Source of the DNA: an uncultured Alphaproteobacteria bacterium
GTDB taxonomy: Bacteria; Pseudomonadota; Alphaproteobacteria; Parvibaculales; Parvibaculaceae
Direction: 5' to 3'
DNA: 39,951 nucleotides
Assembly: GCA_903889655.1 (NCBI GenBank)
Contig: CAISYL010000203.1
Coordinates: 1 to 39,951, forward strand
Within the stretch, counting starts at the first letter, position 1; the number at the start of each line of letters is the position of its first letter. The notes under the pieces are model-generated. The model worked only from the letters and a program-made list of their open reading frames with translations. It searched no databases and was not told where the DNA came from. This document shows positions 1 through 39,951 of this stretch, piece after piece. The position numbers and the translations under genes are program-made.

Positions 1-1
1 C

Positions 2-34
2 AAAAAGGCGTCGCCATCGGCGACGCCTTTTCCT
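2..34. terminator. Bidirectional intrinsic terminator
   Basis: A perfect 12-base-pair inverted repeat (4-15 with 19-30) closes on the three-base loop ATC. An A run stands on its left and a T-rich run on its right, so it reads as a Rho-independent terminator on both strands. On the minus strand it sits just past the phoD stop and ends that transcript. On the plus strand it would end a gene arriving from outside the window. Confidence 0.9.
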
Positions 35-50
35 TTTGCAGAATGCCTTG

Positions 51-1847
51 TCAGATTTTCTCGATCCGGCTCGTCGCGAAGCCGGGCGCGGGCGTGACGC
101 GGAAGTTGGCGAGCGCTGCCGCCTTGTAGGGCTTCGCCAGCGTCTCGACGGCGACGAATGCCGCTCTCGCTTCTGCCCGCGTCAGCGTCAGCAGGATGTA
201 ACCCTTGTCGCGCTGGCTGCAGAAGACGACCTCCTTGTTCTGTTCGACAAAGGTCCGGCCGAATTCGATGCCGGGAACGTAGTCTTCTTCCTGCGGGCTG
301 GTGATCGAACTGGTGCCGAATTCCGCCGCGACGAAAGTGCCGCTGTCGTCATGAAGTTCGTTGGCCCAGAAAGCATGGCTGTCGCCGGAAAAGACAATCA
401 CGTTGCCCGCCGCCGCCTTGATCGTGTCATAGGCGCGTTCGCGAGCGGCCGGGTATCCGTCCCATCCGTCGAGATCGTAGGGAATGTCGTAGGTATAGAG
501 ATCGACATAGGCGCGCGCCTTGTCTCTGATCCTTTCCGGCAGCGCCGCGATCGCCTTGTCCACGGCGGCGGCTCCCATCGTCTTCAGGACATTGGGGGCA
601 ACCGTCCGTGCCATCACGACCTGATTGCCGAGAAGCTGCCACGGACGTCCGGCCTCCGCCGAAGCGGCGATGGTCTGGGAGAGCCACTGTTCCTGCCGCA
701 CGCCGAGCATCTGGCGTTCGGGATTTGAAACGATGGCTTTGAGCGCTTCCGGATCGGGCCCGACGACATAGGGCGCCTCCGGCTTCCGGCCGCCCGCCGC
801 GTCGGCCAGAACTTTTGCCGTCACCGCCGCATCTGTCACGCGCTTGCGCGTTTCGGGCGTGTTGCCCTGATAGACGGCCATCGGAATATCGCCAGCGCGG
901 CCATGTTCGAGCTGATAGGAGCGCGCGACGAGCCGCGTCTCGACCATAATGAGATCGGCGAGATCGCCGAAACGGAAAGAGCGGTTGATCGCTTCGAAGG
1001 CGCGGCCCGGTTCCGGCTCGCGGATCGGCATCCATTCATAATAGGCCTTGAGCGCCGCCGCTTCTCGCGTGAGCCAGGACCCTTCGGTCTTCGGCTGGTG
1101 GTTTTCCGCACCGCCCATCCAGCTGTCGTTCGCGACCTCGTGATCGTCCCACACGCAGATCCAGGCGCAGCGCGCATGTGCGGCCTGAAGATCGGCATCG
1201 CGCTTGTAGAGCGCATGGCGCATCCGATAATCGGCGAGCGTCACCATCTCGTGCGGCGGCTCGGGAATGCGGCCGAGCTTGCGGCCGTTCTCCATGCCGT
1301 AGTCGTTTTCGCCGGCGCCGTATTCGTAGATGTAGTCGCCAAGTTCGACGACGGCATCGACGCGCGGCTGCGCCGCGATGTGGTGATAGGCGTTGAAATA
1401 GCCGTTCGGATAGAGCGAACAGGTGACGAAGGCGAGCACCACGTCCTCGACATGGCCGTCTGGCAGCGTTTTGACGCGTCCGATGGGCGAGATGGTCTTG
1501 CCCATATGAAAGCGATAGCGGTACTCGCGGCCCGGTTTCAGTCCCGCCGCATCGACCTTCACCGTATAGTCGCGCCACGGGCCGGTGCGGAACGTGCCGC
1601 GCGCGGCGATGTGCTTGAAGCCCTCATCCTCAGCGATCTCCCATTTGACGGAGAGGTCCGCGGCGCTTCCCTCGACCGGCGTCACCCGCGTCCAGAGCAC
1701 GGCGCGGTCCTGCAGCGGATCGCCGCTTGCCACGCCGTGAAGAAAGCTGACGCTCTGGTTCTGGGCGGGCTCTGCGGCAAAAGCGACGCCCGGTGCGGCG
1801 CTTCCAAGCGCCAGCAGGCCGAGCGCGCGGCGGCGGTCGATGTGCAT
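51..1847 (-). CDS. phoD: PhoD-family alkaline phosphatase/phosphodiesterase, Tat-exported
   Basis: Predicted secreted phosphatase that frees phosphate from organic phosphomonoesters or diesters in the periplasm. The protein has 598 residues. It begins with a twin-arginine signal (RRR at 5-7, then a hydrophobic stretch ending near AFA at 22-24), as expected for a metalloenzyme folded before export. The PhoD N-terminal domain follows (HGVASGDP near 37-44). Metallophosphatase motifs are visible: FVTCS with Cys143 at the place of the iron-ligating cysteine of PhoD, GDYIYEY near 170, WDDHE at 233-237 and GDSH at 488-491. The ATG is well placed, with GGAGAGGA upstream. The gene is last on its strand before the left-edge terminator and has a Pho-box-like repeat about 100 bases upstream. 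The family is clear; the exact substrate is not. Confidence 0.93.
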   Translation of the reverse strand: MHIDRRRALGLLALGSAAPGVAFAAEPAQNQSVSFLHGVASGDPLQDRAVLWTRVTPVEGSAADLSVKWEIAEDEGFKHIAARGTFRTGPWRDYTVKVDAAGLKPGREYRYRFHMGKTISPIGRVKTLPDGHVEDVVLAFVTCSLYPNGYFNAYHHIAAQPRVDAVVELGDYIYEYGAGENDYGMENGRKLGRIPEPPHEMVTLADYRMRHALYKRDADLQAAHARCAWICVWDDHEVANDSWMGGAENHQPKTEGSWLTREAAALKAYYEWMPIREPEPGRAFEAINRSFRFGDLADLIMVETRLVARSYQLEHGRAGDIPMAVYQGNTPETRKRVTDAAVTAKVLADAAGGRKPEAPYVVGPDPEALKAIVSNPERQMLGVRQEQWLSQTIAASAEAGRPWQLLGNQVVMARTVAPNVLKTMGAAAVDKAIAALPERIRDKARAYVDLYTYDIPYDLDGWDGYPAARERAYDTIKAAAGNVIVFSGDSHAFWANELHDDSGTFVAAEFGTSSITSPQEEDYVPGIEFGRTFVEQNKEVVFCSQRDKGYILLTLTRAEARAAFVAVETLAKPYKAAALANFRVTPAPGFATSRIEKI

Positions 1848-1948
1848 GAAATAATCCTCTCCGATGCGCGATCCGTCGATGCGCGGGGCTTGGTAGCGAG
1901 CGCGACATGCGCCCTACAGCTTCGATAGGAGAGGGGAGTGAAACCGCC

Positions 1949-1966
1949 GTGACATGGCGGCGACAA
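1949..1966 (-). promoter_or_regulatory. Candidate Pho box upstream of phoD
   Basis: On the minus strand this reads TTGTCGC-CGCC-ATGTCAC, two seven-base units with a shared TGTC core spaced 11 bases apart. That is the layout of PhoB sites (CTGTCAT-type direct repeats with four-base spacers). It lies about 100 bases upstream of the phoD start in a 155-base gap that otherwise shows no gene. The first unit is a poor match, so this is a candidate only. Confidence 0.4.
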
Positions 1967-2002
1967 ACATGTGAAGCGCGTATTGCGCGCCCGTTCTGCG
2001 TC

Positions 2003-2644
2003 TCAGACGCAGAAGTTGAGCGCCACAGAAATGCGCGGCCGCGTGCCGCGATAGGGCCTGACCGCATGTTCGAGCCAGGACGGGAAAAGCAGCATGGTCC
2101 CTGTCTTCGGAATAATGAAGTCCGATCCGCCGGCACTCAGGCAGCCCGGAATGTCGTATTTGACGCGCGGCGCATAGAAGGCCGGCAGAACGCCGCGCGG
2201 ATCGGACGCCTCGAATTCGCCGCCGCTCTTTTCGTCGCCGGCATCGACCCAGTAGACCGCCGACCAGAAGGCGGCTGGATGATGGTGCATCTTGTTGGCG
2301 TCGCCTGTACGGTTGACGTTCGCCCAGGCATTGATCTTCCAGACCGGCGGCTTGCGGATGAATTCGCTATCTGTCTGCACGGCGGTCAGGCTGTTCGCCA
2401 GTTCCGTCGCCAGCGCGGTCAGCCGTGCGCCGGCCTCGCCGCTCCATGCGGCGAAGTCGTCATTCGACTGCCAGCCGCCATCATTGCTGCGCAGAACGCC
2501 TTCGGCGGCATCGGCCCGCGCGAGGATGATGGCGCCGAGTTCGGCATTGAGCGTTTCCGCGCCCACGACAGGCGCGATCGCGACCGGCGTCGGAAAGAGC
2601 GGGCGGATTTCGAAACGGGCCGGATCGAATTGCGGTTCGCTCAT
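2003..2644 (-). CDS. Putative 2OG-Fe(II) oxygenase (TIGR02466-like)
   Basis: Resembles the TIGR02466/PF13759 group of putative 2-oxoglutarate- and iron-dependent oxygenases; its substrate is unknown. The 213-residue protein has a double-stranded-beta-helix signature: a His cluster at 120-122 (KMHHHP), then SAVYWVD, GGEFEASDPR near 141-150, His193 in SWLEH, and an arginine near 204 in RPRISVALNF that would bind 2-oxoglutarate. I chose the ATG at 2644 because it has an AGGACAGG-like ribosome site. The longer start at 2695 has none and would run into the preceding nitroreductase gene. It is third in a same-strand series after the acyl-CoA dehydrogenase and nitroreductase. Iron ligands are assigned by pattern, not by alignment. 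Confidence 0.8.
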   Translation of the reverse strand: MSEPQFDPARFEIRPLFPTPVAIAPVVGAETLNAELGAIILARADAAEGVLRSNDGGWQSNDDFAAWSGEAGARLTALATELANSLTAVQTDSEFIRKPPVWKINAWANVNRTGDANKMHHHPAAFWSAVYWVDAGDEKSGGEFEASDPRGVLPAFYAPRVKYDIPGCLSAGGSDFIIPKTGTMLLFPSWLEHAVRPYRGTRPRISVALNFCV

Positions 2645-2681
2645 CGGCGACCTGTCCTGTTCTCTACTCGAAGCCGGCTCT

Positions 2682-3353
2682 TCACTCGAAGCCATGAAAC
2701 GTCGCGAAGCTCGATACCGGCTCGCGTTCGGAGACGAGTGTATTCACCGGCGCGTTTTCGTCGGCGAAGCCGAGCGACATGCCGCAGATAATATACTCGT
2801 CTTCCGGCACGCCGAGAATGCGGCGCGTCGCCGTCCAGTAATTGTTCCACGCGCCTTGTGCACAGGTGTCGAGCCCGCGCGCCTTTGCCGCCAGCATGAT
2901 CGATTGCATCAGCATGCCGATGTCGAGGAAGCTCATCGCGTCGAGATCCTTGTCGATCGTGAAGATGAGGCCGACCGGTGCGTCGAAGAACTGGTAGTTG
3001 CGGCCCCATTGCCGCCAGTTCGCGGTCTGGTCGCCCTTCGGAATCCCGAGCAGCGAATACATGTCCTTGCCGAGTTTCCGCATGCGGGATGTGTAAGGCT
3101 CCTTGCGCTTCGACGTGCGCGGAAATTCGGCGCTGGCATCGGAAGGCTGCGTCTCGCGGTGGGCGAGAACTTCCTCTTCGAGGCGGCGGCGCACGTCGCC
3201 CGCGACCACATGGACTTTCCAGGGCTGGATATTGGTGCCCGACGGGGCCAATGACGCGATTTCGAGAATTTCGGTCACAAGGTCCAGCGGCACGGGATCG
3301 GGCTTGAAGGCGCGCACGGACTTTCGGGCGCGCAACACGTCGTCGATATGCAT
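2682..3353 (-). CDS. Nitroreductase-family FMN oxidoreductase
   Basis: Predicted FMN-dependent NAD(P)H oxidoreductase of the nitroreductase superfamily, which reduces nitroaromatics, quinones or enones in the cytoplasm. The 223-residue protein starts with the usual phosphate-binding RxSxRxF element (RKSVRAF, 10-16), followed by APSGTNIQPWKVHVV (36-50), which lines the flavin in this family. The C-terminal ICGMSLGFAD matches the usual glycine-rich end. The start ATG has a GGAA element upstream. It lies 78 bases after the acyl-CoA dehydrogenase gene and 37 bases before the oxygenase gene, so the three may share a transcript. The physiological substrate cannot be read from the sequence. Confidence 0.9.
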   Translation of the reverse strand: MHIDDVLRARKSVRAFKPDPVPLDLVTEILEIASLAPSGTNIQPWKVHVVAGDVRRRLEEEVLAHRETQPSDASAEFPRTSKRKEPYTSRMRKLGKDMYSLLGIPKGDQTANWRQWGRNYQFFDAPVGLIFTIDKDLDAMSFLDIGMLMQSIMLAAKARGLDTCAQGAWNNYWTATRRILGVPEDEYIICGMSLGFADENAPVNTLVSEREPVSSFATFHGFE

Positions 3354-3431
3354 GAGTGGGTTCCGGTTAGGAGCGATGCCCGAGTTCTAGCAGGCGAAGG
3401 CGCGGCGGGTGAAGGGCCTGGAGTCCGAAGC

Positions 3432-4667
3432 TCAGAGCCCCAGCACCGCCTTCGCCATGATGTTGCGCTGGATTTCGTTGGTGCCGGCATAGATCGAACC
3501 GGCCCGGTCGTTGAGATATTTTGCTGCGACCGGCCAGCTGTGCCGCGGGCCGACCGGCGTCGCGTTGCCCGTCGGCGGCGTGAAACCGGGCACCGGCCCG
3601 CCGGGACGCGTCGCCTGCGGCTGATAGGGCAGCGCATAGGCGGCGACAGCTTCGAGCGCGAGCTCGGTCAGCCGCTGCGAAACCTCGGTGCCGCGCGTCT
3701 TCAGCAGCGAGGATTCGGCGCCCGGCGCATCGCCGTGGCTGAGCGCCGACATGATGCGATGCTCGGTGAATTCCAGCGCGGTGATTTCGACTTCCGCGGC
3801 GGTGAGCTTGTCGGCAAAATCCGGATCGTCGATCAACCGCGCGCCATTCGAGTTGCTCTCGCCCCCGGCCATCGCCCGGATGCGGCGGAGCCGCGTATGC
3901 AGACCCGGGGCATAGGCGTGGCCGCCGCGTTCGAACTGCATGAGATACTTCGCGACCGTCCAACCCTCGCCGACCTTGCCGACGACATTCGCCTTCGGAA
4001 CCCTGACGTCGGTGAAGAACACCTGGTTCTGGATGTGCTCGCCCGAGAGCATCACCAGCGGCTCGACCTTGACCCCGGGCGTTTCCATGTCGATCAGCAG
4101 GAAGGTGATGCCGCGCTGGGGAATGTCTTCCTTCGAGGTGCGCACGAGATTGAAGATGCGGTTGGCGTAGTTCGCGTGGGTGGTCCAGATCTTCGATCCA
4201 TTGCAGAGAAAATGATCGCCCATGTCGACGGCGCTCATCTTCAGGCTGGCGAGATCGGAGCCGGACCCGGGCTCCGAATAGCCCTGACACCAGAAGTCGG
4301 CGCCGCTCAGGATGCGCGGCAGATAGAAGGCCTTCTGTTCCGACGTGCCATAGCCGATCAGCACCGGCCCGCACATGCCAAGGCCCATCGGCGAGAGTGC
4401 CGGCGCGCCGGCCGATGAAAGCTCGCTGGCGAAGATGTAATGCTGCATCACCGACCAGTCGCAGCCGCCATATTCGACCGGCCAAGCGGGCGCGACCCAG
4501 CCCTTCTCATGGAGTGCAGCATGCCAGCGCATCGTCGTCTCGTAATCGGCGTAGACGCTGGTCATGAGCTCTCCTGCGGCACGCAGATCGGGCGTCAGCT
4601 TCTCGTCGAGAAAACGCCGTATTTCGTCGCGGAAGGCGGTATCCCGCGCGCTCAACGACAGGTTCAT
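3432..4667 (-). CDS. Acyl-CoA dehydrogenase (FadE-like, PimC-like)
   Basis: FAD-dependent enzyme that would introduce a trans-2,3 double bond into an acyl-CoA and pass electrons to electron-transfer flavoprotein. The 411-residue protein has the three acyl-CoA dehydrogenase domains. The helical N-terminal part holds VAPAWPVEYGG; the middle beta domain holds GYSEPGSGSDLASL and GSKIWTTHA, the flavin and substrate loop; the helical C-terminal domain ends in SIYAGTNEIQRNIMAK, the conserved FAD-contact motif. The overall style resembles large subunits of the pimeloyl-CoA dehydrogenase type, but no small-subunit partner is next to it. It is first of a minus-strand series and divergent from the MFS gene. 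Substrate chain length is unknown. Confidence 0.9.
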   Translation of the reverse strand: MNLSLSARDTAFRDEIRRFLDEKLTPDLRAAGELMTSVYADYETTMRWHAALHEKGWVAPAWPVEYGGCDWSVMQHYIFASELSSAGAPALSPMGLGMCGPVLIGYGTSEQKAFYLPRILSGADFWCQGYSEPGSGSDLASLKMSAVDMGDHFLCNGSKIWTTHANYANRIFNLVRTSKEDIPQRGITFLLIDMETPGVKVEPLVMLSGEHIQNQVFFTDVRVPKANVVGKVGEGWTVAKYLMQFERGGHAYAPGLHTRLRRIRAMAGGESNSNGARLIDDPDFADKLTAAEVEITALEFTEHRIMSALSHGDAPGAESSLLKTRGTEVSQRLTELALEAVAAYALPYQPQATRPGGPVPGFTPPTGNATPVGPRHSWPVAAKYLNDRAGSIYAGTNEIQRNIMAKAVLGL

Positions 4668-4838
4668 GATGATCTCCCCTTTATCGAAATGGCTTTTTCC
4701 GCGAGGTTAGGCCAGCCGGACAGGATGACAAGCGGCGTTCGGCACGCGCCTTCGCACAAAAAATTGATTGCCCCATTGGCGACGCAGCGTAATTCACGTA
4801 AATGAGGCTGACTTTAAAAAGGCCCGACAGAGGCCCCT

Positions 4839-6191
4839 ATGACGACAGAGGAAAACGCCGTGGCGGTAGCGCCGTCCACCGGCAGCCCGGCATCCGCATT
4901 CGGTGAGAGCATCACCACGCCCGCCGAGCGAAAGCGCGCCTTCCAGATACTTTTTCTCTGCCAGCTCGCCGGCGGCATGGGGCAGACGCTCGTCTATGCC
5001 GTGATGCCGCCTATCGCGCGCCGCCTCGGCATGAGCGAGTTCGAGACGACGATGATCTATTCGCTATCGTCGCTGCTCTGGATCGTGACGAGTCCCTTCT
5101 GGGGCCGGCGCAGCGACATGGTCGGCCGCAAGCCGATCATGATGGTGGGTCTTCTCGCCTTCGCGATCTCGACCACGATCTTCGCCTGCCTGGTGCTCAT
5201 CGGCCTGCAGGGCTGGGTCAGGGTGGGGATCCTCTTCCCGATGCTGCTCGTCGCGCGTTCGATCTTCGGCGGCCTCGGCTCGGGCAACGGTTCGGCCGCG
5301 CAGGCCTATGTCGCCGACAGAACGACGCGCTCGGAGCGCGCTTCCGGTGTCGCCTCGCTTGGCGCCGCCTTCGGCATCGGCACGGCGATCGGTCCGGGCG
5401 TGGCTGCCGCCTTCGCGGTCATCCATGTCGTCGCGCCCTTCTTCGCGGTCGCGGCGCTCGCCTATGTCAGCGCCGGGCTCATCTGGTTCTTCCTGCCCGA
5501 ACGGACGAAGCCGTCCCACCGCGTCTCCGAAAAGAAGGGCAAGAATACCGGCCTCAAATGGTATGACCGCCGCGCGCTGCCCTGGGTCGCGGTCAGCGTC
5601 ACGCTGAGCTTCGCGCAATCCATCGTGATGCAGCTCTGCGCCTTCTATTTCATCGACATGCTGCATCTGAAGCTCGAGGACGCGACGCAGATGGTCAGCG
5701 TCGGCCTGATGGCAATGGCGATGGCCGCGCTCTTCGCGCAGATCGGCCTTATCCAGCGCTTCAATCTTTCGGTGCAATGGCTGTTGCGCTGGGGCGCGAT
5801 CATTACGATCTTCTCGTTCATCGGTCTGATCGCCGGTTTCTCTTATGGCATTCTGGTGACTGCGCTGACGCTGTCGGGCCTCGGCTTCGGCTTGCTGCGT
5901 CCGGGCTTGCAGGCGGGGGCCTCGCTTTCCGTCTCGCATCGCGATCAGGGCGCGATGGCGGGCTTCATCGCCGGCACCTCGGCGACGGGCATGATCCTCA
6001 CGCCCTTCATTTTCCTGAACTCGTTCATCGGCTACAACGTCTATGAGCGGATGCATCAGGCGCCGTTCATCGTCGGCGCGCTGCTCGTGACCGGTATTCT
6101 GGCTTTCGCCTTCTTCCACCCGACCATGCGCGGGCTGAACCAGGCGGCCGACGATCACGAAGACGAAGAGGAAGGCATCGGCCTTCAATAG
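4839..6191 (+). CDS. MFS transporter, TetA-like drug:proton antiporter family
   Basis: Predicted inner-membrane major facilitator of 450 residues with about twelve membrane segments. After a hydrophilic N-terminus comes the first helix (LFLCQLAGGMGQTLVYAVM). The family motif A between helices 2 and 3 is intact as WGRRSDMVGRKPIM (residues near 87-100). A short basic central loop (SEKKGKNTGLKWYDRR) separates the two halves, and the acidic tail DDHEDEEEG is cytoplasmic. Motif A and length suggest export of a small molecule or drug by proton antiport; the substrate is not predictable. The ATG follows GAGG. It is divergent from the acyl-CoA dehydrogenase gene across a 171-base gap with no other gene, and converges on the small membrane gene with only 6 bases between them. 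Confidence 0.9.
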   Translation: MTTEENAVAVAPSTGSPASAFGESITTPAERKRAFQILFLCQLAGGMGQTLVYAVMPPIARRLGMSEFETTMIYSLSSLLWIVTSPFWGRRSDMVGRKPIMMVGLLAFAISTTIFACLVLIGLQGWVRVGILFPMLLVARSIFGGLGSGNGSAAQAYVADRTTRSERASGVASLGAAFGIGTAIGPGVAAAFAVIHVVAPFFAVAALAYVSAGLIWFFLPERTKPSHRVSEKKGKNTGLKWYDRRALPWVAVSVTLSFAQSIVMQLCAFYFIDMLHLKLEDATQMVSVGLMAMAMAALFAQIGLIQRFNLSVQWLLRWGAIITIFSFIGLIAGFSYGILVTALTLSGLGFGLLRPGLQAGASLSVSHRDQGAMAGFIAGTSATGMILTPFIFLNSFIGYNVYERMHQAPFIVGALLVTGILAFAFFHPTMRGLNQAADDHEDEEEGIGLQ

Positions 6192-6197
6192 CAGATG

Positions 6198-6419
6198 TCA
6201 GTAAGACCTCTGCTGGGGCGATGCGCCGACGAGCGTCAGCAAATGCGCGCCCATCAGCATGACCACGACCAGCACGAGAAAGAGAAGCGGCGTCGTCGGG
6301 ACGAGACGCACCTTGCCGAATTCGCGCGGGCGCCGTTCGAGCCAGAGAAGCAGGACGCCGACGGCGACGCTCGCCGCGAGAATGGCAAGCGTCATCGGCA
6401 GCGGAAGAACATCTTCCAT
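6198..6419 (-). CDS. Small two-segment membrane protein, unknown function
   Basis: A 73-residue protein that I do not recognise as a named family. It has two hydrophobic stretches, MTLAILAASVAVGVLLLWL near the N-terminus and LLFLVLVVVMLMGAHLLTL near the C-terminus, joined by a short basic loop (ERRPREFGKVR). That suggests a hairpin in the inner membrane. The ATG at 6419 was chosen over an upstream start because GGAG stands in front of it and it begins 2 bases after the stop of the hydrolase gene, which implies translational coupling. It is probably co-transcribed with that hydrolase. Nothing indicates its role. Confidence 0.75.
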   Translation of the reverse strand: MEDVLPLPMTLAILAASVAVGVLLLWLERRPREFGKVRLVPTTPLLFLVLVVVMLMGAHLLTLVGASPQQRSY

Positions 6420-6421
6420 CG

Positions 6422-7420
6422 TCAGCTCCGTCCGAGCGCACCTTCCGCTTCCCATTGCGCCATCAGCCCCGCAACGGCGCCGGCGAAAGCATGAGGCTGG
6501 TCGAGCATGATGTGATGCTGCGCGCCCGGTATGGCGAAGACGGGTTTCTCTGGCGCGAGTTTGCGCAGGAAGGCGATGCTCTCCGGATCGTAGTCGCGGC
6601 TTTCGAGGCCGAACATCGTCGCGCCCTTGCAGGCAAGATTTTTATAGATGTCCGCGTGATCGCTGCCCATGCGCAAGCCGTTGAACATTTCGGCGTCGAA
6701 CTTCCATGTCCAACCTGCTTCCGTCGAAGGGCGACGTCCGGGATTGTCGCCGAGCTTCACCTCGCGAAGACTCAAGGCCCCGATGTAGTCGATGATGAAG
6801 CCGTTGGCGCAAGGCTGAAGCGGCGCAAGGCGGAAGCGCGCCCTGGCCGTCTCGAAGTCGGGATAGATGCGTGTCGGCCGGCGCAGCGGATCGTTGAGGA
6901 ACCACTCGCGCATGGTCTCGGGCGGACGCACGGTGAAGTCGGCGAGGATGATGCCGCCGAGCTTCTCGCCGTAATGCTTGCCGGCAATGAGCGTCACGAA
7001 GCCGCCGAAGGAATGTCCGACCACGACCGGCTTCGGCCCGAGGCCGGCGGCAAGCGCCACCTGGCCGATCTCATGCGCAAAGCTCTCGCGCACATAGGAT
7101 GTCCGCCAGTCGCTGTCGCCCATGCCGCCCAGATCCATGGCCGCGATGTTGTAGCGGTCGGTCAGCAGCGGCGCGATGAAGGAGAACCATTCGGCGTGGG
7201 CGCCATTGCCATGAACGAAGAGAATGCCCGGCCGCGCCGGGTCGTCATTGCCCCAGCGCAGATAATGAATGCTCGCGCCGTCGACGGTCAGACGCCGGCT
7301 CTCGCGCGGCGCAGCCAGCGCCTGCCGGAACCAGAGGGGCCGGTGCCGGACGATGTCCTCGTCCGGGATCGAGCGGACGGCCGGGTCCGTCAGATAGGTA
7401 TTGGGTTTTTCGTACGCCAT
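6422..7420 (-). CDS. Alpha/beta hydrolase
   Basis: Predicted cytoplasmic alpha/beta-hydrolase-fold enzyme of 332 residues, an esterase- or epoxide-hydrolase-like protein of unknown substrate. The oxyanion-hole motif HGNG (70-73), the nucleophile elbow GHSFG with Ser137, and a C-terminal GAQHHIML carrying the catalytic histidine are all visible. A cap region with several aromatic residues lies between. The start MAYEKPN at 7420 was preferred on protein homology style. An in-frame ATG at 7471 would add 17 residues; neither has a strong ribosome site. Its stop is 2 bases before the start of the small membrane protein, so the two form a unit. Confidence 0.87.
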   Translation of the reverse strand: MAYEKPNTYLTDPAVRSIPDEDIVRHRPLWFRQALAAPRESRRLTVDGASIHYLRWGNDDPARPGILFVHGNGAHAEWFSFIAPLLTDRYNIAAMDLGGMGDSDWRTSYVRESFAHEIGQVALAAGLGPKPVVVGHSFGGFVTLIAGKHYGEKLGGIILADFTVRPPETMREWFLNDPLRRPTRIYPDFETARARFRLAPLQPCANGFIIDYIGALSLREVKLGDNPGRRPSTEAGWTWKFDAEMFNGLRMGSDHADIYKNLACKGATMFGLESRDYDPESIAFLRKLAPEKPVFAIPGAQHHIMLDQPHAFAGAVAGLMAQWEAEGALGRS

Positions 7421-7560
7421 GGACTGAATTCTGTTCGGCGGGTGCCAAAATGACGCCCGCGCCATTTTCATGTTAAGGCATGATCTAGCCCGATTTTCGG
7501 GAGAGGGAAAGCGTCGGAAAGGTCCGCTTGGTCCGGTTCGGCCGGGGCTCAGCTTCCCGG

Positions 7561-7589
7561 TTGACAGGCGGGAGGCGGGCCCTTAGGTT
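7561..7589 (+). promoter_or_regulatory. Sigma-70-type promoter candidate for rpmJ
   Basis: A perfect TTGACA (7561-7566) is followed after 17 bases by TAGGTT, a moderate -10 element. It is correctly oriented and leaves a leader of about 90 bases before the rpmJ ATG at 7687. The rest of the 266-base gap between the hydrolase and rpmJ shows no gene. Confidence 0.55.
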
Positions 7590-7686
7590 CCGCGCCAATC
7601 CAAGGGCGCTCCGGGGGACCGGAGGCGGGGTCTTTATTGACCGATCGCAGAGCCCCTATCCGAGACAAAGCGCCCGAAGGTTTATC

Positions 7687-7812
7687 ATGAAGATCCGTAA
7701 CTCATTGAGATCGCTGCGTAATCGCCACCGCGACAACCGTCTCGTCCGGCGCAAGGGCCGCATCTACATCATCAACAAGACGAATCCCCGCTACAAGGCC
7801 CGTCAGGGCTAA
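7687..7812 (+). CDS. rpmJ: 50S ribosomal protein L36, zinc-free type
   Basis: Smallest protein of the large ribosomal subunit. The 41-residue sequence begins [17 protein letters not shown] and ends [13 protein letters not shown], the usual form in alphaproteobacteria. It contains no cysteine, so it is the C-minus variant that lacks the zinc ribbon of the classical 37- to 38-residue L36. The ATG has GAAGG six bases upstream. A longer reading in the same frame upstream is not supported, because it would run through the promoter region. It stands alone between its own promoter and a terminator. Confidence 0.96.
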
Positions 7813-7860
7813 AGCAGGGATTGGACGCATGGCCCCGGAGGCTGGCGTCTGAGATCGAGC

Positions 7861-7897
7861 AAAGGCCGCGCCTCAAGGGTGCGGCCTTTTCGTTTTG
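7861..7897 (+). terminator. Intrinsic terminator after rpmJ
   Basis: AAAGGCCGCGCC and GGTGCGGCCTTT form a 12-pair stem with one G-T pair around a TCAA-type loop, followed by TTTTCGTTTT. The hairpin ends only 10 bases before the start codon of the first HAD gene, so the T tract abuts that gene's ribosome site. Confidence 0.85.
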
Positions 7898-7906
7898 GGG
7901 GAGGCG

Positions 7907-8518
7907 ATGAGCGGAATCGACACGGTGGTCTTCGACATCGGCAACGTGCTGATCGGCTGGGATCCGCGTCATCTCTACCGCAAGGTCTTTGCGACCGGGG
8001 ACGAGGTCGAGCATTTTCTGGCGAATGTCTGCACGCTCGACTGGCATCTGGCCCATGACTACGGCGTCTCCTTCGAGGAGAACGGCGCGAAGCTGAAAGC
8101 CCTTCACCCGGACCACGCCGACCTAATCGACATGTGGTCGCTCCGTTATCTCGAAATGATTCCCGGTCGGGTACCCGGCACGGCGGAATTGCTGCATGCG
8201 TTGGCCGATCGCGGCACCGTGCTTCACGGCCTCACCAACATGCCGGTGCCGGTTTTCGAAAAGCTGACCGAGCTCTATCCCGAGCTTCGGCGTTTCGGCA
8301 CTACGGTCGTCTCCGGCGCCGAAGGCGTCGTGAAGCCCGATCCGCGCATCTTCGAAATCCTGATCGAGCGGACGGGGCTCGCGCCGGAGCGCGTGCTCTT
8401 CATCGACGACTCGCGCCGCAACGTCGAAGCGGCGGCATCGCTCGGCTTCCGCACGCACCATTTTCAGCATGCCGAGGGACTGAGGGAAGACCTCGCCGCA
8501 CGCGGCCTCATCGGGTGA
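7907..8518 (+). CDS. HAD-superfamily phosphatase (first of a tandem pair)
   Basis: Predicted cytoplasmic phosphatase of 203 residues in HAD subfamily IA, closest in style to YihX-type sugar-phosphate phosphatases. Motif I is VVFDIGNVLIGWDP with the nucleophile Asp10. The second aspartate of the common DxD is replaced by glycine, as in YihX. Motif II is LTNMP, motif III is the lysine of VVKPDP, and motif IV is the acidic pair in LFIDDS. The ATG at 7907 was chosen because GGGGGAGG precedes it; a TTG at 7895 lies in the terminator tail. The second HAD gene starts 4 bases after its stop. Substrate is unknown; glucose 1-phosphate is possible by family resemblance only. Confidence 0.88.
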   Translation: MSGIDTVVFDIGNVLIGWDPRHLYRKVFATGDEVEHFLANVCTLDWHLAHDYGVSFEENGAKLKALHPDHADLIDMWSLRYLEMIPGRVPGTAELLHALADRGTVLHGLTNMPVPVFEKLTELYPELRRFGTTVVSGAEGVVKPDPRIFEILIERTGLAPERVLFIDDSRRNVEAAASLGFRTHHFQHAEGLREDLAARGLIG

Positions 8519-8522
8519 CCGC

Positions 8523-9149
8523 ATGCCGAAGGCCGTCATCTTCGATATGGGGAATGTGCTGATCGGCTGGGATCCCTATACGCCCTATCGCCGCCACCTG
8601 TCCGATGCCGCGGAGCTCGTTTCGTTTTTCTCGGGTTTCTTTCGTGAGATATACAACGCTGTCCACGACGATCCGCGCGCAATGGCCGAGTGCCTGGCGC
8701 CGCTGAAGGAAGCGCATCCCGACAAGCTCGCATTGATCGAGACCTACGAACTCGAATGGGCAAGCTTCCTCACCGGACCGATGCATGACAGCGTCGCGGT
8801 CCTGCACGACCTCGCGGCGCGCCGCGTACCGCTCTTTGGTCTGACCAACTGGCCGCATCAGGTCTGGCCTCCGACGGATCACGTCGCGGAGGACGCCCGC
8901 GCAGGCTACGCCTTTCTGGATATCTTCGAGGACATCGTGGTCTCGGGTCGCGTCCGCATGAGAAAGCCGGATACGGAAATTTATCGCCATGCGCTGGAAC
9001 GATTCGGCCTCGCACCGGCGGACGCCGTCTTCGTCGACGATCTCGTCGAGAATATCGATGCGGCGCGCGATCTCGGCATGACAGGCATTCTTTTTCAGGG
9101 TGCCGCGTCGCTTCGGATCGAACTTGCGACGCGCGGGCTCCTCGACTGA
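8523..9149 (+). CDS. HAD-superfamily phosphatase (second of a tandem pair)
   Basis: Paralogue of the gene before it, 208 residues, with motif I VIFDMGNVLIGWDP (nucleophile Asp8), motif II LTNWP, motif III lysine in MRKPDTE and motif IV VFVDDL. The cap region differs clearly from that of its neighbour (YNAVHDDPRAMAECLAPL), so the pair has probably split in substrate. The start follows the previous stop by 4 bases, which implies coupling. A 20-base stretch at motif I (8556-8575) is identical in both genes (7946-7965), the trace of a tandem duplication or strong constraint. Confidence 0.88.
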   Translation: MPKAVIFDMGNVLIGWDPYTPYRRHLSDAAELVSFFSGFFREIYNAVHDDPRAMAECLAPLKEAHPDKLALIETYELEWASFLTGPMHDSVAVLHDLAARRVPLFGLTNWPHQVWPPTDHVAEDARAGYAFLDIFEDIVVSGRVRMRKPDTEIYRHALERFGLAPADAVFVDDLVENIDAARDLGMTGILFQGAASLRIELATRGLLD

Positions 9150-9204
9150 GCAAAAATCGTTATAGTCGATACAAATGCGATTGGGCGCTTGGGTTGGAGG
9201 AGCG

Positions 9205-10260
9205 ATGACGGCCAGGTTCATGATCTACGGCGCGACCGGCTATACGGGCAAGCTCGTGGCCCGCACCGCCAAGGCGCTGGGCTTCCGGCCGTTGCTCGCC
9301 GGACGCAACGAGGCGCGTCTGAAATCCGTGGCCGGACAGCATGGCTTCGACTATCGGGCCTTCGATCTCGACGACACACCGGCGCTCACCGCCGCGCTGG
9401 GGCAGGTCGATGCCGTGCTCCATATCGCCGGTCCCTTTTCGCAGACCTCAAAGCCGATGCTCGACGCCTGCATCCGGACCAAGACGCATTATCTCGACAT
9501 CACGGGCGAGATTGACGTCTTCGAGGCCTGTGCCGCGCGCGACAGGGAAGCGCGCGAGGCCGGCATCATGGTCATGCCCGGCGTCGGCTTCGACGTCGTG
9601 CCGAGCGATTGTCTTGCCGCGCATATGAAGGCGCGCATGCCGAATGCCATCGAACTGACGCTGGCGATTTCGGGCCTCGGTCACATGTCACGCGGCACGG
9701 CCAAGACCGGCATCGAGAGCGTCGGCAGGGGTATTCGCATTCGGCGCGACGGCGAGTTGACGACGGCAAAGCAGACGCCGCGCCGCGACTTCGACTTCGG
9801 CGCGGGGGCGAGGCCCGCCATCGCGATCGGCTGGGGCGACGTTTCGACCGCCTGGCACTCGACCGGCATTCCGAACATCACCGTCTATTTCGAGGCGAGC
9901 CCGCAACTCGAGCAGATGGCCGCGCTGGGTGGTTTCAAGCGCTGGATCGCGAGCCGCGGTTTCATGCAGCGGCGGCTGAAGGCGGCGGTCGATCAGCAGC
10001 CGGAAGGCCCCACCGACGCGGAACGCCGCGAGGGTTTCGCCGTGCTGATCGGCGAGGCGGTGAACGCGGCCGGCGACCGTGTGGTCTCGAAGCTCCGTAC
10101 GCCCGAAGGCTATACGCTGACGGCCATGACGAGCCTCGAAACGGTCCGCCGTGTTCTTGGCGGCGATGCGGTGCCGGGTTTCCAGACCCCCTCCATGGTA
10201 TTCGGCGCGGACTACATCACCGAGTTCGATGGCTGCATCCGGCAGGATCTGAACAGCTGA
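9205..10260 (+). CDS. Saccharopine dehydrogenase-like NAD(P)-binding protein
   Basis: Predicted oxidoreductase of 351 residues in the saccharopine-dehydrogenase/trans-acting enoyl reductase group. The N-terminal Rossmann fold carries IYGATGYTGKLVAR (GxxGxxG near 8-14), followed by AGRNEARL and the HIAGPFSQT region. PGVGFDVVPSDCLA lies further on. The ATG at 9205 has GGAGGAG in front of it; an upstream start at 9175 has none. The family includes proteins acting on fatty-acyl or polyketide substrates as well as true saccharopine enzymes, and no lysine genes are nearby, so I make no substrate claim. It follows the HAD pair by 55 bases on the same strand. Confidence 0.82.
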   Translation: MTARFMIYGATGYTGKLVARTAKALGFRPLLAGRNEARLKSVAGQHGFDYRAFDLDDTPALTAALGQVDAVLHIAGPFSQTSKPMLDACIRTKTHYLDITGEIDVFEACAARDREAREAGIMVMPGVGFDVVPSDCLAAHMKARMPNAIELTLAISGLGHMSRGTAKTGIESVGRGIRIRRDGELTTAKQTPRRDFDFGAGARPAIAIGWGDVSTAWHSTGIPNITVYFEASPQLEQMAALGGFKRWIASRGFMQRRLKAAVDQQPEGPTDAERREGFAVLIGEAVNAAGDRVVSKLRTPEGYTLTAMTSLETVRRVLGGDAVPGFQTPSMVFGADYITEFDGCIRQDLNS

Positions 10261-10312
10261 GTTGAGACCCATGGGCCTTGGCCGCGCTTCGGACCCCGCC
10301 TATGCTCGGCAC

Positions 10313-10939
10313 ATGACCAGCCGCTTTGTCATCAGCCTTTTCATCGCCGCGCAGGTTCTGACCTGCGGGGGAGAAGCATGGGCGGCCACGGCGCCGGCCG
10401 CGCCCCTCGATGCGCCTGCGCTGCCTGACGCGTCTCCGAAACCCGAAGAAGCAGGTCGCGCCGAGGTGTTGAATACGCTCTTCGGCAAGCTCGCGCAGGC
10501 AAAGAGCGCACCCGAAGCCAAGGCGATCGAAGCCGCGATTTACGACGTCTGGATGCGGTCGGGCAGTCCCAGCGTCGATCTGCTGATGGGCCGCGGGCTC
10601 GATGCCTTCGGCGAGAAGAACTACGACCGCGCGCTCTTTTATTTCAATGAAGTCGTCGCGCTCGATCCCAACTTCGTCGAAGGCTGGGACAAGCGCGCCG
10701 CGATCTTCTTCCTGAAGGATGATTACGCCTCGGCGCTGAAGGACATCGAGCATGTGCTGAAGCTCGAGCCCCGCCATTTCGGCGCGATGGGCGGCCTCGC
10801 CGTCATCCTGCAGGATCTCGGCGACAAGAAGGGCGCGCTCGACATCTATCGCCGCGCGCTCAAACTCGATCCATGGTTCGACGGCGCCGCCGAAGCAGAA
10901 AAATCGCTCTCGATCGACATCGAAGGCCGGGGCATCTGA
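10313..10939 (+). CDS. Exported TPR-repeat protein
   Basis: A 208-residue protein with an N-terminal export signal (MTSRFVISLFIAAQVLTCGG, ending near AWA). After an alanine- and proline-rich spacer it has about three tetratricopeptide repeats from residue 85 on (GLDAFGEKNYDRALFYFNEV, AAIFFLKDDYASALKDIEHV, AVILQDLGDKKGALDIYRRA). It probably works as a scaffold in the periplasm. The cysteine at 18 is not in a convincing lipobox, so soluble export is more likely than lipoprotein anchoring. The start was chosen for the signal peptide; earlier in-frame starts would bury it. The hydrolase gene begins 5 bases after its stop. Confidence 0.8.
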   Translation: MTSRFVISLFIAAQVLTCGGEAWAATAPAAPLDAPALPDASPKPEEAGRAEVLNTLFGKLAQAKSAPEAKAIEAAIYDVWMRSGSPSVDLLMGRGLDAFGEKNYDRALFYFNEVVALDPNFVEGWDKRAAIFFLKDDYASALKDIEHVLKLEPRHFGAMGGLAVILQDLGDKKGALDIYRRALKLDPWFDGAAEAEKSLSIDIEGRGI

Positions 10940-10944
10940 CGAAC

Positions 10945-11940
10945 ATGATCCTTCTCGAAATCCTGCTCGGCCTCGTTCTGGCGCTCGGGCTTTACTCAGC
11001 GCTCTACACGGCGCGCGTATCGCGGACCTATCCGCCGCGCGGGCGTTTCGTCGATGTGGACGGCACGCGCATCCATTATGTCGAGATGGGACCGGCCGAG
11101 CCCACAGGCGCGCCGATCGTCCTGGTGCATGGCGCGAGCGGCAATCTCGGCGACATGACGGAAAGCCTGATGCCGGACCTCGCCGGACGCCATCGCGTCG
11201 TCGCCTTCGACCGGCCGGGCCACGGCTGGAGCGAACGCCCGCGCGCCGGCGACATGAGCGATCCCGCCGCGCAGGCGCGTCTGCTGCATGAGGCTTGCAG
11301 GAAACTCGGGATCGAGAAGCCGGTGCTGCTCGGTCATAGCTGGGGTGGTGCCGTCGCAACTGCCTGGGCGCTGGAATTTCCGGACGAGCTTTCAGGACTG
11401 CTGGTGCTCGCCGGCGCGACCCATGTTTGGGAGGGCGAAGCGGCATGGTATCACAGGCTGGTCACGACGCCGGTCGCCGGACCTCTTTTCCTTCGTACAC
11501 TGATGGCTCCGGCCGGGCGCTTTCTGGCGGACGCCGGCGTCAAGGGCGTCTTCGCGCCCGATCCCGTGCCGGCAGGCTATGTCCATGCGATCGGATTGCC
11601 GCTGCTTTTCCGTCCCGGTCATTTCCGCTCGAACAGCATGGATTCGGGCCGGCTGCGCAGTCATCTCATCCGCCAGAGCAAACGCTATGGCGGCATCCGC
11701 GTGCCGACGATCATCATCACCGGCAATCGCGACCAGGTCGTCTGGGCGAAGCTTCATTCCTATGCGCTGCATGGCGAGATCGCAGGTTCGGAGCTGATCA
11801 AGCTCGCGGGTATCGGCCATATGCCGCATTACGTGCGTCCAGATGTGGTGATCGATGCGCTGGAACGGCTGGCGCGCGGCGAGGCGCCGAGGGCGGGAAC
11901 CCATGAGATCGGGCCGGAAGCGCCGACGGCGATTTTCTGA
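10945..11940 (+). CDS. Membrane-anchored alpha/beta hydrolase
   Basis: Predicted alpha/beta-fold hydrolase of 331 residues with one N-terminal membrane segment (MILLEILLGLVLALGLYSAL). Catalytic elements are the oxyanion motif LVHGASGN, the nucleophile elbow GHSWGG and a late histidine in GIGHMPHY. The sequence style is that of haloalkane-dehalogenase or epoxide-hydrolase relatives, but the substrate is not predictable. The ATG at 10945 lies 5 bases after the TPR gene stop; an earlier in-frame start inside that gene is not supported. It converges on pyruvate kinase across 109 bases, where I see neither a gene nor a convincing terminator. Confidence 0.85.
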   Translation: MILLEILLGLVLALGLYSALYTARVSRTYPPRGRFVDVDGTRIHYVEMGPAEPTGAPIVLVHGASGNLGDMTESLMPDLAGRHRVVAFDRPGHGWSERPRAGDMSDPAAQARLLHEACRKLGIEKPVLLGHSWGGAVATAWALEFPDELSGLLVLAGATHVWEGEAAWYHRLVTTPVAGPLFLRTLMAPAGRFLADAGVKGVFAPDPVPAGYVHAIGLPLLFRPGHFRSNSMDSGRLRSHLIRQSKRYGGIRVPTIIITGNRDQVVWAKLHSYALHGEIAGSELIKLAGIGHMPHYVRPDVVIDALERLARGEAPRAGTHEIGPEAPTAIF

Positions 11941-12049
11941 AGGTCGCCAGGGCGGGGATAAGTTCCGGCGAAAATATTCCGTTCATGCCGCCCCTTGACC
12001 AGCGTGACGCTGCTTCCCACTTGAACCGCTATATCCAGAACTGCGCCCG

Positions 12050-13486
12050 TCAGTCGACGGAGCTTCCCTTCCGCCCGACGAAGGCCACGCGCAGCATGTT
12101 GGTCGCGCCCGGCGTACCGAGCGGCAGGCCGGCGGTGACGATGATGCGCTGGCCGGGCTGGGCATAGCCTTCGCGGAAGGCGATGCGGCAGGCGCGTTCG
12201 GCGACGTCGTCGAGATCGTGGGCATCTTCGGTGAGAACACAATGCAGGCCCCAGACGAGGGCGAGGCGGCGCGCGGTCGCGACGATGGGCGTCAGCACGA
12301 TGATCGGGAAAAGCGGCCGCTCGCGCGCGGCCCTGAGGCCCGTTGAACCTGAATTGGTCCAGCAGACGATGGCGGCGGCCTTCAGCGTGTCGGCGACGGT
12401 ATGGGCCGCCGCGCTGATCGCGTCGGCGCCGGTCGCTTCCGGTTCATTGCGCTGGGCGTAGATGATGCCCGGATAGGTCGGGTCGGCCTCGATCGATTCC
12501 GCGATCTTGTTCATGGTCTGCACGGCTTCGATCGGATACTGACCGGCGGCCGATTCAGCCGAGAGCATGATCGCATCGGCGCCTTCGAAGACGGCGGTCG
12601 CGACGTCGGAAACCTCGGCGCGAGTCGGCACCGGCGAGGTGATCATGGATTCGAGCATCTGCGTCGCGACGACGACGGGCTTGCCGGCGCGGCGCGAGGC
12701 GCGGGTGATGCGCTTCTGCCAGCCGGGCACCTGTTCGAGCGGCAGTTCGACGCCGAGATCGCCGCGCGCGACCATGATCGCGTCGGAGATGTCGATGATC
12801 TCGTCGAGATGAACGAGGGCCTGCGGCTTCTCGATCTTGGCGAGCACGGCGGCGCGGCCATGCGCGATCTTGCGGGCCTCGGCCATGTCCTCGGGCCGCT
12901 GGATGAAGGAAAGCGCCACCCAGTCGACGCCGAGATTGAGCGCGGCCTCGAAATCGGCGAGGTCCTTTTCGGTGAGCGCCTTCACCGGCAGCACCGCCTC
13001 GGGCACGTTGACGCCCTTGCGATTGGACAGACGTCCACCGACGACGACCTCCGTTTCCGCGAAATCGGGACCGGCCCTGGTGACGCGAAGCCTGATCTTG
13101 CCGTCGTCGAGGAGCAGGCTGTTGCCTTCGTTGACGGCGGCGAAGATTTCGGGATGCGGCAGCGGCGCGCGCAGCCTGGTGCCGGGTGTCTTGTCGAGAT
13201 CGAGACGGAATTTATCGCCGGCCTCGAGCATGACGGCGCCGCCCTCGATCTCGCCGACGCGGAGCTTCGGTCCCTGCAGGTCGGCGAGGATGCCGATGGG
13301 CCGTTCGACCTCGGCTTCGACCTCGCGGATCATCGCGTGGACCTTGCGGAGATTCTCGTGATTGAGATGGCTCATGTTGAGCCGGAAGACATCCGCGCCG
13401 GCTTCGAAAAGCGAGCGGATCATCTCCTTCGAACTCGAAGCGGGCCCGAGCGTTGCTATGATCTTGACGTTGCGCCGACGTATCAC
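12050..13486 (-). CDS. pyk: Pyruvate kinase
   Basis: Glycolytic enzyme converting phosphoenolpyruvate and ADP to pyruvate and ATP. The 478-residue protein has the expected length and motifs: KIIATLGPAS at the N-terminus, RLNMSH near 34-39, ADLQGPKLRVG, the signature lysine region AKIEKPQAL, ARGDLGVELP, and VATQMLESM followed by MLSAESAAGQYP. The C-terminal regulatory domain holds CWTNSGSTGLRAARERP. The start is GTG with AGGAGAG upstream. It lies 16 bases after the glycerate kinase gene, so the two form an operon in which glycerate carbon would feed through 2-phosphoglycerate and enolase into this step. Confidence 0.97.
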   Translation of the reverse strand: MIRRRNVKIIATLGPASSSKEMIRSLFEAGADVFRLNMSHLNHENLRKVHAMIREVEAEVERPIGILADLQGPKLRVGEIEGGAVMLEAGDKFRLDLDKTPGTRLRAPLPHPEIFAAVNEGNSLLLDDGKIRLRVTRAGPDFAETEVVVGGRLSNRKGVNVPEAVLPVKALTEKDLADFEAALNLGVDWVALSFIQRPEDMAEARKIAHGRAAVLAKIEKPQALVHLDEIIDISDAIMVARGDLGVELPLEQVPGWQKRITRASRRAGKPVVVATQMLESMITSPVPTRAEVSDVATAVFEGADAIMLSAESAAGQYPIEAVQTMNKIAESIEADPTYPGIIYAQRNEPEATGADAISAAAHTVADTLKAAAIVCWTNSGSTGLRAARERPLFPIIVLTPIVATARRLALVWGLHCVLTEDAHDLDDVAERACRIAFREGYAQPGQRIIVTAGLPLGTPGATNMLRVAFVGRKGSSVD

Positions 13487-13502
13487 CGGGTGGCTCTCCT
13501 CA

Positions 13503-14804
13503 TCATGGCTCCCCTTCTACCAGAATGGCGCGGAAATCGTTCACATTCGTGTAACTCGGCCCGGTAACGACGAGATCGCCGAGCGCGGCGAAAAATCCAC
13601 CCGAATCGTGGCTTTTCAGCGACAGAAGCGGATCGATATCCAAGGCTGTCGCGCGGGTGAGCGTATCGGGGAGGACGAGCGCACCGGCCGGATCGTCGGC
13701 CCGTCCCGTGCCGCCGTCTATGCCGTCGGTGTCGCCCGCGATGGCCGAAATGCCGGAGGCGCCGCCGAGGTTCAGAGCGAGCGCCAGCGCATATTCCTGG
13801 TTTCGTCCGCCGCTGCCGCCCGAAGCGCCTTTTGAAAACGTCACATTGGTCTCGCCGCCGGAAAGGATGGCCACACGATGTCCTCGAGACTTTGCCGCAA
13901 GGGCGCGCTGCGCATGATCGGCCGCCACCTCGCGCGCCTCGCCCTCAATGCGATCGCCGAGATCGATGACCTCGTAGCCGGCGGCCGCGATCGTTTTCGT
14001 GGCGGCATCGAGCGCCTGCGCGCCGCTGGCGACGATCTCGTACTGCATGCCATCGAATGCGGCTTCGCCGGGCTTCGGACTTTCGGGATGGGCGAGAAGC
14101 GCGTCGCGCAGGTGAGTGGGAACGTCGATGCCGTAGCGATCGAGAATGGCGAGCGCGTCGGCGCGCGTCGTCGGATCGGGAACGGTTGGGCCCGAGGCGA
14201 TGACGCTCGGATCGTCGCCGGCAACGTCGGAGATCGCCAGCGTCACCATCCGCGCCGGATGGATCGCGGCGGCGAGACGCCCGCCCTTGATGCGCGAGAG
14301 GTGCTTGCGGACGCAGTTCATCTCGGAGATCGGCGCGCCGGAGGCAAGCAGCGCGCGGGTGATCTGCTGCTTGTCGGCAAGGCCGACGCCGTCGATGGGG
14401 AGTGTCGCGAGCGCGGAGCCGCCACCCGACAGAAGGACCAGCGCGAGATCGTCGGGACCGAGCGTGGCGGCCATCGCAAGCAGACGTTCGCTTGCCGCGA
14501 CGCCGGCGGCATCGGGGACCGGATGGGCGGCTTCGACGACCTCGACGTGCCGCGTGGGCCGCCCATGCCCATAGCGGGTGAGGGCAAGACCCTCGATGCG
14601 GGCGTCGGGAGCGGTCCGCGCATAATGCGCTTCCGCCGCGGCGGCCATCGAGGCGGCGGCCTTGCCGATGGCGAAGATGACGAGGCGGCCCCTGGGCGGT
14701 GATGGCAGATGGGCGCCGAGGCAATGTTCGGGCAGGGCGGAGCGCATGGCCTCCTCGAAGAGGCTCATCAGGAGGCGGCGCTTTGCAGAATTGTCGCTCG
14801 GCAT
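13503..14804 (-). CDS. Glycerate 2-kinase (MOFRL/TtuD type)
   Basis: Phosphorylates D-glycerate, probably at carbon 2, to feed 2-phosphoglycerate into lower glycolysis. The 433-residue protein has the DUF4147 N-terminal part (GKAAASMA, HPVPD, LLSGGGSAL) and the C-terminal MOFRL domain (AILSGGETNVTFS, GGRNQEYALALAL, AGDTDGIDG, NDFRAI). The start is uncertain. I chose MPSDNSAKRR at 14804 by family length; in-frame ATGs also lie at 14816 and 14825, and none has a strong ribosome site. It is divergent from the N-formylglutamate amidohydrolase gene with only about 46 bases between starts. The product is metabolically close to pyruvate kinase, which is downstream in the same operon. Confidence 0.92.
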   Translation of the reverse strand: MPSDNSAKRRLLMSLFEEAMRSALPEHCLGAHLPSPPRGRLVIFAIGKAAASMAAAAEAHYARTAPDARIEGLALTRYGHGRPTRHVEVVEAAHPVPDAAGVAASERLLAMAATLGPDDLALVLLSGGGSALATLPIDGVGLADKQQITRALLASGAPISEMNCVRKHLSRIKGGRLAAAIHPARMVTLAISDVAGDDPSVIASGPTVPDPTTRADALAILDRYGIDVPTHLRDALLAHPESPKPGEAAFDGMQYEIVASGAQALDAATKTIAAAGYEVIDLGDRIEGEAREVAADHAQRALAAKSRGHRVAILSGGETNVTFSKGASGGSGGRNQEYALALALNLGGASGISAIAGDTDGIDGGTGRADDPAGALVLPDTLTRATALDIDPLLSLKSHDSGGFFAALGDLVVTGPSYTNVNDFRAILVEGEP

Positions 14805-14850
14805 GCGGGAGATCATTCTCTGCATTTCTCGGCTTGGGTATAGTGGGGCC

Positions 14851-15684
14851 ATGCAACCCCGGTCACGCGACGGGACGACCTCCCCGAGCGATCTCCCAGC
14901 TTTCGAGTCTATCAATCCCGACAGCGATTCGGGATTTCTTGTCGTCTGTGACCATGCCTCGAATGCGCTGCCGCCGGGCTATGGCACGCTGGGGTTGGCG
15001 GCGGCGGAGTTCGAGCGGCATATCGCCTATGACATCGGCGCGGCGGGCGTTTCGCGGATGCTGGCGGAGGCGCTCGATTGCCCGGCCGTGCTGGCGCGCT
15101 GGTCACGGCTGCTGATCGATCTGAACCGCGGGCCCGACGATCCGACGCTGGTGATGAAGCTCTCCGACGGCGCGATCATTCCCGGCAACCGCGACGCCGA
15201 TCCGTTTCGCGACGCGGCCGAATTCGAACGCAGGATCGCGCTCTTCTACGAGCCCTATCACGCGGCGATCGAGGCGGCGCTGGCGCGGGCGGGCGACACG
15301 GTGCCGGCCATCGTCTCGATCCACAGCTTCACGCCCCATTGGCGGGGACGGGCGCGGCCCTGGCAGGTGGGTATTTTATGGGACAAGGACGACAGGCTGC
15401 CGCATGAACTGCTGCGCCTGCTGAGGCTGGAACCGGGCCTCACGGTCGGCGACAATGAACCTTATTCCGGGCGGCTCAAGGGCGACTGCCTCCATCGGCA
15501 CGGAACGGTGAAGGGGCTGCCGCATGTGCTGATCGAGATCCGGCAGGATCTGATCGCTGACGTCGCGGGCCAGCGCGAATGGGCGGCGCGGATCGAGGAA
15601 ATGCTGCGCGAGGCGGCGAAGCTGCCGGGCCTGCGCGAACGGCGTCACTACGGCTCGCATACGGATGCGCGGCTCACCATATGA
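14851..15684 (+). CDS. N-formylglutamate amidohydrolase
   Basis: Zinc-type amidohydrolase of the FGase family (PF05013), which splits N-formylglutamate to glutamate and formate, the last step of one histidine degradation route. The 277-residue protein shows VVCDHASNALP, the DLNRGPDDPTL block, SIHSFTPHWRGR with likely metal-binding histidine, and the C-terminal NEPYSGRLKGDCLHRH and IEIRQDLI. The ATG at 14851 is the only start that leaves the divergent glycerate kinase promoter room. No other hut genes are near. In alphaproteobacteria this gene commonly sits with DUF1244 and DUF2312 genes, as here, so its true substrate may be something else. Confidence 0.9.
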   Translation: MQPRSRDGTTSPSDLPAFESINPDSDSGFLVVCDHASNALPPGYGTLGLAAAEFERHIAYDIGAAGVSRMLAEALDCPAVLARWSRLLIDLNRGPDDPTLVMKLSDGAIIPGNRDADPFRDAAEFERRIALFYEPYHAAIEAALARAGDTVPAIVSIHSFTPHWRGRARPWQVGILWDKDDRLPHELLRLLRLEPGLTVGDNEPYSGRLKGDCLHRHGTVKGLPHVLIEIRQDLIADVAGQREWAARIEEMLREAAKLPGLRERRHYGSHTDARLTI

Positions 15685-15721
15685 GTGAGCCCAAAGGAGC
15701 CCGGAGCCAAGGGAGAATGCG

Positions 15722-16024
15722 ATGGACAAATCGACACAGACGGAACTCGAAGCGGCGGCCTTCCGTCGGCTCGTCGAACATCTGAGAACGCGGACCGACG
15801 TGCAGAACATCGATCTGATGATCCATGGCGGTTTCTGCCGCAATTGCCTTGCCGACTGGGTGCGCGAAGCGGCGGAAGAAAAAGGCATCGCCTTGACGAA
15901 GGACGATGCACGCGCTGCGATCTATGGCATGCCGTTCCCCGAATGGAAGGCGAAGTACCAGCCGGAGGCGACGCCGGAACAGCTCGCAGCCTTCGAGGCG
16001 GCGCAGAAAAAGAGCCACGGCTGA
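15722..16024 (+). CDS. DUF1244 protein
   Basis: Small cytoplasmic protein of 100 residues, conserved in alphaproteobacteria and some gammaproteobacteria, with no established function. The family hallmark is visible: FRRLVEHLRTRTDVQNIDLM followed by GGFCRNCLADW, where two cysteines (CxxC) could bind metal or react as thiols, and then YGMPFPEWKAKYQ. The start ATG follows GGGAGAATGCG. It lies 37 bases after the amidohydrolase and is followed by a 121-base gap without a gene, which should hold the gapR promoter. Confidence 0.9.
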   Translation: MDKSTQTELEAAAFRRLVEHLRTRTDVQNIDLMIHGGFCRNCLADWVREAAEEKGIALTKDDARAAIYGMPFPEWKAKYQPEATPEQLAAFEAAQKKSHG

Positions 16025-16145
16025 AACGATTTTTTGGGCCGCCGATATATCCACAGCTTTCTTGGGGCCTGATGTTGCCGCCGGCGGACGTCGCCGATAG
16101 TGTCTCACCCCTCACACGCGCTGACACGAACTGGAGCGACGCATC

Positions 16146-16412
16146 ATGGCGGACGGCAATACCCCTGTGAATTCGGGCGGCGTCGCGCAGGATCAGCTTC
16201 GATCCATCATCGAACGGATCGAGCGCCTCGAAGAAGAGAAGGCCGCGACCTCGGCCGACATCAAGGAAGTCTATGCCGAGGCGAAAGCCAACGGCTACGA
16301 CACCAAGACGCTGCGTCAGGTCGTGCGCATCCGCAAGCAGGACAAGGCCGAGCGGCAGGAACAGGAAGCGATCCTGGAACTCTATCTGCACGCGCTCGGC
16401 ATGGTCGAGTAA
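16146..16412 (+). CDS. gapR: Nucleoid-associated protein GapR (DUF2312)
   Basis: Small DNA-binding protein of 88 residues. In Caulobacter the GapR family binds AT-rich, overtwisted DNA ahead of replication forks and stimulates topoisomerases. The sequence matches the family well: a flexible start, a long charged coiled-coil helix ([20 protein letters not shown]), then [20 protein letters not shown] and the basic [15 protein letters not shown], ending in ELYLHALGM. The ATG has GGAG nine bases upstream. It converges on the AraC-type regulator gene across 51 bases that include a weak short hairpin (16421-16435) without a T tract. Confidence 0.93.
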
Positions 16413-16463
16413 GCGAAGCGGGCTTTCGGCAAGCCTCTGGCTGCTACCTATTCAGTATAAAGA

Positions 16464-17438
16464 TCAAATGACGGTCTCGTAACGTCGCCGATATTCGGCC
16501 GGCGTCACGCCGGTGCGGCGCACGAAGGCGCGGCGGAACGTATCGACATCGTTGAAGCCGCAGGCGGCGGCGACCTGTTTGGGGCGCTCGCCCGCCTCGA
16601 GAAGATGCCGCGCCGTATCGATCCGGACGGATTCGACCCAGGCCGACGGCGTCGTGCCGATTTCATGGCGAAAGAGGCGGGCAAAGTGCCGGGGGCTGAG
16701 GCCGGCGCGTGCCGCCAGCGCCGGCAGGGCGACATCGGACGCCAGATTGGCCGCCACCCATCGCTGCACTTCCTGCAGGGCCGACCGACCCGCAGGGTTC
16801 GCTTCGCCGCGACGGCTGAATTGGAGCTGTCCGCCGGGCCGCTTGAAGAACATTACGAGCCGCGAGGCGACTTTCTTCGCGACCTCGCGGCCGAGATCTT
16901 CCTCGACGAGCGCCAGCGCCAGATCGAGCCCGGCCGTGACGCCAGCCGCCGTGCGGAGCGCGCCGTCCCTGACATGGATCGCATCGATCTCAAGCTTCAC
17001 GTTTGGAAAGCGCTCCGCCATGCGGTCGGCGACCGCCCAATGCGTCGTGGCGCGCCGCCCGTCGAGAAGACCTGCGGCTGCGAGGATCAACGCACCGCTG
17101 CAAACCGAACCGAAGCGACGGGCGCGCTTCGTTTCCCGTTTCAGCCAGTCGAGCAGCGCCGGGTCGGGAGAGAAGTTGACGAAATGGGGCGCTCCGGCGA
17201 CCAGAAGCGTGTCGAAGGCAGGCATGCGGTCGACGCCTGTCACGAGGTCGGGCGTGAGGCGCAGTCCCGACGAGGTGACGACCGGTCCTTTCGCGGTGGA
17301 AACGACGCTCAACATATAGGCCGGTTTGCCGGACTGGACATTGGCCTCCGCGAAAACGTCGAGAGGGCCGGCGATATCCAGCATCTGCGCGCCGGGCAAG
17401 GCGAGGAGTCCGATGCGGCGTGCGGGGGCGTGTCTCAT
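16464..17438 (-). CDS. GlxA-family AraC-type transcription regulator
   Basis: Predicted transcription regulator of 324 residues. The N-terminal DJ-1/PfpI-like domain (1-200) carries the nucleophile-elbow-like SVCSGALILAAAGLL with Cys113 and TTHW at 131-134, typical of GlxA-type proteins that sense small ligands. The C-terminal AraC domain (about 228-320) contains two helix-turn-helix units (LPALAARAGLSPRHFARLF and KQVAAACGFNDVDTFRRAF). The start at 17438 (MRHAPARR) fits the fold; an in-frame ATG at 17486 would add 16 residues and overlap the operator-like repeat. It is divergent from the HD-domain gene and probably controls that unit and itself. Confidence 0.9.
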   Translation of the reverse strand: MRHAPARRIGLLALPGAQMLDIAGPLDVFAEANVQSGKPAYMLSVVSTAKGPVVTSSGLRLTPDLVTGVDRMPAFDTLLVAGAPHFVNFSPDPALLDWLKRETKRARRFGSVCSGALILAAAGLLDGRRATTHWAVADRMAERFPNVKLEIDAIHVRDGALRTAAGVTAGLDLALALVEEDLGREVAKKVASRLVMFFKRPGGQLQFSRRGEANPAGRSALQEVQRWVAANLASDVALPALAARAGLSPRHFARLFRHEIGTTPSAWVESVRIDTARHLLEAGERPKQVAAACGFNDVDTFRRAFVRRTGVTPAEYRRRYETVI

Positions 17439-17449
17439 TCCGGCGTCAA

Positions 17450-17486
17450 ATGTCCATATTTGTCGTTGTCGGACTATATCGGACAT
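17450..17486. promoter_or_regulatory. Operator-like symmetric site between regulator and HD gene
   Basis: Outer arms ATGTCC (17450-17455) and GGACAT (17481-17486) form a perfect inverted repeat. Inner half sites GTC (17462-17464) and GAC (17472-17474) are symmetric about the same centre, 17468. The half sites therefore recur every 10 bases, one helical turn, on one face of the DNA. The site lies 11 bases upstream of the regulator start and 44 bases upstream of the HD gene start, where it could control both. Confidence 0.5.
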
Positions 17487-17530
17487 GTGCCGCGATTTCT
17501 AGGATCGAGACGTTACGAAGGAGGTGCGTC

Positions 17531-18166
17531 ATGACGACCAGAACGATCGCCATCCCGGACAGCAAGCTCGCGCGCGAAGTGACCGAGATCGTCCGCGAAA
17601 CCGAATCCGAGCTGCTCTTCAACCATTCGTCCCGCGTCTATCTTTTCGCCGCCCTGGCAGGCGAGCGCCGCGGATCGAGTTTCGATCGGGAACTGCTCTA
17701 CACGGGCGCGATGTTCCACGACATGGGCCTGACCCATGAGCACGGAAGCGCCGACGAACGCTTCGAGGTGGACGGCGCCAATGCGGCGCGCGACTTCCTC
17801 AGGCGACACGGCATCGCGCAGGCGGATATCGACACCGTCTGGACGGCGATCGCGCTGCACACGACGCCGGGCATTCCGGAGCACATGCATTCGGTCATTG
17901 CGCTGGTGACGGCGGGCGTCGAGATGGACGTGCTGGGTCTTGCCTATGATGCCTATTCCGAGGCCGAGCGCGAGGAAGTGGTGCGAGCCTTTCCACGATC
18001 GCCGCATTTCAAGGAGGACATCATCCAGGCCTTCTACGACGGCATCCGGCACAAGCCGGAAACGACCTTCGGCAATGTGAAAGCCGATGTGCTTGCCGAC
18101 AAGGATCCGCATTTCCATCGCGGAAATTTCTGCAGCGTCATCCGCGGGTCGCGCTGGCGCGGGTGA
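17531..18166 (+). CDS. HD-domain metal-dependent hydrolase, cyanamide-hydratase-like
   Basis: Predicted metal-dependent hydrolase of 211 residues. HD-domain ligands are visible: His32 in LLFNHSSRVYLFA, the His63-Asp64 pair in AMFHDMGL, and His110 in IALHTTPG. The pattern of an NHSxRVYLF start, a D-x-G-L loop and IALHT resembles the cyanamide hydratase branch of HD proteins more than nucleotide phosphohydrolases, but I cannot confirm the substrate. The ATG has a perfect AAGGAGG. The gene is divergent from the GlxA-type regulator and is followed after 24 bases by the DUF1348 gene, so the three look like one regulated cassette. Confidence 0.82.
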   Translation: MTTRTIAIPDSKLAREVTEIVRETESELLFNHSSRVYLFAALAGERRGSSFDRELLYTGAMFHDMGLTHEHGSADERFEVDGANAARDFLRRHGIAQADIDTVWTAIALHTTPGIPEHMHSVIALVTAGVEMDVLGLAYDAYSEAEREEVVRAFPRSPHFKEDIIQAFYDGIRHKPETTFGNVKADVLADKDPHFHRGNFCSVIRGSRWRG

Positions 18167-18190
18167 GCATTCCGTTCAGAGGAGAGACAC

Positions 18191-18655
18191 ATGTCCCGTC
18201 CACCATTACCGCCTTTCGACGAAGCGACGGCCGCCGAGAAAGTTCGCCTCGCGGAAGATGCCTGGAACAGCTGCGATCCGGCGCGCGTGGCACTGGCCTA
18301 CACACCGGACAGCCAGTGGCGCAATCGCGCGGAGTTTCTGACGGGGCGCCGGGAGATCGAGGCGTTTCTCCGACGCAAATGGACACGCGAACTCGACTAC
18401 CGGCTCATCAAGGAACTCTGGACCTTCGCGGGCAACCGGATCGCGGTGCGCTTTGCCTATGAATATCGCTACGAAAGCGGTCAGTGGTTTCGCGCCTATG
18501 GCAACGAGAACTGGGAATTCGCCGAAGACGGCCTGATGCGCCGCCGGATCGCGAGCATCAACGAGCAGCCGATCACGCCGGCCGAACGCAAGTTTCACTG
18601 GCCGAATGGAAGACGGCCCGACGATCATCCAGGCCTTTCGTCGTTCGGCTTCTGA
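18191..18655 (+). CDS. DUF1348 protein (NTF2-like fold)
   Basis: A 154-residue protein of the DUF1348 family, predicted to fold like nuclear transport factor 2, a cone often used as a small-molecule pocket or enzyme. Typical features are [20 protein letters not shown], the strongly conserved [28 protein letters not shown] and RFAYEYR, followed by [12 protein letters not shown]. Function is unknown. The start has AGAGGAGA upstream. It follows the HD-domain gene by 24 bases and ends 6 bases before the stop of the convergent ergothioneine gene, leaving no room for a separate terminator. Confidence 0.88.
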
Positions 18656-18661
18656 CGGAGT

Positions 18662-20902
18662 TCACCCTTCCAGCAGGAACATCGCATAGGCCGGTTCGTC
18701 GCCGATCCAGCTTTGCGCGATCCGCCAGCCGGCTTTCGTTGCGATCTCCGTGAAAGACTGCACCGTATATTTGTGCGAGTTCTCGGTGTGGATCGTCTCG
18801 CCGCTGTCCATCGAGAAATGCCGGCCGGTGATCGAGAAGCTTGTCGGGCGCTCGCAGACCAGATGCATCTCGATGCGCGCGGCTTCGGCATTCCATGTCG
18901 CGTGATGACCGAAAGCATCGAGATCGATGTCGGCATCGAGTTCGCGATTGATGCGGGCCAGCAGGTTCTTGTTGAAGGCCGCTGTCACACCTTTGGGATC
19001 GTCATAGGCGGTGAGCATGGTCGGCAGGTCCTTCACGAGATCGACGCCGATCAGGAATTGTCCATGCCCCAGTGTACGCCTCGCCTGCGTCAGAAAGCCG
19101 ACCGCTTCATGCGTGAGGAAATTGCCGAGCGTCGAGCCGGGGAAGAAGCCGAGCTTCGGTCGGTCGCCAAGATCGGCAGGCAGCTCCACGCCGCGCGTGA
19201 AGTCGCAGGCGACGGGCCGTACATCGAGCCGCGGATAGGAAGCCCGCAGCATATCCACCGCTTTCTCCATATGCTCATGGCTGATGTCGAGAGGCACATA
19301 GGCGGTCAGCCACTCCGCGCGATCGAGAAGCGCGCGCGTCTTGACGCTGGAGCCGCTGCCGAATTCGACGAGGACGCCGTCGGGCTTTGCCATGGCGGCG
19401 ATGTCGCGCGCGGCCTCTTCGAGCAGCGGCGCTTCGGCGGCGGGCACGTAATATTCCTGAAGGCGGTAGATTTCGTCGAAGAGACGCGAGCCCTCGGCAT
19501 CGTAGAAATATTTGCTGGGTAACGTCTTGCGGCGTTCCGAGAGGCCCTGGAGAACGTCGCGGCGGAACCGCTCGCGTTCGGTGCGCGGCGCGAGCGCGAT
19601 GGGCGCGGTCTGCCGGCCGGCATCCTCGGCGAGGCGAAGGCCGGAGAATTGCCAACGTTGATGCGGGTAGAAGAAATTGCGGTAGCTCGCGCGCGTATGC
19701 CCCGGCGCCGTGGCGATGGAGCCGCCGCGCAGCACCATCTGGTTCACCATGAACTTGCCGTTATATTCGCCGACCGAGCCCGGCGCGGGTTCGAAGCCGG
19801 GGTAAGGCGCATAGGCGCTTTGCGTCCATTCCCAGACGCCGGTGAACATCTGCTGCAGCGTGTTCTTCTCGCGCGCCGCCGCTTCCCATTCGGCCTCGGT
19901 GGGCAGGCGCTTGCCGGCCCAGCGCGCATAGGCATCCGCCTCGTAGAAACTGACATGGCAGACCGGCGCGTCGAGATCGAGTGGCCGGAAGCCGCCAAGC
20001 GTCATCGAAAACCATCGGCCGTCCGATTGCTCCCAATAGAGCGGCGCCTGCCAGCGTTCCTGCTGCACATGTGTCCAGCCGTCGGAAAGCCAGAGCTCGG
20101 GGCGCTCGTAGCCGCGATCCGCCATGAAGTCGAGCCATTCGCGATTGCTGACAGGATGCGTCGCGAGACGATAGGGCTTCAGCCAGACCTTGTGCGCCGG
20201 CGTCTCGTTGTCGAAGCAGAAATATCGCCCGTCATTGCCGATGGAGACGAAGCCGCCGGCGAAATTCTGGTCTTCATCGAAAGCGAAAGCCGATGCCGTC
20301 TCGGTGAACTGTTCCGGCGCGTAGGCCGGGCGTTCAGGATTGAGGGAAAAGGCATGCAGGATGTCGGTGAGGATCAATTCCTGATGCTGTTCCTCGTGAT
20401 TGAGGCCGAGCACGATGCGTGGGCCGATCTCGGCAAAACGCTCGGCATCGGCCGCTTCGATGACGAGCTTGATGCAATCGTCGACATGCGCGCGATAGGC
20501 CATCACGTCGCTATGGGAAGGACGCGAGAGAAGACCGCGCTGCGCGCGCGCGAATTGCGGACCGACGCCGTTGTAATAGGAATTGAAGATCGTGCGGAAG
20601 GAGGGCGCGAAATGCGCATAGCCGCGGACGAAGGGCTCCAGAACGAAAGTCTCGAAGAACCAGGTCGTATGGCCGAGATGCCATTTGGTCGGGCTCGCAT
20701 CGGGCATGGACTGGAGCATCTGGTCCTCGGGCGACAAGGGCGCGGCCAGCGCCTCGCTCCGCTTGCGCACGTTCTGATACCGCGCGAGCAGGGCGTCGAC
20801 TTCGGTGCGGAGGTCAAACGATGCGGTGGGAAACAAGCCGCGAGGCGCGACGGACGGGGCCGGGCTTCCGCCAGCGTTGATCTCCGATTGCGTATCGGCC
20901 AC
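18662..20902 (-). CDS. Fused ergothioneine synthase EgtB-EgtD
   Basis: One uninterrupted reading frame of 746 residues joins both core enzymes of ergothioneine synthesis. Residues 30-430 are EgtB, the iron-dependent sulfoxide synthase. Its DinB-like part supplies the ligands His78 (KWHLGH) and His169/His173 (NHEEQHQE), and its FGE-sulfatase part holds GKRLPTEAEWE, GVWEWTQSAY and the family motif RASYRNFFYPHQRWQFSGLR. Residues 435-746 are EgtD, the SAM-dependent histidine trimethylase, with SKYFYD, EYY (483-485), EFGSGSS (513-519), STLGN with Asn594, AYDD with Tyr633, and Glu707/Ser709 in TENSHKY. I propose the GTG at 20902, preceded by GTGGAG; a longer frame begins with TTG at 20983. EgtA, EgtC and EgtE genes are not nearby. 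The usual PTRTE after EYY reads VPAAE here. Confidence 0.93.
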   Translation of the reverse strand: MADTQSEINAGGSPAPSVAPRGLFPTASFDLRTEVDALLARYQNVRKRSEALAAPLSPEDQMLQSMPDASPTKWHLGHTTWFFETFVLEPFVRGYAHFAPSFRTIFNSYYNGVGPQFARAQRGLLSRPSHSDVMAYRAHVDDCIKLVIEAADAERFAEIGPRIVLGLNHEEQHQELILTDILHAFSLNPERPAYAPEQFTETASAFAFDEDQNFAGGFVSIGNDGRYFCFDNETPAHKVWLKPYRLATHPVSNREWLDFMADRGYERPELWLSDGWTHVQQERWQAPLYWEQSDGRWFSMTLGGFRPLDLDAPVCHVSFYEADAYARWAGKRLPTEAEWEAAAREKNTLQQMFTGVWEWTQSAYAPYPGFEPAPGSVGEYNGKFMVNQMVLRGGSIATAPGHTRASYRNFFYPHQRWQFSGLRLAEDAGRQTAPIALAPRTERERFRRDVLQGLSERRKTLPSKYFYDAEGSRLFDEIYRLQEYYVPAAEAPLLEEAARDIAAMAKPDGVLVEFGSGSSVKTRALLDRAEWLTAYVPLDISHEHMEKAVDMLRASYPRLDVRPVACDFTRGVELPADLGDRPKLGFFPGSTLGNFLTHEAVGFLTQARRTLGHGQFLIGVDLVKDLPTMLTAYDDPKGVTAAFNKNLLARINRELDADIDLDAFGHHATWNAEAARIEMHLVCERPTSFSITGRHFSMDSGETIHTENSHKYTVQSFTEIATKAGWRIAQSWIGDEPAYAMFLLEG

Positions 20903-21020
20903 GGGCGACTCCACTTCGACGAGCTGACATGAGGGTTCGTGGCTAGAAAATGCGCGGCGAAGGCGATGGTTCCGTTGTGACAATCATGTCACGCGACTAC
21001 GTCCTGGCGTCGTCTCGACG

Positions 21021-21045
21021 GGAACGGTGGCCGGCGGGAGGCGTT
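21021..21045 (+). promoter_or_regulatory. EcfG-type general-stress promoter candidate
   Basis: GGAAC (21021-21025), exactly 16 bases, then CGTT (21042-21045). This is an exact match to the consensus GGAAC-N16-17-CGTT bound by EcfG sigma factors of alphaproteobacteria. It points right, away from the egtB-egtD gene, into a gap whose only matching reading frame is the small membrane peptide at 21105-21185. Transcription would begin near 21052. Confidence 0.6.
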
Positions 21046-21104
21046 CGACCCTCAAATCATCGCTTCACGCGGAACAAACGCACGTGCTTTCGAGTCATCC
21101 CACA

Positions 21105-21185
21105 ATGAGATACGTCATACTCTGGATATCGACGATACCCGTTCCCCTGGTCCTTCTGGCCTGGCTGCTCTTCTTCACGAATTGA
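21105..21185 (+). CDS. Putative membrane microprotein under a stress promoter
   Basis: A 26-codon frame (MRYVILWISTIPVPLVLLAW followed by LLFFTN) that is hydrophobic throughout and would form one membrane helix. An in-frame GTG at 21084, with a weak GGAA nine bases upstream, would give 33 residues. In favour: the EcfG-type promoter 60 bases upstream in the right direction, a consistently hydrophobic composition, and a stop before the convergent treY gene. Against: no good ribosome site at the ATG, and several ATA codons that are rare in the neighbours. I do not recognise a family. The promoter might instead drive a non-coding RNA antisense to the treY tail. Confidence 0.4.
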   Translation: MRYVILWISTIPVPLVLLAWLLFFTN

Positions 21186-21201
21186 GCATGTCGGCGCGGG
21201 A

Positions 21202-23841
21202 TCAGGCGCCGCTTCGTTCCCGCCACAACACTGCGACAGGAAGCTGCGAGAGAATTTGCGCGATGTCGATGCGGCCGTCGCCGGCATGGGTCTCACCTGT
21301 CAACAGATTGCACGTCCGATCAGCCGGCGATGGAAGCAGAAGCGTCGTGCCACCCCAGGCGGAGGCGGGGATTAGCGGCACGTTGTCGTCGCCGAGGCGG
21401 CGCAGCGAATAGCGCGACGCGATGACGACGGCATGATCGCCGATGCGATCGCCGCGCGTGAAGGCGATCACGTTCTCCGCCGCCTCGCCTTCGAGCGCCA
21501 GCGGCTCATAGACGCCGTCGGCAAGGACGTCGCGATACCGCTCGCGAAGGGAGAGCAGGCGATGAATGAGCGCCTGCTTGATGCGCCCGTCGGGCCAGTC
21601 GTGCAGGAGCGCCGGCAGGTCATGCGTCCCGGCAAGGGAAGCGATGCGACGCTGATAGTCGACGGGTCGCCGGTTGTCGGGATCGACGAGGCTGAAGTCC
21701 CAGAACTCCGTTCCCTGATAGAGGTCCGGCACGCCGGGTGCTGTGAGGCGCAACAGCGTCTGCGTCAGCCCGTTCAACGCGGCCGCCGGCGCGATGGCGC
21801 GAACGAAGCGCGCAAGCTCGCCGAGGAAGGCGGATGAGCGCTCATTGTCGAGAATGGCGCGGGTGAAATCCTGTGCCGCGTCTTCATAGCCCTGATCCGG
21901 GGCGATCCAGCGCGAGCGGCGCTTCGCCTCGCGGATCGCTTTCGTCTGCCAGGCAAGAATGCGGTCGCGGAACGTAGCAAGCGCCGCCTGATCGGTCGCA
22001 TCCGCATCGACCGGCCAGGCGCCGATCAGCGTCTGGTAGAGCATCAGTTCGTCGGCGGGCTCCGGCGCGACGCCGTCGGGAAGCGATGCGCGGAACGGCG
22101 CGTTGAGACGCATCCAGTGCCGCACCGCCTCGCCCCATGTGTCGGGGATCTCGCTCAAGGTGGCGATGCGCATGCGCGTGTCCTCGCCGCGCTTGTGGTC
22201 ATGCGTCGCGGTGGCGAGCATCGCATACGGGAAATTGCGCGACCGCTCGGCACAGGCCGCATGGAAGGCATCGCGCGAGAGCGAGAAGTCGGCGGGGCTC
22301 GATCCGACCTCGTTGCGCGAGATAAGGCGCCCGTAGCGGTAGAAGGCCGTGTCCTCGATGGATTTCGCCGTCAAGGCGGAGGTGAGCTGCTGGAAGCTCG
22401 CGATGGCGCGGCGCTGCAAGGCGCGGGCGGCTCGCCCGGCAACGGGCTTTGCGCCCAGCCAGTCGTCGATCAGCGTCAGAATGTGGTGATCGGTTTCGGG
22501 GATGATCTGACGGGCCTGTTCCATTGCCGCCTCGAAGAGCGGACCGTCGGAAGGAACGCGGCCGTCGACGGTCGCGTAGCTGCGATAGACCGGAAAATTG
22601 ACCAGCACTTCGGTGAGCGCATGGCGAAGGGCCGGCAGCGTGTAGTCGCGCGTCGCCGGATCGTTGCGGGCGAGACGGTGGAGCGCGTCCGCCGTCTTGT
22701 CGCGCTCGCTATGGAGGTTCTCGTCGAGGATGAGGCGCTTTGCCGTTTCGGCGACCGCCCGAAAATCGGGACGGCGCCCGGTGAGTTCGGTCCAGAGCGT
22801 GGTCAGCGGGGTCTCGCCGCGCGCATCGTGAAGGACGCCCGCCGCCTGATCCATGAAGTCGTAACCGGTCGTGCCGTCGACCAGCCAGTCGGTCTGCAGC
22901 CGCTCGGAGGCGCCGAGAATCTTTTCGACGATGATATAGGGACGGCCGTTCGGCGCGGCGGCGGGACGATGCGCCGAAAGATCGTCGAGCACCCGGCGCA
23001 GGCGCCGGCAATAGGTGCGCGGATCGGCGAGCCCGTCGACATGGTCGATGCGTACGCCATCGATGAGCCCTTCCGCATAGAGCTTGAAGATCAGCGCATG
23101 CGTCTGTTCGAAGACGTCCGGCCGCTCGACCTTGAGGCCGGCGAGGTCGGTGATGTCGAAGAAGCGCCGCCAGTTGATTTCGTCCGCCGCCGTGCGCCAC
23201 CAGGCGAGCCTGTAATACTGGCGTTCGAGAAGACGGTGCAGATTGGCGCGGCCTTCCGGTTCGCGCGTGTCGAAGGCCTTCGCGAAATCGCCCGCGAGGT
23301 CTTCGTGGCTTCGCGGGTTCAACGGAAAGAGGCGATCGTAATAGGCGACCGACAGGCGGCCGGTATCGGGCGCGACATGGAGCGAGAGTTCGCCTGCCTT
23401 CAGCACCTCGCCATAGGGCTTGCCGAGAAAGGGCAAGTGGACCTTGTTGCGGAGCGAGGCGTCCTTCGAGTGCCATTCGATGTCGAAGAAACCGGCATAG
23501 GCGCTGTCCGGTCCCCATTCGAGTACATCGTTCCACCAGCGATTGGCGTTGTCCGAGACGCACATATGGTTTGGAACGATGTCGACGATGAGGCCGAGGT
23601 CGAGCGCCCGCAGCGCCGCGACGAAACGCCGGAAAGCCGGTTCGCCGCCAAGTTCGGGGTTGATCTCGGCGTGATCGACGATGTCGTAGCCGTGCATCGA
23701 ACCGGGTTTCGACTTGAGGATCGGCGAGGCATAGATGTGGCTGACGCCGAGCTGCGCATAATAGCCGAGGACCGGCACCGCATCGGCGAAGCGAAAGCCC
23801 TTGTGAAACTGCAGCCGGGCCGTTGCGCGAGGCGTCGTCAT
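21202..23841 (-). CDS. treY: Maltooligosyltrehalose synthase
   Basis: Intramolecular transglucosylase that turns the reducing-end alpha-1,4 bond of a maltodextrin into an alpha,alpha-1,1 bond, making maltooligosyl trehalose in the cytoplasm. The 879-residue GH13 protein has the TreY hallmarks QFHKGFRFADA, SHIYASPILKSKPGSMHGYD and DIVPNHM. The catalytic residues are the nucleophile Asp266 in VRIDHVDGLAD and the acid Glu306 in IIVEKILG. The C-terminal TAPGVPDLYQGTEFWDFSLVDPDNRRPVDY is also typical. Its ATG overlaps the malQ stop by four bases. It is last in the seven-gene operon. TreZ, which cleaves its product, is two genes upstream. Confidence 0.96.
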   Translation of the reverse strand: MTTPRATARLQFHKGFRFADAVPVLGYYAQLGVSHIYASPILKSKPGSMHGYDIVDHAEINPELGGEPAFRRFVAALRALDLGLIVDIVPNHMCVSDNANRWWNDVLEWGPDSAYAGFFDIEWHSKDASLRNKVHLPFLGKPYGEVLKAGELSLHVAPDTGRLSVAYYDRLFPLNPRSHEDLAGDFAKAFDTREPEGRANLHRLLERQYYRLAWWRTAADEINWRRFFDITDLAGLKVERPDVFEQTHALIFKLYAEGLIDGVRIDHVDGLADPRTYCRRLRRVLDDLSAHRPAAAPNGRPYIIVEKILGASERLQTDWLVDGTTGYDFMDQAAGVLHDARGETPLTTLWTELTGRRPDFRAVAETAKRLILDENLHSERDKTADALHRLARNDPATRDYTLPALRHALTEVLVNFPVYRSYATVDGRVPSDGPLFEAAMEQARQIIPETDHHILTLIDDWLGAKPVAGRAARALQRRAIASFQQLTSALTAKSIEDTAFYRYGRLISRNEVGSSPADFSLSRDAFHAACAERSRNFPYAMLATATHDHKRGEDTRMRIATLSEIPDTWGEAVRHWMRLNAPFRASLPDGVAPEPADELMLYQTLIGAWPVDADATDQAALATFRDRILAWQTKAIREAKRRSRWIAPDQGYEDAAQDFTRAILDNERSSAFLGELARFVRAIAPAAALNGLTQTLLRLTAPGVPDLYQGTEFWDFSLVDPDNRRPVDYQRRIASLAGTHDLPALLHDWPDGRIKQALIHRLLSLRERYRDVLADGVYEPLALEGEAAENVIAFTRGDRIGDHAVVIASRYSLRRLGDDNVPLIPASAWGGTTLLLPSPADRTCNLLTGETHAGDGRIDIAQILSQLPVAVLWRERSGA

Positions 23842-25931
23842 GACCTGCCGCGCGTGTCTGCGATGGCCGAAAGACGCCGTTCGACGGCCGGATCGTCGAA
23901 GAGTTTCGATGCCTCGCCGGCATAGCGGCGTCGCCAGTTCGGATATTCATCGACCGTGCCAGGCATGTTCGCCTGGTCGCGGAGCGCCAGCGCATCGTCG
24001 ATCGGCAGGATGGCAAGGGGGGACGACGTCCGGCCGATGAAACTCGCGGCCGCCTCCACCGCGCGTTCGGCCGAAGCCTCATGCGCGCCGGTGCCGTTGA
24101 CGACGCCGTCATGGCGGAAGGTGCGCCATAGCGCCTCGCGGTCGATGCCGCGCGTATGGCGTTCGCTGGCAGCGTCTTCGGCGCCGATGACGCCCGCACC
24201 TTCGCGGTCGGCGATGTCGCGCCCCTCCCACCAGCCGGCCACCGTCGGCAGGTCGTGGGTCGAGGTCGTCGCCATCGCGTTCGGCGAATAGATGGAGGAC
24301 GAGAAGAAGCCCATGTCGTCGCGCTCGAACCACATGACCTGCGTGCCGAGGATACCGGCGCGATGCAGGCGCTCGCGGAATCCGGCCTCGACCGTGCCGA
24401 GATCCTCGCCGAGCACGATGGCGCGATTGCGCCAGGATTCGAGCGCGATCAGCCGGAAGAGATCGTCCGAAGGATAAGTGATGTAGGCGCCGTCGACGGG
24501 ACTGGCGCCATCCGGCACGACCCAGAGACGGGTAAGGCCCATCGCATGGTCGATGCGCATGCCGCCCGCATGACGCATGGTCGCGCGCAGGGCCTCGATG
24601 AAGGCGCGGTAGCCATGCGGCCGCATGGCATGCGGGCAGAGGGCGGCGATGCCCCAGGATTGGCCGCTCGCATTGAAGAGGTCGGGCGGCGCACCGACCG
24701 AAAGCCCGGAAAGCATTTCGCTCTGCCGGCTCCAGGGATGGCTTCCCTTCGCGTCGGTGCCGACGGCGAAATCCGTGATGAGGCCGATCGCCATGCCGGC
24801 GTCGCGGCAGGAGGTTTGCGCCGAAGCGAGACTGCGATCCGCGATCCATTGCAGGAAGACATGGAATGCGACCTCGTCTTCATGCGCATGGGCGAAATCG
24901 AGAACCGCAAAGCCGCGCGGATCGCGGTAAAGGCTCGGCCAGTTCTGCCAGTCGTCGAGCGCCCGGTCCTCGGTTGTCAGATGCGCATGCAGCGCCTCGA
25001 AGCGGGCGTGATCCTCCAGCGCCTCGCCGCCTTCGATGCGGAAGCGCTCGAAATCTTCCTTCAACGAGCCATTGCAGCCGGAGAAGATGTCGAACAGGCG
25101 GCGGAAGAGCGCGAGCTTGGCGCGTCCGGCTTCCGGCCAGTCGATCTGCGGCAGGGCTTCGAGCGCGGAGAAGGATGTGGCGAGATCTCCGTCTTGCAGC
25201 GCGCGCGCGATGAGGTCGGAGTCGAGGGCCGCGGCCGGATTGGCGTAGAGCGGATTGAGGAAGGCCCGGCTCGACGGCGCATAGGGGCTGTAGCGGTCGG
25301 GCGCGGCGGAGAAGAGCGCATGGACGGGATTGATCGCAAAGGCGGCGGCCCCTCGCGCGGCGGCGGCGCGGGCGGCTTGCGCGAGGGCGCCGCCATCGCC
25401 GATGCCGCCATCGCCCTTGCGGCGCAAGCTGTAGACCGGTGCCTGTACACCCCAGAGGCGAGCCTGCCCGCCGTGACCGCTATGAATGTCTGCGATCGTG
25501 AAGCACCGCGCCGGGGCCACGGCGAGGGTGACTTCCTCCGGGCCGAGCTGGAGCTTGTGATAGCCGATATCGCCGACCGCAGGCAGGTGAAAACCATCCG
25601 CGTCGCGCTGAACGGCGCCGTCGACGAAAGCGCCGTCTTCGAGCACGATCCTGTAATGAGCGATCTCGCCGAAGCGCGCGAGCGGCGGCAGGCGGACAGG
25701 CTCTCCCACCGTGACGATCAGAAGCGGCGGCAAGGGCGCGTCGGAGGCGATGTTGCGCAGCGCGACGCGGCTCGATGCGATCTGCGAGGCCGTGGTGGCG
25801 GAAAGACCGAAGGCGGTGAGGATCGTCCGGAGCACGTCGAGCGAAACCTCATGCGGTTGGCCGGCGGCGTCGACCCATGACGGCGCGATGCCGGCGAATT
25901 GCGCAAGCTCGCGAAGGCTGTCGTCGCTCAT
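23838..25931 (-). CDS. malQ: 4-alpha-glucanotransferase (amylomaltase)
   Basis: GH77 disproportionating enzyme that moves glucan segments between maltodextrins, recycling the maltose and short chains that TreY and GlgE handle poorly. The 697-residue protein has a bacterial N-terminal extension (1-140, LAQFAGIAPSWVDAAGQPHE) ahead of the catalytic barrel. Catalytic residues are Asp461 in GMRIDHAMGLTRLWVVP, Glu509 in LGEDLGTVEAGF and the aspartate of TTSTHDLPTVAGWW. It overlaps treZ upstream and treY downstream by four bases each (ATGA), so all three should be translationally coupled. Confidence 0.95.
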   Translation of the reverse strand: MSDDSLRELAQFAGIAPSWVDAAGQPHEVSLDVLRTILTAFGLSATTASQIASSRVALRNIASDAPLPPLLIVTVGEPVRLPPLARFGEIAHYRIVLEDGAFVDGAVQRDADGFHLPAVGDIGYHKLQLGPEEVTLAVAPARCFTIADIHSGHGGQARLWGVQAPVYSLRRKGDGGIGDGGALAQAARAAAARGAAAFAINPVHALFSAAPDRYSPYAPSSRAFLNPLYANPAAALDSDLIARALQDGDLATSFSALEALPQIDWPEAGRAKLALFRRLFDIFSGCNGSLKEDFERFRIEGGEALEDHARFEALHAHLTTEDRALDDWQNWPSLYRDPRGFAVLDFAHAHEDEVAFHVFLQWIADRSLASAQTSCRDAGMAIGLITDFAVGTDAKGSHPWSRQSEMLSGLSVGAPPDLFNASGQSWGIAALCPHAMRPHGYRAFIEALRATMRHAGGMRIDHAMGLTRLWVVPDGASPVDGAYITYPSDDLFRLIALESWRNRAIVLGEDLGTVEAGFRERLHRAGILGTQVMWFERDDMGFFSSSIYSPNAMATTSTHDLPTVAGWWEGRDIADREGAGVIGAEDAASERHTRGIDREALWRTFRHDGVVNGTGAHEASAERAVEAAASFIGRTSSPLAILPIDDALALRDQANMPGTVDEYPNWRRRYAGEASKLFDDPAVERRLSAIADTRGRS

Positions 25932-27712
25932 GGGCGATCCTCCAGAAGGGCGACGAGGGAGACGGCGGGCAGGCTGCTGGCCCGCAGGCTCTCCGCATCG
26001 CCCATATGCGATTCGAAAAGAAGTCGGCCCCGCTTGTCGCCGGCGACCTCGATCGGCTCGCGACCGAGATTGAGGTAGAGCGAAAGCAGCGCACCGTCGC
26101 CGAGACGCCAGCGCGCGGCGACGGCTGCGGCGCCGATGGCCTCCGCGCCTTCCGACCGGGAACCGTCGAGCCTCGGCACGATTTCCTTGTGCCGAAGAGC
26201 GAGGAGGTCATGCGTCAGCGCCAGCCGCGCCGCACCTTCCGGTCTCTGCGTCTCGCTGAAATCGGGACGCGAGGAGGAGAAGGTCTCCGGATCGTTGGGA
26301 TCGGGGATGAGGGCGCGCCGCGCCGGATCCTTGAATGCCTTGAAGGCGGCGAATTCGCGCTGCCTTCCCTCGCGCACGGCTTGTGCGAGTTCGTGGTCGT
26401 GATCGGTGAAATAGAGGAAGGGCGTTCGCGCGCCCCATTCCTCGCCCATGAAGAGCATCGGAATTTGCGGGCTGAGCAGGATGAGCGCCAGCGCGGCTTC
26501 GAGCGGCTGGGACTCCGCAAGCGTCGTCAACCTCTCGCCGAAGGCGCGATTGCCGATCTGGTCGTGGTTCTGCAGGAAATGCACGAAGCGCGTCGGCGGC
26601 AGATGTCCGCTCGGCTCGCCGCGCATTTCGCCGCCGCGATGCGGGGACGGTTCGCCCTGATAGACGAAGCCGGAAGAAAGGGCGCGTGCAAGTTTCGTCG
26701 CCGGCGCCTCGGCGTAATCTTCGTAATAGCCTTCCGTCTCGCCGGTGAGGAGGACGTGGAGGACGTGATGCACGTCGTCGTTCCACTGCGCGTCGAAATG
26801 GCGCTCGAGATAGTGCGCCTGATTGGCATCGTTCTCGAGCACGAGGTGAATATGACGGTCGGGGTCCGTCTCCGCGCGCACGCGTTCCGATAGCTCCGTC
26901 AGGATGTCCTGATCGGCGATTGCGTGGACGGCGTCGAAACGCAACCCGTCGAAGCGGAATTCCGTCAACCAGTAGATGGCGTTCTCGATGAAGAACCGCC
27001 GTACCTCCGTCTGGCGGAAATCGATGGCGGCGCCCCACGGCGTCGAGACGTCTTCGCGGAAGAAGGGCGAGGCGTAGGCGTGAAGATAATTTCCGACGGG
27101 CCCGAAGTGGTTGTAGACGACGTCGAGGAACATCATCAGCCCGCGTTGATGCGCGGCATCGACGAGCGCCCTGAGATCGTCGGGCGTGCCATAGGCACCG
27201 TCGGGCGCGTAAGGGAGAACGCCGTCATAACCCCAGTTCCGCGCCCCCGGAAAATCCGCGATGGGCATCAGCTCGACGGCGGTGACGCCGAGCGCGGCCA
27301 GATGATCGAGCTTCTCGATGACGCCGCGAAAACCGCCCAGCAACCCCGCATGGCATTCATAGAGCACCGTCTCGCGCCACGGCCGCCCGCGCCAGTCCGG
27401 CACCTGCCATTGATAGCTGTCGGGATCGACGAGGCGGCTCGCGCCTGTCGGTACGTCGCCTTCGAGCGCGCGGGCCGCGGGGTCCGGCACGGCGAGATCG
27501 TCCGGCGCAAGGCGAAAGCGATAGGGCGTGCCCGCAGCGACACGGGCTTCCGTTTCGAACCAGCCTCCGTCGCGCTTCGTCATCGGCAGATCGGCGGAGC
27601 CGTCGATGGCGACCGTAACCGCATCGCGGCTCGGCGCCCAGAGACGGAAGCGCGCGACGTCACCGGCACGTTCGGCGCCGAACGACCATTTATATGGTTC
27701 GCGCGCACTCAT
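25928..27712 (-). CDS. treZ: Maltooligosyltrehalose trehalohydrolase
   Basis: Cuts maltooligosyl trehalose, the TreY product, to free trehalose and a shorter maltodextrin. The 594-residue GH13 protein has a carbohydrate-binding N-terminal domain (KWSFGAERAGDVARFRLWAP, 1-100), then YECHAGLLGGFRGVIEKLDH and LDVVYNHFGPVGNYL. The nucleophile is Asp260 in LRFDAVHAI, the acid is Glu293 in LVLENDAN, and FLQNHDQIGNRAFGERL carries the third aspartate. The ATG at 27712 overlaps the glgX stop by four bases. A longer reading upstream lies inside glgX and is not real. Confidence 0.95.
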   Translation of the reverse strand: MSAREPYKWSFGAERAGDVARFRLWAPSRDAVTVAIDGSADLPMTKRDGGWFETEARVAAGTPYRFRLAPDDLAVPDPAARALEGDVPTGASRLVDPDSYQWQVPDWRGRPWRETVLYECHAGLLGGFRGVIEKLDHLAALGVTAVELMPIADFPGARNWGYDGVLPYAPDGAYGTPDDLRALVDAAHQRGLMMFLDVVYNHFGPVGNYLHAYASPFFREDVSTPWGAAIDFRQTEVRRFFIENAIYWLTEFRFDGLRFDAVHAIADQDILTELSERVRAETDPDRHIHLVLENDANQAHYLERHFDAQWNDDVHHVLHVLLTGETEGYYEDYAEAPATKLARALSSGFVYQGEPSPHRGGEMRGEPSGHLPPTRFVHFLQNHDQIGNRAFGERLTTLAESQPLEAALALILLSPQIPMLFMGEEWGARTPFLYFTDHDHELAQAVREGRQREFAAFKAFKDPARRALIPDPNDPETFSSSRPDFSETQRPEGAARLALTHDLLALRHKEIVPRLDGSRSEGAEAIGAAAVAARWRLGDGALLSLYLNLGREPIEVAGDKRGRLLFESHMGDAESLRASSLPAVSLVALLEDRP

Positions 27713-29838
27713 GCCGCATGCGCCGGAATGCGCGTCGTGACCAGCGCAAGGGCATGGGCGGCGACCGTCACATCGTTGCCGATGGATTGATCTTCGGCCG
27801 GGTCCGCCGCGCTGTCGAGACGCAGCCGCCAGTCGACCGGGACGTTCCCCGGCAGGGCAGGAAGCTTGAAGGCGACATCCGCCGCCGAAGCGTTGAACAA
27901 AATGAGAAGCATGTCGATCTGCCCCTCCGGGCTCGTCTTGCTTGCGGGACCAGCAAGCCGAAGTGTAAGTGTGCGACCCTCGGGTTCGTTCCACTGCTCA
28001 GGCGTCATTTCCTGCCCCGTCTCGTCGAACCAGGCGATTTCCGCGAGGTGGGGCGCGGCGAAACGATGCGCGTGGAAATAATGGGCGGCGCGAAGGATCG
28101 AGAATTCCTTCCTCAACCGCGTGAGCTTGCCGACGAAGGCGGTCAGCGCGCGCGCATCGGGGGCCTCCGCCGCCTTCCAGTCGAGCCAGGAGAGCTCGTT
28201 GTCCTGGCAATAGGCGTTGTTGTTGCCCTTCTGGCTGCGGTCGAACTCGTCGCCCGCGAGCAGCATCGGCGTGCCATGCGAAAGCAGAACCGTGGCGAGC
28301 ATCGCGCGCTGGACGCGGCGTCTCGTCTCGTTGATTGCGGCGTTCTCGCTCGGCCCTTCGGCGCCCCAGTTGGCGCTGTAATTTTCGCCATGACCGTCAT
28401 TGTTGTTCTCGCCATTCGCCTCGTTGTGCTTCTGCGAATAGCTGACGACATCGCGCAGCGTGAAGCCGTCATGCGCCGCGATGAAATTGACCGAGGCCCA
28501 TGGTTTGCGAAAACGACGCTCGAACAGCCAGGCCGAGCCGGTGATGTGTCCCGCGAGATCGGCGCGCTGGCCGGCATCGCCGCGCCAGAAGCGCCGGAAA
28601 TTGTCGCGCGCACGATCGTTCCATTCCGAAAATCCGGGTGGCATCTGGCCGAGTTGATAACCGCCGGGCCCGATGTCCCATGGTTCGGAATAGAGTTTGA
28701 CGCGCGAGAGGATGGGGTCTTGCCGGATTGCGTCGAAGAAGCCGGAGCCCACATCGTAGCCATTGCCCTCGCGGCCGAGCGTGATGCCGAGATCGAAACG
28801 GAAGCCGTCGACGTGATAGGCGTTCACCCAGTAGCGCAGCGAATCCATGATCATCTGCAAGACGCGTGGGTGGGACGCATTGACCGTGTTCCCGACGCCG
28901 GTCTCGTTGATGTAGTAGCGCTCGTCGCCGGGGATGAGGCGGTAATAGCTCGCATTGTCGAGACCGCGGAACGAGATCGTCGGGCCGAGCTCGTTGCCCT
29001 CGCAGGTATGATTGTAGACGACGTCGAGAATGACCTCGATGCCGGCCTCGTGCAGACGACGCACCGCGACGCGAACTTCGTTGAGCGCGCCGTCGGAAAG
29101 ATAGGCGGGCTCGGGCGCGAAGAAGCAGAGGGTGTTATAGCCCCAGTAGTTGCGCAGACCCTTCTCGATCAGGATGCGGTCCTGCATGAAGGCGTGGACC
29201 GGCATCAGCTCGACGGCATTGACGCCTGTCCTGACGAGATGATCGATGAAATGGGGATCGGTCAGCGCGGCGAAGGTGCCGCGCTCGTTGGCGCGGAGAT
29301 CCTGCCGCAGCATCGAGGCGCCTTTGACGTGCAGTTCATAGATGACGACGTCCTTGGGCGGAATGGAGGGCGGCCTGTCGTCACCCCAGTGGAAGGCGTC
29401 GTCGGTCACGATCGATTTCGGCACGGCCGGCGCGCTGTCGCGGCGGTCGAAGGAAAGATCGCCGCGCGGCGAGTGCAGCCTGTAGCCGAAGAGCGAATCC
29501 GACCAGCGGACCGGCCCGTTGACCTGCCGGGCGTAAGGGTCGACGAGAAGCTTGTGCGGATTGAAGCGATGTCCCTGTGCGGGCTGATAAGGCCCATAGG
29601 CACGATAGCCGTAAAGAAGTCCCGGCAGCGCATCGGGCAGATAGCCGTGCCAGACTTCGTCGGTGCATTCCGGCAATTCGTAGCGCGCCACCTCGCGGCG
29701 ACCCGATGGATCGAAGACGCAGAGTTCGATCTTTTCCGCATTGGCGGAGAAGACGGCGAAATTCGTGCCGAGCCCGTCCCATGTCGCGCCGAGGGGATAG
29801 GGGAGCCCGGCCGTCATGCGGTCGCGAAGGTTCTGCAT
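27709..29838 (-). CDS. glgX: Glycogen debranching enzyme GlgX
   Basis: Isoamylase-type GH13 enzyme that hydrolyses alpha-1,6 branches of glycogen or limit dextrin, supplying linear maltodextrins for TreY; in trehalose clusters this role is often called TreX. The 709-residue protein has the N-terminal module PYPLGATWDGLGTNFAVFSA, DVVYNHTCEGNE, nucleophile Asp349 in GFRFDLGITLGRE, acid Glu385 in LYSEPWDIGPGGYQ and the third aspartate in FIAAHDGFTLRDVVSY. The insertion HNEANGENNNDGHGENYS is characteristic of the GlgX/TreX group. The ATG lies 2 bases after the glgB stop with GGGAAC in front. Confidence 0.95.
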   Translation of the reverse strand: MQNLRDRMTAGLPYPLGATWDGLGTNFAVFSANAEKIELCVFDPSGRREVARYELPECTDEVWHGYLPDALPGLLYGYRAYGPYQPAQGHRFNPHKLLVDPYARQVNGPVRWSDSLFGYRLHSPRGDLSFDRRDSAPAVPKSIVTDDAFHWGDDRPPSIPPKDVVIYELHVKGASMLRQDLRANERGTFAALTDPHFIDHLVRTGVNAVELMPVHAFMQDRILIEKGLRNYWGYNTLCFFAPEPAYLSDGALNEVRVAVRRLHEAGIEVILDVVYNHTCEGNELGPTISFRGLDNASYYRLIPGDERYYINETGVGNTVNASHPRVLQMIMDSLRYWVNAYHVDGFRFDLGITLGREGNGYDVGSGFFDAIRQDPILSRVKLYSEPWDIGPGGYQLGQMPPGFSEWNDRARDNFRRFWRGDAGQRADLAGHITGSAWLFERRFRKPWASVNFIAAHDGFTLRDVVSYSQKHNEANGENNNDGHGENYSANWGAEGPSENAAINETRRRVQRAMLATVLLSHGTPMLLAGDEFDRSQKGNNNAYCQDNELSWLDWKAAEAPDARALTAFVGKLTRLRKEFSILRAAHYFHAHRFAAPHLAEIAWFDETGQEMTPEQWNEPEGRTLTLRLAGPASKTSPEGQIDMLLILFNASAADVAFKLPALPGNVPVDWRLRLDSAADPAEDQSIGNDVTVAAHALALVTTRIPAHAA

Positions 29839-29840
29839 GG

Positions 29841-32039
29841 TCAGGTTCCCGGCTTCAGAACGAGCGTCGCGAGCGGCGGCAGGGTGAGGCGAAGCGATGC
29901 CTGCCGTCCGTGACTCGCGATGTCGTCGGCGTGAATGACGCCGCCATTGCCGACATTCGAACCGCCATAAATATCCGCGTCGGTGTTGAGACATTCGCGC
30001 CAGGGGCCGGCATGCGGAACGCCGATGCGATAGTCGTGGCGCGGCACCGGCGTCATGTTGCAGATCGCGACGACGGGCGGATGGCCCGGTGCGCTGCGTT
30101 CATAGGCAAAGACGCTGTTCGCGCGATCGTCGCCGACGAGCCAGGCAAAGCCCCCCGGCTCGCAGTCCTTCACATGAAGCGAAGGCTCGGTCGCATAGAC
30201 ATGATTGAGGTCGCGCACCAGCCGCTGCACGCCGAGATGCGCGGGATTGTCGAGCAGGCTCCATTCGATCGACCGGTCGTGGTTCCACTCGTGCCACTGC
30301 GCGATCTCGCCGCCCATGAAGAGGAGCTTCTTGCCTGGATGCGTCCACATGAATCCGTAATAGGCGCGCAGATTGGCGAATTTCTGCCAGGCGTCGCCGG
30401 GCATCTTGCCGATCAGCGAGCCCTTGCCGTGAACGACCTCGTCATGCGAAAGCGGCAACAGGAAGCGCTCGTTGAACGCATAGATCATGCCGAAGGTCAT
30501 TTCGTCGTGGTGGTAGCGGCGGTGGATCGGATCTTCCGACATGTATTTCAACGTGTCGTGCATCCAGCCCATATTCCATTTGTAGGTGAAGCCGAGGCCG
30601 CCATGTTCGGTATCGTGGGTGACGCCGGGCCAGGCGGTCGATTCCTCGGCGAGCATGATCGCGCCGGGGCAACGCTCGCCGATGATCCGATTGAGATTGC
30701 GCAGGAGCGAGATCGACTCGAGGTTCTCGCGGCCGCCGTGAACGTTCGGAATCCATTCACCAGCCTTGCGGCTGTAGTCGCGATAGAGCATCGAGGCCAC
30801 CGCGTCGACGCGCAACCCGTCGACGTGAAATCGCTCGAGCCAGAAAAGCGCGCTGCCGATCAGGAAGTTCAAGACTTCGTTGCGGCCGAAATTGTAGATC
30901 ATCGAATGCCAGTCGGGATGAAAGCCCTCGCGCGGGTCTTCATGCTCGTAGAGCGCGGTGCCGTCGAAACGGATGAGGCCATGGGCATCGTTCGGGAAAT
31001 GTCCCGGCACCCAGTCGAGCAATACGCCGATGCCCGCCTCATGGAAGCGGTCGACGAAGCGCGCGAAGCCGTCGGGTTCGCCCATGCGCGCGGTCGGCGC
31101 ATATTGGCTCAAGGGCTGATAGCCCCATGAGCCGCCGAAGGGATGCTCCATGACGGGCATCAACTCGATATGCGTGAAGCCCATGCGCTCGACATAAGGG
31201 ACGAGACGGTCGGCGAGCACGTCCCAGCTCGGGCTCTGGTGCGCTTCGTCGCGAAACCATGAGGCTGCGTGAACCTCGTAGACGGAAATGGGCGCGTCGG
31301 GGCGCTGGCGCGCCGCGCGGTTGGCCATCCAGTCCTCGTCCGTCCAGCGATAAGGCGCGACGCCGGCGACGATGGAAGCCGTGGCGGGCGGCACTTCGGT
31401 GGCGCGCGCAAAGGGATCGGCCTTGAGCGGCAGCACGCTCATGTCCGGGCCGACGATTTCATATTTGTAAGGCTCGCCGACGCCGAGACGCGGAATGAAG
31501 AGTTCCCAGATGCCCGCGCCATGTCGCAGACGCATCGGATGACGCCGTCCATCCCAGGCGTTGAAATCGCCGACCACGGAAACCCGCCGCGCATTAGGCG
31601 CCCAGACCGCGAAGCGCACGCCGGGTATGCCGTCGATGGTGCGCGGCAAGGCGCCGAGGCAGTTCGCGGGATCGGGATGCGTGCCGGCCGAGAATTTGTG
31701 GAGATCGTCGTCGGACAGGAGAAGCCCGAAGGAATAGGGATCTTCGGTTTCCTGTACCGCCTCCGACCATTGGATGCGGAGCCTATAAGGCTCGTCGCGC
31801 GCGATCGTTCCCGAGAAGACCCCTGCATTGTGAATGCGCGGAAGCTCGCCCAGCGTCTCGCCGGTCTTGCGCGACAGCACGGAAACGGCGAGCGCCCCGG
31901 GCATGAAGGCGCGGATGACGGCGCCGCCCTTCGTCGGGTGGCGGCCGAGCAGCGAGAAGGGATCGCCGTTGCGTCCCTGCACCAGCGCGTCGAGCGCGCG
32001 TTGTTCCACCGGTACATGAGCGGTCAGGGTCTCAGGCAT
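29841..32039 (-). CDS. glgB: 1,4-alpha-glucan branching enzyme
   Basis: Transfers an alpha-1,4 segment to an alpha-1,6 position, branching the linear glucan that GlgE builds. The 732-residue GH13 protein has two N-terminal beta domains ([10 protein letters not shown] and [20 protein letters not shown]) and the barrel motifs GHFPND, nucleophile Asp412 in [18 protein letters not shown], acid Glu465 in [14 protein letters not shown] and [19 protein letters not shown]. The spacing of 53 between nucleophile and acid equals that of E. coli GlgB. The ATG at 32039 has an ideal AAAGGAGG and overlaps the end of treS-mak by eight bases. Confidence 0.97.
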
Positions 32040-35000
32040 GGGCGTCCTCCTTTCCTTCGGATGTTTCGAGGACGCGCACGGCAAGCGCCGCAAGGCCGCG
32101 CACCGGAATGCCGAGCCAGCTTGGCCGGTTCGCGACTTCGTAGAGAACTTCGTAGGCCGCCTTCTCGAGCAGGAAGAGATCGATCAAAGCTGCGCGGCCC
32201 TTCCGCGAAATCCAGGGATGTTCCGCACCGTCGATCGCATCGTCGTAGCCGGCGAGCAGTGCTTGCGCGGCGCGGCGCCGGAAATCGGCGATCAGCTTGC
32301 GGCGCGCCTCGGCGGAAGGCGGCGGCAGAGGCTCGCTATCGACGGTTTCGACGGCGGCCGCCGCATAGTCGAAGGAGCGCAGCACGCCGGCGACGTCGCG
32401 CATCGGGCTCGTCTTCGCGCGACGCTCGGCGAGCGGCCGAGCCGTCTCGCCCTCGAAATCGATGATGATCGCGTCGCCCTGCGAAACGAGGATTTGCCCC
32501 AGATGGAGATCGCCATGAATGCGGATGCGCAGGGAATCGCTGCCGGCAAAGGCGAGGTCGGATGTCGCGGCGAGCAGAACCTCGCGTTTGCTGACGAGAT
32601 CGGCGGCGAGACGGCCCGTCTCCTCGTCCGGCCATTCGGTGCGCTTCGACAGGGCATCGAGCGCATCGGTGAGCATCTTGCACGCGCCTTCCGCCCATTG
32701 ATCGAGCGTATCGGCATCGGCGGGCTCGGGCGCGAAGTCGGCCTCGCCGGAAGGGGCGGCGAGAAGCGCATGCAGCTCGCCGACGCGCCGGCCGATGATG
32801 CGCGCGAAGGTGTCGTATTCCTCAAGCGGATCGATCTCTTCGTCGGGCTTCGTATCGGGAAGCGCGTGCTCGGCTACCGCGCGGTTCAGATAATCGACGG
32901 TCCAGTTCCAGCCGTCGCCCTGGTTCTGGATGAAGCCCTGCAGAATGGCGATGGTCGCCTGCTCGCCGTCGGTGCTGAAGCGCGTCACGTCGCCGAGGAA
33001 TTGCGGCGTGTTGCGATAGCCGAGCGTCGTCAGGTGCCGGCTCATCTCGACTTCCGGATGAATGCCGGGATTGATCTTGCGGATGAGCTTCAGCACCGCC
33101 GTCGAACCGATGACGAGCGAGCTGTTCGACTGCTCGGTGGTGAGCCAGCGCAGCGACATGTCGTCCATGAACGGCGTTTCGGCGAAGGCCGGCGAGGATC
33201 GGAATTCGATCTCGCCGGTCTGCGTCGGCACCGTCGTGCCGCTCTTCAGGTGATCGATGAGGCCATGCGCGAACTCCTCCAGCGCGAAAGCGTCGGTAAG
33301 ATAGCCGATGCGCCGACCGAGGCGGACGCGCGCCAGCGCCAGCTGCTGCGGCAGCGGGGAGGCGAGGTTCTCGTCTTCCCAGAAAATGCCGAGCGGAACG
33401 GCGTAGCGTTCGGTGCGGCCATCGAGATCGACGTCGATGCCGGTCAGCAGAATATCGCGATCGCCATGCCGGAGCGCGGCGGAGCCGGCGATGCGGATCG
33501 CGCGGATGGGTTCGCCCTTCGAGGCGAACCAGCGGCGCAGCGGCAGATAGGCTTTCAGGATTTCGTCCTGCAGCAGCGTACGGCGTTCACCCGTCAGAAC
33601 GTCCTCGATGCCTTTGCGAAGAACGAGCGTCACATAATCGGTCATCTGTTCCGGCGCCAATGTTTGCCATGCCGGTCCTTCGGCATTCTGGCGAAGTTCG
33701 AACCAGTAAAAGCCGTAGGGCGGCAGCGTCAGCAGATAAGTAAGTTGTCCGATCCGCGGAAAAGGCGAGGAGCCCATCATCTCGATCGGCACATAACCCG
33801 CATAGGCGGCGAGATCGAGTTCGACGGCCTGCGGGGCGCGGCAGAGATTGGCGACGCAGAGAACGGTGGTGCCTTCGTGCTCGCGCAGATAGGCGAGGAT
33901 CTTGCGGTTGCCGGGATAGAGAAACCTGATCGCCCCGCGGCCGAAAGCCTTGTGCTGGCGTCGCGTCGCCAGCATGCGGCGCATCCAGTTGAGCAGCGAA
34001 TGCGGATCGCGCGCCTGCGCCTCGACATTGACGGCATCGTAGCCGTAGAGCGAGTCCATGATCGGCGGCAGGACGAGGCGTTCGGGATCGGCGCGGGAGA
34101 AGCCGCCGTTCCGGTCGGCGCTCCATTGCATCGGCGTGCGCACGCCGTGCCGGTCGCCGAGATGGATGTTGTCGCCCATGCCGATCTCGTCGCCGTAATA
34201 GATGACCGGTGTGCCGGGCAGCGAAAGAAGCAGACTCGTCATCAGCTCGATGCGGCGGCGGTCGCGCTGCAGCAGCGGGGCGAGGCGGCGGCGGATGCCG
34301 AGATTGAGCCGCGCGCGCTTGTCGACCGCATAGGTCTCCCAGAGATAGTCGCGCTCCTTGTCGGTCACCATTTCGAGCGTCAGCTCGTCATGGTTGCGCA
34401 GGAAGATCGCCCATTGCGCATTTTCCGGGATCGCCGGCGTCTGACGCAGGATGTCGGTGACGGGGAAGCGGTCTTCCTGCGCGATCGCCATGTACATGCG
34501 CGGCATCAGCGGGAAGTGGAACGCCATGTTGCATTCGTCGCCGTCGCCGAAATATTCCTGCGTGTCCTCCGGCCATTGATTGGCCTCGGCGAGAAGCACG
34601 CGACCGGGAAAATGCTCGTCCATATAGGCGCGGATCTGCTTCAGGATCGCATGGGTCTCGGGCAGGTTCTCGTTCGACGTGCCCTCGCGCTCGACGAGAT
34701 AGGGCACGGCATCGAGCCTGAGCCCGTCGACGCCCATCTCGAGCCAGAACTGCATCACACGCAGAACTTCCTTCAGCACCGCCGGATTGTCGTAGTTGAG
34801 ATCGGGCTGGTGCGAATAGAAGCGGTGCCAGAAATAGGCGCCCGCGACGGAATCCCATGTCCAGTTCGATTTCTCGGTGTCGCAGAAGATTACACGCGTG
34901 CCCGCATAGGCCTGGTCATTGTCGGACCAGACGTAATAATCGCGATAGCGCGAACCCGGTTTGGCGCGGCGCGCGCGCTGGAACCACGGATGCTGGTCGG

Positions 35001-35340
35001 AAGTGTGGTTGACGACGAGCTCGGTGATGACGCGGATACCGCGCGCATGCGCTTCCTTCACGAAATGACGGACGTCGGCCATGACGCCGTAATCGGGGTG
35101 GACGTCCTTGTAGGCCGCAATGTCGTAGCCGTCGTCGAGACGCGGCGAGGGATAGAAGGGCAGAAGCCACAGCGTATCGACGCCGAGTTCGGCGATATAG
35201 TCGAGCTTCTGGATCAGCCCCGGAAAATCGCCGATGCCGTCGCCATTGGCGTCGAAAAAGGATTTCGGATGGAGCTGGTAGATGACCGCGTCCTTGTACC
35301 AGAGCGGATCATCGTTCAGCGGCACTTTCAGGCTCGCCAT
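32032..35340 (-). CDS. Trehalose synthase-maltokinase fusion (TreS-Mak)
   Basis: Bifunctional 1102-residue enzyme. The N-terminal half (1-560) is trehalose synthase, a GH13 isomerase interconverting trehalose and maltose, with [19 protein letters not shown] and catalytic Asp210 ([14 protein letters not shown]), Glu252 ([11 protein letters not shown]) and Asp318 (FLRNHDEL). The C-terminal half (about 590-1100) is maltokinase (Pep2), which makes maltose 1-phosphate. It has an aminoglycoside-kinase-like fold with [20 protein letters not shown] and the catalytic and metal motifs HGDLHLGQ near 942 and IIDFEGE near 959. The fusion channels trehalose straight to the GlgE substrate. Its ATG directly follows the glgE stop (TGAATG) with GAGGAAC upstream. 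Confidence 0.96.
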
Positions 35341-38300
35341 TCAAAGTTCCTCGTGTGGGCGGACGCGCCAGACGGCGAACGGAAGCTCCGCCGGGTCGAG
35401 CCTTATGGTTTGATTTTTGCCGTGCCAGACGAAGCTGTGGCCGCGCATCAGATCTTCCGCCCTGAGCGCGGCGTGATCGGCGAGGCCCCATTCCCAAAGC
35501 GGCAGCTCGATGGCCGCCTCATGCGCGCGGAAAGGATCGAGATTGATGGCGGCGAGAACGACATTGTCGCGCGCCGGCGTCGCCTTGGCGAAATAGAGGA
35601 TCTGGTCGTTGAAGGCATTGTAGAATTCGAGCCCGAGATGCGTGTGAAGCGCGGGGTTCGCCTTGCGGATGCGGTTGAGCTGCGCGATCTCGGCGACGAT
35701 GTTGCCGGGCCGCGACCAGTCCCATGCGCGGATCTCGTATTTCTCGGAATTGAGATATTCCTCGCGGCCGGGCAGCGGTGTCGCCTCGCAGAGCTCGAAG
35801 CCGCTATAGACGCCCCAGAGACCCGACAGCAGCGTCGCGAGCGCCGCACGGATGAGATGCCCCGGCCGTCCCGACGTCTGCAGGAAAGGCGGATTGATGT
35901 CCGGCGTGTTGACGAAGAAGTTCGGCCGGAAGAAATCGCGAACGCCTTCTCCGTTGAGCTCCGTCAGATATTCGGCGAACTCCGCCTTGGTGTGGCGCCA
36001 GGTGAAGTAGGTGTAGGACTGCGAGAAGCCGAGCTTGGCGAGACGGTACATGCGCTTCGGCGCCGTGAAAGCCTCCGACAGAAAGATCACATCGGGATGG
36101 CGCGCGCGGACGCTGCCGATCAGCCACTCCCAGAACGGATAGGGTTTGGTGTGCGGATTGTCGACGCGGAAGATCCTGACGCCCTCCATGACCCAGAAGA
36201 GCACGACGCTTTCGAGCGCGAGCCACAATTCGGGCGCGGCGCCTTCGGCGTAGAATTCGACATTGGTGATGTCTTCGTATTTCTTCGGCGGGTTCTCCGC
36301 GTAATGCAGCGTGCCGTCCGCCTGCCATTTGAACCAGTCTGGATGCTCCTTGACCCATGGATGATCGGGCGAACACTGGATCGCGAAGTCGAGAGCGAGT
36401 TCGAGCCCGTGATCGCGCGCGGCGTCGCGCAGCCGGCGGAAATCCGCGAGCGTGCCGAGTTCGGGGTGAATGTCGGTATGCCCGCCTTCCGCGCTGCCGA
36501 TCGCGTAGGGACTGCCGGGATCGCCCGGTTCCGTCGTCAGCGAATTGTTGCGGCCTTTGCGGTTGACGCGGCCGATCGGATGGATCGGCGGCATGTAGAG
36601 CACGTCGAAGCCCATGTCACGAATGGCGGGCAAGCGCTTGATGACATCATCGAAGGTGCCGTGGCGATGCACGTCGCCGCTTTGCGAACGCGGAAAGAGT
36701 TCGTACCAGCTCGCAAAACGCGCCTCGAGCCTTTCGGCCCAGACCGGGAATACTGCCGGATGGCGGGACAGGAAGGCGCGGCGCGCCGCATCTTTCATGG
36801 CGGCGGACAAAGCGTCGGTGAGAAGGAGTTTGGCTTGCGCCATCTCGTCCGGCACGGTGTCGAGTTCGGTAAGCACGGCGCGCAACGTGGCGCGCGTTTC
36901 GTCGTCGGCATGCGGAATGGCGGCGGCGACCTGCGCACGACCATCCTCGACGTCGTTGCGGAGCGCGACGCCGGCGGCGAGCTTCTTCTTCAGGTGGTTT
37001 TGCAGCGTCGAGAATTCGTCCCGCCATGCCTCGATGGTGAAGAGCCAGGTGCCGAGACGGTCGAGCGGGAATTCGGCGCGCCAGCGGTCGTTCTCCGTCG
37101 GGACCATGCGTGTGCGGGACCAGTCGGCCCGATCGGCGGGCCGCCACAGCAGCTCGACGGCGAGTTCGTCATGGCCGTCGCCGAAGATATCGGCCTCGAC
37201 GGTGAGGCGCTCGCCGACGACGCGCTTCACGGGAAAGCGGCCCTCGTCGACGGTGGGCTGGACATTCTCGATCGCGATGCGCGGCGCATGGGTTGCCGCT
37301 TCGAGCGCTTTGCGGCTCTCGCTGTCGACGATAATCGGATGCGGCCGCTCGCCCTTGAAGACGCGAACTTCGCCCGGCGCGAGCCGCAGCGCGGTCGAAG
37401 GCGAAAGGGCGGCCGGTTGCGCGGCGACGGGTTCGAAATGCGTGAAGAGGCCGGTATGCGTCAGCACGCTCGCCGTATCGACATCGGTGCTGTGATGAAG
37501 ATCGGCATTGGCGAGCAGCAGAAATGCGTCGTCCGAACAGGCGGGCGAAGAGAGATCGGTGCGCAAAAGCGCCACGGCATCGGCGCTTCCGCCCGCAAGA
37601 TCGAGCATTGCGCCGCGGCCGCAGGCGAGGCTGCGTTCGCTCATCCAGCCATTGACCTCCGCGATGTCACTGGTGAGATCGATACCGGCCGATTGCCGCA
37701 GGCGGTCGAGGTCGTTCGGATCGGCATGCGCGGCATCGAGCGGCCGGCGCGCCGCATATTCATAACCCATTGGGATCAGCAGCCCGTCGCCGGCGAAGGC
37801 GGCGAGCCAGAGCGCGCGGCGGCAGGCGGCCTGAACCTCGTCGGCGCGATGGAATTCGCCCGCGAGCCGTTCGCCGAAGGGCTCTTCGGGAAAGGCGATG
37901 CTGGGCGCGATGCGGCGCTGGCGCGCATGTTCCTCGACGAGCCAGGGCGAGCGGAAATCCCACCAGCGCGCCGACGAGAAGACCGCATCGAAGCCGAGAC
38001 CGGCGAGCTTTTCCTGCGCGGCGAGCGGTATGCCCGGCGTCCAGGCGAAGAAGACGCATTCGGGCGCGCTCTGTCGCGTGAACGCCATCAGTTCCTGCCA
38101 CACGATGGCAGGCACACGGTCGGGCCGCTTGCAGCGAAAGCCCGAAACGCCGAGCGCCGTCCAGGCGGCGAGCCGCTCCGCCCACCAGTCGGTCATGGCG
38201 CGGGCGACGGCTTCGACGTCGAAGCGTACCTCGGCGATGTTGGGCGCCTCCGGCGGATCGCGCGGATCGGGAGGCGCGCCGGCATCGCGCGCGGCGGTCC

Positions 38301-38670
38301 TGAACCATTCCGGCTGGTGGCCGGGCTGGATGCCGTCGAGCGCCAGACGGTCGATGACGAGGTCGAGGTAGAGCGCAAGGTTTCGGGCGCGGGCCGCCTC
38401 CGCCAGGACCGCGAGATAGTCGTCGGCCCTTCCTTCGCCGATGGCGGGATGAAGTGTGTCGTAATCGGCGGTGAGAAAAAGATTGCCATCCGGAGACGGC
38501 CGGAAGAGCGGGGGCATCAGGATTGCGTTGAAACCCATCGCCACGCAGCGCTCCATCTCGTCGATGAGCCGGTCCGGCGATGTCATCAGCGGATGCAGGT
38601 AATAGATGCGCCACGCATCGCGCGGGCCACGATCTCGAATGGTCGATGGTGACGCGGAAAGCGACTTCAT
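35341..38670 (-). CDS. glgE: GlgE maltosyltransferase with extra N-terminal amylase-like domain
   Basis: Transfers maltose from maltose 1-phosphate to a growing alpha-1,4-glucan, releasing phosphate. The C-terminal part (about 480-1109) is a complete Glg[20 protein letters not shown] opens the beta domain, and the barrel holds nucleophile Asp837 ([19 protein letters not shown]), acid Glu866 ([20 protein letters not shown]) and TYFTWRHTK. The spacing of 29 between the two equals that of Streptomyces GlgE. The N-terminal 470 residues are a second amylase-like barrel whose catalytic positions are lost (GFRCKRP with Lys181 where Asp is expected), so it is likely structural or glucan-binding. The start at 38670 is favoured because a stress promoter lies just upstream; a TTG at 38811 would lie above it. 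No clear ribosome site precedes the ATG. Confidence 0.95.
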
Positions 38671-38712
38671 ATGCAAAGGGAGCCATCGGGAAGGAGGGAC
38701 CGTCGAGGGAAG

Positions 38713-38737
38713 AACCTTTCGAGGTTCGATTTGTTCC
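38713..38737 (-). promoter_or_regulatory. EcfG-type general-stress promoter of the trehalose-glucan operon
   Basis: On the minus strand GGAAC (38737-38733) is followed after exactly 17 bases by GTT (38715-38713), the consensus GGAAC-N16-17-GTT of alphaproteobacterial EcfG sigma factors. It would start transcription near 38706 and give a 35-base leader to the glgE ATG at 38670. The inverted repeat GAACC-TTTCGA-GGTTC (38712-38727) overlaps the -10 element and could be a repressor site. Confidence 0.7.
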
Positions 38738-38859
38738 GCCTGGTTGGCCGAAGCCCGCAGATTTCCGCGGCATTTCGCGACTGTGTGAACAGGCGATGCA
38801 ACCTCGGGCAAGTCTCTCCGTTGTTAGACCTGAGCCCGCATACCGGAACGCCCGCCGCA

Positions 38860-38873
38860 GGTTCATGTGAACC
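38860..38873. repeat. Inverted repeat between glgE and the MscS gene
   Basis: GGTTCA-TG-TGAACC is a six-base inverted repeat with a two-base centre, 33 bases upstream of the MscS start codon. A second GTTCATG follows at 38880. It shares the GGTTC/GAACC half sites of the repeat over the glgE promoter. It may be an operator or just a short hairpin. Confidence 0.35.
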
Positions 38874-38905
38874 GCTCTCGTTCATGAGATGGAGAAGGAA
38901 ATCAG

Positions 38906-39951
38906 ATGGCCGATAACTGGGCAGCCGTTGCGCTGGCACATCTACGCCATTGGTTCGCCTGGGTGCCGGACTGGATCGTCGGCATTTTCCTGCTCGCATT
39001 GGTGACGGTGCTTGCGATTGTCGTGCACCGCCTCGCTATCGATCTCCTGAACCGCTGGGTCGGCTCGCGCAGCCGCTATCTCCGCGCTTTCCTGTTGCGG
39101 ACGCAGGCGCTGTCGCGCCTTGCGCTGCTGATCTTCGCCTGGAGCGCGATCATCAAGCTTGCGCCGTTCCCCGAGCGCATGACCGAAGCCGTGTCGCAGG
39201 TGCTGCTCGTCGCCTTCATCGCGCTGATGGGATGGACCGTGCTGACGATTGCAGGCATTGCCGCCGATCTCTATGTCTCGCGTTTCACACTCGATACGGC
39301 CGACAATCTGCTTGCCCGCAAGCATGTGACGCAGGTGCGTATCCTGCGGCGCGCGGCGAACACGCTGGTCGTCGTGGTAACGACCGGCGCCGTGCTGATG
39401 AGCTTCGAGGCCGTGCGGCAATATGGCGTCAGCCTCTTCGCCTCGGCAGGCGTCGCCGGCATCGTGGTCGGCTTCGCGGCACGACCGGTGCTCGCAAATC
39501 TGATCGCCGGCATCCAGATCGCGATGACGCAGCCGATCCGCATGGACGATGCCGTTCTCGTCGAAGGCGAATGGGGGAATGTCGAAGAGATCACGGGCAC
39601 CTATGTGGTCATCAAGATATGGGACTGGCGGCGCCTGATCGTTCCCATTTCCTATTTCATCGAACATCCGTTCCAGAACTGGACCAGGGAGACGTCCTCG
39701 CTGATCGGCTCGGTCTTTCTCTATGTCGATTATTCGGTACCGGTCGAGCGGGTGCGCCAGAGGCTGACGGAAATCGCCAAGGCTTCGAAGCTCTGGGATG
39801 GAGATGTCGTCAATCTTCAGGTCTCCGATGTGAAGGAACAGACCATCGAACTGCGGGCTCTCATCAGCGCGCGGTCGTCAGGTGCCGCCTGGGATCTGCG
39901 CTGCGAGGTCCGTGAGAAACTGATCGATTTTCTCCAGCGGGAATATCCGGG
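38906..39951 (+). CDS. MscS-family mechanosensitive channel (partial, right edge)
   Basis: Inner-membrane channel that would release solutes under hypo-osmotic shock. The first 348 codons are present and the gene runs off the window. Several membrane segments occupy residues 20-190. The pore-lining helix and the start of the cytoplasmic beta domain are clear: SLFASAGVAGIVVGFAARPV (the AGVAGIVVGFAAR block is the MscS TM3 signature), then ANLIAGIQIAMTQPIRMDD, VEGEWGNVEEITGTYVVIK and RRLIVPISYFIEHPFQNWTR. The ATG has GGAGAAGGAA upstream. It is divergent from the trehalose-glucan operon across about 235 bases, which suggests a common osmotic role. Confidence 0.92.
   Translation, partial: MADNWAAVALAHLRHWFAWVPDWIVGIFLLALVTVLAIVVHRLAIDLLNRWVGSRSRYLRAFLLRTQALSRLALLIFAWSAIIKLAPFPERMTEAVSQVLLVAFIALMGWTVLTIAGIAADLYVSRFTLDTADNLLARKHVTQVRILRRAANTLVVVVTTGAVLMSFEAVRQYGVSLFASAGVAGIVVGFAARPVLANLIAGIQIAMTQPIRMDDAVLVEGEWGNVEEITGTYVVIKIWDWRRLIVPISYFIEHPFQNWTRETSSLIGSVFLYVDYSVPVERVRQRLTEIAKASKLWDGDVVNLQVSDVKEQTIELRALISARSSGAAWDLRCEVREKLIDFLQREYP

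Follow-up and report, generated by a model that had tools for sequence, protein, structure and literature searches.

The window analysed here, a stretch of 39,951 nucleotides from an uncultured member of the family Parvibaculaceae (Alphaproteobacteria), carries a tight run of seven genes of trehalose and alpha-glucan metabolism (Table 1), and the question raised by this locus is what switches the run on. An earlier note on this DNA had placed in front of it a promoter of the general stress sigma factor EcfG, under the control of PhyR and NepR. The comparisons below uphold this proposal, in that the position and spacing of the site are retained in alphaproteobacterial glgE loci and are rare outside the class, the site tracks PhyR, and the regulators are present in the genome. 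We regard the site as the putative EcfG promoter of the seven-gene glgE operon, an assignment which the comparative sequence evidence makes very probable.

A candidate EcfG promoter upstream of a seven-gene operon

The operon glgE-treS/mak-glgB-glgX-treZ-malQ-treY extends from 38670 to 21202, entirely on the minus strand, and its six junctions, calculated from the coordinates, measure 0, -8, +2, -4, -4 and -4 bases. Terminator-like sites occur 12 times on the two strands of 21000-38700, against 11.3 in shuffled sequences. The seven genes are thus located on one strand, are joined by short or overlapping junctions and show no excess of internal terminators, as is typical of an operon. The claim that about 17.5 kb is switched on as a unit is borne out as regards the length (17.47 kb) and the tight junctions. 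Internal promoters are, however, conceivable, as the region upstream of glgX in Sphingomonas melonis Fr1 itself gave an EcfG-dependent lacZ signal; the motif in this region is weak, and the region was assigned to the putative indirect targets (PMC6599016). The first gene is opened by the ATG at 38670, which begins a frame of 1,109 codons. Around 460 N-terminal residues of the encoded GlgE precede the usual GlgE domains without a Pfam match, and these residues align in many relatives.

Table 1. Coordinates of the predicted genes, candidate promoters and repeat discussed in the text.
Feature	Position	Strand	Basis or remark
Putative EcfG-type promoter	38713..38737	-	-35 GGAAC 38737-38733; 17-base spacer; GTT 38715-38713
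Short inverted repeat GAACCT-n4-AGGTTC	38712..38727		Inside promoter spacer and -10 region
Divergent MscS-type channel gene	38906-39949	+	PF00924
glgE, long form, 1109 aa	35341..38670	-	PF11896, PF21702, PF00128
treS fused to maltokinase (mak)	32032..35340	-	TIGR02456 and TIGR02457 above cut-off
glgB	29841..32039	-	TIGR01515, NF003811 above cut-off; start inferred
glgX	27709..29838	-	TIGR02100 above cut-off; start inferred
treZ	25928..27712	-	TIGR02402 above cut-off; start inferred
malQ	23838..25931	-	TIGR00217 above cut-off
treY, last of the tight run	21202..23841	-	TIGR02401 above cut-off
26-residue hydrophobic ORF	21105..21185	+	59 bases below the GGAAC-N16-CGTT site
Second EcfG-like site, GGAAC-N16-CGTT	21021..21045	+	Motif scan; between treY and egtBD
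Near-consensus site, GGAAC-N17-ATT	20949..20973	-	34 bases upstream of the presumed GTG start of egtBD
egtB-egtD fusion (ergothioneine synthesis)	18662..20914	-	TIGR03440 and TIGR03438 above cut-off; start inferred

Read from the letters of the window, the minus strand from 38737 to 38713 is GGAAC-AAATCGAACCTCGAAAG-GTT, with a spacer of 17 bases, exactly as the earlier note had described it. Written with a four-base -10 box the site is GGAAC-N16-GGTT, so that, compared with a -35 box GGAAC followed after 16-17 bases by CGTT, only the C is replaced, by a G, which is a known variant. In Sphingopyxis granuli the -10 box is reported to vary, with GGTT among the commonest forms after CGTT, and a GGTT promoter served as the template for in vitro transcription by EcfG (PMC7083833). 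The site is located just upstream of glgE and on the same strand, at a distance of 42 bases from the ATG (the previously given 43 is the difference of the coordinates), and falls within the approximately 100 bases before the coding start, the interval in which the EcfG motif is enriched in S. melonis (PMC6599016).

Five matches to the loose pattern GGAACN15-19GTT are found in the window, where 3.07 would be expected, and 20 of 100 shuffles gave at least five. Across the whole genome GGAACN17GTT is found 97 times and its reversed pattern 117 times, while the corresponding counts for GGAACN16-17CGTT are 79 and 68. On these figures many of the genomic matches must be due to chance, and since there is no overall enrichment the bare motif does not constitute evidence; genome-wide counts were dropped as a judge of the site. 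The same counts favour the foremost rival reading, namely that the match before glgE is itself fortuitous and that a different promoter, whether housekeeping or regulator-controlled, drives the operon. No sigma-70-like promoter was, however, found in 38600-38950 by a consensus scan, which is in itself weak evidence. What does speak for the site is its position ahead of the first operon gene, and the fact that other Alphaproteobacteria have it before glgE as well.

Recurrence of the site upstream of alphaproteobacterial glgE genes

The sense strand upstream of 126 glgE loci from elsewhere was scanned, comprising 60 alphaproteobacterial loci (14 classed by record title and 46 from genomes of the class), 62 non-alphaproteobacterial loci and four of unclear class. 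The title-classed set, scanned in full, represents the top 80 among 187 relatives, with the class taken from the titles. Loci with less than 150 bases of upstream sequence (L040 and L171 among the alphaproteobacterial, L034, L044 and L049 among the non-alphaproteobacterial loci) were counted as misses in the 60 and 62, while L118 and L134, where glgE is split over contig ends, were left out. Sampling across the order yielded no further glgE loci.

The exact pattern GGAAC-N16-18-GTT was observed upstream of glgE in 32/60 alphaproteobacterial loci, as opposed to 1/62 non-alphaproteobacterial loci, as well as in 1/4 loci of unclear class; the alphaproteobacterial controls gave 8/60 for the antisense strand and 2/60 for the reversed pattern. 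A site within 200 bases of the start codon, taken as any in-frame ATG, GTG or TTG, is present in 30/60 alphaproteobacterial against 1/62 other loci (Fisher p = 9e-11), these loci being partly non-independent, as five of the 30 sites derive from Microvirga. Twenty-two genomes of the class, with 16 family codes, carry a site within this distance.

The spacing is equally confined. When spacers of 8 to 30 bases were scanned in the alphaproteobacterial loci, 19 loci matched at 17 bases and 12 at 18, with at most three at any other length. The two spacers together account for 31/60 loci, compared to 0.63 on average and at most 4 in 200 Markov resamples, or for 31/58 alphaproteobacterial and 1/59 non-alphaproteobacterial loci when those with short upstream sequence are excluded. 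Among 90 permuted pairs of boxes at these spacers the true pair ranked top with 31 and the runner-up reached 7, while control stretches of equal length gave 0/58 inside glgE and 3/55 further upstream. The base preceding GTT in the 31 listed sites is C in ten, G in nine, T in seven and A in five, and the G of the GGTT in the window is therefore ordinary.

Exact sites were furthermore found in seven of eight named plasmid records, at 28 to 139 bases before the start used (Rhizobium tumorigenes, R. leguminosarum, R. etli CFN 42, Sinorhizobium mexicanum, Bosea, Azospirillum oryzae and Paracoccus), while the eighth, from Croceicoccus, contains a near match only. The order glgE-treS-glgB is shared by R. 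etli, R. leguminosarum and R. tumorigenes, and by Bosea as far as its sequence was fetched; the glgE gene of A. oryzae has no adjoining treS or glgB. The site is thus kept before orthologous glgE genes in about half of the alphaproteobacterial loci, rather than in all. Such recurrence at one place and one spacing before alphaproteobacterial glgE, and not elsewhere, argues against a fortuitous match in the window, which we consider unlikely.

Association with the PhyR and NepR regulators

The genome encodes a single NepR, which scores over the Pfam cut-off, and a PhyR with full-length matches to the solved structures 3n0r ('Response regulator', E-value: 6e-88) and 4qic (PhyR, E-value: 7.5e-77). 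An EcfG-like sigma factor is encoded on the same contig as nepR and phyR; among solved structures it best matches 5uxx ('RNA polymerase sigma factor', E-value: 5e-42), and its place near nepR-phyR suggests that it is EcfG itself. With this assignment, all three of EcfG, NepR and PhyR are encoded in the genome. On this contig, nepR and genes that by eye look like otsBA are likewise preceded by GGAAC-N17-GTT. In the general stress locus (L163, contig C106), where the gene labels are partly by eye, nepR and a kinase-like gene share one strand, with phyR, a Crp/FNR-like gene, the EcfG-like sigma factor gene and otsBA on the opposite one, and GGAAC-N17-GTT occurs six times within 11.9 kb.

The assembly consists of 294 contigs with 3.67% contamination. 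The tetranucleotide make-up of the window correlates at 0.990 with that of 30 pooled loci of the assembly, and the values for four other loci, including a congeneric one, range from 0.91 to 0.97. This is weakly consistent with an origin of the window in the same genome as the regulators.

Among 46 glgE-bearing genomes, the site before glgE is present in 20 of the 29 that are PhyR-positive and in two of the 17 that are PhyR-negative (p = 2e-4), where the PhyR cut was placed after a gap between E-values of 1.2e-6 and 1.5e-4 had been seen and the genome at 1.2e-6 was counted as positive. A similar distribution was obtained for NepR, with the site in 18/25 genomes with NepR and 4/21 without. Besides the two PhyR-negative genomes with a site, the exceptions are the nine PhyR-positive genomes in which no exact site is found near the start. 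Five of these have no candidate in a partial scan allowing one mismatch, two have a candidate no more than 110 bases from the first homologous residue, and in the last two the candidates are located only far away.

This distribution bears on a further reading, in which some ECF sigma factor other than EcfG, recognising a -35 box of the AAC type, reads the site. ECF factors usually have an AAC motif in their -35 box (PMC7083833), and the genome may encode further members of this group. The tracking of PhyR across genomes nevertheless argues against such a factor, which we hold to be very unlikely. The site is, moreover, nearly absent outside the Alphaproteobacteria, where other ECF factors are common.

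The inverted repeat and the start of glgE

A perfect inverted repeat, GAACCT-TTCG-AGGTTC, with six-base arms four bases apart, overlaps the -10 region, and is called terminator-like on the plus strand by the terminator scan. That this repeat is the functional element, as the operator of a sugar-responsive repressor or a plus-strand terminator-like stem, and the sigma factor match merely its by-product is highly improbable, as GGAAC (38733-38737) falls outside the repeat and a comparable six-base repeat accompanies only 1/33 sites before other alphaproteobacterial glgE genes. The repeat may be an operator or a product of chance, and could supply a layer of repression alongside the EcfG promoter rather than in its place.

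The longer reading of glgE from 38811 named in the earlier note does exist, beginning with an in-frame TTG. The further claim of that note that the promoter settles the start goes too far, as a TTG at 38676 is also located below the promoter and the alignments favour 38670 without settling it. The 38811 reading was compared with other loci using its 47 extra residues plus 100 as the query. Of the 22 loci that match this query, 19 first align at or beyond residue 3 of the protein read from 38670 (at residue 21 in 11 cases), which favours 38670 over 38811. The remaining three give gapped, weak alignments that extend by 8 to 26 residues into the additional part above 38670, with identities there of 5/9, 8/27 and 8/26. 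No Shine-Dalgarno-like sequence is visible before 38670. Overall, the alignments favour a predicted start at 38670, or at the TTG 38676, over 38811.

Genes flanking the operon

At the far end of the operon, a second EcfG-like site on the plus strand precedes a small hydrophobic open reading frame, the product of which, judged by eye, is probably a small membrane protein, and the arrangement looks like that of an EcfG-controlled gene. This site matches the consensus better than the one before glgE. It had been a candidate for a chance match pointing nowhere, and this was dropped in view of the 26-codon frame below it and an arrangement shared by relatives. Matches to the small frame with an E-value of 1 or better were found in 16 other genomes, seven of which were fetched. 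These seven, all from the same genus, are weak matches (E-values: 4e-4 to 0.02), and GGAAC-N17/18-GTT is located 37-44 bases upstream in five of the seven and lacking in two. A second copy of the small hydrophobic frame is found elsewhere in the same genome (C252:29209).

Also located at this end is the egtB-egtD fusion with its near-consensus site. Upstream of egtB in other Alphaproteobacteria, among the best-scoring 29 of 74 other matching genomes, the exact GGAAC-N16-18-GTT is present in 15/29, while the antisense strand gave two loci at N17 and two at N18. The Sphingopyxis granuli general stress regulon includes egtB and egtD (PMC7083833), and genes of the egtB/egtD type, as we read the annotations 'TIGR03440' and 'probable methyltransferase', are EcfG-dependent in S. 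melonis (PMC6599016). At the near end, no GGAAC-N16-18-NTT was found before the divergent MscS-type channel gene; MscS channels have been reported as EcfG-dependent in sphingomonads (PMC6599016; PMC7083833).

Proposed regulation and origin of the arrangement

The presence of the same switch before the same first gene in many Alphaproteobacteria suggests that the trehalose/glucan pathway is probably stress-induced. The partner switch between EcfG, NepR and PhyR, and a transcript start a few bases below the -10 box, belong to the general knowledge of ECF promoters. By analogy, NepR would hold EcfG in the unstressed cell, and under stress phosphorylated PhyR would take NepR away, freeing EcfG to bind GGAAC...GGTT. 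The transcript would begin a few bases downstream, at around 38705, would be induced by stress and would read through all seven genes. The encoded enzymes would then interconvert maltodextrin, trehalose, maltose-1-phosphate and branched alpha-glucan, with protection against osmotic stress and drying as the presumed outcome.

The glgE gene proper is found in three of the 27 searched genomes of the genus, that of the window included (weak alpha-amylase-type matches were not counted), and the two congeneric GlgE copies share 52% identity with that of the window. In a collection of plasmid records, GlgE matches stay under 60% identity in 194 of 195 records. For positions 1-20000 of the window, none of the plasmid records reaches 80% coverage; the ten matches listed show 72-81% identity across 3-5% of this stretch, and three further records contain short matches at 95-99%. 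In a tree of 47 GlgE proteins, chosen from all loci, the copy of the window has no supported neighbour and the two congeners group elsewhere, while alpha-, beta- and gammaproteobacterial copies are mixed. Three rows of unclear class were dropped for a test of independence, leaving 44, in which the site is present in 28/36 alphaproteobacterial rows (window included) and 0/8 others. This suggests that the site follows the host and not the gene lineage. A tree-based test of independent gains provided only three usable pairs, which places significance out of reach.

We tentatively propose that the GlgE operon moves between proteobacterial classes, that Alphaproteobacteria have repeatedly put it under their general stress sigma factor, and that the promoter tracks the regulator of the host, a scenario to which we give somewhat less than even chances. 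Repeated capture is hypothetical because of the small number of usable pairs and because the GlgE of the window lacks a well-supported neighbour. If it holds, the window would represent one such capture, with ergothioneine synthesis and a small hydrophobic protein under EcfG also encoded at its far end, and the general stress response would control, beyond trehalose, the GlgE-derived glucan associated with drying tolerance.

EcfG promoters as such are known, and it is the breadth of the site before alphaproteobacterial glgE genes, which we did not find in print, that appears mildly new: in many families, the sequences point to control by EcfG at the start of the GlgE glucan pathway. Among the papers listed, no title or opening of an abstract describes an EcfG promoter before glgE, a weak negative confined to these parts of the text, and passages of PMC3616915, PMC8877191, PMC4814048 and PMC3518184 contain nothing on a glgE promoter.

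Comparison with known systems

Promoters of EcfG (RpoE2, RpoE4, SigT) follow the patterns GGAAC-N16-17-CGTT or GGAAC-N17-20-GTT, with GGAAC-N16-CGTT given for R. etli (PMC3892343; PMC4167512). The site in the window resembles these in its -35 box, spacer length and distance to the start, in the presence of PhyR, NepR and EcfG in the genome and in the occurrence of a site before nepR, and differs in its -10 box, GGTT instead of the commonest CGTT. Genes of the pathway have been placed under EcfG before. In S. melonis Fr1, the treY-malQ-treZ-glgX genes, which correspond to the distal four genes of the operon in the window, are EcfG-dependent, with the motif GGAAC-N17-20-GTT (PMC6599016). However, the weak motif there precedes glgX, whereas the site in the window precedes glgE, three genes earlier. 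In B. diazoefficiens, the treS and otsAB genes are under EcfG control (PMC8092242).

The closest counterpart in gene content is found on plasmid pCME4A9I of Croceicoccus marinus, where the identical order glgE-treS-glgB-glgX-treZ-malQ-treY occurs on one strand, but the site is a near match only, GGAAC-N17-ATT, located 112 bases upstream of the start as annotated. Plasmid p42f of R. etli CFN 42, by contrast, carries an exact GGAAC-N17-GTT, located 30 bases upstream of the annotated start of glgE, although its cluster comprises three genes only (glgE-treS-glgB) and its -10 box is AGTT. The glgE and glgA operons of Pseudomonas aeruginosa encode the same enzymes, employed against osmotic stress and drying (PMC8084333), but are two in number and belong to a gammaproteobacterium, in which EcfG is not expected, as this factor has been described as exclusive to the Alphaproteobacteria (PMC3892343). 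In Pseudomonas, the GlgE glucan protects against drying and trehalose against salt (PMC8084333), which raises the possibility that drying phenotypes of mutants in ecfG or phyR reflect the glucan.
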